From Gemmatimonas aurantiaca T-27 (lineage in GTDB: Bacteria > Gemmatimonadota > Gemmatimonadetes > Gemmatimonadales > Gemmatimonadaceae), in the NCBI RefSeq assembly GCF_000010305.1, contig NC_012489.1, positions 2,735,646 to 2,799,645 of the forward strand: 64,000 nt of DNA, read 5' to 3'. Below are positions 1-64,000 of this stretch, piece after piece; the stretch's first letter is position 1; each line of letters opens with the position of its first letter. The notes beneath the pieces are model-generated. The model did no database searches. It was not told the DNA's origin and saw only the letters and a list, made by a program, of their open reading frames with translations. The position numbers and the translations under genes are program-made.

Positions 1-2
1 AG

Positions 3-356
3 TCATCGGGTGACGCGCGATTGCGGCATGTATACGTACGCGAACGTGGTCGCGTGCTGCCCATCGCAGTGGATACCATCGAGCGCCTGGAAGCCGATGA
101 TGACTACGTGGTGCTGGTGGTGGGTGGTCGTCGCCACCTGTTGACGGTGCCGCTCAGTGAACTCCTGGGGCGACTCGACGCCGGACGGTTCGTGCGCATA
201 CACCGGTCGCATGCGGTGAACCTCGATCATGTGCGGGCCATGTTGCCCGCCGACTCGGGGCGATGGGCTGTGGTGATGCAGAGCGGTGAGCGCGTCCTGG
301 CCAGTCGCACCGGCACCCGACAGCTACGCGAAAGCATGGGCCGCTCTCGGGGATGA
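3..356 (+). CDS. LytTR-domain transcriptional regulator, C-terminal part (5' end outside window)
   Basis: The reading frame is open to the left edge of the window, so this is the end of a longer gene. The visible 118 codons form a LytTR DNA-binding domain: a hydrophobic strand around VLPIAVDTIERLEADDDYV, the 'LSELLGRLDAGRFVRIHRSHAVNL' region typical of the domain's central strand and turn, and a basic C-terminus. In this family the domain usually follows a response-regulator receiver domain (AlgR/LytR type) and binds promoter direct repeats. The receiver part cannot be seen here. The gene ends at a perfect hairpin shared with the convergent DUF2911 gene. An internal TTG at 21 is unlikely to be the true start. 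Confidence 0.8.
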   Translation, partial: SSGDARLRHVYVRERGRVLPIAVDTIERLEADDDYVVLVVGGRRHLLTVPLSELLGRLDAGRFVRIHRSHAVNLDHVRAMLPADSGRWAVVMQSGERVLASRTGTRQLRESMGRSRG

Positions 357-362
357 ATGCCA

Positions 363-397
363 AACGGGGGCGACGTCGTGATGACGTCGCCCCCGTT
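363..397. terminator. Bidirectional hairpin terminator between convergent genes
   Basis: A perfect 15-bp inverted repeat (AACGGGGGCGACGTC and its complement) with a 5-nt GTGAT loop lies 7 nt after the LytTR stop and 20 nt from the stop of the convergent DUF2911 gene. There is no long T run on either side. Position and symmetry support a shared terminator. Confidence 0.7.
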
Positions 398-416
398 GGT
401 GCAGCAGACCCGCAAA

Positions 417-992
417 TTACTTGACCGTGAACGGCGCCACGGCCTTGTAGTTGTCCCACGACACGATGATCTCGCCACCGTTGCCGGCCGGCTTGACCTG
501 GATCTCCATCTTCTCGACCACGGCGTTGTTGCTGGTGACCGTCATCGGGATGCGGACCAGATCCTGCTTGGCGTCATAGGCCGTGCCCCACTGCTTCGTC
601 TGCTTGTTCACGATGAGTTCCCACTTGAGGTTCTCCTGGATCAGCGTGAACAGCGTGTAGGTACCGGCCGGCACGTCCTTGCCACCGAACGACAGCGTCT
701 TGCTGGTGGTGAGGTGCGTGGCTTCGTTGGCACCCGTGCGCCACACCATGCCCCACTTCATGTCGGACAGGCCGTTGAAGATGACACGGCCACGCTTCGA
801 CGGGCGGCCGTAGTTCACCTTGATATCGGCGGTGCCGATCTTGGCGCTGAGCGAGTCACGTGGCGAAGCCGGCGCCTGGGCACCGGCCGGAGCCGCGTGA
901 CTGGCCGCACCCTGCGCGGAAGCGGGAACCGAAAGCAGCGACATGGCAACCAGTGCACCAGCGCCGCGCGTCATCAGACGGGAAACATTCAT
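417..992 (-). CDS. Exported DUF2911 family protein
   Basis: A 191-residue secreted protein. The chosen ATG at 992 gives a clean signal peptide (MNVSRLMTRGAGALVAMSLL, cut after ASAQG); the longer open frame upstream has no signal-peptide character. Residues about 45-190 match the DUF2911 pattern: 'VNYGRPSKRGRVIF', 'WRTGANEAT', 'GKDVPAGTYTLFT' and a C-terminal beta-rich 'WELIVNKQTKQWGTAYD'. The family is common in Bacteroidota and Gemmatimonadota and has no established biochemical function. The preceding 28-bp palindrome separates it from the Asp-box gene upstream, so it is probably its own transcript. A TATGTT stretch about 30 nt upstream could be its -10 box. Confidence 0.85.
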   Translation of the reverse strand: MNVSRLMTRGAGALVAMSLLSVPASAQGAASHAAPAGAQAPASPRDSLSAKIGTADIKVNYGRPSKRGRVIFNGLSDMKWGMVWRTGANEATHLTTSKTLSFGGKDVPAGTYTLFTLIQENLKWELIVNKQTKQWGTAYDAKQDLVRIPMTVTSNNAVVEKMEIQVKPAGNGGEIIVSWDNYKAVAPFTVK

Positions 993-1022
993 GGCGGGAC
1001 TCAGGAGAGGGAGGAAAACATA

Positions 1023-1050
1023 CGGGCGGCGACCACGTGGTCGCCGCCCG
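1023..1050. terminator. 28-bp perfect palindrome downstream of the Asp-box gene
   Basis: CGGGCGGCGACCAC is followed directly by its complement. The site is 85 nt beyond the stop of the minus-strand Asp-box gene and 30 nt before the start of the DUF2911 gene. It is probably a terminator for the former. A dimeric-protein operator for the latter is the alternative. Confidence 0.5.
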
Positions 1051-1135
1051 GTGTGTACCATACCGCCCTGATCGAGTTCCGCCAATCGGCACGGCGGGAC
1101 GTTTCACCCCACCATCCTGCGGCTTCCGGCGGAAA

Positions 1136-4100
1136 TCAGGGACGAATTTCCGGCCCCAGCGCCGCGTCCAGATCGCGCTTCACCGTCTGAAGCTCCTTGA
1201 GCAGTACCGTGTACCGATCCGTCGCGTCCCGGCCGATCTTCTGGTCGGCGCGCACGGTCATGCCAGCCAGGTACGTGATGTGCGCCTGCAGGCCCGGCTT
1301 GCCGTAACGGATGGGCTGCGTGTTCACCACGTCGGCCACCTTGCGCACTTTGGCCAGTGTATCCGCCGCCGCGCCCGTCGCATTGCGGAAGCGCTGTTCG
1401 GCGCCCCGGATACGGGTGGTCACGGCATTGATCTCCGCCGTCATCTCGCGCATGCGGGTGTTGTGCGCGAACTGCGCCTGCAGATCGGCTTCGGTGGTGC
1501 CATCAGACGCCAGACGCGGATCGATGCGCACGCGCAGCGGCACGGTGGTGGTGGTGCCACCAGCCGTCACGCGCGCGGTGTACTGCGCCGGCGGCGCCCC
1601 CAGGGTGTTCTGGTGCTGCACGTTCCACACAAACCGGTTCATGCCCGCCTGGTTGGGTACCAGGTTGAGCATCGGACCTGCGGCTGCGCCACCCGGGCGA
1701 CCAACGGCCATGGCCGCTTCCGGATCATCATCATCGGCCGCACGACGACGCGGCGGTGCCGGCGGCACCACGCCGCTCTTGAAGCTGTTCACGACCTTGC
1801 CCGCGGCATCCAGAATCTCGATACGCACGGTGTCCGCCGCGGCCGACGGCAGATAGTAGTCGATCGTGGGGCCAAGGATGGACTGCCCCACATTCGTCCG
1901 ATAGCCATCGCGCGGACGGAACACCGTCACCGCCGCAGTAGCCGTCGTCGGCGTGATCTGACGCAGTGCGCTGATGTTGTCGAGAATCCAGGCGGCGCGA
2001 CCCTGCGTGGCGATCACGATATCGTCGTTGTGCACACGGATGTCGTTGATCGGCACAACGGGCATGTTCAGGTTGAACGGCTGCCAGTGGGCGCCATTGT
2101 CGAACGACACGTACAGCCCGAACTCGGTGCCCGCATACAACAGGCCTTCACGCACCGGATCTTCGCGCACGACACGCGTGGGCGCATCCACCGGAATACC
2201 GTTCGTGCCATCGGTGAGCAGCTTCCAGCTCTGGCCGTAGTCGTCGGTGCGATAGATGTACGGCTTGTAGTCGCCGAGCAGGTAGCGGTAGGTGGCGAAG
2301 TACGCCGAACCCCGGCGATGCGGCGACGCATCGATCCACGCCACACGGCCCCCTTCGGGCAGGTCCTTCGGCGTGACGCGCTTCCACGTCTTGCCATCGT
2401 CACGCGTGACCGAGTACGGGCCGTCGTTCGCACCCGTCCAGATCACGCCCTTCTCGAGCGACGACTCCGTGATGGCGTAGAGCGTGCTGTAGAACTCCTC
2501 GCCCGTCACGTCACGGGTGATCGGCGATCCGCTACCGCCCTGGCAGCATTCCGGGAATGCCGTGAGGTCGGGCGAGATGCGCTGCCACGTCACACCGGCA
2601 TCGCGCGTGCGATGCAGGTACTGCGAGCCGTAGTACACGACCTTCGGATCATGCGGCGACATCGCCATCGGCGTGGTGCGCTGCATGCGATAGATCAGAT
2701 CTCCACCATCATTGCCGTACAGCGACTGCGCGCCGATCCAGTAGTTCTTGGTGATGCCCGCGGCCACGTTCTGCACCGCGAACTGGCCCTTGCAGTTACC
2801 GTAGATGATGTTGCGATCGGTGGGGTGCGGAATGATCGGACCCGTCTCACAGCCGGGTCCCGTGCGCACCGCCGACATGTTGAACGGATTATTCTGACTC
2901 GGCACGATGTACGTGCTGTTGTCCTGCTGCGCCATGTACAGGTTGTACGGGAACGCGTTGTCCAGCCATACGCCATAGAACTCGGCCGTCGGCTGCACGT
3001 CCTGCGAGCTCCACGTCTTGCCACCGTCGAACGACACATTCGCGCCGCCGTCGTTGGCCTGCACCATGGTGTTGCCGTTGGTGGGGTTGATCCACATGTC
3101 GTGGTTGTCCCCGTGCGGCGTGCGCAGCGGCGTCACGGTCTTTCCGGCGTCCGAACTCTTGTACAGCGTCTCCGCGCCACCGTACACCACATCGGCGTTG
3201 GTCGGGTCGGCGTTGAGCGTGGTGTAGTAGAACGGGCGCGTGATGAGACCGGGTGTGCTGTTCACCAGTTGCCAGTTTTCGCCCGCGTCATCACTGCGAT
3301 ACAGACCGCCACCCGGCAGTGCTTCCACGAGCGCATACAGGCGATTCGGATTCGCCGCCGTCACGGCAATGTTGCCCTTGCCGATCAGTTGCGTGGGCAG
3401 GCCGTTGCGAATGTTCTTCCAGGTCTCGCCGCCATCGGTGCTCTTGTAGAAGCCCCCTTCGCGCGAGCCGGAGATGATCGTCCACGGCTTGCGCTCGATG
3501 CGGTTCATCCACGCGAAGACGACATTCGGGTTGCCGGGCTGCAACTCCACGTCCATGCCACCCGTGCTGTCGCTCACGTACAGCGTCTTCTTCCAGGTCT
3601 TGCCACCATCGACGGTCTTGAAGATGCCGCGTTCGGTGTTGGGCTTGAAGATGTCACCGTACGCCGCCACCCACGCCATATCCGGGTTGGTGGGATGCGC
3701 GCGAATCGAGCCGATCTGCCCGGCGTTGTAAAGACCGCGGAAGTCCCAGGTCTTACCGGCATCGTTCGAGCGATACACGCCACGACCGGTGGAGACATTG
3801 GAGCGCACACCATCGGAACCGGTTCCCAGCCAGATGATATTGGGATCGTTGTCGGCGACGATCACCGAGCCCATGGACGCGACCGGCACCTTGCCGTCGG
3901 TGATGGGCTCCCAACTTTCGCCGGCATCGGTGGTGCGCCACAGGCCACCGCTGGCCACGCCCATGTAGAAGGTGCGCGGCTGCGATGCGACGCCGGCGAC
4001 CGTGGTGACTCGGCCACCGCGGGAATGCCCCACGAGCCGGTAAGAGAGACCGCGGAACAGAGCCGGGTCGACCGATGCCATCATCGGTACACGGAGTCTC

Positions 4101-4234
4101 GCCACGGGCGCCGCTGCGCGAGCGGCGGCGGGGCGGGTGGGCGACGAGCCAGTGGCCGCTGCCTGTGCTCCGGCCAGTACCGGAGCAAGCAGCGCGCAAA
4201 CCGACAGGGTGGCCAGGGCGGGATGGCGCAACAT
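1136..4234 (-). CDS. Large exported VPS10/BNR-type Asp-box repeat protein
   Basis: A 1032-residue protein with a signal peptide (MLRHPALATLSVCALLAPVL, cut near AGAQA). It contains about eleven Asp-box motifs of the form S/T-x-D-x-G-x-T/S-W, for example TTDAGESW, RSNDAGKTW, KTVDGGKTW, KSTDGGETW, SFDGGKTW, TRDDGKTW and RTDDYGQSW. These mark the blades of one or two beta-propellers (sortilin/VPS10, glycosyl-hydrolase BNR or photosystem-II-stability-factor-like fold). The last ~250 residues are a non-propeller region with a hydrophilic, partly helical end. Relatives are often annotated as glycosyl hydrolase, but no catalytic glycosidase residues can be assigned. It probably sits in the periplasm or on the surface. 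A TAAGTT -10-like box lies about 50 nt upstream. Confidence 0.85.
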   Translation of the reverse strand: MLRHPALATLSVCALLAPVLAGAQAAATGSSPTRPAAARAAAPVARLRVPMMASVDPALFRGLSYRLVGHSRGGRVTTVAGVASQPRTFYMGVASGGLWRTTDAGESWEPITDGKVPVASMGSVIVADNDPNIIWLGTGSDGVRSNVSTGRGVYRSNDAGKTWDFRGLYNAGQIGSIRAHPTNPDMAWVAAYGDIFKPNTERGIFKTVDGGKTWKKTLYVSDSTGGMDVELQPGNPNVVFAWMNRIERKPWTIISGSREGGFYKSTDGGETWKNIRNGLPTQLIGKGNIAVTAANPNRLYALVEALPGGGLYRSDDAGENWQLVNSTPGLITRPFYYTTLNADPTNADVVYGGAETLYKSSDAGKTVTPLRTPHGDNHDMWINPTNGNTMVQANDGGANVSFDGGKTWSSQDVQPTAEFYGVWLDNAFPYNLYMAQQDNSTYIVPSQNNPFNMSAVRTGPGCETGPIIPHPTDRNIIYGNCKGQFAVQNVAAGITKNYWIGAQSLYGNDGGDLIYRMQRTTPMAMSPHDPKVVYYGSQYLHRTRDAGVTWQRISPDLTAFPECCQGGSGSPITRDVTGEEFYSTLYAITESSLEKGVIWTGANDGPYSVTRDDGKTWKRVTPKDLPEGGRVAWIDASPHRRGSAYFATYRYLLGDYKPYIYRTDDYGQSWKLLTDGTNGIPVDAPTRVVREDPVREGLLYAGTEFGLYVSFDNGAHWQPFNLNMPVVPINDIRVHNDDIVIATQGRAAWILDNISALRQITPTTATAAVTVFRPRDGYRTNVGQSILGPTIDYYLPSAAADTVRIEILDAAGKVVNSFKSGVVPPAPPRRRAADDDDPEAAMAVGRPGGAAAGPMLNLVPNQAGMNRFVWNVQHQNTLGAPPAQYTARVTAGGTTTTVPLRVRIDPRLASDGTTEADLQAQFAHNTRMREMTAEINAVTTRIRGAEQRFRNATGAAADTLAKVRKVADVVNTQPIRYGKPGLQAHITYLAGMTVRADQKIGRDATDRYTVLLKELQTVKRDLDAALGPEIRP

Positions 4235-4397
4235 GTCAGAAATCGGGTTGAGGGAAACAGGGCACGTCGGGATGTGCCACGCCTCAACTTAGGTCATCGA
4301 CCCGGCCCGCGCTGCGTTTGGTCCCGCGGTTCGTGCCACGGTGAGGCCCCGCCACCGACCGGGACCTCGATTGCACCATTCCCCCTCGGGTCCGCCC

Positions 4398-6050
4398 TCA
4401 GGTCGCCCGCAAGACCTGCCCTGCGGCCGCCAGATGCTGTCCATCGCGTATCGTCACCCGACCATTCACCACGACCGCCCGGATGCCCACCGGATATTGG
4501 AAGGGATTGGCGAACGTGGCCGTATCGGCCACTGTGGCGGGATCAAACACCACCACATCCCCCGCCATGCGTGGCGCCAGCACCCCACGATCCTTCAGGT
4601 GCACACGAGACGCCGGGCGAGCCGTCATGCGATTGATCGCGCTGGCCAGGCTGAGCGCTTTGCGTTCCCGCACATAGCGGCCGAGCACCCGCGGAAAGGT
4701 GCCGGCGCCACGCGGATGGGGACTGCCGCGCCGGGTGGGTCCATCAATCGCAAAGGCGCCGCCATCGGAGCAGACCATACCAAACTCGTGGGCGAGCAAG
4801 CGGTCCAGATTCTCCTCGCTCATCGCAAACCCCAGCATGCCCACATCGGCGCGGTTGCGCTTGAGCAAGCCGACGGCGCCTTCGTACGGATCCACGCCTC
4901 TCGCCTTCGCCCAGGCCCCGAGGCGCTTGCCTTCGGCGTCGCGATCTTCCGCCGCACTCACGCGGGAGATCTGGACGTTGTCCCATCCGCCGATGAGTTC
5001 GACCTTGCCCAACGCTTCGGTGCGGATACGCTGCGCCGTGGCCGCACTGTCGAGCCTCGCCAGAAACGCCGGCGTGCCACCATCGCGCGCCCAGACCGGA
5101 AAGAGATTGGTGAGACCGGTCGCATACGCGACATACGGATAGACGTCGAACCACGCATCCATACCCGCCGCCCGTGCGGCGCCGATGCGCGCGATGGAGC
5201 TCTCGAATTTCGGCCAGTTGCGCGTGCCCTGCATCTTGAGATGCGAGATCTGCAACGGACATCCCGCTCCACGGGCCACCGCAATCGATTCGTCGATGGC
5301 CTCGAGCAACTCATCGTCTTCGTTGCGCATGTGCGTGGCATACGGCAGACGGGGTGCGGCCAAGGGTTTGCAGAGGGCGATGAGTTCGTCGCGTGAGGCA
5401 AACGCTCCCGGTGTGTACTCGAGGCCGGTCGACGCACCGCACGCCCCCTGCTCCACCGCGCGCGCCACCATGGCCGTCATGCGTGTGAGCTCTGCCGCCG
5501 TCGCCTTGCGATCCACTTCACCAATGACTTTTCCGCGCACGGTGCCGAGACCAATCATGGAGGCCACGTTCACCGACGCCTTGTATCCCGCCGTGCGCGT
5601 TGCCCACTCGGCATACGAGTCGCCAGCGTCTCCAGTGAAACGCGAACTTCCATCGGCGCCCACCACGATCGTGGTCACCCCCTGCCGGATCGCCGATTCA
5701 GCGCGCGGATCTTCCCGCAGCGAACTGTCTCCGTGCGAATGGATGTCGATGAACCCTGGTGCGACCGCCAACCCCCGTGCATCGATCTCTTCGGTTCCGC
5801 GATCCGTGATGCGGGCGGCGATCTGCACCACACGACCCTGATGGATGGCCACATCCATCTCGCGCCCATTTGCGCCCGTGCCATCGAACACGGTACCGCC
5901 ACGCACAACAAGATCGACCGTGGCCTGCACACGGCGTCGCGCAGTCGCAGGATCGGACATGCTCATCGCATCGCCAGGCAGCATCGGAGCCACGGCAGGC
6001 ACAATGGACAACAGCCCCGTGGTGCGCAGAAAATCGCGTCGTGAAGTCAT
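4398..6050 (-). CDS. Tat-exported D-aminoacylase-like amidohydrolase
   Basis: A 550-residue amidohydrolase-superfamily protein of the N-acyl-D-amino-acid deacylase group. The N-terminus has a twin-arginine signal (SRRDFL at 3-8) and a hydrophobic segment, so it is exported folded. The metal site is partly typical: HSH at 104-106, THMRNE, ISHLK, and CSDGG near the C-terminus. The usual GNCG cysteine that binds zinc in characterised D-aminoacylases is Asp133 here (GADG). The expected reaction is hydrolysis of an N-acyl-D-amino acid or a related cyclic amide or dipeptide, but the changed ligand makes the substrate uncertain. It starts 9 nt after the stop of the paralogous gene upstream, so the two form an operon. 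Confidence 0.85.
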   Translation of the reverse strand: MTSRRDFLRTTGLLSIVPAVAPMLPGDAMSMSDPATARRRVQATVDLVVRGGTVFDGTGANGREMDVAIHQGRVVQIAARITDRGTEEIDARGLAVAPGFIDIHSHGDSSLREDPRAESAIRQGVTTIVVGADGSSRFTGDAGDSYAEWATRTAGYKASVNVASMIGLGTVRGKVIGEVDRKATAAELTRMTAMVARAVEQGACGASTGLEYTPGAFASRDELIALCKPLAAPRLPYATHMRNEDDELLEAIDESIAVARGAGCPLQISHLKMQGTRNWPKFESSIARIGAARAAGMDAWFDVYPYVAYATGLTNLFPVWARDGGTPAFLARLDSAATAQRIRTEALGKVELIGGWDNVQISRVSAAEDRDAEGKRLGAWAKARGVDPYEGAVGLLKRNRADVGMLGFAMSEENLDRLLAHEFGMVCSDGGAFAIDGPTRRGSPHPRGAGTFPRVLGRYVRERKALSLASAINRMTARPASRVHLKDRGVLAPRMAGDVVVFDPATVADTATFANPFQYPVGIRAVVVNGRVTIRDGQHLAAAGQVLRAT

Positions 6051-6059
6051 GGTATGGTC

Positions 6060-7730
6060 TTACTGTTTGGCGCCGGGTCCGAGCACCACACGCCCCGGCT
6101 TGGCACCGGTGTGCTCACCTTTCGAAAGCACCATCACGCCGTTCACGAACACCTCACGCACACCACTTGCATACTGGTGCGGCTGCTCGAATGTGGCGTT
6201 GTCGCGGATGGTGGCCGGGTCGAACACCACGACGTCGGCGAAGTAGCCGGGCTTGAGACTGCCCCGTCGCTTGATGCGCAGGTTGCCGGCCGGCAATGCA
6301 GTCAACCGACGAACCGCTTCCTGCAGCGTGAGCACGGAATCCTCACGCACGTATTTGCCGAGCACCCGCGCAAACGTGCCGTAGGCGCGTGGGTGGGGAT
6401 TGCTTTTCAGAAACACACCTTCGGTAGCCAACGAACCCGCGTCCGATCCAACACTCACCCACGGCCGCTGCAGTTGCTTGGCAATGTTGTCTTCATTGAT
6501 GATGAAATAGATCGTGCCGACACGTGATCCGTCCTTCACCACGAGATCCATGGCCGTTTCTTCGATACTGGTGCCACGCAGCTTGGCCACGTCGGCGAGC
6601 GTCTTGCCGGTGTACTGCTTGAGCGAATCCGCCTTGAAGCCCGAGAACATCACATGATCCGGGGTACCGGCAGCGAGCAAGAGACTCTCCCACTGGTCGG
6701 TTGGCGTGCGCATCTCTTCCGCCACGCGCTTGCGAATGGCCGGGTCGCGCAGACGCCGCGCCCACTCGGTGTATCCACCCTCCTGCACCCAGGGCGGCAT
6801 CGCCGCATCGAGACCCGTGGCACCCGCCGTATAGGGATAGATGTCTGCCGTGATCTCGAGTCCCGAGGCGCGCGCCGAATCGATGCGGTCCAGCACGCGG
6901 GCCATCTTGGGCCAGTTGGCCTCGCCGGCGGCCTTCAGGTGATAGATCTCCGCGCGCGCGCCGGATTCCTTGGCGATCGTCAACAGCTCATCGACGGCTT
7001 CCTCGAGCTTCACGCCTTCACTGCGCATGTGCGAGATGTACATGCCACCGTACGGTGCCGCCGCCTTCATCAGTGCCACCAGTTCGGGCGTGCGCGCATA
7101 GAAGGCCGGCGCATAGATCAATGAAGAGCCAACACCGAGCGCGCCTTCTTCCATCGCCGTGCGCACCTCGGCCTGCATCGCCTCGAGTTCCGACGGTGTG
7201 GGGGCACGATCGGCCCAGCCCACGTGATTGATGCGCACCGTGGTCGCCCCAACAAATGATGCGATGTTGGTGCTGATCCCTTTTCTCACCAGTGAGTCCT
7301 GATAGCCACGCAATGTGCGCCAGGTGATCGGGAACTTGAGATCCCCCTGCTCGGCCAGCATCGCGGTGCGCAATGTGTCAGAGAGTGGGCCCATCGACTC
7401 GCCCTCTCCCATGACTTCGAGCGTGACCCCTTGCCGAATATCGCTCTGGCTTCGGCCATCCTCGATGAGCGACTCGGTGGCCCAACTGAGCATGTTGATG
7501 AAGCCAGGAGAGACTGCCATGCCTTTGGCGTCAACTTCGGTGCGCCCCGACCCGGTAACAACGCCAACCGCGACGATGGAATCTCCGATGATGGCCACAT
7601 CGCCGACGATGGGCGCATCGCCGGAGCCGTCGTATACCGTACCATTACGTATTACCACATCGTAGGCCGGTTCGGACTGACAGGCCACGAACAACGCCAT
7701 CGCCGGCAGCAGAGCGAGAAGTCTTGGCAT
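6060..7730 (-). CDS. Lipoprotein amidohydrolase, D-aminoacylase-like, without the HxH metal motif
   Basis: A 556-residue paralogue of the following gene. It has a lipobox (LFVAC, Cys17), so it is likely anchored in a membrane facing the periplasm. The beta-sandwich start (YDVVIRNGTVYDGSG), ISHMRSE, IYHLKAAGEANWPK and SVGSDAGS are family-like. The first metal motif, normally FIDIHSH, reads FINMLSW (78-83), and the cysteine loop reads GEGE. Both histidines of the alpha-metal site and the bridging cysteine are therefore missing. I recognise NMLSWATES as conserved in a subfamily of such proteins, so this looks like a stable variant, not decay. The frame is intact. Substrate unknown. Confidence 0.85.
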   Translation of the reverse strand: MPRLLALLPAMALFVACQSEPAYDVVIRNGTVYDGSGDAPIVGDVAIIGDSIVAVGVVTGSGRTEVDAKGMAVSPGFINMLSWATESLIEDGRSQSDIRQGVTLEVMGEGESMGPLSDTLRTAMLAEQGDLKFPITWRTLRGYQDSLVRKGISTNIASFVGATTVRINHVGWADRAPTPSELEAMQAEVRTAMEEGALGVGSSLIYAPAFYARTPELVALMKAAAPYGGMYISHMRSEGVKLEEAVDELLTIAKESGARAEIYHLKAAGEANWPKMARVLDRIDSARASGLEITADIYPYTAGATGLDAAMPPWVQEGGYTEWARRLRDPAIRKRVAEEMRTPTDQWESLLLAAGTPDHVMFSGFKADSLKQYTGKTLADVAKLRGTSIEETAMDLVVKDGSRVGTIYFIINEDNIAKQLQRPWVSVGSDAGSLATEGVFLKSNPHPRAYGTFARVLGKYVREDSVLTLQEAVRRLTALPAGNLRIKRRGSLKPGYFADVVVFDPATIRDNATFEQPHQYASGVREVFVNGVMVLSKGEHTGAKPGRVVLGPGAKQ

Positions 7731-7819
7731 CTTATCGGGATTGGGGTGGGCTTTCGCGGAACTTGGTTCCCGCTTTGGCGTTTTGATAGGTTCGACGCAG
7801 CGCCATTCCTCGAAGGGGA

Positions 7820-7825
7820 TATATT
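7820..7825 (+). promoter_or_regulatory. Possible -10 element of the SulP-carbonic anhydrase operon
   Basis: TATATT stands out in GC-rich DNA 45 nt before the SulP start. It lies in the loop of a 6-bp AGGGGA/TCCCCT dyad. No convincing -35 element is at the right distance. Confidence 0.35.
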
Positions 7826-7870
7826 TTCTCCCCTCTCATCGAATGTTCCCCTCCTCAGGCCCATTCCCGC

Positions 7871-9484
7871 ATGCCGGCCCTTTCCCGCGCACCTGACGGC
7901 GTACCCGAGTCGTCTGTAGGACCCGATAGTCCAGGCCCCGTCTCACCTCGAGGATTTTTCGACGAGTGGCGGAATGATGTCCCGGCATCCGTGGTGGTCT
8001 TCCTTGTCGCCCTACCACTCTGTCTAGGGGTCGCCCTCGCGTCGGGTGCCCCGCTGCTGTCCGGTGTGGTGGCCGGCATTGTGGGCGGCATCGTCGTGGG
8101 CATGGCGTCCGGCTCCCAATTGATGGTGAGTGGGCCCGCCGCCGGTCTGACGGCCATCGTGGTCACTGGCATCGCGCAGGTGGGGGGCTTTGCCCAGTTC
8201 CTGCCCGCCGTGATTCTGGGTGGTGCGTTGCAGATCGGACTGGGTGTCGCACGCGCAGGTGTGATCGGGTACTACTTCCCCTCGTCAGTGATCAAGGGAA
8301 TGTTGGCAGCGATCGGCCTCACGCTGATCCTCAAGCAGATCCCCCACGCGATGGGCTATGACGCTGGCTACGAAGGCGACTTTTCCTTCGTGAGTCCGTC
8401 AGGCGAAAACACCTTCGGGGCCATCGGGCACGCCTTGCAGCAGGTGCAGCCTGGTGCCATCGCGGCCGCATTGATCGGTGTGGGTTTGATGGTGGTGTGG
8501 CCGAAGACACCGATGGCGCGTATGAAGCTGTTCCCCGCCCCGCTCGCGGCCGTGGTGCTCGGTGTTGGACTCAATCAGTTGTTGTTGGCCGTGGCACCAG
8601 AGTACGCCATTCGCGACACCCATCTGGTGACCTTGCCGACCACTGGTGCCGAAGGCGTGTGGGGGCAACTGACCCGTCCTGACTGGGGCGCGTTGGCGAA
8701 CCAGCAGGTGTGGATTCTTGCGGCGACCATTGGCATCGTGGCCAGTCTCGAGTCGCTGCTGAGCCTCGAAGCCACCAACAAGCTCGATCCCGAGAAGCGC
8801 GATGCCCCGGCCAATCGGGAATTGCTCGCCCAGGGCATGGGCAATGTGGTCTCCGGTTTCTTTGGTGGTCTGCCGGTGACCGGTGTGATCGTGCGGAGTT
8901 CGGCCAATGTCGATGCCGGCGCGCGCACACGCCTCTCCGCAGTGGTGCACGGTATCCTGCTCATCGTGGCCGTGTTGTTGCTGGCCCGCGTGCTGAACCT
9001 GATCCCGCTCTCCGCGCTGGCGGCCGTGCTGCTGGTGACCGGCTTCAAGCTGACGACACCGGCGTTGTGGAAGTCCGCCTGGCGTCTCGGTCTGTCGCAT
9101 TTCATTCCGTTCGCGGTGACGATCGTGGCCATTCTCTTCACCGATCTGCTGCGTGGTATCGGTATTGGATTGGTCGTCGGTATCGCCTTCATCATCGCGG
9201 AGCACATGCGGCGCCCGGGCCTCATTCTGGTGAGCCCGGCCGGTGCCATCCTCACCCGCTACGTGCTGCCCGACCAGGTGACCTTCCTCAGCAAGGCCAG
9301 CATCGCCCGGGAACTCGAGGCGCTGCCGGACTCCTGTCGTGTGGAAATCGATGGACGGCGTACGGCACGTTTCGACTACGACGCGCTCGAAGTGATTCTC
9401 GCCTTCCGCGAAACCGCGCGTTCCCGCAACATCGATTACCGGCTCGTGGGCATTCCCGAAGTCGGCCTGACTCCCGCGCACTGA
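7871..9484 (+). CDS. SulP family anion transporter (probable bicarbonate uptake)
   Basis: A 537-residue inner-membrane protein with about ten to twelve hydrophobic segments between residues 30 and 440. SulP hallmarks are present: 'SVVVFLVALPLCLGVALASG', 'GIVGGIVVG...SGPAAGLTAIV' and 'LEATNKLDPEKRDAPANRELLAQGMGN'. The C-terminal ~90 residues form a short, degenerate STAS-like cytoplasmic domain. SulP proteins carry sulfate, bicarbonate or dicarboxylates. The carbonic anhydrase 19 nt downstream makes bicarbonate the best guess (BicA/SulP-CA pairing is known in several bacteria). The ATG at 7871 has no Shine-Dalgarno, but the frame has no better start before the first membrane segment. Confidence 0.88.
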   Translation: MPALSRAPDGVPESSVGPDSPGPVSPRGFFDEWRNDVPASVVVFLVALPLCLGVALASGAPLLSGVVAGIVGGIVVGMASGSQLMVSGPAAGLTAIVVTGIAQVGGFAQFLPAVILGGALQIGLGVARAGVIGYYFPSSVIKGMLAAIGLTLILKQIPHAMGYDAGYEGDFSFVSPSGENTFGAIGHALQQVQPGAIAAALIGVGLMVVWPKTPMARMKLFPAPLAAVVLGVGLNQLLLAVAPEYAIRDTHLVTLPTTGAEGVWGQLTRPDWGALANQQVWILAATIGIVASLESLLSLEATNKLDPEKRDAPANRELLAQGMGNVVSGFFGGLPVTGVIVRSSANVDAGARTRLSAVVHGILLIVAVLLLARVLNLIPLSALAAVLLVTGFKLTTPALWKSAWRLGLSHFIPFAVTIVAILFTDLLRGIGIGLVVGIAFIIAEHMRRPGLILVSPAGAILTRYVLPDQVTFLSKASIARELEALPDSCRVEIDGRRTARFDYDALEVILAFRETARSRNIDYRLVGIPEVGLTPAH

Positions 9485-9503
9485 CATTTCACGAGTCCCG
9501 CCC

Positions 9504-10277
9504 ATGGATAACTTCCGCAAGATCATCCAGAACAACCGTGAGTGGGCCGCTGCTGTGGTGGCAGCCGACCCAGACTACTTCGCGCGCCATGCGAAGAAAC
9601 AGGAACCGTTGTTCCTCTACATCGGCTGCTCCGACAGCCGCGTGCCGGCGAATGTCGTAACCGGCACCGTGCCGGGCGATTTGTTCGTGCACCGCAACAT
9701 CGCCAACCTCGTGGTGCCCAGTGATCTGAACGCCATGAGCGTGCTGCAGTACGCCGTGGAAGTGCTCGACGTGAAGCACATCATCGTCACCGGACACTAC
9801 GGATGTGGTGGCGTGAAGGCCGCCATGAGCACCGAACAGCACGGCCTGGTCGATCACTGGTTGCAGCCCATTCGCAACGTGGTGCGCTGGAACCGCCCGG
9901 AACTCGATGCCATTATCGACGATCAGGCGCGCTTCGATCGTGTGGTGGAACTCAATGTGCTCGAGCAGCTCTACCACCTGTCCGAAACGCCGGTCATCCA
10001 GAACGCCTGGGCCAAGGGACGCCGTCCCCTGCTGCACGGCCTGGTCTACGATCTGAACATCGGCATCCTCAAGGAAGTCGCCACCAGCATCGATTCGCAG
10101 GAAGCGGCAGACCTGCTGGCTGCTCGCCGTCTGTCTGGCGTGCCGGCCGGCCCGCCGCCGATGACGCGCAATGCCACTCCGCCGCTGTCCAGCGACGATC
10201 TGGCCGACTCCATCGCGCATCGTGTCGCCGAACGCCTGGCAGCAGCGGGATGGGAGATGCCTGGCGGGAAGACCTGA
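9504..10277 (+). CDS. Beta-class carbonic anhydrase
   Basis: A 257-residue cytoplasmic enzyme that interconverts CO2 and bicarbonate. The zinc ligands and catalytic dyad of the beta class are all visible: Cys42, Asp44 and Arg46 in CSDSRVP, and His98 and Cys101 in HYGCGG. The core ends near residue 210. The last ~45 residues (rich in Pro, Ala and Ser, then a helix 'LADSIAHRVAERLAAAGW') are an extra tail. It follows the SulP gene by 19 nt and is followed by a hairpin terminator, so the two form a two-gene unit likely serving bicarbonate supply and pH balance. Confidence 0.93.
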   Translation: MDNFRKIIQNNREWAAAVVAADPDYFARHAKKQEPLFLYIGCSDSRVPANVVTGTVPGDLFVHRNIANLVVPSDLNAMSVLQYAVEVLDVKHIIVTGHYGCGGVKAAMSTEQHGLVDHWLQPIRNVVRWNRPELDAIIDDQARFDRVVELNVLEQLYHLSETPVIQNAWAKGRRPLLHGLVYDLNIGILKEVATSIDSQEAADLLAARRLSGVPAGPPPMTRNATPPLSSDDLADSIAHRVAERLAAAGWEMPGGKT

Positions 10278-10321
10278 CGGACCTGGCGAACGGGCGCTCC
10301 CCGTTTGCCCTGTTTGCCAGC

Positions 10322-10355
10322 AACGGCCGGTCCTCCATACGGGGGATCGGCCGTT
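10322..10355 (+). terminator. Hairpin terminator after the carbonic anhydrase gene
   Basis: AACGGCCG pairs with CGGCCGTT across an inner TCCTCC/GGGGGA stem with one G-U pair. It is followed by AGTTTTG, a short T run. It ends only 11 nt before the start of the next gene, so that gene's promoter must overlap it. A TAGTTT that could be a -10 box begins on the last base of the hairpin. Confidence 0.7.
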
Positions 10356-10366
10356 AGTTTTGTTGC

Positions 10367-10849
10367 ATGGCCAAGATCCCTTCTCCGTTCAAATCACTGC
10401 CCGCCGAACGCCGGCTGGCACTCGTGCTGGAAGCGCTCGCGAAGCACAAAGGCGCCAAGACCCTCTACGCACAGCGCATCGCCGCCAAAGGTGGCGGCTT
10501 CCGCGCCGCCACACTGGTGTCGTGGCCCGCAGAGCGCATCGCCAAGGAGTCCCTGCGACTCGGCGCGCTCACCCCACAGGATGAGTTGGAACTCCTGCAG
10601 CTACTCTATGTGGATCTGGAGCCGAAGTATCAGATCACGTTTCTCGATACGCTGGGCGTGGCCCACGACAACGGCGTGATCCCGGAAGACCTCGAAGCAC
10701 CGTACGCGCCCGCCGATGCGGTGGTGCGCGGAGCAGAGGCGGTGTTGTCGGCCCATGGTGATGAGGGCCGACACTACCTGCGCACGCTCGTGGTGTACAA
10801 CCTCCCGGCCTGGCCGGGCCTCGACACGGTGGTCTCAGCCGAAGGCTGA
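10367..10849 (+). CDS. Conserved-looking hypothetical cytoplasmic protein
   Basis: A 160-residue protein that I do not recognise. It has no signal peptide or membrane segment. The N-terminus is basic and helical (KSLPAERRLALVLEALAKHKGAKTLYAQRIAAKGGGFRA). The middle is rich in Leu and Glu (QDELELLQLLYVDLEPKYQITFLDTLGVAHDNGVIPEDLEAPYA). Codon use and base composition match the neighbours, which supports a real gene. It starts 11 nt after a terminator hairpin with no Shine-Dalgarno sequence, so its mRNA may have a very short or absent leader. It stands alone between the SulP unit and the convergent ffh gene. Confidence 0.7.
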   Translation: MAKIPSPFKSLPAERRLALVLEALAKHKGAKTLYAQRIAAKGGGFRAATLVSWPAERIAKESLRLGALTPQDELELLQLLYVDLEPKYQITFLDTLGVAHDNGVIPEDLEAPYAPADAVVRGAEAVLSAHGDEGRHYLRTLVVYNLPAWPGLDTVVSAEG

Positions 10850-10852
10850 GAC
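10832..10852. terminator. Hairpin at the 3' end of the hypothetical gene, convergent with ffh
   Basis: GTCTCAGCC, a GAA loop, then GGCTGAGAC: a perfect 9-bp stem that contains the stop codon of the 160-residue protein and lies 28 nt from the ffh stop. No T run, so termination is inferred from its position. Confidence 0.5.
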
Positions 10853-10880
10853 GCGACAACGGTGAGTGCGGGCTCCGCGG

Positions 10881-12239
10881 TCAGCGGGGCCCGAACATCC
10901 CGCCACCGCCAAAGGGCATGCGCGGCATGCCGCCGCCCTTTCCGCCGGCGCCACCGCTCATCTTTTTCATCATCTTCTGCATTTCGCGGAACTGTTCGAG
11001 CAAGCGATTCACTTCGCTCACCGAACGACCGCACCCCTTGGCGATACGCGCACGCCGTGAACCGTTGATCAACTCCGGCTTCTTGCGCTCCTGGGGCGTC
11101 ATCGACAGCACAATGGCTTCGATGTGTTTCATGCGCTTCGGATCCATCTTCACGTCCTTCAGCATCTTCGGGTTCACACCCGGCAGCAGCTTGAGGAGGT
11201 TCTCGAAGGGTCCGAGTTTCTGCATCTGACGCATGGCCGACAGGAAGTCCTCGAGATCCATGCCTTCCTTGCGGACCTTCTTCTCGAGTTTCTTCGCTTC
11301 GGTGGCGTCGAAGGCTTCCTGCGCCTTCTCGACGAGCGACACCACGTCGCCCATCTGCAGGATCCGACCAGCCATACGCTCAGGGTGGAACTCTTCGAGC
11401 GCATCCGGCTTTTCGCCCACACCGATGTACTTGATGGGCTTCTTCAGCACACCGTAGATCGACAGCGCCGCACCACCACGCGCATCACCGTCGAGCTTCG
11501 TCAGAATCACGCCGGTGATATCGAGGGCTTCATTGAACCCCTGAGCGATCTTCACCGCTTCCTGGCCGGTCATGCCGTCGGCCACGAACAGGATTTCGTC
11601 GGGCTTGATGGCAGCCTTGAGCCGCTTGAGCTCGTCCATCATGTCAGCGTCGATCTGCAGGCGACCCGCCGTATCGACAATGACCACCCGATCCCGATTG
11701 CGCACCCCCTGATCGATGCCGGCCTTGGCGATCTTCACCACATCCTGGGTGGTGCGGTCGGCATACACCGGCACATCGAGCGCCTTGCCGAGCGTCTCGA
11801 GCTGATCGATCGCGGCGGGACGGTACACGTCAGCCGCCACCAGGCGCGTGGTCTTGGCCTCGAGCTTGAGCTTACGGGCCAGCTTGCCGGCCGTCGTGGT
11901 TTTACCCGAGCCCTGCAGGCCAACCATCATGACCACCGTGGGCGGCACAGAGCTCATCTTGAGCCCCTCGCGCCGTTCGCCCAACATGGCAGTGAGCTCG
12001 TCGTGCACGATCTTGACGAGCTGCTGGGCTGGCTGCACCTGCTTGAGTTGCAGCACACCGATCGCCTGCTTTTCCACCCGCTCGAGGAACTCGCGGGTCA
12101 GGGCAAAGTTGACGTCGGCTTCGAGCAGGACGCGGCGAACCTCGCGCATCCCGTCCTTGATGTCGGATTCGGTCAGGACGCCACGGCCGCGAAGCTTGGC
12201 GAAGACGTTACCGAGTTTGTCTGTGAGCTCGTCGAACAT
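10881..12239 (-). CDS. ffh: Signal recognition particle protein Ffh (SRP54 GTPase)
   Basis: A 452-residue protein with the full Ffh layout: N-terminal helical bundle (1-95), GTPase G domain (about 96-300) with GLQGSGKTT at 107-115, DTAGR and TKLDGDARGG, then the M domain that binds 4.5S RNA and signal sequences. The M domain has the RIAKGCGRSVSEVN segment and a flexible, Met- and Gly-rich tail (GGGMPRMPFGGGGMF). It partners with FtsY to deliver nascent membrane proteins to SecYEG. It is transcribed divergently from lon across a 183-bp gap. No 4.5S RNA gene is evident next to it. Confidence 0.97.
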   Translation of the reverse strand: MFDELTDKLGNVFAKLRGRGVLTESDIKDGMREVRRVLLEADVNFALTREFLERVEKQAIGVLQLKQVQPAQQLVKIVHDELTAMLGERREGLKMSSVPPTVVMMVGLQGSGKTTTAGKLARKLKLEAKTTRLVAADVYRPAAIDQLETLGKALDVPVYADRTTQDVVKIAKAGIDQGVRNRDRVVIVDTAGRLQIDADMMDELKRLKAAIKPDEILFVADGMTGQEAVKIAQGFNEALDITGVILTKLDGDARGGAALSIYGVLKKPIKYIGVGEKPDALEEFHPERMAGRILQMGDVVSLVEKAQEAFDATEAKKLEKKVRKEGMDLEDFLSAMRQMQKLGPFENLLKLLPGVNPKMLKDVKMDPKRMKHIEAIVLSMTPQERKKPELINGSRRARIAKGCGRSVSEVNRLLEQFREMQKMMKKMSGGAGGKGGGMPRMPFGGGGMFGPR

Positions 12240-12352
12240 GCCGGAAAGCTACCACCCGGACGGGCAGGCTTGTACTACGCGCGTCACAGCACATGGGCCG
12301 TGGGGGTGACGGAATGGGCCGCCCCATACGCATCTTGCGTCGGAATCACGCG

Positions 12353-12380
12353 TTGCCGCTCCCAGCCTGCGGCCTAGATT
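12353..12380 (+). promoter_or_regulatory. Candidate sigma-70-type promoter of lon
   Basis: TTGCCG (12353-12358) and TAGATT (12375-12380) are separated by 16 bp and lie 42 nt before the GTG start of lon, in the lon/ffh divergent region. Confidence 0.45.
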
Positions 12381-12422
12381 GGCCTTGCTGGTTCGCAGTG
12401 TCACTCCTCCGGTCAGCCTGCC

Positions 12423-14966
12423 GTGTCCAGACCATCGTCGCGCTTCCCCTCCATTCAGATGCCCCGCGGTCAGCGTAAGGAAGAAATCCTCCGCGCTGAG
12501 CTTCCGCCGACGCTGCCCCTGATGGCGCTGCGCTCCACGATCGTCTACCCCCTGGGTACGATTGCCGTCCAGATGGGCGCCCCCGAAAACCTGGCCCTGC
12601 TGCGGGCCCACGAAGAATCGGGGCTGGTGGTCGCGCTGGTGGTGGCATCGGGCGACAATGACGACGCTATCGAACCCGAACGGTTCGTGGGGCGTGTAGG
12701 CGTCGCGGCCCGGGTGCATGAACGCATCAACCTGCCCGGTGACACCGTACAAATCACACTGCAGGGGCTGCGCCGCATCACGATCGACGCCATCGATCAG
12801 GTGACGCCGTTTTCCATCGCCCGCATTCAGGGGGCCAAGGAAACGCCACCGGAGCCGGCTGAGCTGGACGAACTGGTCGCCCGCACCGTGGCCGCCGCCG
12901 AAACGCTGGCCGAGCTGGTCGATCGCATTCCGAACGAGGTGCCGCAGATCCTCAAGATGAACGTCTCCGATCCGGGACGTTTTGCGGACCTCGCGGCCAC
13001 GAACATGAATCTGCGCATCGCCGACAAGGAAGAGGTGCTCCAGCGCCTCGACATCGGTCAGCGCATCCGATTCATCCTCTCGCGCCTCGAGCGTGAAGTG
13101 GCACGCGCCCGTGTCATGGAGGACGTGAAGAAGCAGACGGAAATCAAGATCGAGCAGCACCAGCGCGAGTTCTATCTTCGCCAGCAGTTGCGCGCCATCC
13201 AGTCGGAGTTGGGTGAAGCCGACCCCAACGAAAAGGAATCGATCGACCTGCTGCGCCGCATCGACGAAGCCAAGCTGCCCGAAAAAGTGGGCGCCGAGGC
13301 GCGCCGTGAAACCGAGCGCCTGCGCATGCTGTCGCCGGCATCGAGCGAATATCAGGTACTGCGCACCTACCTCGATTGGGTGCTGGCCCTGCCATGGCAC
13401 ACACGCAGCGCCAACGATCAGCAGATCCTGCTGAGCAAGGTCGAAGACGCCCTCGGCGAGCGGCACTATGGTCTCGATGAAGCCAAGGAGCGCATCATCG
13501 AGTATCTGGCCGTGCGCAAGCTGCGTGGTGGCGATCCAACGGGCCCCATCCTCTGCTTCGTGGGACCGCCGGGCACTGGCAAGACGTCGCTGGGTGAAGC
13601 CATCGCCAAGAGCATCGATCGCGCGTTCTATCGCATTTCCGTCGGCGGTGTGCGCGACGAAGCGGAAATCCGCGGACATCGTCGCACCTACGTAGGCGCC
13701 ATGCCAGGCATGCTGATTCAGGCGCTGCGTCGTGTGGAAGTGCGCGATCCCGTCATCATGATCGACGAGATCGACAAGATGTCATCGGGCGGATCGGGTG
13801 GTGACCCCACCGCGGCGATGCTGGAAGTGCTCGACCCGTCGCAGAACACCACGTTTGTCGATCACTATCTGAACCTGCCGTTCGATCTGTCCAGCACGCT
13901 GTTCATCTGCACGGCCAACAATCTCTTTGATATTCCGGGACCACTGCGGGATCGCATGGAAGTGATCCGCATCGCCGGCTATACGATCGAAGAGAAGGTC
14001 GAGATCGCACAGCGGTACCTCATTCCGCGCCTGCTGGAAGATCACGGGCTTACGGAATCGGATTTGCACATTCCCGAGAGTGTGCTGGGTTTCATCACCA
14101 GCCGTTACTCCCGGGAAGCCGGACTGCGCACCTTCGAACGTTCCATCGCGTCGATCATGCGCAAGCGCGCGCGCGCCAAGGCCGACGGCGATGATACCGC
14201 ATGGGAGATCAACGCGGTGCGCACCGAAGATATTCTGGGTGCTCCGCGTTTCCCCATGGAAGAGGCAGAGAAGGAACCGGAAATCGGGGCGGTGACGGGA
14301 CTGGCCTGGACCAGTACCGGCGGTGAACTGATGACCATCGAGGCGCTGCGCATGCCGGGCAACGGCAAGCTCACGGTCACCGGTCAACTCGGGGACGTGA
14401 TGCGCGAATCGGTCGACGCGGCGTATTCGTTCGTGCGCTCTCGGGCGCAGGCGCTCGGCATCGAAGAAACCGAATTCCGCGAAGCGGATCTGCACCTGCA
14501 CTTCCCCGCCGGTTCCATTCCGAAGGATGGTCCTTCGGCGGGCATCGCTGTCACACTCGCGTTGGCCAGCGCTCTGTCGCGCCGCCCCGTGCGTCGCGAT
14601 CTCGCGCTGACGGGCGAAGTGACGCTGCGGGGCCGCGTGCTCGAAATCGGCGGTGTGAAGGAGAAAGTGCTCGCCGCCTATCGAGCGGGCCTGCGCGAAG
14701 TGATTCTGCCGAAGGGGAACGAGAAGGACGTCCGCGACGTGCCCCAGGAAGTTCGGGCAAAGATGGCCTTCACGTTCGCCAATTCGATGGACGAAGTGTT
14801 GCACCTCGCCCTGCTGCCCCATGCGGACGCGCATTCGGCGGACGCACCGCCAATGCACGACGACGGACTACAACAGCAGTCCGATCGAGTACAGCAGGAG
14901 GCCGACCAGGCCCCCAACAAGCGTGCCGTTGATACGAATGAACTGCAGATCACGGCCGATCTGTAG
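12423..14966 (+). CDS. lon: ATP-dependent protease Lon
   Basis: An 847-residue cytoplasmic AAA+ serine protease that degrades misfolded and regulatory proteins. It has the N-terminal substrate-binding domain (about 25-230), AAA+ module with Walker A GPPGTGKT (381-388) and VIMIDEIDK Walker B, and protease domain with the Ser-Lys dyad Ser705 (GPSAG) and Lys748 (GGVKEK). I use GTG at 12423; ATG at 12459 would remove 12 residues and is equally possible. After the usual family end ([12 protein letters not shown]) there is an extra ~48-residue hydrophilic tail rich in Gln, Asp and His. The coding part of this tail runs 99 bp into the opposite-strand DUF445 gene. Confidence 0.96.
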
Positions 14967-16166
14967 CTCGATCTTGCGGGACGTGGCGTTGGCGTCCCAC
15001 GCCGCCACAGTGGAAGCAATCAGGCGCGCGACTTCCTCGCGTGCCTGCTCCACCGAATAGGTCACCAGCTCCACGATCCAGCCGTTCACTTTGGCGGCAA
15101 GGGTGGGATCCTGCAGCACCTTGTGGCCAAGACTCGTGAGCCAGCGTTCGAGCTGGTCCGGTTCCTGCTCGGCTTCGTCGGCGAGGCGTTCCGCATACGT
15201 GGCAATGCGCTCCTTCACATCGGTCCACACTTCGCGTGAAAACTCCGCCACGCTGGGGTGGTTGAGCAGGTCGAGCTTGATCTGTTCGGCGCGCGCGATG
15301 GTGTCCGGATTTTCCCGCAGATTCACCACAAAGCGATCGACCGCCTCGTCGTAGCGCTTGCGCAGCGGATGCGTGGGGTCGGCAGCGACCGCCACCAGAG
15401 TCTTCTCCACTCCGGTGACGATCTTGTCGCCGAGGCGGCTTTCCACCGCACCAGGCACCCACCAGGGGCTTTCCTGCTTGATGCGCTCGCGGATCATCGC
15501 CTCGTTTTCGTCGAGGAAACGCGCGGCCAGGCGGAGTGCGTCGTCGAGTAACGTCTGATGGCGACCGTCGGCTGTGAGGAGCTCGAAGGCTTTGGCCGCG
15601 AGTGGAGCCGCTTCCATCTTGCGCAGACGTGCGACAATCCCGCGATCCACGAGTGATTGTACTTCCTCGTCGCGCAGGACGTTCGCCGCACCGGACAGTC
15701 CGTGTGCGGCCGCGCGTGCCAGACGGCGGCTGTTCTCAGGTCGCGTCAACCACTCGGCCGCGCGCTCCCCCAACCGCATGGCGGCCAGCTTGTCGGCCAC
15801 CACTTCGCGGGTGAGAAAATTGCGCTGCACAAAATTGCCGAGCGCGGTGCCAATGCGATCTTTGCGCGACGGCACGATGGCCGTGTGCGGAATGGGAATG
15901 CCGAGGGGATGGCGGAACAGCGCCGTGACGGCGAACCAGTCGGCGATACCGCCCACCATGGCAGCTTCCGCGAAAGCACGCACAAAACCCAGCCAGTGGT
16001 ACTGACTTTCGAACACCCGCGCGGCCACGAAGATGAGTGCGACCACCACCAGCATGATGGTGGCCACCCGTTTCATCTGCACGAGGCGGACGCGCCGCAC
16101 CTCGTCATCGGGCGTGATGCGCAGCGCGGCCGGGAGCTCCTGGTTGGAGACCGTCGGTATGGTCAC
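14868..16166 (-). CDS. DUF445 membrane protein (YjiN/YheB-like)
   Basis: A 432-residue protein with a hydrophobic segment near residues 34-50 and a final membrane segment at the very C-terminus ([19 protein letters not shown]). Between them is a long helical, coiled-coil-like region. The family signature 'FAEAAMVGGIADWFAVTALFRHPLGIPIPHTAIVP' is complete. DUF445 proteins are widespread inner-membrane proteins without a settled function. It is the last gene of a four-gene minus-strand run that begins with the RNA methyltransferase (13 nt after the zincin gene). Its end overlaps the end of lon by 99 bp on the other strand. Confidence 0.88.
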   Translation of the reverse strand: MTIPTVSNQELPAALRITPDDEVRRVRLVQMKRVATIMLVVVALIFVAARVFESQYHWLGFVRAFAEAAMVGGIADWFAVTALFRHPLGIPIPHTAIVPSRKDRIGTALGNFVQRNFLTREVVADKLAAMRLGERAAEWLTRPENSRRLARAAAHGLSGAANVLRDEEVQSLVDRGIVARLRKMEAAPLAAKAFELLTADGRHQTLLDDALRLAARFLDENEAMIRERIKQESPWWVPGAVESRLGDKIVTGVEKTLVAVAADPTHPLRKRYDEAVDRFVVNLRENPDTIARAEQIKLDLLNHPSVAEFSREVWTDVKERIATYAERLADEAEQEPDQLERWLTSLGHKVLQDPTLAAKVNGWIVELVTYSVEQAREEVARLIASTVAAWDANATSRKIELQIGRDLQFIRINGTLVGGLVGLLLYSIGLLL

Positions 16167-16179
16167 GTGACGCGGGACG

Positions 16180-17517
16180 TCAGCGTGTGACGGTGATGCG
16201 GGCCGGATCGATCGGCGCTGAGGTACCAGCGGGGAAGTCCATGTAGATCACTACGGGAGTCCCGCCCAACTGTTCCAACTGCACGGTGACGGTGCGTGCG
16301 GCCCGCTTCGGTGTGGCTGGGATATCGATACGACGTGCGGTCGCGCCGGGTTCGATGGTGGGCTTTCCCCGTTCGTAGCGACGACGCGCAGCATCGCCCA
16401 TGAGATCAAGGAAATCGGCCGCATCGACGGGGGAGTCCCACGTGGTCGCCCACACCAATGCATCACCTTCCGGTGTGCGCACGAGCGCGAAGCGATCACC
16501 ATCCCAACCACTCGCCGCACGAAGCGCGAGTTCGTCGTTCTTGAGGTGCTGCGACAATGCCAGCCGCGTCTCGAATTCACCGAATGTGTTAGTGAACACC
16601 ACCGTACCACGGCGCGGCGCCGGCAGCGTCACCAACGTCGGGGCATCACGTTCGGCCGGCGTGGCCGTGAAGTAGGCGGCGTCGCTCAGGATCTGCTTGG
16701 TGCTGATGGGCAGATCGGTGAGCAGTTCCTTTTCCGGGCGCTGAGTGATGAACCGTCGGACAAAATCCGCGCCACCGAGATAGGGAAACAACAATCCCTC
16801 ACGGATGGCCCGCGGTGAGGACCCGAATACCGGCATGCCGACCGAGCCATCGCGAATGAGATCGCGGATGCGGTCCCATCCGCCCGGCATCCTGAGCATC
16901 GGGCTGGCGTTGGGATCGACCCGTAGCTGCATGAACACGGCCTGCCCTTCGAGCACCGCCTGCGCAGCGACCTGGCGATCGGCGTCGCCCGTGGCTGACT
17001 GAATGGAGTCGATGTTGACGTATTGATCCTGCAGCGCATGCACGAGCTCATGGGCCACCGTCTGATCGAGCAGTGCGGTGGGGGCACCATCGACCACATA
17101 CAGCACTTTCGTGGCCGGATCGTAGTAACCCACGATCTGCTCCTCGAGCAGGCGCTGCAACAGCCCTGCGAGTTGCAGGGTGTCGGGGATGAGTCCGAGG
17201 ATGCGGTACACACCCTCCTGTCCGGCGATCTGCTGCTTGCCCCGTTCGCTGTCGAGCTGATGGCGCACAAACTTGGCCACCTCGTCGCGGGAGCGCGTTT
17301 CGAGCTTGGGCGGCGTTTTGAACGGCAACCCCAGCTCTTTCTCGATACGTGGTACGTACTTCGCGACGAGATCCGCGTGGGGGCCATCCCCCACGGCTTT
17401 TTTGTCGCCACACGCCGTCAGGGCGAGCAGCAGCGCGGATATCGCGATCGGACCACGACGGAAACGACGAAACGGGGCGCGCAGCGGGGTGCGCACCGGC
17501 GATACAGGCTCGGACAT
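16180..17517 (-). CDS. Lipoprotein with zincin metalloprotease motif
   Basis: A 445-residue exported lipoprotein: basic N-region, hydrophobic stretch and lipobox LTAC (Cys36). A zinc-metalloprotease helix HELVHALQDQ at 156-165 is preceded by 'GYYDPATKVLYVVDGAP', a pattern seen in uncharacterised bacterial zincin-like proteins. The rest is a large beta/alpha region (FGEFETRLALSQHL and similar) without a family I can name. The two histidines and the glutamate needed for catalysis are present, so peptidase activity is plausible but unproven. It lies 9 nt after the prepilin peptidase gene. The same operon position might mean a role in cell-envelope processing. Confidence 0.75.
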   Translation of the reverse strand: MSEPVSPVRTPLRAPFRRFRRGPIAISALLLALTACGDKKAVGDGPHADLVAKYVPRIEKELGLPFKTPPKLETRSRDEVAKFVRHQLDSERGKQQIAGQEGVYRILGLIPDTLQLAGLLQRLLEEQIVGYYDPATKVLYVVDGAPTALLDQTVAHELVHALQDQYVNIDSIQSATGDADRQVAAQAVLEGQAVFMQLRVDPNASPMLRMPGGWDRIRDLIRDGSVGMPVFGSSPRAIREGLLFPYLGGADFVRRFITQRPEKELLTDLPISTKQILSDAAYFTATPAERDAPTLVTLPAPRRGTVVFTNTFGEFETRLALSQHLKNDELALRAASGWDGDRFALVRTPEGDALVWATTWDSPVDAADFLDLMGDAARRRYERGKPTIEPGATARRIDIPATPKRAARTVTVQLEQLGGTPVVIYMDFPAGTSAPIDPARITVTR

Positions 17518-17526
17518 GTCGACGAC

Positions 17527-18417
17527 TCAGGCTGGGAAGGCGCGCTGCACGTACCAGGTGATCAGCGCCTCTCCCCAAAGCAAGACCAGCATCGCGGCAG
17601 GCGCAAGGAACACCCCGAATGGAACATCCGGGAACGCGAAGGGTTCACCGCGGCGCGCCGTGCGCACTTTCACGATCGGACCGACAATGAGCAGGAACAC
17701 CACCGCCCCGACAAACGCGCCGGCGATGATGGTGAGCAAGGCACGCTCCGCCCCCACCGCAGCACCGACCACCGCCATGAGTGTGGTGTCACCAAACCCC
17801 ATGGCTTCACGCTTCATGATCACTTCGGCGATCCAGCCGATGAGCGTGATCGCCCCCGCGCCGACACAGGCCCCGAGAATGGCCGGCCATGCCGACACAA
17901 AATGCGAGGTGTCCTGTACGAACAGGTTCACGATGGCCAGCACGAGAACCAGCACCAGTCCGGTGATCGTGAATCCGTCGGGAATGAGATAGTGTTTCGC
18001 ATCAGTGATGGCGATGCCAAGCAACACTGTGCCAAACAGCGCCACCCGCAGCGCTTCCAGCGTCACGCCATACGCATACACGCTGACCACCCACCCCAGG
18101 GCCACCAGCAATTCCACGAGCGGATACTGGACGGAAATCGGCAACGCGCAGCCTCGACACTTGCCACGCAGCATCAACCAGCTAACGAGCGGGATGTTCT
18201 CGTGCCAGGCAATCGGGCGCTCGCAACGCGGGCATCGCGAGCGCGGCTTGATCACGCTCAGCTCATGCGGCCAGCGCGAGATGCACACGTTCAGGAACGA
18301 ACCGATCGCCGCGCCCAGCACGAAAAACGGAAGCAGCACCAGGATCTGGTCCAGCACCGGGAGAGCGTGCAGCAGGCCCGCGGTCAGCGGTCCATTGAAT
18401 TCGAAGTCGGCAGCCAT
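17527..18417 (-). CDS. pilD: Type IV prepilin peptidase / N-methyltransferase (A24 family)
   Basis: A 296-residue inner-membrane aspartic protease that cuts and methylates type IV pilin and type II secretion pseudopilin leaders. It has the full bifunctional form: the methyltransferase loop with GSFLNV and zinc cysteines Cys62, Cys65, Cys87 and Cys90 (RCPRC, KCRGC), and the two catalytic aspartates Asp139 (ITDAKHYLIPD) and Asp210 (GFGD). About eight hydrophobic segments are visible. No pilin or secretion genes are nearby, as is often the case for this gene. It starts 36 nt after the RNA methyltransferase stop. Confidence 0.93.
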   Translation of the reverse strand: MAADFEFNGPLTAGLLHALPVLDQILVLLPFFVLGAAIGSFLNVCISRWPHELSVIKPRSRCPRCERPIAWHENIPLVSWLMLRGKCRGCALPISVQYPLVELLVALGWVVSVYAYGVTLEALRVALFGTVLLGIAITDAKHYLIPDGFTITGLVLVLVLAIVNLFVQDTSHFVSAWPAILGACVGAGAITLIGWIAEVIMKREAMGFGDTTLMAVVGAAVGAERALLTIIAGAFVGAVVFLLIVGPIVKVRTARRGEPFAFPDVPFGVFLAPAAMLVLLWGEALITWYVQRAFPA

Positions 18418-18453
18418 GCGCTCAAGACGAACCAGATGGGGCCAGCGCCACGA

Positions 18454-19251
18454 TCAGGAGGAGACCGCAGACACGTCGCGGTACTGCCCCTCACGCAGGG
18501 CGTGCAACAGGATCCCCGTCGCCACGCCCACATTCAGAGACTCCACGGTCGGCTCCATCGCGATGGCCACCCGTTGGGTGACCGCCGACGCCAAGTGAGC
18601 CGACAGCCCGGCCCCCTCGTTGCTGGCCACCAGGGCCACCCGGTCTGGCACCTGCCCGGGGCGCAGGTCGGCGATGTTCACGCCATCGGTATCGGCCGCC
18701 ATGATCACGAAGGCCGCCAGTCCGAGCTGGGCGGCACAGTCCTCCCACGACATGGCCAGCACCGGGTGATGGAAGAGCGCCCCCATGGACCCACGGACCA
18801 CCTTGGCGTTCCAGAGGTCCACCGTTCCAGGCAGCGCGATGGTTGCCGAGACCCCGAGGGCCGCAGCGGTCCGGATGACGGTACCCACATTGCCCGGATC
18901 CTGGAGGGCATCCAGCACCAGGATCCGCGCACAAGGCGGCATGGGCGTCGGCAACCGGTGGTCGGGGATGGGCGCGACAGCCAGAATTCCCTGCGGTGAT
19001 TCGGTATCGGCTGCGCCCATCAGCTCAGCGTCACCGACCTCCAGGACCTGCACGCCCCGATCGCGGGCCTGAGCCACCAGTGCGGCGGTGCGGCCATCCT
19101 CCAGCCCGCTGGCACTCACCAGCACCCCCGTCACGGGCAGCCCCGATGCCAGCAGCCCCTCCACCGTGCGCGTGCCTTCCGCCACGAAGCGGTGCTGCCG
19201 CTCACGGCCTTTTCGGCGCTGCAGGTCTCTGGCGAGGGTCAGTAGCTTCAC
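18454..19251 (-). CDS. SpoU/TrmH family RNA 2'-O-ribose methyltransferase
   Basis: A 265-residue SPOUT-class enzyme that uses S-adenosylmethionine to methylate ribose in rRNA or tRNA. The N-terminal ~100 residues form an RNA-binding substrate domain (RFVAEGTRTVEGLLASG). The C-terminal knot domain carries the three motifs: DPGNVGTVIRTAAALG, VASNEGAGLS, and VESLNVGVATGILLHAL. The exact target (23S rRNA or a tRNA) cannot be told from sequence. It is the first gene of the operon that continues to DUF445. Confidence 0.9.
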   Translation of the reverse strand: MKLLTLARDLQRRKGRERQHRFVAEGTRTVEGLLASGLPVTGVLVSASGLEDGRTAALVAQARDRGVQVLEVGDAELMGAADTESPQGILAVAPIPDHRLPTPMPPCARILVLDALQDPGNVGTVIRTAAALGVSATIALPGTVDLWNAKVVRGSMGALFHHPVLAMSWEDCAAQLGLAAFVIMAADTDGVNIADLRPGQVPDRVALVASNEGAGLSAHLASAVTQRVAIAMEPTVESLNVGVATGILLHALREGQYRDVSAVSS

Positions 19252-19301
19252 GGCAGCGTCAGGCAGTGGTCAGGGGCCGGGTGGCGCAAATTGGGGGCGA
19301 T

Positions 19302-19330
19302 ATGGGTAGAACCCATCACCCTGCAGGGTG
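19302..19330. promoter_or_regulatory. Two abutting dyads in a divergent intergenic region
   Basis: ATGGGT-AGA-ACCCAT (19302-19316) directly abuts a perfect 14-bp palindrome CACCCTGCAGGGTG (19317-19330). The pair lies 50 nt upstream of the methyltransferase operon and 37 nt upstream of the M48 gene, a position suited to an operator. Confidence 0.4.
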
Positions 19331-19367
19331 TCGCCTGCAACGATAGCAGGACAAGAGTGAGGAGACC

Positions 19368-20243
19368 ATGACAACAACCGTGACAACCACCGATCGACCG
19401 CATCCCGCGACGTGGGGGGCAACCGCGACGACCACAGGACAGTCCGCCATGCGGACCGTGCTGCTGCTTGGCGCTGGTGTCCTGTTTGCGGCGTGTGTGC
19501 CAAATACGAGCCAGGAAGTGGCCATGGGTAACGACTACGCGCAGCAGATCGAGCGTGAGTTGCCCATCGTGCGGGACCCGGAAATCGTGCGCTACATCAA
19601 CGTGCTGGGCGACTCCATCGCTCGCGTGGTCGATGACCGCAGCCTGACGTGGCATTTCAACGTGGTCGATCAGGGCGATATCAACGCCTTCGCGGTGCCC
19701 GGTGGCCACATCTACGTGAACCGCGGCCTCATCGAGAAGTCCACCAACATGTCCGAGCTGGCCGGCGTGATCGGTCATGAGATCGCACACGTCACCCAGC
19801 GCCACAGCATGAAGCAGATGGCGGCCGCCCAGCGTGCCAATGCGGGACTCAGCATTGGCTGCATCCTCGCGCCGTCGGTGTGTCAGGGCGCGGCAGGGGC
19901 TGGTGTGCAGGTACTGGCACAGGCGGGATTTGCCAAGTTCAGTCGCGACGACGAAACCGAAGCGGACCGCTTTGGGGTGAAGTACGTCACTCGCTCGGGA
20001 ATCGATCCGCGTGGCATGCCCAGCATGTTCCGCATCCTGTTGGCGGAGCGACAGACCAATCCGTCCGGCGTGGAGGGCTTCTTCGCGTCACACCCCATCG
20101 AAGAAAGCCGCATCGAGACAACCGAGGAGGAAATCGCGAAGCTCGACAAGATCGTGCTCAGTTCCCTGTCTCGCGACTCGCCCGCCTTTCAGGCCTTCAA
20201 GCGCCGCCTGGCCAGTCTGCCGCGCACACCCGCCAGACGCTGA
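19368..20243 (+). CDS. M48 family zinc metalloprotease lipoprotein
   Basis: A 291-residue periplasmic metalloprotease of the BepA/LoiP/YggG type, involved in outer-membrane protein quality control in characterised relatives. HEIAH at 137-141 supplies the zinc histidines and catalytic Glu; the third ligand is in DETEADRFGVKY. A lipobox (LFAAC) follows a short hydrophobic stretch. The ATG at 19368 has a good Shine-Dalgarno (GAGGAG, 4 nt spacing) but gives a 27-residue hydrophilic lead before the signal peptide. The internal ATG at 19449 gives a normal lipoprotein signal but has no ribosome site. I keep the first because of the ribosome site. Confidence 0.9.
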   Translation: MTTTVTTTDRPHPATWGATATTTGQSAMRTVLLLGAGVLFAACVPNTSQEVAMGNDYAQQIERELPIVRDPEIVRYINVLGDSIARVVDDRSLTWHFNVVDQGDINAFAVPGGHIYVNRGLIEKSTNMSELAGVIGHEIAHVTQRHSMKQMAAAQRANAGLSIGCILAPSVCQGAAGAGVQVLAQAGFAKFSRDDETEADRFGVKYVTRSGIDPRGMPSMFRILLAERQTNPSGVEGFFASHPIEESRIETTEEEIAKLDKIVLSSLSRDSPAFQAFKRRLASLPRTPARR

Positions 20244-20252
20244 CGCGTCTGG
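20233..20252. terminator. Hairpin between convergent M48 and PNP genes
   Basis: CCAGACGC-TGAC-GCGTCTGG forms a perfect 8-bp stem that includes the M48 stop codon and ends directly beside the PNP stop. It could end both transcripts; no T run is present. Confidence 0.45.
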
Positions 20253-21137
20253 TCAGGACGCAGCAGGGAGCTGTCGCACGAACTCGGTGATCAGCGCTTC
20301 GAAGTGGCCGGCGACGGCCTTTCCCGCTTCCATCACCTCGGCGTGCGACAGCTTTTCGGCGGACAGCCCAGCCGCCTTGTTGGTGATGCAGGAAACGGCC
20401 ACGGCCCGCATGCCCAACGCTCGCGCCACGATCACTTCTGGCACCGTGGACATGCCCACCGCGTCGACGCCCATACGCTCGAGCATGCGGACTTCGGACG
20501 GCGTTTCGTAGGTCGGACCGAGCAGGCCACAATACACCCCTTCGTGCAGCGGCACACCGACCACCTGCGCCGCGGCACGCATGCGGGCACGCAGGTCCCG
20601 GTCGTACGGATCGGACATATCGGGAAAGCGCTCGTCGCCGGGCTCCGTACTGCCGATCAGCGGATTGCGGAACATGAGATTCATGTGATCGGCAATCAGC
20701 ATCAGATCACCAGCGGAAAACGTGCGACGCACGCCACCGGCGGCATTGGAGGCGATATACACCGGTGCGCCGAGTGCATGCAGGACACGCACTGGAAAGG
20801 CCGCCAATGCGGCCTCGTGCCCTTCGTACATGTGGAACCGGCCAGCAAGGGCAACCACCGGACGATCGGCGAGCGTGCCGACCAGCAACTGTCCGGCATG
20901 GCCTGCCACCGTGGCCGTGGGAAATCCCGGCACGTGAGAAAAGGGGATGCGCACCGCATCGACGAGACGATCCGCCAGTCCGCCCAGACCAGATCCCAGC
21001 ACGATGCCACACACCGGTGCGGGCGCCGCAGGACCGACACGCTGCCTGATGTAGTCGGCGGCCACGCGTGCGGCTCCGGCCCCCATGGCCGGGGGACGGG
21101 CTTCGTGCATGGAGGTCTCGAATACCCGACTGCTCAT
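20253..21137 (-). CDS. Purine nucleoside phosphorylase (trimeric PNP type)
   Basis: A 294-residue cytoplasmic enzyme that splits inosine and guanosine with phosphate into base and ribose-1-phosphate. The family marks are clear: GIVLGSGLGGLAD, HVPGFPTATVAGHAG, GRFHMYEGH, SNAAGGV, GPTYETPSEVRML and SCITNKAAG. The start ATG at 21137 overlaps the adenosine deaminase stop in an ATGA, so the two are translationally coupled. The longer open frame upstream is antisense-free but lies inside the deaminase gene and is not real. The expected flow is adenosine to inosine (deaminase) to hypoxanthine (this enzyme). Confidence 0.95.
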   Translation of the reverse strand: MSSRVFETSMHEARPPAMGAGAARVAADYIRQRVGPAAPAPVCGIVLGSGLGGLADRLVDAVRIPFSHVPGFPTATVAGHAGQLLVGTLADRPVVALAGRFHMYEGHEAALAAFPVRVLHALGAPVYIASNAAGGVRRTFSAGDLMLIADHMNLMFRNPLIGSTEPGDERFPDMSDPYDRDLRARMRAAAQVVGVPLHEGVYCGLLGPTYETPSEVRMLERMGVDAVGMSTVPEVIVARALGMRAVAVSCITNKAAGLSAEKLSHAEVMEAGKAVAGHFEALITEFVRQLPAAS

Positions 21138-22207
21138 ACAGTCATCCCCATGATCTGGCGTGCATCGGTCAGCCAGGTCTCGATATCGCGCGCCGCGGTG
21201 GCGCGAAGACCCTGACGCTCGGGCCACGGAATGAACGCTGCGTCGAAGGCATTGAGCGCGAGTGTGGCCAGCGTATCCGCACTGAAACGCAGTTGTGTGG
21301 CACAGTGCCGAAACTCGTCGCTCAGCGACACACCACTCATGAGCCGGTTGTCGGTGTTGACAGTGGCAAGCGCCCCCAGCGACACGTAGCGCCCCAGTGG
21401 GTGTTCGGCGAAGGTGTGGGCCACGCGGGTCTGCACGTTGCTCGTCGGGCACACTTCCAACGCAATGCGGCGATCCACCACATAGGCTTCGAGCGTTGGG
21501 TCTTCGAACAGCCGTGTGCCATGACCGATGCGATCGGCGGCGCAGCGATGCACGGCCTGGGCAATGGACCCTGCTCCATCGCCTTCGCCGGCGTGCACCG
21601 TGACGGCCAGATTCGCGGCACGCGCATAGTCGAAGGCCAGCGCGTGCGCTTCCGCCGGGTTGCCGATTTCGCCACCGGCGAGGTCGAATGCCACCACACC
21701 ACGATTTCGATACGCCACGGCCAATTCCGCCATCTCCATGGCATGCGGCCACGGGAAACTGCGCAACGCGCACACGATCACACGCGCCACCGTACCCGAT
21801 TCCTGCTCGCCCCGTGCGAGACCACGAAACACGGCGTCCATCACGTCGGCTAGCGACAAGCCATCACGCACATTGAGCGCCGGACAGAACCGCGCTTCGA
21901 TGTACCGCACCCCATCGAGGGCGGCATCGATGACGAACTCGTAGGCCACCCGCTCCAGCTCAGCGGCCGACTGCATCACCGCCAAGGTCACACCAAAGCG
22001 CGCGAGATACTCCTCGAGATTGCGGGCATCATCCACCCGCATCCAGGTCGCCAGCGCGTCCGGCGTGGCGGCCGGCAATCCGATACCACGCGCGGTGGAC
22101 AACTCCATCAGCGTGGCGGGCCGCAGCGAGCCATCGAGATGGCAGTGCAACTCCGCCTTGGGGAGCCGACGGATCAACTCGGCGAGCACGGCAGCGTCGG
22201 CACTCAT
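21134..22207 (-). CDS. add: Adenosine deaminase
   Basis: A 357-residue zinc hydrolase of the adenosine/AMP deaminase family that converts adenosine to inosine and ammonia. The metal and catalytic motifs are present: HCHLDGS (His21, His23), VHAGE with the general-acid Glu, RIGHGTRL and NTDNRLMSG. Length matches bacterial adenosine deaminases. Adenine deaminase is an alternative within the family, but the neighbouring nucleotidase and phosphorylase favour adenosine. Start and stop overlap the neighbours by ATGA junctions on both sides. Confidence 0.92.
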   Translation of the reverse strand: MSADAAVLAELIRRLPKAELHCHLDGSLRPATLMELSTARGIGLPAATPDALATWMRVDDARNLEEYLARFGVTLAVMQSAAELERVAYEFVIDAALDGVRYIEARFCPALNVRDGLSLADVMDAVFRGLARGEQESGTVARVIVCALRSFPWPHAMEMAELAVAYRNRGVVAFDLAGGEIGNPAEAHALAFDYARAANLAVTVHAGEGDGAGSIAQAVHRCAADRIGHGTRLFEDPTLEAYVVDRRIALEVCPTSNVQTRVAHTFAEHPLGRYVSLGALATVNTDNRLMSGVSLSDEFRHCATQLRFSADTLATLALNAFDAAFIPWPERQGLRATAARDIETWLTDARQIMGMTV

Positions 22208-22458
22208 GCGTCGCCGTCCACCGCCGTGTCGGCGAGCCGCTCGCGTACCGGCACCACGCGGTAGATGGCGCCATTCACCAGGGGCTCGTGCGCATCGACC
22301 GGCAACCCGCGGCTATCCGTCAGGCGCGCCGTCCCCCCGTCGATCTGATCGGCCGATGCGGGCAACAGCGCGCGCACCGCGTCGAGCGCCGTCGACCCGG
22401 CGGGTACACTCACTCCGCGTTCATTCACGAACGCACGAACCTCGACTTGAGCCATCAT
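22204..22458 (-). CDS. Small beta-grasp-like protein in the purine operon
   Basis: An 84-residue protein without a family I can name. The pattern resembles the ThiS/MoaD ubiquitin-like fold: a first strand VEVRAFVNE, a turn GVSVPAGSTALDAVRALLP (compare 'VPAGATLLDAL' of sulfur carriers), and a last strand VNGAIYRVVPVRE. It does not end in the Gly-Gly needed for sulfur transfer; the tail is acidic (LADTAVDGDA). Start and stop overlap its neighbours by ATGA, so it is made with the nucleotidase and the deaminase. A second ATG three bases downstream could also be used. It may act as a binding or assembly partner; that is inference only. Confidence 0.75.
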   Translation of the reverse strand: MMAQVEVRAFVNERGVSVPAGSTALDAVRALLPASADQIDGGTARLTDSRGLPVDAHEPLVNGAIYRVVPVRERLADTAVDGDA

Positions 22459-25400
22459 CGTGCTCCCGCGGTAACCGGGCGAATACGCACCGTGGTGTCG
22501 GCCTGAATGGGCTGTGGCTGGCGACGGAGATACTCGGCCAACACATCGCTGTCGCGCAACGGCAGATACTCCGTAGACACCGCCGTCTTCTGCAGGTCGG
22601 TGTACAGGTCGTCGATCATGAAATCATTCATCACCACGCCGTAGATGCGATCGGGCTGAATGGCCGCACCATTGGCCATGGTGATGCGTACGATCCGATC
22701 CCCATCGGCACGTGACGAGTCGTACTCGATCAGCAAGCCGCTCACGTGTGCGTGGGGAGCTCCGTTCTCGAAGGTGCGCTCCATCATCGGCTTGAGATCG
22801 CGCCCGCGCACCCGCATCCGCGTCAACACATTGCCGAACGGGCTGATGAGATGCACACCGCCGAACAGCAACGGACCGGCCCGCACATCGATGCGGATAC
22901 CACCATTGTTGATCATCCCCACATCACCCGCGCCCATCGTGCGCGCGGCGTCGGCGATCAGGTTGCCCAACGGATACTGGTTGCCGCGTCGCCGCAGATC
23001 GCTCGCGATCGTGGCCACAGGCTGCTGTTCCTTGGCCTCCGACCGGGCTGTCGCCACACGCACGATGGAATCCACCGACGCTTCCGCGCCTTCGATGGCA
23101 TCGCCACGCACCGGGCGAATCTCCGTGCGCGCCGCACCGCCGCCAATCGGCAGGTCGATGATCACGATGCCGCGGCCACTCGAAGTGGGCTCCACGGCGG
23201 GCATGCCTTCGAAATCGAAGGTCAGATTCACATGGGCATGGCCCATGATGTACGCATCGGGACGCTCCGCGCCGAGTGCCGCGACACGCTTCCCGAGTGC
23301 GATACCTTCACCTTCGCACACCGTCGGCCGGTCCCGCTCACAGCGACCACCGTCGTGCACCACAAAAAGGACGACCTGTGCACCTGCCGCGCGCAGCGCC
23401 TTCGCGCGCTCCTGATAGACCGGCAACGGATCGATGAAGGTGAGGCCCGCCACCTTGCGGCGCGCCGCCGAAGACGACGTGTGCGTACCGGCAGCGCCTA
23501 CAATGCCAATGCGCAGGTTTCCGCGCTGCACGATGGTGTCAGCCTTGATCCACGCCGGCAGCTTGCCGTCGGGGCCACGCACATTGGCGCCCAGCACCGC
23601 ATGTCGCAGTTCGCGCATACGGACTCGCAGCGTATCCTGCGAAAAGTCGAATTCGTGATTGCCCAGCGCTCCGGCGGCGATGTCGAACCGGTTGACCACA
23701 CCGACCGTGGGGCGGCCGGAATCCCAATCTGAAGCCGGTGTGCCGGTGAACAGATCGCCGGCATCGATGATCACGCTCTCACAGGCCGGCGACACACACT
23801 CGCCCTGTGCCTTCCGAAGTGCTGCCGAGAGTGCCACCGCACCACCCATCGGATTGGCCCCATCGAAACGTGGCTTGAGTTGCGCGTGGAAGTCGCTCAT
23901 GGCGATCACGCGCAACATGCGCTGTCCGGGGGTGCCAACCATCGTCGATGCAGAAGAACGACCATCGGTCTCAGCGCGACGTCCACGCAGCAATTCACGC
24001 AGAATGAGCTCGCGGGCGGCGGCTGGTTCGATGGACCAGTTGGGCGTGAAGTAGCCCGATGGCTCGATGGTCTTCGCGCGTTCGATTTCGTCGATGATGA
24101 TCTGCCGGATCTCGGTGTCCCGCGCATACACCACGGGCGCCGTCGCCAGCATCGCGTAGGCGCCGCCGCCCGACTGGCGATAGTTGTTCACGGCCAACGT
24201 GAACGAATCCGTCGCGACCACATCGCGGCCACGGATCTGCAGCTTGGTGACACGCTGCCCAACCGGCTGCCGCAGGTCGAGCACGTAGTCCGCGCCCGCA
24301 ATCATGTCGAAGTTGTAGCCTGCCACTGCCGGATCGATGATGCCGTTGGACGGCGCATCACCTGACGGCGTGAGCGTGCGGTAGTACTTCGCGGAATGCT
24401 CGAGGTACGCCCGTAGCTGCGCTCCCGTGATGCGCACGGCACGCAGTGTATTGTCGTACGGATACAGACGCGAGATCATCGCCCGTGTGATGCCTCCCGC
24501 GGGCAAGGACGCGTCCAGCGAAAACGCCGACACGGCCGCGAGGTCCGCCTTCGTCTCACGAAGCATCACCTCAGCCACGAGGTCCATGAGGGGCACGTCG
24601 GCCACGCGCGCACTATCCGCGCGCCACGCCACGCTGGTCTGCCCCACCGTGCCCTGCACCCAGGCCCGTGTGGTCTCGTGCGTACGCACCGACGCCGCCA
24701 ACACGGCGGGGGATTCCTTGTGATTGGTGACCAGCACCCGCTCGCCACGGCGGGCCGCCACGGTCCACTTCCCTTTCACCTTTTCCAGGGAGAGGGTGCC
24801 CAGCCCCACCGAGCCGGCCCAGTTGCGAGCTTGCATCACCAGCGCCCCGCCGATGGTCGTGTCCACCACCTCGCGATGCGAATGCCCGAACACCACTACA
24901 TCGACGCCCGGAATCTCCTTTGGGATGCGCGCCGAAACGTTCTCGGACGGCAATCCGGTGGCCAGGGTGTCGTATGTCGCGCGCTCGGCGAGCCCGGAGT
25001 GCAGCAGGACAATCACCACGTCGGCCTTGGCGCGTCGTGCCGCCGCCACGGACGACTTCACCGCCGGCACGATGTCGGATACCGTCACCCCGGCTTGTTT
25101 GAGGTTGTCCCGGTCCCACACCATCGACCCCGGCGTCGTACCACCCACGATCGCGACTTTGACACCGGCCCGCGTGACCATGTTCCAGGGCGCCACGAAG
25201 TTGCTGCCGTTGGCGTTCTGCACGTTCGCGGCGAGGAAGGGAAAACTCGCCTGCGCGATGGCGCGCCTGAGCAGCGGCACCCCGTAATTGAATTCGTGAT
25301 TGCCGAGCACCGCCGCGTCGTAACGCATGACGTTCATCGACGCGATGACCGGGTGCACCGGCGGCGGCGAGACACGCGCCGCCACGTAGGTGAGTGGATT

Positions 25401-25694
25401 GCCCTGCAGAATGTCCCCCGCTTCCACCAAGACGACCCGACCCGGATGCGCGGCGCGCACCGAGTCGACAATGGTGGCCGCAGCGGCCAGCGAATGCGCT
25501 GGATCGGGCGCGTTCGCGTAGTAGTCCCAGGCTCGCAGTCGACCGTGAACATCGGTCGTGGTGGCGATGACCAGATCCAGCTTGGCCGATTGGCCTTCAG
25601 CCAGAGTGGGGGCCGCGGCGCCCAGCAGCAGGGCGGCGGCTAGGACACGCGCGCGACGGGAGGGACAATGACGGTCAGCAGACAGTTGTTCCAT
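22455..25694 (-). CDS. Exported tandem double 5'-nucleotidase / cyclic phosphodiesterase
   Basis: A 1079-residue secreted protein made of two complete calcineurin-like 5'-nucleotidase units. A signal peptide (LAAALLLGAAAPTLAEGQ) is followed by unit 1 (about 36-560): TDVHG, EAGDILQG, LGNHEFNYG, GHSHREV and a 5'-nucleotidase C-terminal domain (ITGAQLRAYLEHSAKYY). Unit 2 (about 590-1065) has SDFHAQL, DAGDLFTG, LGNHEFDFS, GHAHVNL and another C-terminal domain (NNGGIRIDVR, LISPFGNVLTRM). All metal-binding motifs look intact in both. Such enzymes remove phosphate from nucleotides and 2',3'-cyclic nucleotides in the periplasm. It heads the purine-salvage operon and overlaps the next start by ATGA. 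The double arrangement is unusual. Confidence 0.9.
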   Translation of the reverse strand: MEQLSADRHCPSRRARVLAAALLLGAAAPTLAEGQSAKLDLVIATTTDVHGRLRAWDYYANAPDPAHSLAAAATIVDSVRAAHPGRVVLVEAGDILQGNPLTYVAARVSPPPVHPVIASMNVMRYDAAVLGNHEFNYGVPLLRRAIAQASFPFLAANVQNANGSNFVAPWNMVTRAGVKVAIVGGTTPGSMVWDRDNLKQAGVTVSDIVPAVKSSVAAARRAKADVVIVLLHSGLAERATYDTLATGLPSENVSARIPKEIPGVDVVVFGHSHREVVDTTIGGALVMQARNWAGSVGLGTLSLEKVKGKWTVAARRGERVLVTNHKESPAVLAASVRTHETTRAWVQGTVGQTSVAWRADSARVADVPLMDLVAEVMLRETKADLAAVSAFSLDASLPAGGITRAMISRLYPYDNTLRAVRITGAQLRAYLEHSAKYYRTLTPSGDAPSNGIIDPAVAGYNFDMIAGADYVLDLRQPVGQRVTKLQIRGRDVVATDSFTLAVNNYRQSGGGAYAMLATAPVVYARDTEIRQIIIDEIERAKTIEPSGYFTPNWSIEPAAARELILRELLRGRRAETDGRSSASTMVGTPGQRMLRVIAMSDFHAQLKPRFDGANPMGGAVALSAALRKAQGECVSPACESVIIDAGDLFTGTPASDWDSGRPTVGVVNRFDIAAGALGNHEFDFSQDTLRVRMRELRHAVLGANVRGPDGKLPAWIKADTIVQRGNLRIGIVGAAGTHTSSSAARRKVAGLTFIDPLPVYQERAKALRAAGAQVVLFVVHDGGRCERDRPTVCEGEGIALGKRVAALGAERPDAYIMGHAHVNLTFDFEGMPAVEPTSSGRGIVIIDLPIGGGAARTEIRPVRGDAIEGAEASVDSIVRVATARSEAKEQQPVATIASDLRRRGNQYPLGNLIADAARTMGAGDVGMINNGGIRIDVRAGPLLFGGVHLISPFGNVLTRMRVRGRDLKPMMERTFENGAPHAHVSGLLIEYDSSRADGDRIVRITMANGAAIQPDRIYGVVMNDFMIDDLYTDLQKTAVSTEYLPLRDSDVLAEYLRRQPQPIQADTTVRIRPVTAGAR

Positions 25695-25879
25695 GGGGGA
25701 ATGCTAGTCGCTCCCGGGGGCCCTTTGGAGGGGCGACCTTCTGCCAGCGGGTTCCGGCCCGCGTCGGAGGGGGACTTGCGGTCCAATGGCCAATTGCCAA
25801 TTGCTGACCGGTCTGCGGCCCCGTTGCCTTGCCCCCTCCCCGGTTGTCCCGCGAACTTGCGGGGGACCACACGTCGGCT

Positions 25880-25923
25880 CCGGATCGCCGATACAGGCTT
25901 GTTACACGGTCGTGGCGATCCGG
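25880..25923. repeat. 10-bp inverted repeat in the uridine kinase leader
   Basis: CCGGATCGCC (25880-25889) and GGCGATCCGG (25914-25923) flank a 24-nt spacer and end 56 nt before the udk start. It may be an operator or an mRNA hairpin. The same 285-bp divergent region also contains a GCCAATT tandem repeat near 25788-25801. I see no other gene there. Confidence 0.4.
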
Positions 25924-25979
25924 TCACGACGCCCGGGCAGGTTGGTTGCTGTGTCACGCACGCACCCGCAATTCCGTTC

Positions 25980-26651
25980 ATGAAACCGCTCATCATCGGC
26001 ATCGCGGGTGGAACCGGTTCCGGCAAGTCCACGGTAGCGCGCAAGGTGGCTGAGGCCCTCCCCGGGGCGTCGGTCGCATTCCTCGAGATGGATGCGTACT
26101 ACCGCGATTACCGGCACCTCACGCTGGAGCAGTTGCATCAGGTCAATTGGGATCACCCCGATGCCTTCGATGTGGAGCTGATGTCGGCTCATATCGCGAC
26201 GCTCGCTCGCGGCGAGGCCGTCGAGATGCCCCTGTATGAGTTCGCCACCCATTCCCGCAGCGAACAGACGCGGCGGATCGAACCGGCGGACGTGGTGGTG
26301 ATCGACGGCATTTTGCTGCTCGTCGATGCCAACATCCGTGGCCAGTGTGAAGTGAAGGTGTTTGTGGATGCCGATCCTGATATCCGTCTGATCCGGCGCA
26401 TTCGCCGCGATACGGCGGTCAGGGGACGGTCGCTGGAGTCGGTGCTCGACCAGTATCTCACGACGGTGCAGCCGATGCATCTCCAGTTTGTGGAGCCCAG
26501 CAAACGCTACGCCGACGTGATCGTCCCCCGCGGGGGGAGCAACACGGTGGCCGTGGAAATGATCGTCGCCAAGATTCAACGACGATTGCTGCAACGTGCC
26601 GCCGTGCAAGAGTCCCTCGTGGCATCTCCGGCCGTGGCCGGTTTGACCTGA
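25980..26651 (+). CDS. udk: Uridine kinase / phosphoribulokinase-family P-loop kinase
   Basis: A 223-residue cytoplasmic kinase that phosphorylates uridine (and usually cytidine) with ATP or GTP. Walker A GGTGSGKS at 10-17, the DAYYRDYRHLTLEQ region with the substrate Asp, the family motif NWDHPDAFD, and the RRIRRDTAVRGRSLESVLDQY lid region are all typical of uridine kinase. The ATG at 25980 begins directly at the P-loop domain; the longer open frame to 25668 is not supported. It is divergent from the purine operon and is followed 7 nt later by phoB, so pyrimidine salvage and phosphate control may share a transcript. Confidence 0.93.
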   Translation: MKPLIIGIAGGTGSGKSTVARKVAEALPGASVAFLEMDAYYRDYRHLTLEQLHQVNWDHPDAFDVELMSAHIATLARGEAVEMPLYEFATHSRSEQTRRIEPADVVVIDGILLLVDANIRGQCEVKVFVDADPDIRLIRRIRRDTAVRGRSLESVLDQYLTTVQPMHLQFVEPSKRYADVIVPRGGSNTVAVEMIVAKIQRRLLQRAAVQESLVASPAVAGLT

Positions 26652-26658
26652 CCCCTGC

Positions 26659-27378
26659 ATGAACCCCGCACCGCCAGCTGCCGATCGCATTCTCGTCGTC
26701 GACGACGAACCGGAAATCGTCGCCCTCGTCGCCTATCACCTGGCCAAGGCCGGATACCGGGTGGCTACCGCCGCCTCGGGCTCCGACGCGCTCGAAGTGG
26801 CGCGCCGTGAACGCCCGTCGCTGATTGTGCTCGATCTGATGCTCCCCGGCATGTCCGGGTTCGATGTGCTGGAACAGCTTCGGGCCGATGAAAGCACGCG
26901 CGAAGTGGCCGTGCTGATGCTCACGGCACGCCGCGAAGAACCCGATCGCATTCGCGGTCTGTCGCTGGGGGCTGACGACTATCTCACCAAGCCGTTCTCC
27001 CCGGCGGAACTGGTGCTGCGGGTGGGCGCCATTCTGCGGCGGACCGGATCGGCGACGCCGGTCAGCGCCGACACGCTGGTCATCGGGCCGCTCCACATCG
27101 ATCGCGCCGCCATGACGGTGCGCGTGGATGGTCAGGATGTGGAACTCACGCCCACCGAGTTCAAGCTGCTGCTCACCCTCGCTGAACGACGGGGTCGTGT
27201 GCAAGGACGTGGCCACCTGCTCGAGACGGTGTGGGAAGCCGCGCCGGATATTCAAACGCGCACGGTGGACATGCACGTGCAGCGCCTGCGCTCGAAGCTG
27301 GGCGCGGCGGGTGAGCTGATCGAAACGGTGCGCGGATTTGGCTATCGCCTGCGCGCGTCCGCACCGCGCCTGGTCTGA
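26659..27378 (+). CDS. phoB: PhoB-type response regulator
   Basis: A 239-residue OmpR/PhoB-family regulator. The receiver domain has the acidic pair Asp15/Asp16, phospho-acceptor Asp59, Thr89 and Lys111 (DDYLTKPF). The C-terminal winged helix (about 140-232) ends with TRTVDMHVQRLRSKLG and IETVRGFGYRL. Phosphorylated PhoB binds direct repeats at phosphate-starvation promoters. Sixteen bases separate it from the GTG start of the histidine kinase. The assignment as PhoB, not another OmpR regulator, rests on the adjacent PhoR-like kinase and the nearby pst operon. Confidence 0.88.
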   Translation: MNPAPPAADRILVVDDEPEIVALVAYHLAKAGYRVATAASGSDALEVARRERPSLIVLDLMLPGMSGFDVLEQLRADESTREVAVLMLTARREEPDRIRGLSLGADDYLTKPFSPAELVLRVGAILRRTGSATPVSADTLVIGPLHIDRAAMTVRVDGQDVELTPTEFKLLLTLAERRGRVQGRGHLLETVWEAAPDIQTRTVDMHVQRLRSKLGAAGELIETVRGFGYRLRASAPRLV

Positions 27379-27394
27379 CCACCAACCCGTCGAC

Positions 27395-28834
27395 GTGAAA
27401 CTCACCCAGCGGATCGTCCTGAACGCCTTCGTGGTCGCGACGGTGTTGATGGCGATCGTGCTGGTGACGGTGGAACGCCGCGTGACCGAGCGGGTGCGCG
27501 CCGAAGGGCCGATTGCGGGTGCAACATCGGCGCAGTCGTCTGATGAAATGCTGGCCGCCATTCGCCGCGATATCGTGATCGCCGGATTCGCGGCACTGCT
27601 GGTGGGGGTTGTGCTGGCGCAGGTGCTGGCGCGGCCGGTGGCGCGCCCCATCGAAGAATTGCGTGATGTCGCCCGCGGCCTCGCGGCCGGCGATCTCACA
27701 CAACGGCCCTCGCACGAGATTGCCGGTGGTGAAGTTGGCGACCTCGCCGACGCGCTGCGTCTCCTGGCCGAGCAGCTCGACGCGCGTCTGCAACTGTTGC
27801 ATGCGGAAGAGGCATTGTTGGTGGCGCTCACCGAATCGCTCAACGAGGGTGTGGCCGCGGTGGATGCCCGGCAGCGGGTCGTGCGCATCAACGAGACGGG
27901 GCGGCAGCTATTGCGGCTCAAGGAGCCGGTGCCCTTCCCGGCCGACTATCTCCCACGCGAGCGGATGCTGCGCGAGGCACTGGCGGCGGCGCTGGCTGGC
28001 ACGATCGCGGCGCCCAGTGAAATCCGCGTCGACGACCGCACCCTGTCGCTTACGGCGCGTCCACTCCCAGACGGCGGAGCGGTACTCGCTCTGTACGATC
28101 TCACGCCGGTGCGTCGTCTCGAGGCGGTGCGCCGTGACTTCGTGGCCAACGTCTCGCATGAACTGCGTACGCCGCTCACGGTGATCGGCGGTTTCGTGGA
28201 GACGCTACAGGACGAACAGCTACCGCCAGAACTTCGCACGCAGTTCCTGCAGATGGTGGACGCCAGCGTGCGGCGCATGCAGCGCATCGTCGACGATCTG
28301 CTCGATCTGTCACGGATCGAATCGGGCGGTTGGTTGCCCAACCCGATCGAACTGGACGTAGCGGTGCTCGCCGCCGAGATCATCGCACCACTCGAGCGCC
28401 CGGCGGCCGCCAAAGGCGTCGCGTTGCACGTCGAGATCGCGCCCGGCGCCGAGCGTGTATACGCCGATCCCACGGCCGCGCGCCAGATTCTCACGAACCT
28501 GGCGGAGAATGCGTTGCGACACACCCCCACCGGGAGCGTCACGCTGCTGGCGTCACCCGCAGAGGGTGGTGTATGGATTGGCGTGCGAGACACCGGCGTG
28601 GGAATTGGCGCAGAACACCTGCCGCGCATCTTCGAGCGCTTCTATCGCGCGGATCCGGCCCGCTCCCGGGAAGCCGGCGGCACCGGGCTGGGGCTCTCCA
28701 TCGTGCGGCACCTGACCGAAGCACACGGTGGACGCGTGCGGGCCGACAGCACGCTGCATGTGGGTACCACGATTCAGGCGTGGTTACCCAAGGCGGAATC
28801 AGGCACGGAGACGGAGCCGGTCGCAGGATCTTGA
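27395..28834 (+). CDS. phoR: PhoR-type sensor histidine kinase
   Basis: A 479-residue membrane kinase. The GTG at 27395 gives a normal N-terminal transmembrane helix (QRIVLNAFVVATVLMAIVLV) and avoids the 41-base overlap with phoB that a longer frame would create. A second helix lies near 68-88, then HAMP (about 88-140), a PAS-like domain (about 145-235), the dimerisation helix with phosphorylated His255 (SHELRTP), and an HATPase domain with NLAENALRHTP, DTGVGI and GGTGLGLSI. The periplasmic loop is short (about 40 residues), as in PhoR, which senses through the Pst-PhoU complex. It ends before a hairpin facing the sirtuin gene. Confidence 0.9.
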   Translation: MKLTQRIVLNAFVVATVLMAIVLVTVERRVTERVRAEGPIAGATSAQSSDEMLAAIRRDIVIAGFAALLVGVVLAQVLARPVARPIEELRDVARGLAAGDLTQRPSHEIAGGEVGDLADALRLLAEQLDARLQLLHAEEALLVALTESLNEGVAAVDARQRVVRINETGRQLLRLKEPVPFPADYLPRERMLREALAAALAGTIAAPSEIRVDDRTLSLTARPLPDGGAVLALYDLTPVRRLEAVRRDFVANVSHELRTPLTVIGGFVETLQDEQLPPELRTQFLQMVDASVRRMQRIVDDLLDLSRIESGGWLPNPIELDVAVLAAEIIAPLERPAAAKGVALHVEIAPGAERVYADPTAARQILTNLAENALRHTPTGSVTLLASPAEGGVWIGVRDTGVGIGAEHLPRIFERFYRADPARSREAGGTGLGLSIVRHLTEAHGGRVRADSTLHVGTTIQAWLPKAESGTETEPVAGS

Positions 28835-28848
28835 GGGGGATCCGTGCG

Positions 28849-28868
28849 GCTGGTATGGGCTGGTATGG
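28849..28868. repeat. 10-bp tandem direct repeat
   Basis: GCTGGTATGG occurs twice head to tail, 15 nt after the phoR stop. Significance unknown; it may be a slippage duplication. Confidence 0.5.
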
Positions 28869-28888
28869 GAGTGGCGGACAGCTATGGA

Positions 28889-28907
28889 GGGCCGCCTGCG
28901 GCGGCCC
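28889..28907. terminator. Hairpin between convergent phoR and sirtuin genes
   Basis: GGGCCGCC-TGC-GGCGGCCC is a perfect 8-bp stem. A second copy of the arm (GGCGGCCCCTCC, 28913-28924) can pair with GGAGGGCCGCC at 28887-28897 to form an alternative stem. There is no T run. Confidence 0.5.
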
Positions 28908-28957
28908 CTCTAGGCGGCCCCTCCATCCAGCCGCCCCCCAACTACACGACCAGCGCG

Positions 28958-29797
28958 CTACTCGGCCTGCCGTCTCGGTCGTCGACCCGCGAACGCCTCG
29001 GCGATCAGCCGCGGCAGCATCACACCGGCCGGCCCCTCGATGGGCAGAATGGACGGGCCTTTGCGCTGCCCTTCCATGGTCGGGTTCACCACGATCACCG
29101 TCGCGCCATGGGTGGCCGAGATCCACGGCAACGATGCCGCCGGCTCCACGATGTTGGAGGTGCCCACCGACAGAAATACGTCGCAGGCCACCGCGGCCTC
29201 ACGGGCAGCGCCAAAGGGCCCCATGGGCAGACCCTCCCCGAACCACACCACGTCCGGACGCATCAGCCCACCGCACTGCGGACACTTGGGCACCTCGGCG
29301 GTAGCCTCCTCCGGCGCCGGCACACTGCCGGCACACCCCTGGCTGCAACGGATGTGCATCAGCGAACCGTGCAGACGAATCGGCTCCCGCACTCCCGAAC
29401 GTTCGTGCAAATCGTCCACGTTCTGCGTGACGATCGTGCAATGGGCCACCCGCAACGCCAAGCTGAGAAGCGCGGCGTGCCCGGGATTGGGCTGTGCGGC
29501 CCGCACCATGGCCCGGCGCATCGCATACCACTGCCACACGCGGGAGGGGTGCGACGCAAAGGCCTGCGGGGTCGCCAGCTCCTGCGGCGAGAACTTCGCC
29601 CAGAGCCCGGTCTGGGCTTCACGGAAGGTCGGAATTCCGCTTTCCGCAGAGATCCCGGCACCGGTCAGGACGCAGACATGCTCCGCCGCCCGCAGCGCCT
29701 TGGCCGCCACGGATAGGGCTTCAGCACGGGTCTGGGGATCGGTCGGCGGCGGCGACGCGACACGCCGGCGATGGGGGGTCGGATCAGGGGGCACCAT
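28958..29797 (-). CDS. cobB: Sirtuin NAD-dependent protein deacylase (CobB-like)
   Basis: A 279-residue class III deacylase that removes acetyl or succinyl groups from lysines using NAD. Motifs: GAGISAESGIPTFR (46-59), TQNVDDLHERSG, the catalytic His in LHGSLMHIRC, a four-cysteine zinc site (RCSQGC and CPQCGG), PDVVWFGE and VGTSNIVEP. The Tyr-x-x-Arg pair in WYAMRRAM marks the SIRT5/CobB type, which accepts succinyl- and malonyl-lysine. I use ATG at 29797; a longer frame to 29941 adds 48 residues without family similarity. It stands alone, facing phoR, with the receptor gene divergent upstream. Confidence 0.92.
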   Translation of the reverse strand: MVPPDPTPHRRRVASPPPTDPQTRAEALSVAAKALRAAEHVCVLTGAGISAESGIPTFREAQTGLWAKFSPQELATPQAFASHPSRVWQWYAMRRAMVRAAQPNPGHAALLSLALRVAHCTIVTQNVDDLHERSGVREPIRLHGSLMHIRCSQGCAGSVPAPEEATAEVPKCPQCGGLMRPDVVWFGEGLPMGPFGAAREAAVACDVFLSVGTSNIVEPAASLPWISATHGATVIVVNPTMEGQRKGPSILPIEGPAGVMLPRLIAEAFAGRRPRRQAE

Positions 29798-29930
29798 AAG
29801 GTCGCCGACTATACAACACGGGCCCCGCCTGCACCAGAAGGAAACCACCAGAAATGTGACGCATCCGTTCCGTCCGTCGGAAATGCCCGGTTGGCACCGG
29901 AACGCCCTTGCCGCGCCGGCCGGCCCCCGA

Positions 29931-29963
29931 GGCTGTGACACATTCGTTGCACAGCCGTGAGTT
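29931..29963 (+). promoter_or_regulatory. Pho-box-like repeats and dyad upstream of the TonB receptor
   Basis: Three heptamers start at 11-bp steps: GTGACAC (29935), GTTGCAC (29946) and GTGAGTT (29957). That is the periodicity of PhoB boxes, read as the complement of CTGTCAC-like units. The same bases form a dyad GGCTGTG-N12-CACAGCC (29931-29956). It lies 92 nt before the receptor start. Confidence 0.4.
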
Positions 29964-30054
29964 GTTCGAAACCTGGGTCACGGAGCTTTGGGACATCCGG
30001 CGTCGGTCGACCGACCGCGTCGCTCAGTTTGTCTCCTCTGTCTCCACGTATCTC

Positions 30055-32856
30055 ATGCGGACCAAGGCTTACGCACTGCACCGTGTTGCGCGTCATCTGA
30101 TGCTGGCGATCACGGCGGCCGTCGTTACCACCGTCGTCCCCACGCAGCTTCGCTCGCAAGCCGCCACCGCCGCCCCCGCGGCCGATGCACAGACCGGTCG
30201 CCTCACCGGTCGCATCGTCGATGCGACCACAGGTCAGGGCATCACGGCGGCCCAGATCCAGATTGTCGGCACGGGACTCGGTATCCAGTCCGGCGTGGAC
30301 GGCCGCTACACCATCGTACGTGTGCCCGCAGGCACAGTGACCCTACAGGTGCGGCGCATCGGGTACGGCCCGAAGACGATTACCGGCCTGATCGTGCCCG
30401 CCAACGGCACCATCGAGCAGGATGTGTCGCTCTCCAGCGCCGATGTACAACTGGCCGCCGTCAGCGTCACAGCGACCAAGGAAAAGGGCACCGTCTCGGA
30501 AGCCCTCAACCAGCAGAAGAACGCCACGAATGTGGTGAACGCCATCACCGCCGAACAGATCGCCCGCAGCCCGGACAGCGATGCGGCGCAGGCCGCGCAG
30601 CGCGTGAGCGGCGTGACCGTGCAGGACGGCAAGTATCTGCAGGTGCGTGGTCTTGGTGAGCGTTACACCACCGCGTCGCTCAATGGCGCCCGCATTCCGA
30701 GCCCGGAACCCGAGCGCAAAGTGGTGCCGCTCGATCTGTTCCCGGCCGGTCTGCTGCAGGACGTAACCACCAGCAAGACGTTCACCCCCGACCAGCCCGG
30801 CGATTTTGCCGGCGCGAACGTGAACATCCGCACGCGTGAATTCCCGGCACGTCGCCAGATCAACTACACGACCTCGGTCGGTGCGAACAATCTGGTGCGT
30901 GGCCAGACGCTGCCCTTCGCCCCGCGCGCAGGCGGAGAACTGTTCGGCATGGCGTCGAGCTCACGTCGCATCCCCGATGCGATCTCGCAGGCCAACTTCA
31001 TGTCCAACATCCCGCAGTCGGTATACAACCAGATGGCGCTGGAACAGCGCAATGTCTGGAATGCCACACCGCGGAAGGGCGCGATGAATGGTTCCTTCGG
31101 TGCCTCCACCGGCGGCAACACCATCCTCGGCCGCCGCGTCGGCTACGTGCTGAGCGCCAACTACGGCTATTCGGAAGAAGTGCGCGCCAATGAACGCTTC
31201 GCCGTAGGCAATCAGGGTCCGAACAACACCGTCGTACCGCTGACCCAGGTGGAAGGCCAGACGGGCCGCTCGAGCATCCAGTGGGGCGGCATCGCGAACT
31301 TCTCCACCATCGTGGGCAAGGGCAATCGTTTCTCGCTCAACACCACCGCCACGCGCAGCGCCGACAACGAAGCCCGCATCGATCGTGGTTTCGACGAGAA
31401 CCTCGCCGACAGCATCGCCCGCACCACGCTGCGTTATGTCGAACGTTCCGTCGCCACGGCAAACCTGCAGGGCGAACATCAGCTCAGCGAACGCAACAAG
31501 ACGGCGTGGTCGGCCACGTATGCCAACACGTCGCGCAAGGAACCGGATCGCTCGGACATCGTCTACTCGCGCGACGGCACCGGCAAGTACTCGCTGCTCT
31601 CGTCGCTCGACGGCGCGCGCCGCCTGTACTTCGACCTGCAGGAAAACAACGCGACCGCTCAGTTCGATCACACGATGAACATCGGAGCGATCGCAAACCA
31701 GAACGTCGTCAAGTTCGGCGCGTACATGCGGTCCACCGACCGCACGGCGCAGGCGCCGATCTACGCCTTCCTCTCGCGGGCCGACGAAAGCATCCGTACG
31801 CAGAACCCCGATGTGATCTTCGGTGCCGGCCAGGCGTGCGCGAACTGCTCGCTCATCAATGTGCAACCCATCGGCCAGGCGGGTTCGTACACCGCCTCCG
31901 ATCGCACCACCGCGGGGTACCTGATGACCGATTGGGGCCTCGGTAGCCGAGTGCGTGTCATCGCCGGTGCACGCGTGGAGCAGGCCGACATCAACGTGCA
32001 GTCGAGCACGCAGGGTGGCTTCACCGCAGTGGCCGATCTCAAGAACACCGACGTGCTGCCGTCCCTGTTGCTCAACACCCGCCTGACCGACAACCAGAAC
32101 CTGCGCTTCGGTATCACGCGCACGCTGGCCCGCCCGGAATACCGTGAACTCGCGCCGGTGACGTTCCGCGACGTGCTGGGCGGCGTGTCGGTGACGGGCA
32201 ACGACAAGCTCGTGCGCTCGCTGATCGACAACTACGACCTGCGTTGGGAAGCCTTCCCGACACCGGGCGAAGTGTTCAGCATCGGCGTGTTTGCGAAGCG
32301 CTTCGATCGTCCGATCGAACGCGTGGAATCGGCCACGTCGGGCGCGTACCAGGCGCGTTTCCAGAACGCCCTGCAGGCCGTGAACCTCGGCGTCGAACTC
32401 GAAGCCCGGAAGTCGCTGGCGATGTTTGGTGAATGGGCCGCACCGTTCACCGCCTTCAGCAACGTGACCCTGATGCGTTCGTCGGTGGACCTCGACACGC
32501 TGCAGGGCCTCACCGTCACCGACAAGACGCGCCGCCTGGTGGGTCAGGCGCCGTATGTGGTGAACGCCGGTCTCTCGTATTCGAACCTGTCGGGCAGCAC
32601 CAATGCCACCGTGTTGTACAACGTGGTCGGTGAGCGCATCTACGCCGCCGGTGTGTTGCCACTGCCGAACATTGTCGAGATGCCACGCCATGTGGTGGAC
32701 ATGTCGTTGCGCTTCCCGGTGTGGGGCAGCCTGACCGGTCGGGTGGACGCCCGCAACATCCTCGATGCGCGCTACCGCTTCATGCAGGGCAACCTCGAGC
32801 GCGAAGGCTACAACGCCGGCCGCAACTTCTCGATGGGCTTCTCCTGGCGTCAGTAA
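30055..32856 (+). CDS. TonB-dependent outer-membrane receptor
   Basis: A 933-residue outer-membrane transporter. A signal peptide (RHLMLAITAAVVTTVVPTQL) is followed by a carboxypeptidase-regulatory-like beta-sandwich (about 45-130: GRLTGRIVDATTGQGITAAQI), a plug domain (about 135-270: QRVSGVTVQDGKYLQVRGLGERYTT) and a 22-strand-type barrel ending in an aromatic-rich C-terminus (NFSMGFSWRQ). The plug phrase 'LDLFPAGLLQDVTTSKTFTPDQPGDFAG' is typical of a receptor group related to OMP/Oar and TonB receptors paired with lipoproteins. The start at 30055 gives the signal peptide. The substrate is not readable. Position before pst suggests phosphate or phosphorylated compounds (inference). Confidence 0.9.
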   Translation: MRTKAYALHRVARHLMLAITAAVVTTVVPTQLRSQAATAAPAADAQTGRLTGRIVDATTGQGITAAQIQIVGTGLGIQSGVDGRYTIVRVPAGTVTLQVRRIGYGPKTITGLIVPANGTIEQDVSLSSADVQLAAVSVTATKEKGTVSEALNQQKNATNVVNAITAEQIARSPDSDAAQAAQRVSGVTVQDGKYLQVRGLGERYTTASLNGARIPSPEPERKVVPLDLFPAGLLQDVTTSKTFTPDQPGDFAGANVNIRTREFPARRQINYTTSVGANNLVRGQTLPFAPRAGGELFGMASSSRRIPDAISQANFMSNIPQSVYNQMALEQRNVWNATPRKGAMNGSFGASTGGNTILGRRVGYVLSANYGYSEEVRANERFAVGNQGPNNTVVPLTQVEGQTGRSSIQWGGIANFSTIVGKGNRFSLNTTATRSADNEARIDRGFDENLADSIARTTLRYVERSVATANLQGEHQLSERNKTAWSATYANTSRKEPDRSDIVYSRDGTGKYSLLSSLDGARRLYFDLQENNATAQFDHTMNIGAIANQNVVKFGAYMRSTDRTAQAPIYAFLSRADESIRTQNPDVIFGAGQACANCSLINVQPIGQAGSYTASDRTTAGYLMTDWGLGSRVRVIAGARVEQADINVQSSTQGGFTAVADLKNTDVLPSLLLNTRLTDNQNLRFGITRTLARPEYRELAPVTFRDVLGGVSVTGNDKLVRSLIDNYDLRWEAFPTPGEVFSIGVFAKRFDRPIERVESATSGAYQARFQNALQAVNLGVELEARKSLAMFGEWAAPFTAFSNVTLMRSSVDLDTLQGLTVTDKTRRLVGQAPYVVNAGLSYSNLSGSTNATVLYNVVGERIYAAGVLPLPNIVEMPRHVVDMSLRFPVWGSLTGRVDARNILDARYRFMQGNLEREGYNAGRNFSMGFSWRQ

Positions 32857-32867
32857 GTCAGGCCGTG

Positions 32868-32895
32868 CCGTGATCACGCCCTGACGTGATCACGG
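32868..32895 (+). terminator. Hairpin after the TonB receptor gene
   Basis: CCGTGATCACG, a 6-nt loop, then CGTGATCACGG: a perfect 11-bp stem 11 nt after the receptor stop, followed by GAAAAC without a T run. Confidence 0.55.
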
Positions 32896-32926
32896 AAAAC
32901 GGTGCGGCTCATCACACGATCGATCA

Positions 32927-32969
32927 CATGGCCCGGCACGGTGACACAACCGTGACCGGGCCATGACGT
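32927..32969 (+). promoter_or_regulatory. Long dyad overlapping 11-bp-spaced GTGAC repeats upstream of the repeat lipoprotein
   Basis: CATGGCCCGGCACGGT (32927-32942) pairs with ACCGTG and CCGGGCCATG (32949-32965) with one bulged base and a 6-nt loop. The right half carries GTGAC/GTGAC/ATGAC at 32941, 32952 and 32963, exactly 11 bp apart. It may be a second terminator, a PhoB-type operator, or both. Confidence 0.4.
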
Positions 32970-33048
32970 TGACGGCACAATGTCTCGCGTTCTTTCGCTT
33001 GCAGCGGATGACTCCCGTTGTCCGCGCCATTTCACTCACTCTCTCGAC

Positions 33049-35061
33049 ATGCAGATGACTTCTTTCGTGCGCCTCCGCGCCATGGCAGTGGCCTTTCTGG
33101 CCATGGGCGCCCTCGCGGCCTGCAGCGACGACGATGATCCGGTGGTGGTGCCCACGACCGGCACGCTGGCCGTCAACGTGAGCGGCCTTCCCGCCGGCAC
33201 CAACGCCGCCGTGACCATCGCGGGGCCGAACGGCTTCTCACAGACCGCGACGGCTTCGACATCGCTGCCGACCGCCGCGATTGGCAGCTACACCGTGACC
33301 GCCGCTTCGGTGACCGCCAGCAGCGTCACGTACAACGCGACGGTGGCCGGTTCGCCGGCCACGGTGACGGGCGGTGGTTCTGCCACGGTGACGGTGACGT
33401 ACACGGCCGCCGCGCCGACGACCGGCACGCTGACGGTGAACGTGACCGGCCTGCCGGCTGGTGTGAATGGCGCGGTGACGGTGACCGGCCCGAACAACTA
33501 CAACCAGACGCTCACCGCCACGAGCACGGCCACCGTCGCGTCGGGCAGCTACACCGTGACGGCCGCGCAGGTGACGAACAACAACGTGCGCTACACCGGC
33601 ACGGTCACCGGTTCACCGGCCACAGTCACGGCCGGCGCCACGACCACGGCGTCGGTGGCCTACGCCGTCGCCGCCAACCCGACGGTGACGTTGAGCGGCT
33701 CGATCGCCGCCAACCGCACGCTCACCGCCGACACGAACTACGTGCTGCGCGGTTTCGTGTACGTCAACAGCGGCGCCACGTTGACCGTGAACGCCGGCAC
33801 CAAGATCGTCGGTGACTCCACCGCACTCGGCTCGGCCCTGTTCATCCTCCGTGGCGCCCGTATCATGGCCAACGGCACGGAAGCGGCGCCGATCGTGTTC
33901 ACGTCGCAGCGCAGCGCCGGCAACCGCTCGCCCGGTGACTGGGGCGGTCTGATCATCGTCGGCAACGCCCGCAACAACCGTACGGGCAACATCATCGTCG
34001 AAGGATCCGATGGCTCGGTGGTTGGTGCGAACCCGGCCGGCGTGGTCTACACCGGTGGTTCGAACGACGCCGACAACAGCGGCACGCTGCGCTACGTGCG
34101 TGTGGAGTTCGCCGGCTATGCGACGCTGCCGGACGCCGAACTCAACTCGTTCACGTTCGCGGCCGTGGGCAGTGGCACGACATTCGAATACCTGCAGTCG
34201 GTGTCGGGCCTGGACGACTCGTTCGAGTGGTTCGGCGGCACGGTCGATGGCAAGTACCTGATCTCCTACGAGTCGGGCGACGATCACTTCGATACGTCGG
34301 AAGGCTATCGTGGCCGGAACCAGTTCCTGATCGCCTACCAGTCCACGTACATCACGCCGCGCGCTGGCGCTGGTGCCGTGTCGGCTGACCCGCAGGGCTT
34401 CGAAGTGGACGGTTGCAACGGTGGTGGCTGCACGGCGCCGGCCGGTGGTAACGCGCAGAGCTCTGGCGCGGCGGATGGCCTGTGGAACATGAACGTGATG
34501 GCCAACTACACGCTGATCGGTGTTGGTGGCACGCAGACCACGCCGGCCAACGGTGGCGTGGGTGTGGTGCTCCGCCGCGGCACGGGTGGTTACTACGTGA
34601 ACGGCGTCATCGCACGCTGGCCGCGTCAGGCGATTTCGATGCGTGACTCCACGACGAACAACCGCTTCCTCGTCGACTCGCTCATCTTCAAGAGCAACTA
34701 CCTCGCCGACAACGGCCTGCAGAACGGTGGTGTGGTGTTCGATCCGACCGGCACGAACTTCGGTCAGCAGTCGGCCTTCACGGCCCGCGGTCAGACCAAC
34801 GAAGTGGCAGCCACGTCGGTGACGGCCGCCAGCCTCTTCGCCGCCCTTCCGGCGGGTTCGGCCACGACGACGGGTGCCAATTTCGATTGGTCGCCGGCCG
34901 CCAGCTCGCCGATCGCCACGGGTGGTCTGAGCACCTTCGCGAATGACCCGCGCATCGCCGCACGCGCCGGCACGTTCATCGCCCCGACCGCCTACCGCGG
35001 CGCTGCGGCACCGGGTGGCGCGAAGTGGTGGGCCAACTGGACGAACTACGCCCGCAACTAA
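33049..35061 (+). CDS. Surface lipoprotein with tandem beta-sandwich repeats and a beta-helix-like region
   Basis: A 670-residue lipoprotein with a clear lipobox (LAAC, Cys25) followed by an acidic SDDDD tether. Two ~85-residue repeats come next (about 37-210), each with TGTL-V-NV-GLPAG, a SYTVTAA strand and GSPATVT. The rest resembles right-handed beta-helix proteins: ADTNYVLRGFVYVNSGATLTV, GDWGGLIIVGNA, NSGTLRYVRVEFAG and GLDDSFEWFGGTVDGKYL. The C-terminus ends in aromatic KWWANWTNYARN. I recognise this layout from lipoproteins encoded beside TonB receptors in several Gram-negative groups; their job is not established to my knowledge. ATG at 33049 or 33055 may be used. A role as partner of the receptor is inferred from adjacency. 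Confidence 0.8.
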   Translation: MQMTSFVRLRAMAVAFLAMGALAACSDDDDPVVVPTTGTLAVNVSGLPAGTNAAVTIAGPNGFSQTATASTSLPTAAIGSYTVTAASVTASSVTYNATVAGSPATVTGGGSATVTVTYTAAAPTTGTLTVNVTGLPAGVNGAVTVTGPNNYNQTLTATSTATVASGSYTVTAAQVTNNNVRYTGTVTGSPATVTAGATTTASVAYAVAANPTVTLSGSIAANRTLTADTNYVLRGFVYVNSGATLTVNAGTKIVGDSTALGSALFILRGARIMANGTEAAPIVFTSQRSAGNRSPGDWGGLIIVGNARNNRTGNIIVEGSDGSVVGANPAGVVYTGGSNDADNSGTLRYVRVEFAGYATLPDAELNSFTFAAVGSGTTFEYLQSVSGLDDSFEWFGGTVDGKYLISYESGDDHFDTSEGYRGRNQFLIAYQSTYITPRAGAGAVSADPQGFEVDGCNGGGCTAPAGGNAQSSGAADGLWNMNVMANYTLIGVGGTQTTPANGGVGVVLRRGTGGYYVNGVIARWPRQAISMRDSTTNNRFLVDSLIFKSNYLADNGLQNGGVVFDPTGTNFGQQSAFTARGQTNEVAATSVTAASLFAALPAGSATTTGANFDWSPAASSPIATGGLSTFANDPRIAARAGTFIAPTAYRGAAAPGGAKWWANWTNYARN

Positions 35062-35075
35062 GGCATAGGCGGACA

Positions 35076-35097
35076 GAGGCGTCACACGTGGCGCCTC
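35076..35097 (+). terminator. Hairpin after the repeat lipoprotein gene
   Basis: GAGGCGTCA-CACG-TGGCGCCTC forms a 9-bp stem with one wobble, 14 nt after the stop. Confidence 0.5.
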
Positions 35098-35146
35098 CGT
35101 CCCCTCGTCACGGCCAGCACGGTCTTGCAGTAACTTTCTGAAGTCC

Positions 35147-35182
35147 GAACGGCCGGTTCCCCACTATGGGCGCCGGCCGTTC
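35147..35182 (+). terminator. Second hairpin just upstream of the pst-cluster lipoprotein
   Basis: GAACGGCCGG and CCGGCCGTTC form a perfect 10-bp stem with a 16-nt loop, ending 17 nt before the next ATG. A TACTGT that may be a -10 box follows at once (35184-35189). The hairpin closely resembles the one at 10322-10355. Confidence 0.5.
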
Positions 35183-35199
35183 GTACTGTACCACCAACG

Positions 35200-35889
35200 A
35201 TGAAGACTCCGATGCGCTTTCTGTTCAGCACCACACGCTCCATGACCGCGGCCACCGCAACGGCGGCAACGGCGGCGATCCTCGCATTGCTCACGGCGAC
35301 GGCCTGCACTTCGGCCGAACAGTCGCCGGCCGATCAGGCGGCCAAAGACCAGGCCGCCCATGTGCAGGATGTCGTCGCGGCTGGTGGCGTGGTGGATTCC
35401 ATCCTGCCCATTGCCGAACATCTGCGGCGATTCCGTGCTGAGTTGCCAGTGGTGGACAGCCTGCAGCAGGCCAGCCCGTCGCTCGAGGCCCTGGTGGCGC
35501 GCCTTGCCCGTGCAGTGAGCACCAATGACACCACGGATCTCAATGCGATGGTGCTCAATCGACAGGAATTTGCGTATCTGTATTATCCCGATTCGCCGAT
35601 GAGCAAGCCGCCCTACGAGGCGCCTCCCGAGCTGCTGTGGGGACAGATCCTGGCGTCATCGGACAAAGGCGCTCGCCAACTCGTGAACCGATTGGGTGGC
35701 AGCACCATCACGGTCAGCAAGTTGCGCTGCCCCGCGGCCGCTGACACCGTGGGACACAACCTCGTGCACGCACGCTGTGAAGTGCAGTTTTCGGCACCGG
35801 GCAAGCCGATGCTCGAAGGCAACCTGTTCGGCAGCGTGATCGAACGTGATGGACGATTCAAGTTCATGGGCTTCGCCAACCGCATCTGA
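35200..35889 (+). CDS. Hypothetical lipoprotein heading the pst operon
   Basis: A 229-residue exported protein that I do not recognise. The N-terminus has a long Ala- and Thr-rich signal ending in ATAC (a weak lipobox, Cys36), so it is probably a lipoprotein. The mature part contains a helical stretch (VQDVVAAGGVVDSILPIAEHLRRFRAELP) and a mixed region with YLYYPDSPMSKPPYEAPPELLW. Two cysteines (KLRCPAAAD, HARCEVQF) could form a disulfide. It ends 2 nt before the pstS ATG, so it is certainly co-translated with the phosphate transporter. A role in phosphate capture or assembly of PstS is possible but not shown. Confidence 0.75.
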   Translation: MKTPMRFLFSTTRSMTAATATAATAAILALLTATACTSAEQSPADQAAKDQAAHVQDVVAAGGVVDSILPIAEHLRRFRAELPVVDSLQQASPSLEALVARLARAVSTNDTTDLNAMVLNRQEFAYLYYPDSPMSKPPYEAPPELLWGQILASSDKGARQLVNRLGGSTITVSKLRCPAAADTVGHNLVHARCEVQFSAPGKPMLEGNLFGSVIERDGRFKFMGFANRI

Positions 35890-35891
35890 CC

Positions 35892-37061
35892 ATGTCTCCT
35901 GTGGCACCATCCCGCACCGCGTGCACCCAGCGGCGATACGCTGATGTGATTCGGCCCTTTGTTGGCGCGGTGCTGTTGTGCAATGCACTGATCGGATGTG
36001 CGGGCGATCAGCCCTCCACGGCCCGGAGCGATTCCACGAATGCCGCGGGTGCTGCCAGCGTGATGACGTCCACCCGGGTCGACATCACGGGCGCCGGCGC
36101 CACCTTCCCGTATCCGTTGTACGCGCGCTGGTTCAACGAATACGCCAAGACGTCCAATACCCGCATCAACTATCAGTCCATTGGCTCAGGCGCCGGCATT
36201 CGGCAGGTGGTCGCGCGCACCGTGGATTTTGGTGCCACCGATGTGCCGATGACCGACTCCGAACTCTCGGCGTCGAAGATGCGCATCCTGCACATCCCGA
36301 CCGTGGTCGGAGCCGTGGCGATCACGTACAACCTGCCCGAGCTGTCGCGCCCCCTCAATCTGAGCGCGGATGTCATCGCCGACATCTTTCTCGGCAAGCT
36401 GACCAAGTGGAATGACACACGCCTCGCGGCGCTCAACCCCAAGGTCACACTGCCGGCTTCGGATATTCTCGTGGTCCATCGCGCCGATGGCAGCGGCACC
36501 TCGTACATCTTCAGTGACTATCTCACCGTGGTGAGTCCGGCCTGGGCCTCAGGTCCCGGTCGTGGCAAGGAAGTCCCCTGGCCCGTCGGCATCGGTGGAA
36601 AAGGGAACGAAGGCGTGGCCGGACAGGTGAAACAGATGCCCGGTGCGATTGGCTATCTCGAAGTGGTCTACGCCCGTCAGAACCGGCTGCCCGTTGCGCA
36701 CATCCGCAATCAGGCCGGACGATTTGTATCGCCGATGCCGTTTGAGATTGCCACCGCGGCGACCAGCGTGCTCGATCGCCTGGCCACTGACCGCATGGCC
36801 GCAACGGACCTCCGCATGTCGCTGGTGGACGCGCCCGGTGCACAGTCCTATCCCATCGCGTCGTTCACCTGGATGCTCATCGCTCCCGACGCCATCGGCC
36901 CGGTCAAGTCCCACCAAATGGCGTCCTTTCTGCGCTGGGCGTTGCTGGAAAATGGAGATATCGCCTCCACACTGGGCTATGTGCCCCTGCCCTCGGATGC
37001 GGCCGCCCGCGTGGTGGACAAGGTGGAAGAACTCCTCTCGCCATCGGTGGCACGCCCCTAG
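35892..37061 (+). CDS. pstS: Phosphate-binding lipoprotein PstS
   Basis: A 389-residue periplasmic phosphate-binding protein of the high-affinity Pst ABC transporter. A basic N-region, hydrophobic segment and lipobox LIGC (Cys36) make it membrane-anchored. Binding-site motifs: GAGATFPYPLYARWF, the GSGAGIRQVVARTVDFGATD loop with its Asp, and HRADGSGTSYIF. The C-terminus has the usual FLRWALLENGD and LGYVPLP. It is followed by pstC after 10 nt, with GAGGTG at the junction. Confidence 0.95.
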   Translation: MSPVAPSRTACTQRRYADVIRPFVGAVLLCNALIGCAGDQPSTARSDSTNAAGAASVMTSTRVDITGAGATFPYPLYARWFNEYAKTSNTRINYQSIGSGAGIRQVVARTVDFGATDVPMTDSELSASKMRILHIPTVVGAVAITYNLPELSRPLNLSADVIADIFLGKLTKWNDTRLAALNPKVTLPASDILVVHRADGSGTSYIFSDYLTVVSPAWASGPGRGKEVPWPVGIGGKGNEGVAGQVKQMPGAIGYLEVVYARQNRLPVAHIRNQAGRFVSPMPFEIATAATSVLDRLATDRMAATDLRMSLVDAPGAQSYPIASFTWMLIAPDAIGPVKSHQMASFLRWALLENGDIASTLGYVPLPSDAAARVVDKVEELLSPSVARP

Positions 37062-37071
37062 CTTTGAGGTG

Positions 37072-37995
37072 ATGCCCACGCGTTCCGCCGACCGGCTCTA
37101 CAAAACCGTCACCGCCAGCTGCGCGGCCGCGATTCCGGCGGTGCTGCTCCTGCTCGCCAGCGTGCTGCTGATCGGCGCCTGGCCCACGATGACGACGGCC
37201 ATCGGCTCGCTCTTCGCCGACTCCACGTGGGATGTGCCGAATCATCAGTTTGGCGCAGCGCCCCTGATCGCCGGCACACTGCTGTCATCGGCCATCGCAC
37301 TGGCTATTGCCGCACCGCTGGGCATTGGCGTGGCGCTGCTGTCCACGGAGATCGCTCCGCGACCCCTGCGCGAGCCACTCGCGTTTCTCGTGAACCTGCT
37401 GGCCGCTGTTCCATCAGTGGTGTATGGCCTCTGGGGGATCTTCATTCTGGTGCCCTTCCTGCGCGCCGGTGTGATGCCTTGGGCCATCGCTCACCTGTCA
37501 TGGCTGCCGGGGTTCAGTGGGCCGGCGTACGGCCCGAGTCTGCTGGCCGCATCGTTGATCCTCGCCATCATGGTGCTGCCGTACATCGCCAGCGTGAGTC
37601 GCGACGTGATCCGTGCCGTGCCACGCGCACAGCGCGAAGCCGCGCTGGCCCTCGGCGCCACCCGATGGGAGATGATCCGTGATGCCGTCTTTCCTGCGGC
37701 CCGCACCGGACTGTTTGGCGGCGTCATTCTCGGCCTCGGACGCGCGTTGGGCGAAACCATGGCGGTCACCATGGTCATCGGCAATCGCCACGCCATTCCG
37801 GATTCGCTGTTCGCCCCCGCCTACACCATGGCGGCCATGCTGGCCAATGAGTTCGCCGAGGCATCGGACGCCGCGCACCTCTCGGCGCTCATGGCGGTTG
37901 CCCTGCTGCTGCTGCTGATCACCCTGGTGGTCAATCTGCTGGCGCGCATGCTGGTGACGCGTGTGGGCCGCGGTCGACCGGGTGAGACCTCGTGA
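37072..37995 (+). CDS. pstC: Phosphate ABC transporter permease PstC
   Basis: A 307-residue inner-membrane permease with about six hydrophobic segments. PstC signatures are visible: APLIAGTLLSSAIALAIAAPLGIG, AVPSVVYGLWGIFILVPFLR and the ATPase-contact loop AQREAALALGATRWEMIRDAVFPAA, followed by GRALGETMAVTMVIGN. The ATG at 37072 is used, 10 nt after the pstS stop; the longer open frame lies inside pstS. Its stop overlaps the GTG of pstA. Confidence 0.95.
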   Translation: MPTRSADRLYKTVTASCAAAIPAVLLLLASVLLIGAWPTMTTAIGSLFADSTWDVPNHQFGAAPLIAGTLLSSAIALAIAAPLGIGVALLSTEIAPRPLREPLAFLVNLLAAVPSVVYGLWGIFILVPFLRAGVMPWAIAHLSWLPGFSGPAYGPSLLAASLILAIMVLPYIASVSRDVIRAVPRAQREAALALGATRWEMIRDAVFPAARTGLFGGVILGLGRALGETMAVTMVIGNRHAIPDSLFAPAYTMAAMLANEFAEASDAAHLSALMAVALLLLLITLVVNLLARMLVTRVGRGRPGETS

Positions 37996-38891
37996 AGCCC
38001 CGCATGCGTGAACAAATGCGCCTGGGCACGCAGCGCCGGCGACATGGTGTGTTCATGACCACACTGGCCTGGACCGCGGGGCTCGTGGCGCTGCTTCCGC
38101 TGGTGCTCATCCTCACGCATCTGATCGTGCACGGTTTGGGGCAGATCACCCCCACGTTCCTCACAAGTGTGCCGGCTCCACCTGGGGTGCGTGGAGGTGG
38201 TGTCGCCAATGGCATCGTCGGTTCGGCGCTGCTGGTGATCATTGCGCTTGGCATTGCCGTGCCGGTTGGCATCGGTGCAGGTCTCTATCTGGCTGAACAC
38301 GGAGCCACGCGCTTCGCACGATTGGTGCGATTGTTGGCGGATGTCCTGGGTGGGCTGCCTTCCATCGTGATGGGTATCGTGGCCTGGGAGCTCATCGTGC
38401 GTCCCGCCGGGCATTTTTCTGCCTGGGCCGGTGGTGTGGCCCTTGGCCTACTGGTGATTCCCCTGGTCACGCGGGCCACCGAAGAAATGGTACGTCTGGT
38501 GCCGTCGTCACTCGCCGAAGCCGCGTTGGCTCTGGGCTATCCACAGTGGCGCACGGCGCTCACGATTGTTCTGCGCACGGCCATGCCCGGCGTGGTCACC
38601 TCCATCTTCATCGCGCTCGCACGCGTGGCCGGTGAAACGGCGCCGCTCCTCTTCACCGCATTTGGCAATCCGTTCTGGTCGGTTGATCCTTCCAGACCCA
38701 TCGCCGCGTTGCCGCTGCAGATCTACGCCTACGCACAGAGTCCGTACGAGGAGTGGCGTGGTCACGCCTGGGCGGGTGCGCTGCTGTTGCTCGTGCTGGT
38801 CGCTGGTATCGGTCTTGGCTCACGCGCTGTACTGCGTGCCCGTGCCCGCCTGTTCGCCACGGTGCGCAGCACACGAGCCTCCGATGGCTGA
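37992..38891 (+). CDS. pstA: Phosphate ABC transporter permease PstA
   Basis: A 299-residue partner permease with six hydrophobic segments. Signatures: GGVANGIVGSALLVIIALGIAVPVGIGAGLYLAEHG, LGGLPSIVMGIVAWELIV and the coupling loop SLAEAALALGYPQWRTALTIVLRTAMPG, then ARVAGETAPLLFTAFG. It starts with GTG inside the GTGA overlap with pstC. Its 3' end overlaps the first pstB by 8 bases. Confidence 0.95.
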   Translation: MKPRMREQMRLGTQRRRHGVFMTTLAWTAGLVALLPLVLILTHLIVHGLGQITPTFLTSVPAPPGVRGGGVANGIVGSALLVIIALGIAVPVGIGAGLYLAEHGATRFARLVRLLADVLGGLPSIVMGIVAWELIVRPAGHFSAWAGGVALGLLVIPLVTRATEEMVRLVPSSLAEAALALGYPQWRTALTIVLRTAMPGVVTSIFIALARVAGETAPLLFTAFGNPFWSVDPSRPIAALPLQIYAYAQSPYEEWRGHAWAGALLLLVLVAGIGLGSRAVLRARARLFATVRSTRASDG

Positions 38892-39681
38892 ATCGTCCTC
38901 GGTGCCGCGTTCACCGGCCGTGCAGATCGAGCGCCTGAGCGCGGGATTTGGTCCGCGCAACGTGCTGTATGGCATGTCACTGACTGCAGAAGCCGGTCGT
39001 GTCACGGCGCTCATCGGCCCGTCCGGATGTGGCAAGTCCACGGCACTGCGGTGCATCAACCGGCTGCACGAGCGTGATGCGACGGCCTGGGTGCGTGGGG
39101 TGGTGTCACTCGTGGATGCCCCGCGCGTGAGCGACGTGTATGCCGCCGGCACCGATGTGAGCGCACTCCGACAACGCATCGGCATGGTGTTCCAGTACCC
39201 CACTCCGTTTGTCACGCAGTCGATTTTCGACAACGTGGCCGCTGGCGTGCGGGTGGGGCAGCCCGGGATCGCCCGCGCCAGACTCGAACAGGCCGTCGAA
39301 GAAGCGCTGGTGCGTGCGGGCCTGTGGCGTGAAGTGGCCGATCGGTTGCGCAGCAGTGCGATGGCCCTGTCGGGCGGACAGCAGCAACGTCTGTGCATTG
39401 CGCGGGCACTGGCGGTGCACCCGGACGTACTCCTGCTCGATGAACCCACGGCGTCACTCGATCCGATTGCCACACAGCGTATCGAGGAGCTGCTGTATGA
39501 TCTGCGCGGTAGTGTGACCATGTTGCTGGTCACGCACAACATGCAGCAGGCCGCACGTATCTCCGACACCACGGCGGTCCTGTTGGATGGACTCATTGTG
39601 GAGTGTGCGCCGACCCGGCAACTCTTCACGACGCCGCGAGACTCGCGCGCGGAAGCCTACGTGATGGGGCGGTTCGGATGA
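38884..39681 (+). CDS. pstB: Phosphate ABC transporter ATPase PstB, first copy
   Basis: A 265-residue ATPase that powers PstCA. Walker A GPSGCGKST, Q-loop FQYPTPF, signature LSGGQQQRLCIARAL, Walker B LLLDEPTASLD and the switch His in VTHNMQQAARISD are intact. Compared with the second copy it has an unusual insertion after Walker A (VSLVDAPRVSDVYAAGTDV) and the Q-loop segment PTPFVTQSIFDNV. The start ATG at 38884 overlaps the end of pstA by 8 bases and its end overlaps the next gene by ATGA. Two pstB genes in one operon are not the usual arrangement. Confidence 0.93.
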   Translation: MAESSSVPRSPAVQIERLSAGFGPRNVLYGMSLTAEAGRVTALIGPSGCGKSTALRCINRLHERDATAWVRGVVSLVDAPRVSDVYAAGTDVSALRQRIGMVFQYPTPFVTQSIFDNVAAGVRVGQPGIARARLEQAVEEALVRAGLWREVADRLRSSAMALSGGQQQRLCIARALAVHPDVLLLDEPTASLDPIATQRIEELLYDLRGSVTMLLVTHNMQQAARISDTTAVLLDGLIVECAPTRQLFTTPRDSRAEAYVMGRFG

Positions 39682-40514
39682 GCGCCCTGCGCCCGACACC
39701 GACCAATACCGTCGCAGGCCCATCGACCGCCGGCGGTAGTCTCTCACCGGTTCCGGCCACCGCCCAGTCGGTGACGCTGAGTCGCTTTTCTGCCTGGTTC
39801 GGTGCCACGCCGGCGTTGCACAACATCGAACTGCACGTGCCATCACAATCCGTCATGGCGATCATCGGTCCATCCGGTTCTGGCAAGAGCACCGTGCTTC
39901 GGGCCATCAACCGGCTGAACGACGGCCTCCCCGGTGTGCGCCACGCGGGCAGCATCCTGCTGGGCGACGAAGACATCTACGCCTCCACGGTGAACCCCAG
40001 CGTGCTGCGGCAACGGGTCGGCATGGTGTTCCAGCGCTCCAATCCGTTCCCCCGGTCCGTGCGCGACAATGTCGCCTATGGCCCGCAGCTCAATCGTCGT
40101 CTCAGGGGGCGCGAACTCGATGATGTTGTGGAATACGCCCTGCGCCGCGCCGCGCTGTGGGATGAAGTGAAGGACCGCCTGCGACAGGATGCCCGCACCC
40201 TGTCTGGTGGACAGCAACAACGTCTGTGCATCGCACGCGCGCTGGCCAACGATCCGGAGGTCCTCCTGCTCGACGAACCGAGCAGCGCTCTCGACCCCCA
40301 CGGCACACAGCGCATTGAAGAACTCGTGTACGATCTCCGCCAGCAGCTCACCATACTCATCGTGACGCACAACCTGCATCAGGCGGCGCGTGTCGCCGAC
40401 CGGACCGCTTTGCTCGTGGACGGCGTCCTCGTCGAAGAAGCGCCGTCATCGCGCCTCTTCACCCGCCCGGCAGATTCGCGCACCGAAGCCTTCATCACGG
40501 GGCGGTTCGGATGA
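39678..40514 (+). CDS. pstB: Phosphate ABC transporter ATPase PstB, second copy
   Basis: A 278-residue paralogue of the preceding ATPase, with an extra ~25-residue Ser/Thr/Pro-rich N-terminus. Walker A GPSGSGKST, Q-loop FQRSNPFPRSVRDNV, signature LSGGQQQRLCIARAL, Walker B LLLDEPSSALD and H-loop VTHNLHQAARVAD are complete. The two copies share the same C-terminal ending (EA-x-x-x-GRFG). They may form a heterodimer or serve different conditions. It overlaps both neighbours by ATGA. Confidence 0.93.
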   Translation: MSALRPTPTNTVAGPSTAGGSLSPVPATAQSVTLSRFSAWFGATPALHNIELHVPSQSVMAIIGPSGSGKSTVLRAINRLNDGLPGVRHAGSILLGDEDIYASTVNPSVLRQRVGMVFQRSNPFPRSVRDNVAYGPQLNRRLRGRELDDVVEYALRRAALWDEVKDRLRQDARTLSGGQQQRLCIARALANDPEVLLLDEPSSALDPHGTQRIEELVYDLRQQLTILIVTHNLHQAARVADRTALLVDGVLVEEAPSSRLFTRPADSRTEAFITGRFG

Positions 40515-41218
40515 ACCCACAGAGCCTCCCGGGCTATCGCCACTTTCACGACGATCTCTCGGCGTTGACCCAGCAACTGCTCGACATGTCCGAACAGGCC
40601 GAATCGTTGGTGGCCCTGGCCATGGAAGCCGTGCTGGAACGGGACGCCGACAAGGCCGATGCCGTGATCGATGCCGACGAGGCACTCGACCGCACCGAGG
40701 TGGAGGCCGAGGAGCGCGCGATCGGCATGCTGGCACTGCAGCAGCCCATGGCGCGCGACCTGCGGTTTCTGGTTGGCGCGATCAAGGTGTCGAGTGATCT
40801 CGAGCGCGTGGGTGATCACGCCGTCAACATCGCACAGGCCACGGTCCGCATGGCGGAGATCAAGGCCCCCCTGCCCACGCTGCCGGCGCTCACCGATATG
40901 TCGCGCAGGGCGCGCGCCATGTTGAGCAATGCCCTCGATGCCTTCATTCGCGGCGATGGCGCCCTGGGCCGCGCAGTGGGCAAGGCCGATGACGAGGTGG
41001 ATGCCCTGCACGGGGAGATCTACCGCACCCTCTCGTCCGGTATGATGAACGACCCGCGCATCATCCCGATGGCGCTGGAATTGTTGCTTGTCAGCCGAAA
41101 TCTCGAGCGCATCGCCGACCTCGCCACCAACATCGGCGAAAACGCGGTCTATCTTGCAGAAGGCAAACAGATCCGCCATCGGTACGACGAGACTCACGAG
41201 AATCCCCACCAGCCATGA
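40511..41218 (+). CDS. phoU: Phosphate uptake regulator PhoU
   Basis: A 235-residue all-helical protein made of two PhoU three-helix units. Each unit has the metal-binding E/D-x-x-x-D pattern: KVSSDLERVGDHAVNIAQ and LVSRNLERIADLATNIGE. PhoU joins Pst to PhoR and shuts down the Pho response when phosphate is plentiful. It overlaps the second pstB and ppx by ATGA at each end, so its level is tied to both. Confidence 0.95.
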   Translation: MNPQSLPGYRHFHDDLSALTQQLLDMSEQAESLVALAMEAVLERDADKADAVIDADEALDRTEVEAEERAIGMLALQQPMARDLRFLVGAIKVSSDLERVGDHAVNIAQATVRMAEIKAPLPTLPALTDMSRRARAMLSNALDAFIRGDGALGRAVGKADDEVDALHGEIYRTLSSGMMNDPRIIPMALELLLVSRNLERIADLATNIGENAVYLAEGKQIRHRYDETHENPHQP

Positions 41219-42807
41219 CGGGCGCGCCACTTCCCATCGGTGATGTACGCATCGCCGCCATCGACATCGGCTCGAATTCCGTGCGGCAGATCATCGCGGA
41301 TGTGTCGCCGCTCGGGCAGATCCGCGTGATCGATGAAATGAAGGCCATGCCTCGCCTGGGAGAGGGACTGGAGGCCACGGCGCAGCTTTCGGAAGAGGCC
41401 ATGGAAGCCGCCGTCTCCGCCGTTCAGCGTATGGTCACCCTGGCCGGCCAGCTCGGCGCCGCCCGCATCGAGATTGTGGCCACCAGCGCCGTACGTGACG
41501 CCGCCAACGCCGCCGACTTCACGGCTCGTGTCGCGGCGGCGGCAGGCCATCAGGTGCGCGTCCTCAGCGGCGAAGAAGAGGCCCTGCTCTGTTTCCGGAG
41601 TGCGCTCGCCCACTTCGAACTCGGCGCCGGTCGCACCGTCATCATGGATATTGGTGGCGGCTCGCTCGAAGTCGTGCTCTCCAAGGATGGCCTCATCGAA
41701 CGCGTCGCGTCGTTGCCGTTCGGTGCCGTCCGACTGACTGAAAAGTTCCTCACACCGGCCGTACGCCCGCGTCGTGTTCGCGCGTTGCGCGCGCATGTAC
41801 GGGAAGGCCTCAAGAAGGCACTGCCCGTGAAGGACTGGCGTGGCGCACAGATCATCGGATCGGGCGGCACGTTCACCAACCTCGCGGGCATGGTCCTCGC
41901 CCGTCAGCGGGTGGCGGTGCGCTCCGCACACGGCACCCGTGTGACCCGTGTGGAACTCGAACATGTGCTGGACTGGCTGCAACGCCTCGACAGCGAGGAG
42001 CGGCAGCGTGTGGCCGGTCTCAATCCCGCACGTTCCGATATCATCGTGGCAGGTCTGGCCGTGGCGGCCGAAGTCCTCGCACGATTCGATCCGCGCGACC
42101 TGCTCACCTCAGGCTACGGCATTCGTGAAGGGTTGCTGCTCGAGGCGGCACGCATCACCCCCGTCGTGGCCGATCCCGGCATGGCACGCGACCGGTCCGT
42201 GCGCGAGTTCGCCGAGCGCTGTCACTACGAGGAGCCCCACGCGCGACAGGTGCAGATGCTGTCGTTGCAACTCTTTGACGCGTTGGCCGAACGGCTCGAT
42301 CTCACGACCGATGATCGTCGCATCCTGGCCGACGCCGCCCTGCTGCACGATGTGGGATACCACATCAACTATGAAAAGCACCACAAACACTCCTTCCACC
42401 TCATCTCACACGCCGACCTGCTCGGCATGACACCGGCCGAGCAGATCACCATCGCGCATGTGGCACGCTATCACCGCGGTGCTCCCCCCAAGCTCAAGCA
42501 CTCGGGATTCGGACAACTGGAACGCGCACTGCGGGAACGCATTGTGAAACTGTCCGCGATCCTGCGATTTGCCGACGGTATGGATCGTGGGCACATCGGG
42601 GCCGTGGGGTCCATGACCGTGAAGTGGACATCGGACGCGCTGCGCGTCACGGCCCACGAAGCGGCGGGTGCCACCAACGTGCGCCTCGAATGCTGGGGGG
42701 CCAGTCGCAAGCGTCAGTTGCTGGAAGATGTGTTGGGACGCCGCGTGGCCGTGCTCACCTCGGACGGCATCGAAGTTGACGCCAGCGACGACGGCGAGGG
42801 GGAATAG
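41215..42807 (+). CDS. ppx: Exopolyphosphatase / guanosine pentaphosphatase with HD domain
   Basis: A 530-residue Ppx/GppA enzyme. The N-terminal ASKHA-fold part (1 to about 310) has AIDIGSNSVRQ and MDIGGGSLEVVLS, the two phosphate-binding loops, plus GSGGTFTNLA. The C-terminal part (about 320-530) is an HD-domain with LLHDVGYHINYEKHHKHS, as in long Ppx proteins. It cuts phosphate from the end of polyphosphate or converts pppGpp to ppGpp. Being last in the pst-phoU operon links polyphosphate release to phosphate import. It ends at a strong terminator facing ppk. Confidence 0.93.
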   Translation: MTGAPLPIGDVRIAAIDIGSNSVRQIIADVSPLGQIRVIDEMKAMPRLGEGLEATAQLSEEAMEAAVSAVQRMVTLAGQLGAARIEIVATSAVRDAANAADFTARVAAAAGHQVRVLSGEEEALLCFRSALAHFELGAGRTVIMDIGGGSLEVVLSKDGLIERVASLPFGAVRLTEKFLTPAVRPRRVRALRAHVREGLKKALPVKDWRGAQIIGSGGTFTNLAGMVLARQRVAVRSAHGTRVTRVELEHVLDWLQRLDSEERQRVAGLNPARSDIIVAGLAVAAEVLARFDPRDLLTSGYGIREGLLLEAARITPVVADPGMARDRSVREFAERCHYEEPHARQVQMLSLQLFDALAERLDLTTDDRRILADAALLHDVGYHINYEKHHKHSFHLISHADLLGMTPAEQITIAHVARYHRGAPPKLKHSGFGQLERALRERIVKLSAILRFADGMDRGHIGAVGSMTVKWTSDALRVTAHEAAGATNVRLECWGASRKRQLLEDVLGRRVAVLTSDGIEVDASDDGEGE

Positions 42808-42810
42808 ACA

Positions 42811-42843
42811 AACGCGCCGACATTCCGAGAATGTCGGCGCGTT
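42811..42843. terminator. Strong bidirectional terminator between ppx and ppk
   Basis: AACGCGCCGACATTC-CGA-GAATGTCGGCGCGTT is a perfect 15-bp stem with a 3-nt loop, 3 nt after the ppx stop and 22 nt from the ppk stop, followed by CGTGTTTCTGTCC on the plus strand. Confidence 0.8.
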
Positions 42844-42865
42844 CGTGTTTCTGTCCTTTGCGTCT

Positions 42866-44986
42866 CTAGACCGTCTTGGCCCGGGTTCGCTTGCGCGCCG
42901 GGCGCGGCGTCACATCGCCCCACGGGTGCCGGGTGAGCACCGCCTGTGTGGAACGCTCTGCCGCGTTGCCCGGCTGACGACGACGATAGGTGCCGTCCGC
43001 CCCAAGCTCCCACGACTGCCGGTTGTCGGCGAGACAGGTCTCCAGCACCAACTGCACCCCACGGTGCAACGACGGATCGTCGATCGGCGTCATGGCCTCC
43101 ACGCGCCGGTCGAAGTTGCGCGGCATCCAGTCGGCAGAGCCGATGTAGTACTCGGGGGTACCGCCATTCGCGAAATGCACGATGCGCGAGTGCTCGAGGA
43201 AACGCCCAATGATGCTGATCACCCGAATACGCTCGCTGACGTCCTTGATACCCGGCACCAGACAGCAGATGCCGCGCACGATCAGATCGATCTCCACCCC
43301 GGCCTGCGATGCCTGGTACAGCGCGGCAATGACTTCGGGGTCGACCAGCGCGTTCATCTTGGCGATGATGCGCCCGCCGCGGCCGGCCTTCGCATGCTCG
43401 GCTTCCCGTCGGATCAGTTGCAGCGTGTGCGCGCGCAGATTGCCCGGGGCAATCGCCAGACGCCGATAGTGCTTCTGCCGCGACACACCGGTCAGGGAAT
43501 TGAACAAGTCCGACAGATCCGCCCCGATCTGCGGATTGCAGGTGAACAATCCGATGTCGGTGTAGAGACGCGCCGTCTTGGAGTTGTAGTTGCCGGTGCC
43601 CAGATGCACGTACCGACGGATGCCGTCGAAATCACGACGCACCACCAGCACGGTCTTCGCGTGGGTTTTGAGGCCTGGCAATCCGTACGCCACATGGATG
43701 CCATAATTTTCCATGGTGCGCGCAAAATTGATGTTGTTGGCTTCATCGAAGCGCGCCTGCAACTCGATCAACACGGCCACCTGCTTGCCTGCTTCGGCGG
43801 CCTCCGTGAGCGCGCGCTCGATGGCCGTGTCGCCCGACGTGCGGTAGAGCGTCACCTTGATCGCGAGCACCTGCGGATCGTTGGCAGCCGCTTCGAGGAA
43901 CGCCTCCACCGACGCGCTGAACGATTCGTACGGATGATGCACCAGCACATCACGTTCACGGATCGCGTCGAAGATATTGCGGCCTTCACGGAACGCCGTC
44001 GGCACGAGCGGCACATGCGGCGGGTCACGCAGCTCCGGAATATCCAGCGACGCGAGCTGCATCAGATCGCCCAGTTCCAGCAGGTCGTCCTGATCGTGCA
44101 CATCACGCGGCCCAATGGGCGCCACGTACTGCGATTCCGTTTCGCTCAACTCTTCCATGAGCAGTTGGCGAATACTTTCCGGCATCTCGCGCTGCACTTC
44201 CAGACGCACGACCTCGCCGAACTTGCGCTGGAACACCTGCTGTTCGATGGTCTCCAGCAGGTCTTCGGGCTGATCCATCTGCCCCAGCTCGAGATCGGAA
44301 TAGCGCGTGATGCGGAACGTGTACCAGCGTTCCACATCCATTCCAGGAAACAGCGCCCCGAGGTTGGCGCCGATCACCTCTTCCAGTGCGACAAAACGAT
44401 GCGAGCGCCCCGTGCTCACCCAGCGCGACAGGGAGCGTGGCACCTTCACCCGCGCGAAGTGGGACTTGCCGGTCTCCGGATCGCGAATGTCCACCGCGAG
44501 CGAGAGTGACAAGCTGGAGATGTAGGGGAACGGATGGCCCGGATCGACGGCCAGCGGTGTCAGGACCGGAAACACCTGCGACTCGAAGAAGCTCGCCAGT
44601 CTCGCACGCTCGTCATCATCGAGCGCGTCCATCGGCACGATCTCGACGTTGTGCTTGGCCAATGCAGGCAGCAGCTCGCGGCGCAGCGCACGTCGGCGGC
44701 GGCCGAGCAGTTCATTGACACGCTCGCGGATCGCCTCGAGCTGCTCCGGCGGCGTGAGTGGTTCCGGCGCGTACTGCTTGGTGCCCGCAGCCACTTTGCG
44801 CCGAAGTCCGGCTACCCGGACCATGTAGAACTCGTCCAGGTTGGTGCTGAAGATCGCGAGAAACTTCAGTCGCTCGAGCAGCGGCACGCGATCGTCCAGC
44901 GCCTCTTCCAGCACACGCGCATTGAACTCGAGCCACGATAGTTCGCGGTTCAGATACGGCAGTGCCAGCGATGTTGCAGAAGCCAT
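42866..44986 (-). CDS. ppk: Polyphosphate kinase 1
   Basis: A 706-residue enzyme that makes polyphosphate from ATP. The order of domains is normal: N domain (LNRELSWLEFNARVLEEA), head domain, and two phospholipase-D-like catalytic domains. The autophosphorylated His lies in GLKTHAKTVLVVRRD and the second His in RRYVHLGTGNYNSKTARLYTD. The C-terminus is basic (TPRPARKRTRAKTV). The ATG at 44986 is chosen because it begins at the family's usual N-terminus. It is 44 nt after pit, with a hairpin in between. Confidence 0.95.
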   Translation of the reverse strand: MASATSLALPYLNRELSWLEFNARVLEEALDDRVPLLERLKFLAIFSTNLDEFYMVRVAGLRRKVAAGTKQYAPEPLTPPEQLEAIRERVNELLGRRRRALRRELLPALAKHNVEIVPMDALDDDERARLASFFESQVFPVLTPLAVDPGHPFPYISSLSLSLAVDIRDPETGKSHFARVKVPRSLSRWVSTGRSHRFVALEEVIGANLGALFPGMDVERWYTFRITRYSDLELGQMDQPEDLLETIEQQVFQRKFGEVVRLEVQREMPESIRQLLMEELSETESQYVAPIGPRDVHDQDDLLELGDLMQLASLDIPELRDPPHVPLVPTAFREGRNIFDAIRERDVLVHHPYESFSASVEAFLEAAANDPQVLAIKVTLYRTSGDTAIERALTEAAEAGKQVAVLIELQARFDEANNINFARTMENYGIHVAYGLPGLKTHAKTVLVVRRDFDGIRRYVHLGTGNYNSKTARLYTDIGLFTCNPQIGADLSDLFNSLTGVSRQKHYRRLAIAPGNLRAHTLQLIRREAEHAKAGRGGRIIAKMNALVDPEVIAALYQASQAGVEIDLIVRGICCLVPGIKDVSERIRVISIIGRFLEHSRIVHFANGGTPEYYIGSADWMPRNFDRRVEAMTPIDDPSLHRGVQLVLETCLADNRQSWELGADGTYRRRQPGNAAERSTQAVLTRHPWGDVTPRPARKRTRAKTV

Positions 44987-44992
44987 CCATGC

Positions 44993-45017
44993 ACGCCGGG
45001 GCGCAGGGCCCCGGCGT
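44993..45017 (-). terminator. Hairpin between pit and ppk, next to the ppk start
   Basis: ACGCCGGGG, a 7-nt loop and CCCCGGCGT: a perfect 9-bp stem 13 nt after the pit stop and 6 nt upstream of the ppk ATG. It could end pit transcription, or hide the ppk ribosome entry site in a read-through mRNA. Confidence 0.5.
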
Positions 45018-45030
45018 CTCCTTAGCGGGA

Positions 45031-46068
45031 TCAGAGCGGAATGAAGGCGGCGAGCAGCTTGTACGACAGCGCAGCCATGGCCGCACTCGCCGGGATCGTG
45101 ATGATCCACGCCCACACGATGCGGCCGGCCAGCCCCCATCGCACCGCCGACAAGCGATTGGTGGCACCCACACCGACGATCGCGCCGGTAATGGTGTGTG
45201 TAGTGCTGACCGGGATACCGAACTTGGACGCCACCAGAATGACCATCGCCCCGCCGGTTTCAGCGCAGAAGCCCCCCACCGGGCGCAGCTTCGTGATGCG
45301 CGTGCCCATCGTATGCACGATGCGCCAGCCACCAAAAAGCGTTCCCAACGAGATCATCGTGTACGCGCCGAGCTCCACCCACACCGGGATGTGATCCAGC
45401 GAGGTCACATGCAGGTGAGCCAGCAGCCCCGTTTCGTTGGCAAACGTGGCCTGAGTGGCGACCAGCAGACCGACGATGATGCCCATCGTCTTCTGGGCGT
45501 CGTTACCACCGTGTGCGAGTGACAGCAACGCAGAACTCGTGAGCTGCAGTACCCGGAAGACCTTTTCCGCGCGGGCATTCGCGACCCGCCGGAACAGGTT
45601 GAACACGATCACCATCAGCAGGAATCCCATCAGGGCGCCCAGCATCGGTGACAGGGCAATCGCCGACAGCGTTTCGATCCACTTCTTGCCCCACAGCAAC
45701 GCCTCGAAGCCAGCCTTGGCCACCGCCGCACCGGCATACCCGCCGATGAGCGCGTGCGACGAGCTCGAGGGAATGCCGAACCACCACGTGATCAGGTTCC
45801 AGGTGATAGCCCCGAGCAGCCCACCCAGGATGACATTGGCATCGACGATGTTCAGGTCGATGAAGCCGGCGGCCACCGACTTGGCAACCGCGGTGCCAAC
45901 GAAGAACAGAGCGGAGAAGTTGAAGACCGCGGCCCAGATCACAGCGGCCAGCGGACTCAGAACACGGGTGCCGACGATCGTCGCGATCGAATTGGCCGAA
46001 TCGTGAAACCCGTTGATGAAATCGAACGCCAGGGCAACGGCGACGATGATGATGACAAAGGTGACCAC
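45031..46068 (-). CDS. pit: PiT family low-affinity phosphate transporter
   Basis: A 345-residue inner-membrane carrier with about ten hydrophobic segments. The two PiT signature repeats are present: FINGFHDSANSIATIVGTRVLSP near the N-terminus and SLAHGGNDAQKTMGIIVG in the middle, plus TWWFGIPSSSSHALIGGYAG and GIPVSTTHTITGAIVGVG. It moves phosphate (probably as a metal-phosphate) with a proton or sodium. The DUF47 gene is 18 nt upstream, a common pairing in bacteria. Pit plus Ppk would draw in phosphate and store it. Confidence 0.94.
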   Translation of the reverse strand: MVTFVIIIVAVALAFDFINGFHDSANSIATIVGTRVLSPLAAVIWAAVFNFSALFFVGTAVAKSVAAGFIDLNIVDANVILGGLLGAITWNLITWWFGIPSSSSHALIGGYAGAAVAKAGFEALLWGKKWIETLSAIALSPMLGALMGFLLMVIVFNLFRRVANARAEKVFRVLQLTSSALLSLAHGGNDAQKTMGIIVGLLVATQATFANETGLLAHLHVTSLDHIPVWVELGAYTMISLGTLFGGWRIVHTMGTRITKLRPVGGFCAETGGAMVILVASKFGIPVSTTHTITGAIVGVGATNRLSAVRWGLAGRIVWAWIITIPASAAMAALSYKLLAAFIPL

Positions 46069-46086
46069 AGGATCTCAGTCGGCGCG

Positions 46087-46719
46087 TCAGCTGTTCTTGA
46101 GCGCGATGCTCTCGAGCACGTTCGACACGTCCTCGCACTCATCGATCGCCTCTTCGAGGGAATCGAAGATCTCCTTCCACTTCAGCACTTCGATGGCGGG
46201 TTCATCGCGCTCGAACAGTGCGCCAACGGCCTGGGCGTACAGGACATCCCCTTCTTCCTCGAGCTGCTTGATGATCTTGCCGTGCTCCATCATGCGCTGA
46301 CGCTTGGTCACGTCGCCGACCGCGGCCAGGATCTCCTTGCTGGCCCGCACGAGCACATCGGCCATCTGCACTCCGCCATCGCGCGGGGCCACAATGCGGA
46401 ACATCGCCACACGGCGCGAGGTGCCGTTGATCAGGTCGATCACATTGTCGAGTCGCTTGGACAGCAGGTGGATGTCTTCGCGATCAAGCGGTGTAACAAA
46501 GCTGGTATCGATACGCTGGTTGATCAGCTGGACGATGGCATCGCCATCGGTTTCCACCTTCTTGATCTGAGGCGTGAGCTGCGCCGAGTTGGCGGGGTTC
46601 TCGAACAGGGTGCGCAACAGCGCTGCCGCCTGGCCGATGTGCACCGCCAACTGGCGAAAATGATCGAAGAAAGTTTCGTCTCTCGAGAAGAGCTTCACAA
46701 AGCGGAGGGCTGAAGTCAT
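46087..46719 (-). CDS. DUF47 / PhoU-like regulator of Pit
   Basis: A 210-residue helical protein of the DUF47 family, distantly related to PhoU. Metal-binding-type segments: KKVETDGDAIVQLINQRID and IFDSLEEAIDECEDVSNVLESI. DUF47 proteins are generally encoded just before pit genes and are thought to control the transporter. The gap to pit is 18 nt. The 177-bp region upstream contains CTGTAAC and GCGTCAC spaced 11 bp (46786-46803), a weak possible PhoB site. Confidence 0.92.
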   Translation of the reverse strand: MTSALRFVKLFSRDETFFDHFRQLAVHIGQAAALLRTLFENPANSAQLTPQIKKVETDGDAIVQLINQRIDTSFVTPLDREDIHLLSKRLDNVIDLINGTSRRVAMFRIVAPRDGGVQMADVLVRASKEILAAVGDVTKRQRMMEHGKIIKQLEEEGDVLYAQAVGALFERDEPAIEVLKWKEIFDSLEEAIDECEDVSNVLESIALKNS

Positions 46720-46896
46720 GAGTACGCCGCGGGCCTGGCTCCGCGCGCGAATGAAAACGCACGTGTGCCACAGGGCACCGCTGTAGCTGTAACGATTGCG
46801 TCACCACCAGCCGAACGCCATCGGGACCACAGAGGAATCTTCCTTCGTTACAGGACGGAGACGTAATCGTGCACAATGCTTCACACACCGAACGGT

Positions 46897-47667
46897 TCAC
46901 GACCAAACGACTTTCGCATCGCTGACGGCGCGACGTCGGCGTACCAGCTCCGTGTTCTCGAACAGCTTGGCCAGCAGCACACCGGCCACGAACCCGCCCA
47001 CATGTGCCCAGACTGCCACGCCGCCGGAAATCTCACGGCGCAGTGGTGAAAGCTCAGGCAGACCGGCCAGCACCTGACTGCCGAACCACAGGATGAGCAC
47101 CGCCCAGGCGGGAAAACGGATCAGAAAGATCGGCGGGATGTAAGTGCGCACCCGCACACGCGGGTACATCACCAGATAGGCGCCCATGATGCCCGAAATG
47201 GCCCCCGAGGCACCAACAGTGGGCACTGGAGACAGAGGATCGATCGCGAGATGGGCCATCGCGGCGATCACACCCGTCAGCAGATAGAAGACCAGAAAAC
47301 GGCCCCGCCCCATGCTGTCTTCGACATTGTTGCCGAACACCCACAGATAGAGCGAGTTGCCGATGATGTGCCCCCAACTGCCGTGCAGAAAGATCGACAG
47401 GATCGGCGTCAGCCAGTTGATGGGCTCGTTGTCCACCACGCAGGCCAAGGCCTGATCACCAAAGCGCCCGAGTGGCACCCCCAATCCCAGTGGCGCCTGC
47501 CCACTGATTTCGCCCGGCACAAAACCGAGGTTGCACACGCTGATGGCCAGCGGATACGGGCTGCCCGCCCCCTGCACAAAAAACCAGACGGCCCAGGTGA
47601 TCACGAGGACGCCCAGCGTCATCACCGGCGTGCGCAGCGTCGGATTGTCGTCAGCGACGGGAAACAT
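46897..47667 (-). CDS. Rhomboid family intramembrane serine protease
   Basis: A 256-residue membrane protein with about six hydrophobic segments. The catalytic Ser is in the rhomboid motif GASGAISGIMGAY, the His in HVGGFVAGVLLAKLFE, and the upstream loop HGSWGHIIGNSLYLWVFGNNVE is typical. Rhomboids cut transmembrane helices of other proteins. The ATG at 47667 has a good ribosome site (AAAAGGGG, 4 nt spacing), so the longer frame to 47796 is not used. The gene is alone, divergent from dnaK. Confidence 0.92.
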   Translation of the reverse strand: MFPVADDNPTLRTPVMTLGVLVITWAVWFFVQGAGSPYPLAISVCNLGFVPGEISGQAPLGLGVPLGRFGDQALACVVDNEPINWLTPILSIFLHGSWGHIIGNSLYLWVFGNNVEDSMGRGRFLVFYLLTGVIAAMAHLAIDPLSPVPTVGASGAISGIMGAYLVMYPRVRVRTYIPPIFLIRFPAWAVLILWFGSQVLAGLPELSPLRREISGGVAVWAHVGGFVAGVLLAKLFENTELVRRRRAVSDAKVVWS

Positions 47668-47854
47668 GGCACCCCTTTTCAGGTCAATATGACAGCCTGC
47701 CAACACGACAGGCACCAACACCGCCGACTGGGGCAAAAATACGCCGAGTCGGCAGGGAAAGACGGCCCGGTGCTTGCCTAGCACTAATCCGAGCAATCGA
47801 GGGGCCAGCCGTTATGTGTGCCCCGCAATTCCGGATTCTACCACGAGATCTCTT

Positions 47855-49792
<1,938 letters not shown>

Positions 49793-49808
49793 ACAGAATC
49801 TGAACAGC

Positions 49809-49835
49809 TATCCGGGCGAAGCTGTCGCCCGGATA
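49809..49835 (+). terminator. First hairpin after dnaK
   Basis: TATCCGGGCGA-AGCTG-TCGCCCGGATA, a perfect 11-bp stem 16 nt after the dnaK stop, followed by ACAGATTACACTTT. Confidence 0.65.
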
Positions 49836-49850
49836 ACAGATTACACTTTG

Positions 49851-49876
49851 GCCCCGTCGGAAACTGCCGACGGGGC
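49851..49876 (+). terminator. Second hairpin after dnaK
   Basis: GCCCCGTCGG-AAACTG-CCGACGGGGC, a perfect 10-bp stem followed by TTCGGTGT. The two tandem hairpins separate dnaK from htrA. Confidence 0.65.
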
Positions 49877-49909
49877 TTCGGTGTATCAGAGTGGCACAGG
49901 GCAGTTCTC

Positions 49910-51454
49910 GTGACATCAACGCAGCGAGCCATGTCAGCACGATTCTCACGTTTTCGCTTCGCCACCGCCGCCGTCGTCAGTTTCGGCGCCGGTGTCATCT
50001 TCGCCTCCGGCATGGACTGGACGAAGATCAGTTGGGCCCAGAGTTCTTCCGGAGCTCGCGCGCCTCTGGTGCGCGGTCCGATGGCACCGGAAGGCGCATC
50101 CTTCGCCGATATCGCCGAGCGTGTCACGCCGGCCGTGGTGGCCGTGAACACCTCACGTACGGCGCGTCCCAGGCCGCAGGTGCGAGGCCGGGCGCCGCAG
50201 GGGATGGAGGACTTCCTCGAGCAGTTCGGCGGGCAGCAGCCCCGCCAGCAGCGCGGTGAAGGCTCGGGGTTCATTCTTTCCAACGACGGCTACATCGTCA
50301 CCAACAATCACGTGGTGGCCGACGCCGACCAGGTTTCGATCACCCTCAGTGACGGCCGCTCATTCCGGGCCCGGGTGATTGGCACCGACTCCACCACCGA
50401 TGTCGCGGTGGTGAAGATCGAAGCCCGCAGCCTGCCGACGCTCAGCATCGGCAACGACGAAGCGACCCGCATCGGCGAATGGGTGCTCGCCGTGGGAAAT
50501 CCACTCGGGCTCGATTTCACCGTGACGGCCGGCATCATCTCGGCCAAGGGACGTGGCTCGGAGATCAATCTGCCGAATTCCGGAAACTTCACGATTTCGG
50601 ATTTCATTCAGACCGACGCCGCCATCAACCCCGGCAACTCGGGCGGACCGCTCATCAACATGCGCGGTGAGGTCATCGGCTTGAACAGCGCCATCGCCAG
50701 CCAGACCGGCTTCTATTCCGGCTATGGCTTTGCCATCCCGATCACGCTCGTGAAGAACGTGACCGACGCGCTGATCAAGGAAGGACGCGTCCGCATGCCG
50801 GTGATGGGTGTGTCGGTGACGCGTGTCGACCCGGAAGACGCCGGCATCAATGGCCTCGCGCGTGTGGCCGGTGTGAAGGTGGCGGGCTTCAATCCCCCCG
50901 ACGGTGGCCCCGCCAAGGCGGCCGGCATCGAAGTGGGTGACGTCATTGTCACGGTCGACAGCAAGCCGGTGGAACGGGTCAGCTCCCTGCAGCGCATCGT
51001 GCGGATGCGGCGCATCGGAGATGTGATCCCGGTGGAAGTGATGCGCTTTGGCAGCAAGAAGACGTTCCGCGTACGGCTGGTCGACGCGGAGGCCGGTGGC
51101 ACGCTGGCCGTGAACACCGCAGAACCGAGCCCGACCACCAGCACGACGGCCGGCAAGCTGGGCATGTCGGTGGAGGCTCTGCCCGCAGAGATGGCAAGCC
51201 GGCTCCAGACGAATGGGGTTGGTGTGCGCGTCTCCGAAGTGGCGGCCAATGGTCCCGCGCGCGACAAGATCGCCGCCGGAAGCGATGTTCTGCTCGAAGT
51301 GCTGTATCCGACCCCGCGGCGCTCCATCCGCTCGGTCAACGACCTGCAGACGGTCGTGTCCGGGCTGAAGGACGGTGACTATGTGAGCCTGCTGGTGCAG
51401 TCGATGGACCCGCGTGTCGGGCGTCGCGTAGTCAACATTCGCGTTGGCGGCTGA
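49910..51454 (+). CDS. Periplasmic serine protease DegP/HtrA
   Basis: A 514-residue envelope protease/chaperone. An N-terminal membrane anchor or signal (FATAAVVSFGAGVIFASG) precedes the trypsin-like domain with the triad His134 (TNNHVV), Asp164 (TTDVAVVK) and Ser244 (NPGNSGGPL). Two PDZ domains follow (about 290-390 and 410-510). The frame starts with GTG at 49910; ATG at 49931 is a close alternative. It degrades misfolded periplasmic proteins. It lies after dnaK but is separated from it by two hairpins, so it probably has its own stress-controlled promoter. Confidence 0.93.
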   Translation: MTSTQRAMSARFSRFRFATAAVVSFGAGVIFASGMDWTKISWAQSSSGARAPLVRGPMAPEGASFADIAERVTPAVVAVNTSRTARPRPQVRGRAPQGMEDFLEQFGGQQPRQQRGEGSGFILSNDGYIVTNNHVVADADQVSITLSDGRSFRARVIGTDSTTDVAVVKIEARSLPTLSIGNDEATRIGEWVLAVGNPLGLDFTVTAGIISAKGRGSEINLPNSGNFTISDFIQTDAAINPGNSGGPLINMRGEVIGLNSAIASQTGFYSGYGFAIPITLVKNVTDALIKEGRVRMPVMGVSVTRVDPEDAGINGLARVAGVKVAGFNPPDGGPAKAAGIEVGDVIVTVDSKPVERVSSLQRIVRMRRIGDVIPVEVMRFGSKKTFRVRLVDAEAGGTLAVNTAEPSPTTSTTAGKLGMSVEALPAEMASRLQTNGVGVRVSEVAANGPARDKIAAGSDVLLEVLYPTPRRSIRSVNDLQTVVSGLKDGDYVSLLVQSMDPRVGRRVVNIRVGG

Positions 51455-51472
51455 TACCGCTGAGGGAGCACA

Positions 51473-51518
51473 ATGAAAATGGGGCGCTCGGTGCAATCAC
51501 CGTGCGCCCCATTTTCAT
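51473..51518. terminator. Long bidirectional terminator between htrA and the M55 peptidase
   Basis: ATGAAAATGGGGCGC and GCGCCCCATTTTCAT form a perfect 15-bp outer stem; CGGTG-CAAT-CACCG forms an inner stem. It lies 18 nt after the htrA stop and 12 nt from the convergent gene's stop, with A/T runs in both arms. Confidence 0.8.
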
Positions 51519-51530
51519 GCAGCAGTACCG

Positions 51531-52430
51531 TCAATCCGGATTGATGAACCGGTACAGCACCCGGATCAGACGATAGGCGTCTGGCATCGACTCGCGCGAA
51601 AACTCCACGGTCGTGGGCGACACCAGCTTGATCTCGCGAAAGGCCGTGGCCACTTCGGGGATGTTGGGATTGGGGAAGGTCATGCGCACGGTATACTGCG
51701 CCGCCCGCTCCGGGCGCCCCTTTCGCGAGGCCGCCACCACGTCCTTCGCGGCCTGCTGAATCTCATGGCGCGCCTCGGCCAGCGGCCGCAGCTCCACGGC
51801 TCGGGTGTTGATAGCGCGCTTCACGACTACGCCGCGCACATTGGGAGCCGTCGCCTTCTGCTCCTCGACCGCCACATCGTCGCCGGTCACCAGCAGCACC
51901 GGCACACCATACCAGCGAGCCAGCAGGGCGTTCATGCCGCCCTCCCCCACCGACAGGCCGTTCACTTCCAGATCACGCACCACGCCAGAACCCGTGTGGG
52001 CAAACACGCCACGCGGCGTGCCCGCCTTGGCGTGATAGCCCACGAACAGCACCGCGTCGAAGGTGGAGTCGAGCCCCTCCATCATGCCATGTCGCTTGAA
52101 GCTGTGGCTGATCAGGCGAGCACGCGGATCGAGGTCTTCGGGCAGGATGTTGCGCTGGCTGCCATGGGAATCGTTCACCACGACCTCGGTCGCGCCGCCC
52201 TCGAATGCGCCACGAATGGCGGCGTTGGCGTCCTCCACCATCAGCCTCCGTGCGCGACCATACTCATTGCCGGTGGCCGAGGTCTGGTTGTCGCTGTTGA
52301 TGCCGCTGATCCCCTCCATGTCCACGGAGATGTAGATCTTGCGGGCGCCCTGTGCGGCACTGGCAACAGGGAATGCGGCCGAGCCTGCGAGGAGGCTGGC
52401 AATCAGGACGCGGGACAGCGAACGCACCAT
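51531..52430 (-). CDS. Exported M55 family D-aminopeptidase (DppA-like)
   Basis: A 299-residue zinc peptidase with a signal peptide (SRVLIASLLAGSAAFPVASA). Family motifs with metal ligands: SVDMEG, NDSHG, HSFKRHGMM and GYHAKAG. DppA of Bacillus cuts D-Ala-D-Ala and other D-amino peptides; unlike it, this one is exported. ATG at 52430 gives the signal peptide. It fits with the D-aminoacylase-like enzymes at the other end of the window as part of D-amino-acid or cell-wall peptide use. Confidence 0.9.
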   Translation of the reverse strand: MVRSLSRVLIASLLAGSAAFPVASAAQGARKIYISVDMEGISGINSDNQTSATGNEYGRARRLMVEDANAAIRGAFEGGATEVVVNDSHGSQRNILPEDLDPRARLISHSFKRHGMMEGLDSTFDAVLFVGYHAKAGTPRGVFAHTGSGVVRDLEVNGLSVGEGGMNALLARWYGVPVLLVTGDDVAVEEQKATAPNVRGVVVKRAINTRAVELRPLAEARHEIQQAAKDVVAASRKGRPERAAQYTVRMTFPNPNIPEVATAFREIKLVSPTTVEFSRESMPDAYRLIRVLYRFINPD

Positions 52431-52443
52431 CGGAACTCCGCAG

Positions 52444-52478
52444 GCTGGGGGAGGTGTGAGATCACCACGCCCCCCAGC
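52444..52478 (-). terminator. Hairpin between the barrel gene and the M55 gene
   Basis: GCTGGGGG and CCCCCAGC (outer stem) with GGTG/CACC inside, 26 nt after the stop of the minus-strand barrel gene. Confidence 0.55.
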
Positions 52479-52504
52479 GACTGCAAGCAACAGCGGGGAG
52501 CGCG

Positions 52505-53116
52505 CTACCGGAAAAGGTAGAGTGACGCGCCCACCTGCACACGGGTGCCTGTGGACCTGAAGTCTTCTTTGGTCGTGGATCCGCCGGTGATGTCATCCAG
52601 GCGGGTCAGGTTACCGAAGGTCCAGAGGGCCGTGCCCGTGATGGCGATATGCGGTGTGATGCCCAGATGGACGCCCGCGCCGGCCGTCGGGGCGATCCCC
52701 TCGAACTTGGTACTGCGATCGGCGGCCCGGCCCGTGGCACCGGCCGTGGCGAACACTCGCACCGGCGAACTCGCGCCCGGCAGCAGATACATGCGCAGAA
52801 GCGCATCGTACTGCTTGAGCGTCAGGTCGTCGGAATTCCCGCGACGGGTCACCGCGCTGCGGTCGAAGTTCACGAGCACCGCGACGTTGTCACTGATGCC
52901 GAGACCGGCGTGCAAACCGAAGCCACTGCCAAACTTGAGGTCTTCGGCCGCGTCCTTCACGGATACGGATGCGCCGGCGTATTGCAGTCCGAAGAACAGT
53001 CCCTTGGTGCTGCCGGCATCGGCCTGTGCTTCAACGCGGGTGGCGGAGAACGTGGCGAACAGCGCGACGGCGGCCGCCGCGAGGCGCGGCATCGAACGAA
53101 AGCGAGTGCGTGACAT
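52505..53116 (-). CDS. Small outer-membrane beta-barrel protein (hypothetical)
   Basis: A 203-residue protein with a signal peptide (MPRLAAAAVALFATFSATRV, cut near VEAQA). The mature part alternates short hydrophobic strands and turns and ends in an aromatic residue pattern (VQVGASLYLFR), as in OmpA/OmpW-like eight-stranded barrels. ATG at 53116 has a good ribosome site (CCGGAG, 5-6 nt spacing). No specific function can be assigned. It stands between the M55 gene and tRNA-Leu. Confidence 0.8.
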   Translation of the reverse strand: MSRTRFRSMPRLAAAAVALFATFSATRVEAQADAGSTKGLFFGLQYAGASVSVKDAAEDLKFGSGFGLHAGLGISDNVAVLVNFDRSAVTRRGNSDDLTLKQYDALLRMYLLPGASSPVRVFATAGATGRAADRSTKFEGIAPTAGAGVHLGITPHIAITGTALWTFGNLTRLDDITGGSTTKEDFRSTGTRVQVGASLYLFR

Positions 53117-53278
53117 GGTGTCTCCGGGAAGGCGTCTATGGCAGGCCCCGTGGAGGTGGGGCGTGGTGGCGGGAGGACGTGGTGCGCACCGCGCGCACTG
53201 GCGTACCGGCAACTGCTACCCGGACGCCGCGAAAGGGTCTCATCAATGCTGCGATCCGCATCACGTGGCCGGCTTCGC

Positions 53279-53284
53279 TATACT
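53279..53284 (+). promoter_or_regulatory. Probable -10 box of the tRNA-Leu gene
   Basis: TATACT, 34 nt before the mature tRNA, in otherwise GC-rich DNA. No clear -35 match. Confidence 0.45.
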
Positions 53285-53318
53285 TCTCCCTCGCCGACGC
53301 GCGGGATGTCGGTGGTTT

Positions 53319-53400
53319 GCGGACGTGGCGAAATTGGTAGACGCGCCAGCCTTAGGAGCTGGTGGGGCAACCCATCCCGGTTCGAGTCCGGGCGTTCGCA
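53319..53400 (+). tRNA. tRNA-Leu (anticodon UAG)
   Basis: An 82-nt class II tRNA. The acceptor GCGGACG pairs with CGTTCGC (one G-U); the anticodon arm is CCAGC-CTTAGGA-GCTGG, giving anticodon TAG that reads CUN leucine codons; a long variable arm (GTGGGGCAACCCAT region) and T arm CCCGG-TTCGAGT-CCGGG follow. CCA is not encoded. Confidence 0.93.
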
Positions 53401-53423
53401 TAGCAACTTCTCATGACTGATCA

Positions 53424-53452
53424 TGCAGGAACTGTGCATGAGGTCTGCATGA
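53424..53452 (+). promoter_or_regulatory. Three 11-bp-spaced heptamers upstream of the 2-oxoacid/formate operon
   Basis: TGCAGGA (53424), TGCATGA (53435) and TGCATGA (53446) lie at exact 11-bp steps, the geometry of OmpR/PhoB-family or other tandem activator sites. They lie about 150-180 nt before the first gene. A TTGACA occurs further down (53481-53486) without a convincing -10. Confidence 0.4.
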
Positions 53453-53604
53453 ATGTATTCCGATAGAAATTGTCCGATTATTGACAGCACCTGAATTGTG
53501 ATGCGCGAGAGCGAACATGTCGGACAAACCCTTCTTGCCGAGTGATGGTCCGGGGAGCAAGCTAGCATGAGTCTGCTCTTCTCTCCCTACAGGAGCCCCA
53601 CCTC

Positions 53605-55386
53605 ATGGCAGCAACGGACGTCACGGACCCGCAATTCTATCATCGGGTCGTGGACTGTCAGTGGGCCTGTCCGGCTCACACCAATGTTCCGGGCTACATC
53701 CGTCTCATCGCGCAGGGCCGATACACGGAATCGTATCTGCTCAATCGTGAATCGAACGTATTCCCCGGAATCCTCGGCCGTACCTGCGACCGTCCGTGCG
53801 AGCCCGCATGCCGTCGCGGTCGTGTCGAAGAAAAACCCGTTGCCATTTGTCGACTCAAGCGCGTCGCGGCCGATCATCGCGACGACATCCGTGCGTTTCT
53901 TCCGAAAGCACCTTCGACAAAAAACGGGAAGCGTGTTGCCCTCGTCGGCGCGGGTCCGTCGGCACTGACGGTCGCCAACGATCTGCTGCCCCTCGGCTAC
54001 GACGTCACGATCTTCGAACGCAATGCGCAGCCCGGTGGGCTCATGCGCATCAACATTCCGTCGTTCCGACTGCCGGCCAAGGTACTCGACGATGAGTGTG
54101 GGTACATCATCGACATGGGTGCCAACATGCAGTACGGCACCGAGGTGCAGAGCCTCAAGGGCCTGCTCGATGATGGCTACGATGCGGTGTATGTCGGCAC
54201 CGGCGCGCCGAAGGGCAAGGAACTCGACATCCCCGGCCGCTCCGATGCACCTGAACAAGTGCACATCGGCATCGAGTGGCTCGCCAACGTGCACTTCGGG
54301 CATATCGAAAAGATCGAACCGCGTGTGGTGATCATCGGCGTGGGCAATACCGCCATGGATTGCTGTCGCACGGCCAAGCGCGTGGGAGCCACCGATGTGA
54401 AGGTGATCGCGCGTCGCGGACGCAAACATTTCAAGGCGTCGCCGTGGGAACTCGAAGACGCCGAAGAAGAACAGGTCGAGATCATCGAGAACCACGCGCC
54501 CAAGCGCATGGTGGTGGAGAACGGCACGCTCGTCGGCATGGAGTTCGAAGTGCTCGAGTGGACCGAAGACGCCAACGGCAAGCAGTCGAGCCGGGTGGTG
54601 GACACCGTCATCATTCCGTGTGACGCGGTCATTCTCGCGATTGGTCAGGACAACTCGTTCCCCTGGATCGAGCGTGACATCGGGGTGGAATTCGATTCGC
54701 GCGGCATGCCCAAGGTCGACAAGGCCACGCATCAGAGCACACACCCCAAGGTGTTCTTCGGCGGCGACGCGGCGTGGGGCCCGGAGAACATCATCTGGGC
54801 CGTGGCGCACGGACACCAGGCCGCGATCTCCATCGATCTGCAGTGTCAGGGTCAGGATGTGAACGAGCGGCCGCCCTATGGCATGACGCTCGTCAGTGCC
54901 AAGGTCGGCATGCACAGTTGGGCCTTCGACAACGACTACGAGTCACAGAAGCGCGCGAAGATGCAGCACGAAGAACTCGTGAAGCGCTTCAGCGATCTCG
55001 ACATCGAAGTGGAACTCGGCTTTTCGGCCGAGCAAACGGCGGCTGAGGTTGGTCGCTGCCTGAATTGTGATATTCAGACCGGCTTTACGGCGTCGGCATG
55101 CATCGAGTGTGATGCCTGCGTCGATATCTGCCCAACGAGCTGCCTGACCATCACCACCAACGGCACGCCCATCGATGAGCTGCGCACGCGCCTCTCGGCG
55201 CCGGCACTCAACACGTCCCAGCCGATCTATCTCTCTGAACAACTGCCCCAGACCAAGCGTATCATGGTGAAGGACGAGGATGTCTGCCTTCACTGCGGAC
55301 TCTGTGCGGAACGCTGCCCCACGGCAGCCTGGGACATGCAGATATTCGACCTCAAGAAGCCCGTTGCCGGGATGGCCTACGCATGA
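53605..55386 (+). CDS. GltD-like NAD(P)H flavoprotein with C-terminal 2[4Fe-4S] ferredoxin domain
   Basis: A 593-residue oxidoreductase related to the glutamate synthase small subunit. N-terminal cysteines (18, 22, 61, 65, 69) form the Fe-S region of this family; an FAD site (VALVGAGPSALTVANDL from 111) and an NAD(P)H site (VVIIGVGNTAMDCCRTAKR) follow. The C-terminus adds two [4Fe-4S] motifs: Cys499/502/505/509 (CIECDACVDICP) and Cys561/564/567/571 (CLHCGLCAERCP). No glutamate synthase large subunit is present. It likely passes electrons between NAD(P)H and the oxidoreductase encoded next, whose start overlaps its stop by ATGA. AGGAG lies 9 nt before the ATG. Confidence 0.88.
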   Translation: MAATDVTDPQFYHRVVDCQWACPAHTNVPGYIRLIAQGRYTESYLLNRESNVFPGILGRTCDRPCEPACRRGRVEEKPVAICRLKRVAADHRDDIRAFLPKAPSTKNGKRVALVGAGPSALTVANDLLPLGYDVTIFERNAQPGGLMRINIPSFRLPAKVLDDECGYIIDMGANMQYGTEVQSLKGLLDDGYDAVYVGTGAPKGKELDIPGRSDAPEQVHIGIEWLANVHFGHIEKIEPRVVIIGVGNTAMDCCRTAKRVGATDVKVIARRGRKHFKASPWELEDAEEEQVEIIENHAPKRMVVENGTLVGMEFEVLEWTEDANGKQSSRVVDTVIIPCDAVILAIGQDNSFPWIERDIGVEFDSRGMPKVDKATHQSTHPKVFFGGDAAWGPENIIWAVAHGHQAAISIDLQCQGQDVNERPPYGMTLVSAKVGMHSWAFDNDYESQKRAKMQHEELVKRFSDLDIEVELGFSAEQTAAEVGRCLNCDIQTGFTASACIECDACVDICPTSCLTITTNGTPIDELRTRLSAPALNTSQPIYLSEQLPQTKRIMVKDEDVCLHCGLCAERCPTAAWDMQIFDLKKPVAGMAYA

Positions 55387-57221
55387 GTGGGATCAACGAC
55401 TTCGCTTTCAAGATCGGCACTGTCAACGGAACGGGATCCGCCAGCGCCAACGGCCTGCTCATGCAGGCCATCTTCCGCATGGGTATCCCGGTATCGGGCA
55501 AGAACATCTTCCCGTCCAACATCCAGGGCCTGCCGACCTGGTATGAGATCCGCGTCTCGAAAGACGGCTACATGGCCCGTCCTTCGGAGGTGGATCTCGT
55601 CGTGGCCCTCAATCCGGCCACGTACGCCAAGGACGTGGCGACAGTGCGCCCCGGCGGCTACCTGCTCTACGATTCGTCCTGGCCGCTCGACCCGGACCTC
55701 GTGCGTGAAGGGATCACCATCATGGGGATCCCCTTTGGTCGGCTGTGCGTGGAAAACTTCCAGGGCGACCGCGACCGCACACTGCTCCGCAACATCGTGT
55801 ACGCCGGCTCACTCGCGGCACTGCTCGGCATCGACATGGATGTCGTGAGCAAGATGCTGGAAGAGAAGTACGGCAAGAAGCCCAAGCTGCTGACGTCCAA
55901 TCACAAGGCCATCCAGCTCGGCTACGAGTACGCCAAAGCGCACTTCACCTGCCCGTTGCCGTTCAGCCTCGAGAAGATGGATCACACCAGTGATTCCATC
56001 CTCATCGATGGCAACACCGCCTGCGCGCTCGGTGCGGTGTACGCCGGTGCCACGGTGGGTGCATGGTATCCCATCACGCCGGCCACCGCGTTGATGGAAC
56101 AGTTCAAGGCATTCTGCGACAAGTTCCGTGTGGACAAGGAGACGGGCGCACACAACTACGCCATTCTCCAGGCGGAAGATGAGCTGTCGGCGGCCGGTAT
56201 CATCATTGGTGCTGGCTGGGCCGGTGCTCGCGCGTTCACCAACACGTCAGGCCCCGGCATCTCGCTGATGCAGGAATTCATCGGGCTCGCCTACTACACC
56301 GACATTCCGGCCGTCTTCTTCGATATCCAGCGCTGCGGGCCGGCCACCGGCATGCCCACGCGGACGCAGCAGGCCGATCTCCTGTCGCTGGCCTATGCGT
56401 CCCATGGCGACACCAAACACCTCGTGATTTTCCCGGCCAATCCGGGAGAGGCGTTCGAGATGTCGGTGCAATCGTTTGATCTCGCCGAACGTTTCCAGAC
56501 GCCGGTGTTCGTGGCCACCGATCTCGACATCGGCATGAACGACTGGATGGTCAAGCGCTTCACCTGGGACGACAGCTACACGCCAGATCGCGGTAAGGTG
56601 CTGCACAAGGAAGATCTGGAGAAGATTCAGAAGTTCTCGCGGTACCTCGATGTGGATGGTGACGGCATCGCGGCCCGCACGCTGCCCGGCGTGGGTGGCA
56701 AGGGTGCGTATTTTGTGCGCGGCTCCGGCCACGACAAACACGCCGCCTACACCGAAGACTCCGACGCCTATCAGGAGCTCGTCGATCGCCTGAAGCGAAA
56801 GTTCGAGCACGCAGCGACGGCGATGCCAAAGCCCGTGTTCACGCTGCAGGACGGCGCCGACGTGGGCCTGGTCACGCTGGGTGGCTGTGATGCGGCAGTG
56901 CGTGAGGCCGCAGACAAGCTGCGAGCTCAGGGCATCGTGGCAGACGTGATGCGCGTGCGCGCCTTCCCCTTCGGAGCAGAAGTGAAGGACTTCTTCTCGC
57001 GCCACGAACGCGTGTTCGTGATCGAGCAGAATCGCGATGCGCAACTGCGGTCGCTGCTCGCCATCGAACTCGGCATCCCGCGCGATTCCATGCTGTCCAT
57101 CGTCGACTACGGCGGCATGCCCCTGACGGCCAAGGTGGTCGTCGATGCGGTGTCCAAGAAGCTAGGCGCCCTGGGCCATGTGCCCTCCACGTTGGGCGCC
57201 ACCAACGGAGTGCACGCATGA
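55383..57221 (+). CDS. korA: 2-Oxoacid:ferredoxin oxidoreductase, fused gamma-alpha subunit
   Basis: A 612-residue subunit in which the gamma domain (1 to about 190, KIGTVNGTGSASANGLLMQA) is fused to the alpha domain (about 205-600, WYPITPATALMEQFKAF, QAEDELSAAGIIIGAGWAGARAFTNTSGPG). This is the layout of KorA-type enzymes that oxidise 2-oxoglutarate or related 2-oxoacids to acyl-CoA and CO2 with ferredoxin as acceptor. Pyruvate or a branched-chain 2-oxoacid cannot be ruled out. Both ends overlap neighbours by ATGA. Confidence 0.9.
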   Translation: MSGINDFAFKIGTVNGTGSASANGLLMQAIFRMGIPVSGKNIFPSNIQGLPTWYEIRVSKDGYMARPSEVDLVVALNPATYAKDVATVRPGGYLLYDSSWPLDPDLVREGITIMGIPFGRLCVENFQGDRDRTLLRNIVYAGSLAALLGIDMDVVSKMLEEKYGKKPKLLTSNHKAIQLGYEYAKAHFTCPLPFSLEKMDHTSDSILIDGNTACALGAVYAGATVGAWYPITPATALMEQFKAFCDKFRVDKETGAHNYAILQAEDELSAAGIIIGAGWAGARAFTNTSGPGISLMQEFIGLAYYTDIPAVFFDIQRCGPATGMPTRTQQADLLSLAYASHGDTKHLVIFPANPGEAFEMSVQSFDLAERFQTPVFVATDLDIGMNDWMVKRFTWDDSYTPDRGKVLHKEDLEKIQKFSRYLDVDGDGIAARTLPGVGGKGAYFVRGSGHDKHAAYTEDSDAYQELVDRLKRKFEHAATAMPKPVFTLQDGADVGLVTLGGCDAAVREAADKLRAQGIVADVMRVRAFPFGAEVKDFFSRHERVFVIEQNRDAQLRSLLAIELGIPRDSMLSIVDYGGMPLTAKVVVDAVSKKLGALGHVPSTLGATNGVHA

Positions 57222-58273
57222 CATCCATTGCGAAGCCCCCAGTCAAGCATCCCAGCTCGCGCACGAATGGCCTCGGACTCACCATCCGGGACTACGAAGG
57301 CGCCATGTCCACGTTGTGCGCCGGCTGTGGGCACGACTCGGTCACCGCAGCGATTGTGCAGGCGGGATGGGAACTCGACCTCGAACCCCATCGCGTGGGC
57401 AAGATGAGTGGCATCGGCTGCTCTTCCAAGACCACTGCCTACTTCATGAAGCAGTCGCACGGATTCAACTCCGTGCATGGACGCATGCCGTCGGTGACCT
57501 CCGGTGCATCGGCGGCCAACCGTGGCCTCACGTACATCGGCGTGTCCGGTGACGGCGATTCGCTGTCCATCGGCCTCGGACAGTTGTCGCATGCCATCCG
57601 CCGTAACGTGAACATGCTGTATGTGCTCGAGAACAACGGCGTGTACGGGCTCACCAAGGGACAGTTCTCGGCGTCCGCCGACATCGGCTCCACCTCCAAG
57701 AAGGGGGAAGCCAATGAGCAGTCACCCATCGATCCCGTGCTGCTGGCGCTGACACTGGGCGCGACCTTTGTGGCCCGGTCGTTCTCCGGCGACAAGAAGC
57801 AGCTCGTTCCCATTCTCAAGGCCGGCCTCTCGCACAAAGGCTTTGCGATCGTCGACGTGATCTCCCCGTGTGTGAGCTTCAACGACCACGAGGGGTCCAC
57901 CAAGAGTTATGCGTTCACGCGTGAGCACGAAGTGGAAGCGGTGCATGCGGATTTTGTGCCACTGCGCCGCGAAATCACCATGCCGGAGTCTGGCGAAGAC
58001 GTGAAGTCGGTGACGATGCACGACGGCAGCGTGGTGCGCCTGCGGTCCACATCTGCCGACTACGATCCGACGAACCGTGATTCGGCGTACGCGCATGTGC
58101 GCGCCTGCCAGGCACGCCGAGAGATCGCCACGGGCTTGCTCTTTGTGGATGAGCGCGGCCGGGACATGCATGACTTCATGAAGACACCCGAAACTCCGCT
58201 CGTCGATCTGCCCTACGAGGCGCTGTGCCCGGGCAAGGGTGCCCTGGACAAGCTCATGGAGCGCTACCGCTAG
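57218..58273 (+). CDS. korB: 2-Oxoacid:ferredoxin oxidoreductase, beta subunit (TPP-binding)
   Basis: A 351-residue subunit that binds thiamine diphosphate and one [4Fe-4S] cluster. CAGCGHDSV, GIGCSSKTT and the TPP motif GDGDSLSIGLGQL with NNGVYGLTKGQ are clear. It has the C-terminal extension usual in this group (EALCPGKGALDKLMERYR). It pairs with the preceding alpha subunit. The next gene starts 16 nt later. Confidence 0.92.
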   Translation: MTSIAKPPVKHPSSRTNGLGLTIRDYEGAMSTLCAGCGHDSVTAAIVQAGWELDLEPHRVGKMSGIGCSSKTTAYFMKQSHGFNSVHGRMPSVTSGASAANRGLTYIGVSGDGDSLSIGLGQLSHAIRRNVNMLYVLENNGVYGLTKGQFSASADIGSTSKKGEANEQSPIDPVLLALTLGATFVARSFSGDKKQLVPILKAGLSHKGFAIVDVISPCVSFNDHEGSTKSYAFTREHEVEAVHADFVPLRREITMPESGEDVKSVTMHDGSVVRLRSTSADYDPTNRDSAYAHVRACQARREIATGLLFVDERGRDMHDFMKTPETPLVDLPYEALCPGKGALDKLMERYR

Positions 58274-58289
58274 AGGACTCCTCAAGGCG

Positions 58290-58790
58290 ATGTCACGTGA
58301 TGCCATCCGCGAGCAGGCGGTCATTGCCGACCTGCTCGCGCAGTCACCCACCGGCGCCGAACACCTGCTGCCTGTATTGCAGCAGGTGCAGGCCACGGTG
58401 GGTTTTGTTTCCCAGGACGCCATGCGACAGATCGCGCAGGCGTTCAACATTTCACGCGCCGATGTCTATGGCGTGGTGACGTTCTACACGGACCTGCGTG
58501 AGGCACCGGTCGGCCAATACGTCATGCAGTTGTGCATGGCTGAAGCCTGTCAGTCCGTGGGGTGCCGAGAGCTGGCCGCACACGCCACGCATGTGCTCGG
58601 GGTACCGCTCGGGCAGACCACGGCAGATCATCGCATACACCTTGAGGCCGCATACTGCTTCGGCAACTGTGCGTTGGGCCCCACCATGCGCATCGATGAC
58701 CGCATCGTGGGCGGCGTGACACCGGCGCGATTCGATGAGCTGCTGGCGGAGTTGCCGGTGGCCGCCAGCAGCGAACGAGGCGCCGCCTGA
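58290..58790 (+). CDS. fdsG: NAD-dependent formate dehydrogenase gamma subunit (NuoE-like)
   Basis: A 166-residue thioredoxin-fold [2Fe-2S] protein. Cluster ligands Cys82, Cys87, Cys123 and Cys127 (CMAEACQSVG, CFGNCALGP) match the NuoE/FdsG family. It carries electrons between FdsB and the rest of the soluble complex. ATG at 58290 is preceded by AAGG and gives the normal length. Its stop overlaps the next ATG (TGATG). Confidence 0.92.
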   Translation: MSRDAIREQAVIADLLAQSPTGAEHLLPVLQQVQATVGFVSQDAMRQIAQAFNISRADVYGVVTFYTDLREAPVGQYVMQLCMAEACQSVGCRELAAHATHVLGVPLGQTTADHRIHLEAAYCFGNCALGPTMRIDDRIVGGVTPARFDELLAELPVAASSERGAA

Positions 58791-60352
58791 TGCGCATTCA
58801 TGTGCCCAATGATACGGCGGCCCGTTCCGTGGGCGCGGACGAAGTCGCGCGTGCGTTGGCCAGCGTACCGGTGGTGCGCGACGGGCACGCTCACGTGGTG
58901 CGCAATGGGTCGCGCGGAGCGTACTGGCTGGAGCCACTGCTGGAGCTGGAGACTCCAGAAGGGCGCGTCGGTTTCGCCAATGTATCGGCCGCCGAGGTGC
59001 CCGCGCTTTTTGCAGACGGTCTTCCCGATCGCCGTCACCCGAAGTGCATCGGACTGGTGGAAGCGCTGCCGTGGCTCGCCGAACAGGTGCGCCTCACGTT
59101 TGCGCGGATCGGGCGCATCGACCCGTTGTCACTCGACGATTACCGCACGGCGGGCGGCTTGCTCGGCCTGGAACGCGCCATCGGCATGGATTCCGCAGGC
59201 ATTGTCCGCGAAATCACGGCGTCCGGCCTCAGAGGCCGGGGTGGCGCGGCATTTCCAGCCGGCATCAAATGGGAAACCGTGCGAAACGCGCGTGCCCCTC
59301 AGAAGTACGTCGTGTGCAACGCCGACGAGGGGGATTCAGGTACGTTTGCTGACCGACTGCTGATGGAAGCCGATCCGTTCCAGCTCATCGAAGGCATGAC
59401 CATCGCCGCGTTGGCGGTGGGGGCAACACAGGGCTACGTCTATCTGCGCTCGGAGTATCCGTACGCGGCGCAGATTTTCGGAGAAGCCCTCGCCCGCGCC
59501 CGCAGTGCGGGCATGTTGGGCGCATCGGTGTGTGGCAGTTCGCACGCCTTCGATATCACCCTGCGCATCGGTGGTGGGGCGTACATCTGCGGCGAAGAAA
59601 CGGCCTTGCTCGAAAGCCTGGAAGGCAAACGCGGTGTGGTACGCGCCAAACCGCCGCTGCCCGCCTTGCAGGGGCTGTTCGGCCAGCCCACCGTCATCAA
59701 CAATGTGTTGACCTTCGCTGCGGCCACGGACGTGCTGGCTAGGGGTGCACAGCACTACGCATCGCACGGCCTTGATCGATCCACTGGCACCATGCCCTTT
59801 CAGTTGGGTGGCAACATCCAACGTGGCGGACTGGTGGAACTCCCCTTTGGCATCACGTTGCGTGACCTGGTCGAACGCTTCGGCGGTGGCAGCTATTCAG
59901 GACGTGCGCTACGAGCCATTCAGGTCGGCGGCCCGCTCGGGGCGTACCTGCCGGCATCGCAGTGGGACACTCCACTCACCTACGAGCACTTCGCGGCCAT
60001 CGGGGCAATGCTGGGGCATGGTGGCATCGTGGCCTTCGACGACACGGTGGACATGGCCGCGCAGGCGGAGTTCGCGATGGCCTTCTGCGCCCATGAGTCG
60101 TGCGGCAAGTGTACCCCCTGCCGTATTGGCTCCACCCGTGGTGTGGAAGTGATTCAACGCCTGCGACGTCGTGAGCAGGTGCGGGATCAGTGGAACCTGC
60201 TCGAAGAGCTGTGTGAAACGATGGAGCTGGGTTCGTTGTGTGCGTTGGGTGGCCTCACGCCGATGCCTGTTCGCAGCGTGATGAAGCACTTCACCGCCGA
60301 TTTGCTGGCCCCGGCCGGCGGTGCATCTTCCACATCGCAGGTGGCACCATGA
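58790..60352 (+). CDS. fdsB: NAD-dependent formate dehydrogenase beta subunit (NuoF-like)
   Basis: A 520-residue diaphorase subunit that transfers electrons to NAD+. FMN and NADH sites: GLRGRGGAAFPAGIKW and CNADEGDSGTFADR; the [4Fe-4S] motif is ESCGKCTPCRIGSTR. The N-terminal ~110 residues are the FdsB-type extra domain. Overlaps fdsG (1 base) and fdsA (ATGA). Confidence 0.93.
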   Translation: MRIHVPNDTAARSVGADEVARALASVPVVRDGHAHVVRNGSRGAYWLEPLLELETPEGRVGFANVSAAEVPALFADGLPDRRHPKCIGLVEALPWLAEQVRLTFARIGRIDPLSLDDYRTAGGLLGLERAIGMDSAGIVREITASGLRGRGGAAFPAGIKWETVRNARAPQKYVVCNADEGDSGTFADRLLMEADPFQLIEGMTIAALAVGATQGYVYLRSEYPYAAQIFGEALARARSAGMLGASVCGSSHAFDITLRIGGGAYICGEETALLESLEGKRGVVRAKPPLPALQGLFGQPTVINNVLTFAAATDVLARGAQHYASHGLDRSTGTMPFQLGGNIQRGGLVELPFGITLRDLVERFGGGSYSGRALRAIQVGGPLGAYLPASQWDTPLTYEHFAAIGAMLGHGGIVAFDDTVDMAAQAEFAMAFCAHESCGKCTPCRIGSTRGVEVIQRLRRREQVRDQWNLLEELCETMELGSLCALGGLTPMPVRSVMKHFTADLLAPAGGASSTSQVAP

Positions 60353-63105
60353 TCAAACCCGCCCTCGATTTGTCCGCTGCTGCGGCGACGCCTCTGATCG
60401 ACATCACCATCGACGGCATGACCACGTCCGTGCCCGCCGGCACTACAGTGATGCAGGCGGCCAAGACCGTGGGCGTGGACATTGCGCGGCTGTGCGCCAA
60501 CGACACCCTGAAGCCCTTTGGCTCCTGTCGCTTGTGCGTGGTGGATATCGCGGGGCGAAAGGGGTTGCCCGCGTCCTGCACCACGCCCGTGGACCATGGC
60601 ATGGTGGTGCGCACCCAAACGCCGCAGCTCGCCCGTGTGCGACGCAACGTGATGGAGTTGTACATCTCCGATCACCCGCTCGACTGCCTCACCTGCGCCG
60701 CCAATGGCGACTGCGAATTGCAGGACATGGCCGGCGCCGTGGGGCTGCGGGAAGTGCGCTACGGATACGGTGGGGAAAATCACCTCGAGGCCGAGAAAGA
60801 CGAGTCGAATCCGTACTTCACGTTCGACCCGTCCAAGTGCATCGTCTGCTCGCGTTGTGTGCGGGCCTGCGATGAAATCCAGGGCACCTTTGCGCTGAGC
60901 ATCACCGATCGTGGATTTGCGTCCAAGGTGAGCGCTGGCATGGGTGAAGCGTTCCTGAACTCCGAGTGTGTCTCGTGTGGTGCCTGCGTGCAGGCCTGCC
61001 CCACCGCCACGCTCACCGAAAAGAGCATCATCGACGCCGGCCAGCCGGACCGCGTGGTGAAAACCACCTGCGCCTACTGCGGCGTGGGCTGTTCTTTCGA
61101 CGCAGAGCTCAAGGGCAACGATGTCGTGCGCATGACGCCCTCGGCCGAGGGCGGTGCCAACGAAGGCCACTCCTGCGTGAAGGGCCGGTTTGCATGGGGC
61201 TATGCCACCCACAGCGATCGAGTGCTGCACCCGATGGTGCGTGAGCATATCGATGACCCCTGGCGCCAAGTCAGTTGGGAGGAGGCCATCCAGTTTGCGG
61301 CGGCACGCTTTCGTGCCATTCAGGACGAACATGGCCGCGAAGCCATCGGCGGTGTTTCGTCGTCACGCTGCACCAACGAAGAAGTGTACGTGGTGCAGAA
61401 GATGGTCCGCGCGGCCTTCCGCAACAACAACATCGACACCTGCGCCCGGGTGTGCCATTCGCCCACCGGCTACGGGCTCAAGCAGACCTTCGGCACGTCA
61501 GCCGGCACCCAAGACTTCAAATCGGTGGCCCATGCCGATGTGATTCTGGTGATTGGCGCCAACCCCACCGACGCGCATCCGGTGTTTGCCGCCCGCATGA
61601 AACGTCGACTGCGGCAGGGCGCCAAACTCGTGGTGATCGATCCCCGACGCATCGACCTGGTACGGTCGCCGCACATTCAGGCAGCGCATCACCTGCAATT
61701 GCGCCCCGGCACCAACGTGGCGGTCATCAATGCGCTTGCCCATGTGATCGTGACCGAAGGCCTGGTGAATGACACGTTTGTCGGCGAACGCTGTGACGCG
61801 GTGTCATTCACACAGTGGCGCGACTTCATCGCGCAGCCGGAGCATTCTCCCGAAGCCACCGAGGCGCACTCCGGGGTGCCTGCGGCCGAGGTCCGTGCAG
61901 CGGCACGCCTGTACGCTGGCGCCGGCAACGCGGCCATCTACTACGGTCTGGGTGTCACCGAACACAGTCAGGGCAGCACCATGGTGCTTGGCATCGCCAA
62001 TCTCGCCATGGCGGCCGGTCAGATCGGTCGTGACGGTACTGGCGTGAACCCCCTTCGTGGCCAGAACAATGTGCAGGGATCCTGCGACATGGGGTCCTTT
62101 CCGCACGAACTGCCCGGCTATCGGCACATCTCCGACAATGCGGTGCGTGGCCGCTTCGAAGAAGCGTGGCACACCACGCTCGATCACGAACCGGGGATGC
62201 GCATCCCCAACATGCTCTCGGCGGCGGTGGCGGGCGCCTTTCGCGGGATGTTCGTGCAGGGCGAAGACATTGCGCAGTCCGACCCCAACACCATCCACGT
62301 GACCGATGCGTTGCGTGCCATGGACTGCGTGGTGGTACAGGATCTGTTTCTCAACGAAACAGCCAAGTATGCCCACGTTTTCCTGCCTGGTACGGCCTTC
62401 CTCGAAAAGGATGGCACCTTCACCAATGCCGAGCGACGCATCAATCGGGTGCGTCCCGTGTCGCCGTCGCGCACCGGCATGTCGGAATGGGAGGTGGTCT
62501 GTCGGCTGTCCACGGCGATGGGATATCCCATGGGCTATGACAACGCGTCGCAGATCATGGACGAGATCGCGGCACTGACACCCACGTTTGCCGGCGTCTC
62601 CTTCTCCCACCTCGACCAGGTGGGCAGTGTGCAGTGGCCCTGCACCACGGACACCCCCCTCGGCACACGCGTCATGCACGAACAGGCGTTTGTGCGCGGC
62701 AAGGGGCGGTTCCTCGTCACGCAATACGTACCCACCGACGAGCGCTCCACACGCAAGTTCCCGCTGCTGCTCACCACCGGCCGCGTGTTGACGCAGTACA
62801 ACGTGGGCACGGCCACGCGGCGCACCCCCAACACCATGTGGCACGACGAGGATGTGTTGGAGATGCATCCGCACGACGCCGAGGTGCGTGGCGTGAGCTC
62901 CGGGGATGGGGTGCTGCTCTCCAGCCGCAAAGGCGCCATCACATTACACGCCCGGGTTACCGACCGAGTCCCCGAGGGAATCGTCTACACCACGTTCCAT
63001 CACCCCGAGGCCGCCGCCAACGTGGTCACCACCGAGTTCTCCGATTGGGCGACCAACTGCCCGGAGTACAAGGTGACTGCCGTGGAGGTGCGCCCGGTTG
63101 ACTGA
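60349..63105 (+). CDS. fdsA: NAD-dependent formate dehydrogenase alpha subunit (molybdopterin)
   Basis: A 918-residue catalytic subunit that oxidises formate to CO2 (or the reverse) at a bis-MGD molybdenum or tungsten centre. N-terminal clusters: [2Fe-2S] (CANDTLKPFGSCRLC), His/Cys cluster (CLTCAANGDCELQD), two [4Fe-4S] (CIVCSRCVRACDE, CVSCGACVQACPT) and the CAYCGVGC site. The metal ligand is Cys369 (RVCHSP), not selenocysteine. C-terminal dinucleotide-binding domain has TTGRVLTQYNVGTATRR. The ATG at 60349 lies in the ATGA overlap with fdsB. Confidence 0.95.
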   Translation: MIKPALDLSAAAATPLIDITIDGMTTSVPAGTTVMQAAKTVGVDIARLCANDTLKPFGSCRLCVVDIAGRKGLPASCTTPVDHGMVVRTQTPQLARVRRNVMELYISDHPLDCLTCAANGDCELQDMAGAVGLREVRYGYGGENHLEAEKDESNPYFTFDPSKCIVCSRCVRACDEIQGTFALSITDRGFASKVSAGMGEAFLNSECVSCGACVQACPTATLTEKSIIDAGQPDRVVKTTCAYCGVGCSFDAELKGNDVVRMTPSAEGGANEGHSCVKGRFAWGYATHSDRVLHPMVREHIDDPWRQVSWEEAIQFAAARFRAIQDEHGREAIGGVSSSRCTNEEVYVVQKMVRAAFRNNNIDTCARVCHSPTGYGLKQTFGTSAGTQDFKSVAHADVILVIGANPTDAHPVFAARMKRRLRQGAKLVVIDPRRIDLVRSPHIQAAHHLQLRPGTNVAVINALAHVIVTEGLVNDTFVGERCDAVSFTQWRDFIAQPEHSPEATEAHSGVPAAEVRAAARLYAGAGNAAIYYGLGVTEHSQGSTMVLGIANLAMAAGQIGRDGTGVNPLRGQNNVQGSCDMGSFPHELPGYRHISDNAVRGRFEEAWHTTLDHEPGMRIPNMLSAAVAGAFRGMFVQGEDIAQSDPNTIHVTDALRAMDCVVVQDLFLNETAKYAHVFLPGTAFLEKDGTFTNAERRINRVRPVSPSRTGMSEWEVVCRLSTAMGYPMGYDNASQIMDEIAALTPTFAGVSFSHLDQVGSVQWPCTTDTPLGTRVMHEQAFVRGKGRFLVTQYVPTDERSTRKFPLLLTTGRVLTQYNVGTATRRTPNTMWHDEDVLEMHPHDAEVRGVSSGDGVLLSSRKGAITLHARVTDRVPEGIVYTTFHHPEAAANVVTTEFSDWATNCPEYKVTAVEVRPVD

Positions 63106-63961
63106 CAGCGAAGCCGCCACGGCGGGAGTGATGTCTCGCGCCATTGTGCGCAGCGGCCCATCAGGCAGCATGGTTGCCGGTGCGTGGGCGATTGCCGTGG
63201 AAGCTCCGGTTGCCATCACGATCAACGACACGCCCTGGACCGTCATGCTGGCCACACCGGCGGACCTCGAGGATCTGGCCATCGGGCTGGCGATCACCGA
63301 GCGCGTGGTGTCGCATGCTACAGCCATCGCGGATGTCCGGATCTCGGAAGCACTGGGTGAATACACCGTGCAGTTGTCTGCCGATTCCGCTCTGGTCGAC
63401 ACGAACGCACTCCGCGCTCGCTCGCTGCTCGGCAACACGGCCTGTGGACTGTGCGGCATCGAGACGCTGGCGGCGCTGCATAGTCGGCACACGGAGCGAC
63501 ACATCACGGAGCCCGTCGATGACGAGGCCATACGTCGGGCCGCTGGGACGCTCGCCGCGCATCAGCCGCTCAATGCCACCACACGCTCTGTGCACGCGGC
63601 GGCCTGGTGCACCATGCAAGGTGACATCGTGCTGGCGCGTGAGGACGTGGGCCGACACAACGCCCTCGACAAACTCGTGGGCGCGGTGCGCCGGTCAGGC
63701 ACACCTGTGACACCAGGCTTTGTCCTGATGAGCAGTCGGTGCAGTTATGAGCTCGTGTACAAGGCCATCGCGCTCGATGCACAACTACTGGCCACCGTCA
63801 GCGCGCCCACCACGATGGCCTTGCAATGGGCAGAGCAACTGGGACTGCCGCTGGTGTCCACCATGGGACGTGGAGACGTCCTCGAGATCATCCGATTCCC
63901 CGAAAGCGGGGAACGCGGAAACATGAGTCATGCACAGGAACCGGTGATGCACCATGTCTGA
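63098..63961 (+). CDS. fdhD: Formate dehydrogenase sulfurtransferase FdhD
   Basis: A 287-residue accessory protein that moves sulfur from IscS to the molybdenum cofactor of formate dehydrogenase. The essential CxxC is Cys116-Cys119 (NTACGLCG). Other family marks: LAREDVGRHNALDK and SSRCSYELV. It starts with TTG at 63098, overlapping fdsA by 8 bases; a later ATG at 63131 would shorten it by 11 residues. Its end overlaps fdsD by 8 bases. Confidence 0.93.
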   Translation: MTDSEAATAGVMSRAIVRSGPSGSMVAGAWAIAVEAPVAITINDTPWTVMLATPADLEDLAIGLAITERVVSHATAIADVRISEALGEYTVQLSADSALVDTNALRARSLLGNTACGLCGIETLAALHSRHTERHITEPVDDEAIRRAAGTLAAHQPLNATTRSVHAAAWCTMQGDIVLAREDVGRHNALDKLVGAVRRSGTPVTPGFVLMSSRCSYELVYKAIALDAQLLATVSAPTTMALQWAEQLGLPLVSTMGRGDVLEIIRFPESGERGNMSHAQEPVMHHV

Positions 63962-64000
63962 CCACGACGTGATCCGCATGGTCAATCAAATCGCGCAGTT
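63954..64000 (+). CDS. fdsD: Formate dehydrogenase delta subunit, 5' end only
   Basis: The window ends after about 15 codons: MSDHDVIRMVNQIAQ. This matches the start of FdsD (xxxDxIRMxNQIxxFF), a small protein needed for cofactor insertion and stability of FdsABG. It starts inside the 3' end of fdhD and completes the fdsGBA-fdhD-fdsD order known from other bacteria. Confidence 0.75.
   Translation, partial: MSDHDVIRMVNQIAQ

Follow-up and report, generated by a model that had tools for sequence, protein, structure and literature searches.

A candidate outer-membrane phosphate-starvation module beside the pst genes of Gemmatimonas aurantiaca

How does phosphorus pass the outer membrane? The usual answer is passive porins. 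A 64,000-nucleotide stretch of Gemmatimonas aurantiaca T-27 (NC_012489.1, positions 2,735,646 to 2,799,645; here the window) holds a candidate for an active route: a phoBR pair is followed by genes for a TonB receptor (REC), a long lipoprotein (LP) and a small lipoprotein (SLP), and then by pst-phoU-ppx (Table 1). The sequence-only reading of this locus proposed an outer-membrane phosphate acquisition system and held that a TonB-driven route would be new. The proposal gains from a tie to phosphate genes in Gemmatimonadota and from recurrence with PhoB, PstS or Pst elsewhere; its newness is lost, since receptor-lipoprotein pairs in which phosphate starvation elicits the lipoprotein are already reported for Caulobacter (PMC2996285) and Flavobacterium (PMC8115612). 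With a probability of roughly 0.6, REC-LP-SLP belongs, as its Gemmatimonadota version, to a widespread class of outer-membrane phosphate-starvation modules, the ElpS/CC0171 and FII/Fjoh_0545 kind, in which LP would capture a phosphorus ligand and REC import it. If so, with TonB modules of this sort next to pstS, PhoB and polyphosphate genes across several phyla, active uptake of phosphorus through the outer membrane would be common. This would bear on phosphorus cycling and polyphosphate-accumulating organisms, and offers hypotheses to test on a lipoprotein family whose members are abundant at low phosphate and uncharacterised.

Table 1. Features of the phosphate cluster, in window coordinates
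Feature	Position	Strand	Basis
phoB-type response regulator	26659..27378	+	best NCBIfam match TIGR02154 PhoB, 238.6 bits, below cut-off 296.2
phoR/PnpS-type sensor kinase	27338..28834	+	PnpS 290 bits, phoR_proteo 257 bits, both below cut-off
REC, TonB receptor, 933 aa	30055..32856	+	PF13715, PF07715, PF00593 above cut-off
Inverted repeat 3' of REC, 11-bp stem, no U-tract	32868..32895	+	sequence; fold of 32850-32935 z -2.7
PHO-box-like putative operator 5' of LP	32941..32967	+	three 11-bp repeats of (G/A)TGAC; multi-locus scoring
CACAAT after putative operator	32976-32981	+	sequence
LP, 670-aa lipoprotein	33049..35061	+	lipobox LAAC, mature end C-SDDDD, two 88-aa repeats, beta-helix body
LP conserved beta-helix body	33691..35061	+	model and alignment
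Stem-loop between LP and SLP, no U-tract	35071..35102	+	-29 kcal/mol for 35055-35110, z -5.5
SLP, 229-aa lipoprotein	35200..35889	+	within 3 kb of LP in 66/72 strong copies
pstS	35892..37061	+	TIGR00975, 359.8 bits vs cut-off 205
pstC, pstA, two pstB, phoU	37077..41218	+	phoU: TIGR02135 above cut-off; pstC/pstA/pstB: position, ORFs, conserved order
ppx exopolyphosphatase	41215..42807	+	PF02541 above cut-off; TIGR03706 260.6 bits, below cut-off 307
ppk-like ORF, convergent with ppx	42866..45139	-	named from sequence and position

The open reading frames confirm three exported-protein genes before pstS, the last 2 nt away from it. REC has an N-terminal carboxypeptidase-D-regulatory-like domain, followed by the plug and TonB-type beta-barrel of a TonB-dependent receptor; Pfam finds no PF07396 porin barrel in it, and a profile search of PDB sequences matched REC to a carboxypeptidase-D domain only. 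LP had been described as a 670-residue lipoprotein with two repeats, putatively beta-sandwiches, and a beta-helix-like body, and both the repeats and the body were recovered: tandem 88-residue repeats start at residues 35 and 123 (56 of 89 aligned positions identical), and the model of residues 215-670 is a right-handed beta-helix (pLDDT 86.9, pTM 0.91). The best structural matches of this body in the PDB reach Z of about 22, and the matches are mostly enzymes acting on polyanionic polysaccharides; Foldseek alone gave no E-value below 0.001 for the model of the LP body or of SLP. Neither lipoprotein has a Pfam or NCBIfam family above cut-off, and the Pfam search found the SusD-type domains PF07980 and PF14322 in neither. 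In a profile search of PDB sequences with the LP alignment, all of the best 60 of 142 matches fell on its Fn3-like N-terminal part and none on the beta-helix body. Seven acidic residues (D342, D389, D390, E393, D411, D412 and D415) are invariant among 21 aligned sequences. If LP began instead further upstream, at the ATG at 32980, it would have 693 residues. The SLP model (pLDDT 86.2, pTM 0.70) weakly suggests an NTF2/cystatin-like fold for the C-terminal half (best Z 9.6 to 4qan_A, rmsd 4.0, 137 aligned; next 7.1), and a search of the ORFs of loci L101-L185 places SLP in Gemmatimonadota-type loci only. PstS itself carries a lipobox-like ALIGC.

Is this neighbourhood an accident of one genome? 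LP is found in 98 of 249 genomes at E 1e-10, with 72 strong copies spread over 68 of the 249. In 68 of the 72 a receptor homologue is encoded no more than 3 kb from LP, and REC has a match in 75 of 80 loci examined. Phosphate genes accompany 58 of the strong copies: for 44 this is pstS, at most 15 kb away, and for 14 it is other genes, one of these being counted on a nucleotidase alone. Where pstS lies within 8 kb (43 copies), it is on the same strand and downstream in 35. Control stretches of 20 kb held phosphate genes in 0 of 20, so chance linkage was rejected. Weak-scoring LP homologues are also accompanied by phoB, phoR or pst genes, in 10 of 12 loci examined, and copies with the phosphate label occur in most of the deep branches of the LP tree. 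By gene order, then, REC, LP and the second lipoprotein SLP are kept together, mostly beside phoBR, pst or ppx-ppk. The refuting case named in the sequence-only reading, a pair mostly away from phosphate genes, does not describe the Gemmatimonadota. The linkage has exceptions: for 14 strong copies no phosphate gene was detected nearby (five of them with the full 20 kb read), and Pfam found nothing phosphate-related in ten ORFs beside five such cassettes, although some of these ORFs may be false frames. Four genomes (G079, G169, G170, G188) have a strong cassette yet no PstS match, and two more (G167, G242) have one and are absent from the PstS-matching rows; PstS is thus not an obligate partner.

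The REC-LP pair recurs in Bacteroidota, Ignavibacteriota and Alteromonas. Here the linkage is looser: the genome's best PhoB match sits in 12 of 48 LP loci outside Gemmatimonadota and is absent from 36, and only 3 of the 12 score above the family cut-off. Among eight genomes with an above-cut-off PhoB, three have it in the LP stretch. Single cases resemble the window closely. A Melioribacter locus (L119) reads REC-LP-ORF-pstSCABB-phoU and a Sphingobacteriales locus (L126) REC-LP-pstSCAB-phoU-phoR-phoB, both with a PstS above the TIGR00975 cut-off, and one Alteromonas plasmid has the order phoB-phoR-PstS-2OG-LP-TBDT-DUF3450-ExbB-ExbB-ExbD. An ExbB-ExbB-ExbD module, twice with TonB, adjoins the pair in three Alteromonadales plasmids; phosphate-regulon genes were seen in one of eight plasmid regions read, for which annotation is incomplete.

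A close published counterpart is in Flavobacterium johnsoniae, whose phoBR locus contains PUSIV, with the TonB receptor Fjoh_0545 and the lipoprotein FII, Fjoh_0546 (PMC8115612). Under Pi depletion the tabulated fold changes of the two (taken as log2) are 8.02 and 9.91, and they are reported as induced by Pi depletion only, not by N or Fe limitation (PMC8115612). As in the window, a receptor is followed by a beta-helix-type (IPR011050) lipoprotein beside phoBR; the operon as tabulated in PMC8115612 differs in having neither SLP nor pst genes, and the barrel belongs to PF14905 rather than to PF00593 as in REC. Homologues of REC and LP stand in the Fjoh_0545/0546 order in three Flavobacterium loci (L151, L158, L176), and the receptor domains of L176 match those of the Flavobacterium system. 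The LP body scores 194-199 bits against the LP of phoBR-linked Flavobacterium loci, and the A1 profile 327-342 bits. Judged through these homologues and not through the CC0170 and Fjoh_0546 sequences themselves, LP appears to share the beta-helix lipoprotein family of the ElpS/FII kind, and REC to be the adjacent receptor of the same family. The authors of PMC8115612 interpret the Flavobacterium pairs as organic-phosphorus systems. Could the window cassette be the same? In this narrower reading, which overlaps the main one, LP would bind and REC import phosphoesters (nucleotides, nucleic-acid or cell-wall fragments) that UshA-like nucleotidases and the like would split in the periplasm ahead of phosphate uptake into the cell. 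A nucleotidase-like ORF does lie upstream of phoB, in the window and in the same place in many relatives, and the polysaccharide enzymes matched by the LP helix also fit. However, the three-gene cassette contains no phosphatase, and its closest partner in the window's clade is the Pi-specific pstS, retained with the cassette in loci L102-L106, where no pstCAB match occurs in the stretch read. We regard this reading as tentative.

In Caulobacter crescentus, the lipoprotein ElpS (CC0170) lies beside the TonB receptor CC0171, is produced under phosphate starvation and is located at the surface; the authors propose a possible role of CC0171 in phosphate uptake, with no uptake demonstrated in the accessible text (PMC2996285). 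The pair shares with LP and REC the adjoining of lipoprotein and receptor genes. It differs in that the lipoprotein gene precedes the receptor, type II secretion genes lie nearby, the accessible text of PMC2996285 mentions no SLP or pstS beside the pair, and the receptor gene is not starvation-specific. ElpS release needs the adjoining type II secretion genes (PMC2996285), and two alphaproteobacterial loci found with the window LP (L181, L183) reproduce the arrangement described for ElpS, LP-TBDT-type II secretion genes (N, gspD, gspE). Because cc0171 is reported as expressed equally in rich and poor medium (PMC2996285), confidence in the main reading is slightly reduced. Together with the raised phosphatase activity, found in supernatants, on ElpS overproduction (PMC2996285), that expression favours a different role, in which LP, released or at the surface, would assist extracellular phosphatases, or would be an enzyme that acts on glycans and so exposes phosphorus, while REC imports something else or senses. 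The fold and acidic residues of LP do resemble those of hydrolases and lyases. This we consider improbable: purified ElpS has no phosphatase activity and elpS deletion leaves that activity unchanged (PMC2996285), and the tight pairing with a receptor, like the ExbBD modules of the Alteromonadales plasmids, would go unexplained. Least probable by far is an ordinary sugar, metal or siderophore receptor that chance or the history of the clade has placed next to pst. REC alone does resemble a generic TonB receptor and some homologues lie near no detected phosphate gene, but the contrast with control stretches, the recurrence in separate phyla and the Pi-specific induction in Flavobacterium all stand against it.

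Other known systems are more distant. SusCD and PusCD also combine a TonB receptor with a surface lipoprotein, but LP, a beta-helix, has no SusD domains; OprP and OprO likewise admit phosphate through the outer membrane, but are passive porins of a barrel family that REC lacks. What is already known is thus the simpler receptor-lipoprotein pair of Caulobacter and Flavobacterium; what is new is the Gemmatimonadota system, its third member (a lipoprotein), the single cases of pstS linkage in other phyla and the putative operator. Literature searches, with preprints and most subscription papers outside their scope, returned no paper on this system in Gemmatimonadota.

The putative operator lies in the 192 nt between REC and LP, together with an 11-bp inverted repeat; a further 138 nt with a strong hairpin separate LP from SLP. 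Given this spacing and these repeats, the genes are not obviously a single operon, and scans for sigma-70 and terminator consensus stay at background level. An E. coli half-site scan of the window singled out only the LP region (P 0.023 among seven regions), which was unconvincing as a PHO box by itself and became convincing after the multi-locus test. On the LP strand, the repeat scores at least 10 of 12 in 20 of 65 deduplicated REC-LP intergenic regions, against a null mean of 0.58 and maximum of 3 in 60 sets; with both strands scored, 1 of 47 coding controls reaches it. Deduplicated regions upstream of SLP (1/52), pstS (0/26) and phoB (0/29) hardly reach it, and before deduplication phoB stood at 1/31 with a null of 1.0. 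An exact three-repeat match to the operator is present in its own genome; the genome-wide three-repeat search gave 5 sites against 4 for the reversed control, so that no regulon is definable, and the two-repeat pattern across the window is at chance level (17 vs 17.5 expected). The PHO box of E. coli has the opposite orientation to the LP-upstream repeats. This orientation and the absence before pstS and phoB count against the main reading.

The mature end of LP fits the C-SDDDD-type acidic end proposed as a surface-export signal in Bacteroides fragilis (PMC5080379). At least two D/E at +2..+7 follow a recognised lipobox in 20 of 33 LP (from 41 ORFs), 3 of 22 SLP (from 32 ORFs) and 4 of 18 background ORFs (from 359), and in 46 of 63 LP in L101-L185 (from 88 ORFs).

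In the module as proposed, PhoB, acting at the 11-bp-repeat operator, would raise LP when phosphate runs short, as the nearness of phoBR and the conserved PHO-box-like repeat indirectly suggest, and the acidic signal would flip LP to the cell surface. There it would capture a ligand that contains phosphorus, perhaps by way of a metal (Ca2+) bound to its acidic ladder, and dock on REC, through which TonB energy would drive import; SLP, facing the periplasm, may help receive the ligand. That ligand could be Pi, metal-phosphate, polyphosphate or an organophosphate. It is possible but doubtful that the module is a dedicated TonB-driven route for inorganic phosphate as such, whether as free Pi, metal-phosphate or polyphosphate, with a Ca2+-loaded LP ladder binding it, REC as pump and SLP handing over to an outer-membrane-tethered lipoprotein PstS; the cell would then concentrate phosphate actively over the outer as well as the inner membrane. 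Entry into the cell would fall to PstSCAB, reported as the main phosphate route of Gemmatimonadota, where some also have phnCDE for phosphonate (PMC10581226), and perhaps to Pit in some relatives. One locus with LP beside phoBR and no REC or SLP match (L085) has Pit (PHO4) some 4 kb away from LP; in another (L084) a PF07396 (Porin_O_P) gene lies between ppk and ppx of the same cluster, about 2.4 kb from LP, and in a third (L063) an SBF symporter is near the cassette.

The three exported proteins that the sequence-only reading placed directly before pstS, the last of them 2 nt away, lie where it put them: a TonB-dependent receptor by family search (REC), a 670-aa lipoprotein (LP) and a second lipoprotein that matches no known family (SLP), whose end is indeed separated from pstS by 2 nt. 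The host genome is one contig of 4,636,964 bases, and the gene order in the window is nucleotidase-like ORF (-), uridine-kinase-like ORF, phoB, phoR, SIR2 (-), REC, LP, SLP, pstS, pstC, pstA, pstB, pstB, phoU, ppx and ppk-like ORF (-), where the names pstC, pstA, pstB, ppk, nucleotidase-like and uridine-kinase-like come from sequence, position and conserved order. We put the probability that REC, LP and SLP have a role in phosphorus acquisition at about 0.9. Gene spacing and two hairpins suggest at least partly separate transcripts and not one simple operon. Upstream of phoB, the nucleotidase-like ORF reads by eye as two metallophosphatase/5'-nucleotidase halves, and many relatives carry a homologue at the same place. 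The SIR2-family deacylase gene, between phoR and REC on the opposite strand, keeps its position in the near relatives L101, L103, L109 and L111 and adjoins the cluster in L108. The pstB doubling recurs in L101, L108, L119, L071 and L074.

Features of the locus (window positions) and copies of the LP repeats elsewhere in the genome
Feature	Position	Remark
Nucleotidase-like ORF	22455-25694	1079 aa, (-)
SIR2-family deacylase	28958-29941	(-)
REC	30055-32856	933 aa
Tandem repeats before LP	32941-32967	
CACAAT	32976	
LP	33049-35061	670 aa
SLP	35200-35889	229 aa
pstS	35892-37061	
Tandem pstB pair	38866-40514	
LP repeat copies	G000:C1:686744-690118 and 893269-898422	in large ORFs (1774, 1321, 841 aa)

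Among 249 Gemmatimonadota genomes, the LP body matches 98 at E 1e-10, REC 101 at E 1e-60 and SLP 81 at E 1e-4, and the PstS model TIGR00975 has matches in 194, 128 of them over its cut-off. Strong LP copies (at least 230 bits; 72 in 68 genomes) have a receptor within 3 kb in 68 cases and SLP within 3 kb in 66. The proposed check, co-occurrence of this family with PstS, places pstS within 15 kb of at least 44 of the 72 and within 8 kb of at least 43; in at least 35 of these pstS is downstream and has the orientation of LP. Half of the remaining 28 have phoB/R, pstCAB, phoU, ppx/ppk or a nucleotidase gene in the stretch read (L072 through the nucleotidase alone), and no phosphate gene was found beside the other 14, five read over the full 20 kb and nine over shorter stretches. 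Thus the pair is not found mostly away from phosphate genes in Gemmatimonadota, the outcome named beforehand as counting against the idea: 58 of the 72 strong copies are linked, against 0 of 20 control stretches of 20 kb, placed arbitrarily in ten of the genomes and searched for phoB, phoR or pst genes. Of 39 weak copies, just one lies within 15 kb of a pstS among the matches listed, but phoB, phoR or pst genes occur at 10 of the 12 such loci examined.

The cassette also occurs apart from parts of the Pst system. At L102-L106 pstS stays with it, with no pstCAB match in the stretch read. A strong cassette without any TIGR00975 match is seen in genomes G079, G169, G170 and G188, and G167 and G242 are absent from the matches listed. 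L063 (G188), L084 (G170) and L085 (one of two G079 copies, its LP having no REC or SLP match) lie between phoBR and ppx/ppk; L061 (G169) adjoins phoBR. In these genomes with a cassette and no PstS match (L061, L063, L079, L084, L085), a Pit gene was noted in the L085 cluster and a Porin_O_P gene in that of L084.

A scan of genome contigs gives at least 80 LP loci, in Gemmatimonadota, Bacteroidota and Ignavibacteriota, with a REC match in 75 of the 80 listed. Bins titled Candidatus Kuenenia (L108) and Candidatus Planktophila (L156), with Gemmatimonadota- and Bacteroidota-like copies, are probably mislabelled or contaminated. A pst cluster follows the REC-LP pair in L119 and L126, the latter also with phoR-phoB. 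For 48 of the 49 non-Gemmatimonadota loci taken in rank order (L113-L162 without L134), the genome's single best match to the PhoB model NF053854, out of 5 to 49 per genome, was compared with the LP stretch (coordinates within 60 bases). It falls inside in 12, where random placement predicts roughly 0.2 to 0.3, an estimate based on the lengths of the loci and genomes. No more than 3 of these 12 exceed the model's cut-off; eight genomes have a PhoB over it, in the LP stretch for three.

LP also occurs on plasmids: 21 records match, and in seven of the eight regions read it adjoins a TonB receptor. Alteromonas macleodii pBGP9 has the order phoB-phoR-PstS-2OG oxygenase-LP-TBDT-DUF3450-ExbB-ExbB-ExbD, and its PhoB and PstS exceed the cut-offs of TIGR02154 and TIGR02136, respectively. 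In two Pseudoalteromonas regions the pair is accompanied by ExbB-ExbB-ExbD-TonB, and no phosphate gene is named in the annotation; for the Parabacteroides, Marinobacter and Hymenobacter regions the annotation, which is incomplete, lists no phosphate-regulon genes. On three Alteromonadales plasmids (L182, L185, L211) the pair stands with DUF3450-ExbB-ExbB-ExbD, TonB next in two, likely a dedicated energising module. A tree built from 125 LP bodies has a hand-assigned phosphate label (55 rows) in most deep branches and none in the Pedobacter and Runella/Spirosoma groups; the label requires 22 changes against 40.9 in shuffles, with no claim of a single origin. LP homologues unlinked to phosphate genes may be under phosphate control in trans, by analogy with the orphan FIII of F. 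johnsoniae, for which such control is described (PMC8115612).

Is a TonB-driven route new? The sequence-only reading held that it would be, and in principle it is not. Caulobacter ElpS is reported as a phosphate-starvation lipoprotein adjoining the TonB receptor CC0171, whose gene is expressed in rich and in poor medium and for which the authors suggest a possible role in phosphate uptake; elpS deletion is described as leaving phosphatase activity unchanged and overproduction as raising it (PMC2996285). In F. johnsoniae the TBDT Fjoh_0545 and the lipoprotein FII, Fjoh_0546, adjoin phoBR and respond to Pi depletion with strong induction (fold-change column: 8.02 and 9.91), the OprP of that locus is given as not induced, and FI-FIII are related to ElpS at 31-36 percent (PMC8115612). 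Flavobacterium loci found with the window LP share the Fjoh_0545/0546 gene order, in F. fontis including the PF04101 glycosyltransferase, and the window system is therefore classed as the same kind as both pairs. Two alphaproteobacterial plasmid regions have the order LP-TBDT-type II secretion, resembling the reported ElpS surroundings (PMC2996285). Unlike either pair, the window variant has three proteins instead of two and is joined to pstS. What is new is the system in Gemmatimonadota, by literature search, and the strength and breadth of the PstS/PhoB link. TonB-driven uptake with LP as the capture protein is the mechanism we lean towards; inorganic phosphate as the substrate is possible but less likely than not.

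LP has a lipobox, the two repeats of the sequence-only reading (88 aa, 56 of 89 positions identical) and the anticipated body, predicted as a right-handed β-helix. Copies of the repeats turn up in large ORFs at other genome positions, so they are a movable part that travels between proteins; the body alone has one match in the host genome at E 1e-10, and relatives have different N-terminal extensions, some matched by Fn3 chains, or nearly none. The nearest solved folds are NosD, phage tailspikes, alginate epimerases and related enzymes (best nine matches, Z 20.8 to 22.1, identity 8 to 13 percent), and fold alone says nothing of function. Invariant acidic residues in the helix (D342, D389, D390, E393, D411, D412, D415), some about one turn apart, form an acidic ladder that could hold a metal ion or serve catalysis. 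We prefer binding, because the relative FI is reported as the most abundant F. johnsoniae exoprotein under Pi depletion, at 18.7 percent (PMC8115612), and purified ElpS as having no phosphatase activity (PMC2996285). Mature LP begins C-SDDDD, and SDDDD is the proposed consensus surface-export signal of Bacteroides fragilis, as reported in PMC5080379. At least two acidic residues follow the cysteine in 20 of 33 LP, 3 of 22 SLP and 4 of 18 other lipobox ORFs. The C-terminal domain of the SLP model weakly resembles NTF2/cystatin folds. Window PstS also has a lipobox-like sequence; its counterparts in L105 and L106 have an apparent membrane anchor without the cysteine.

Sequence before LP suggests a putative operator at which PhoB would bind. 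At a score of at least 10 of 12 against PHO-box half-sites (opposite-strand reading), a tandem TGAC repeat of 11 bp is present in 20 of 65 deduplicated REC-LP intergenic regions (resampled null: mean 0.58, maximum 3 in 60 sets) and in 1 of 65 on the other strand. Upstream of REC it occurs in 2 of 47 regions per strand (null 0.3 for either), among coding controls in 0 and 1 of 47 by strand, upstream of SLP in 0 and 1 of 52; before pstS (26 regions) or phoB (29) there is none at the same score. PHO-box orientation in E. coli differs from that of this repeat. In the window CACAAT follows the repeats, and by eye a CACA-like sequence is similarly spaced in several relatives. At L033, L035, L037, L039, L040, L104 and L107 an operator-like repeat is directly followed, by eye, by a long inverted repeat and a T-rich tail, as if the receptor terminator overlapped the LP promoter.
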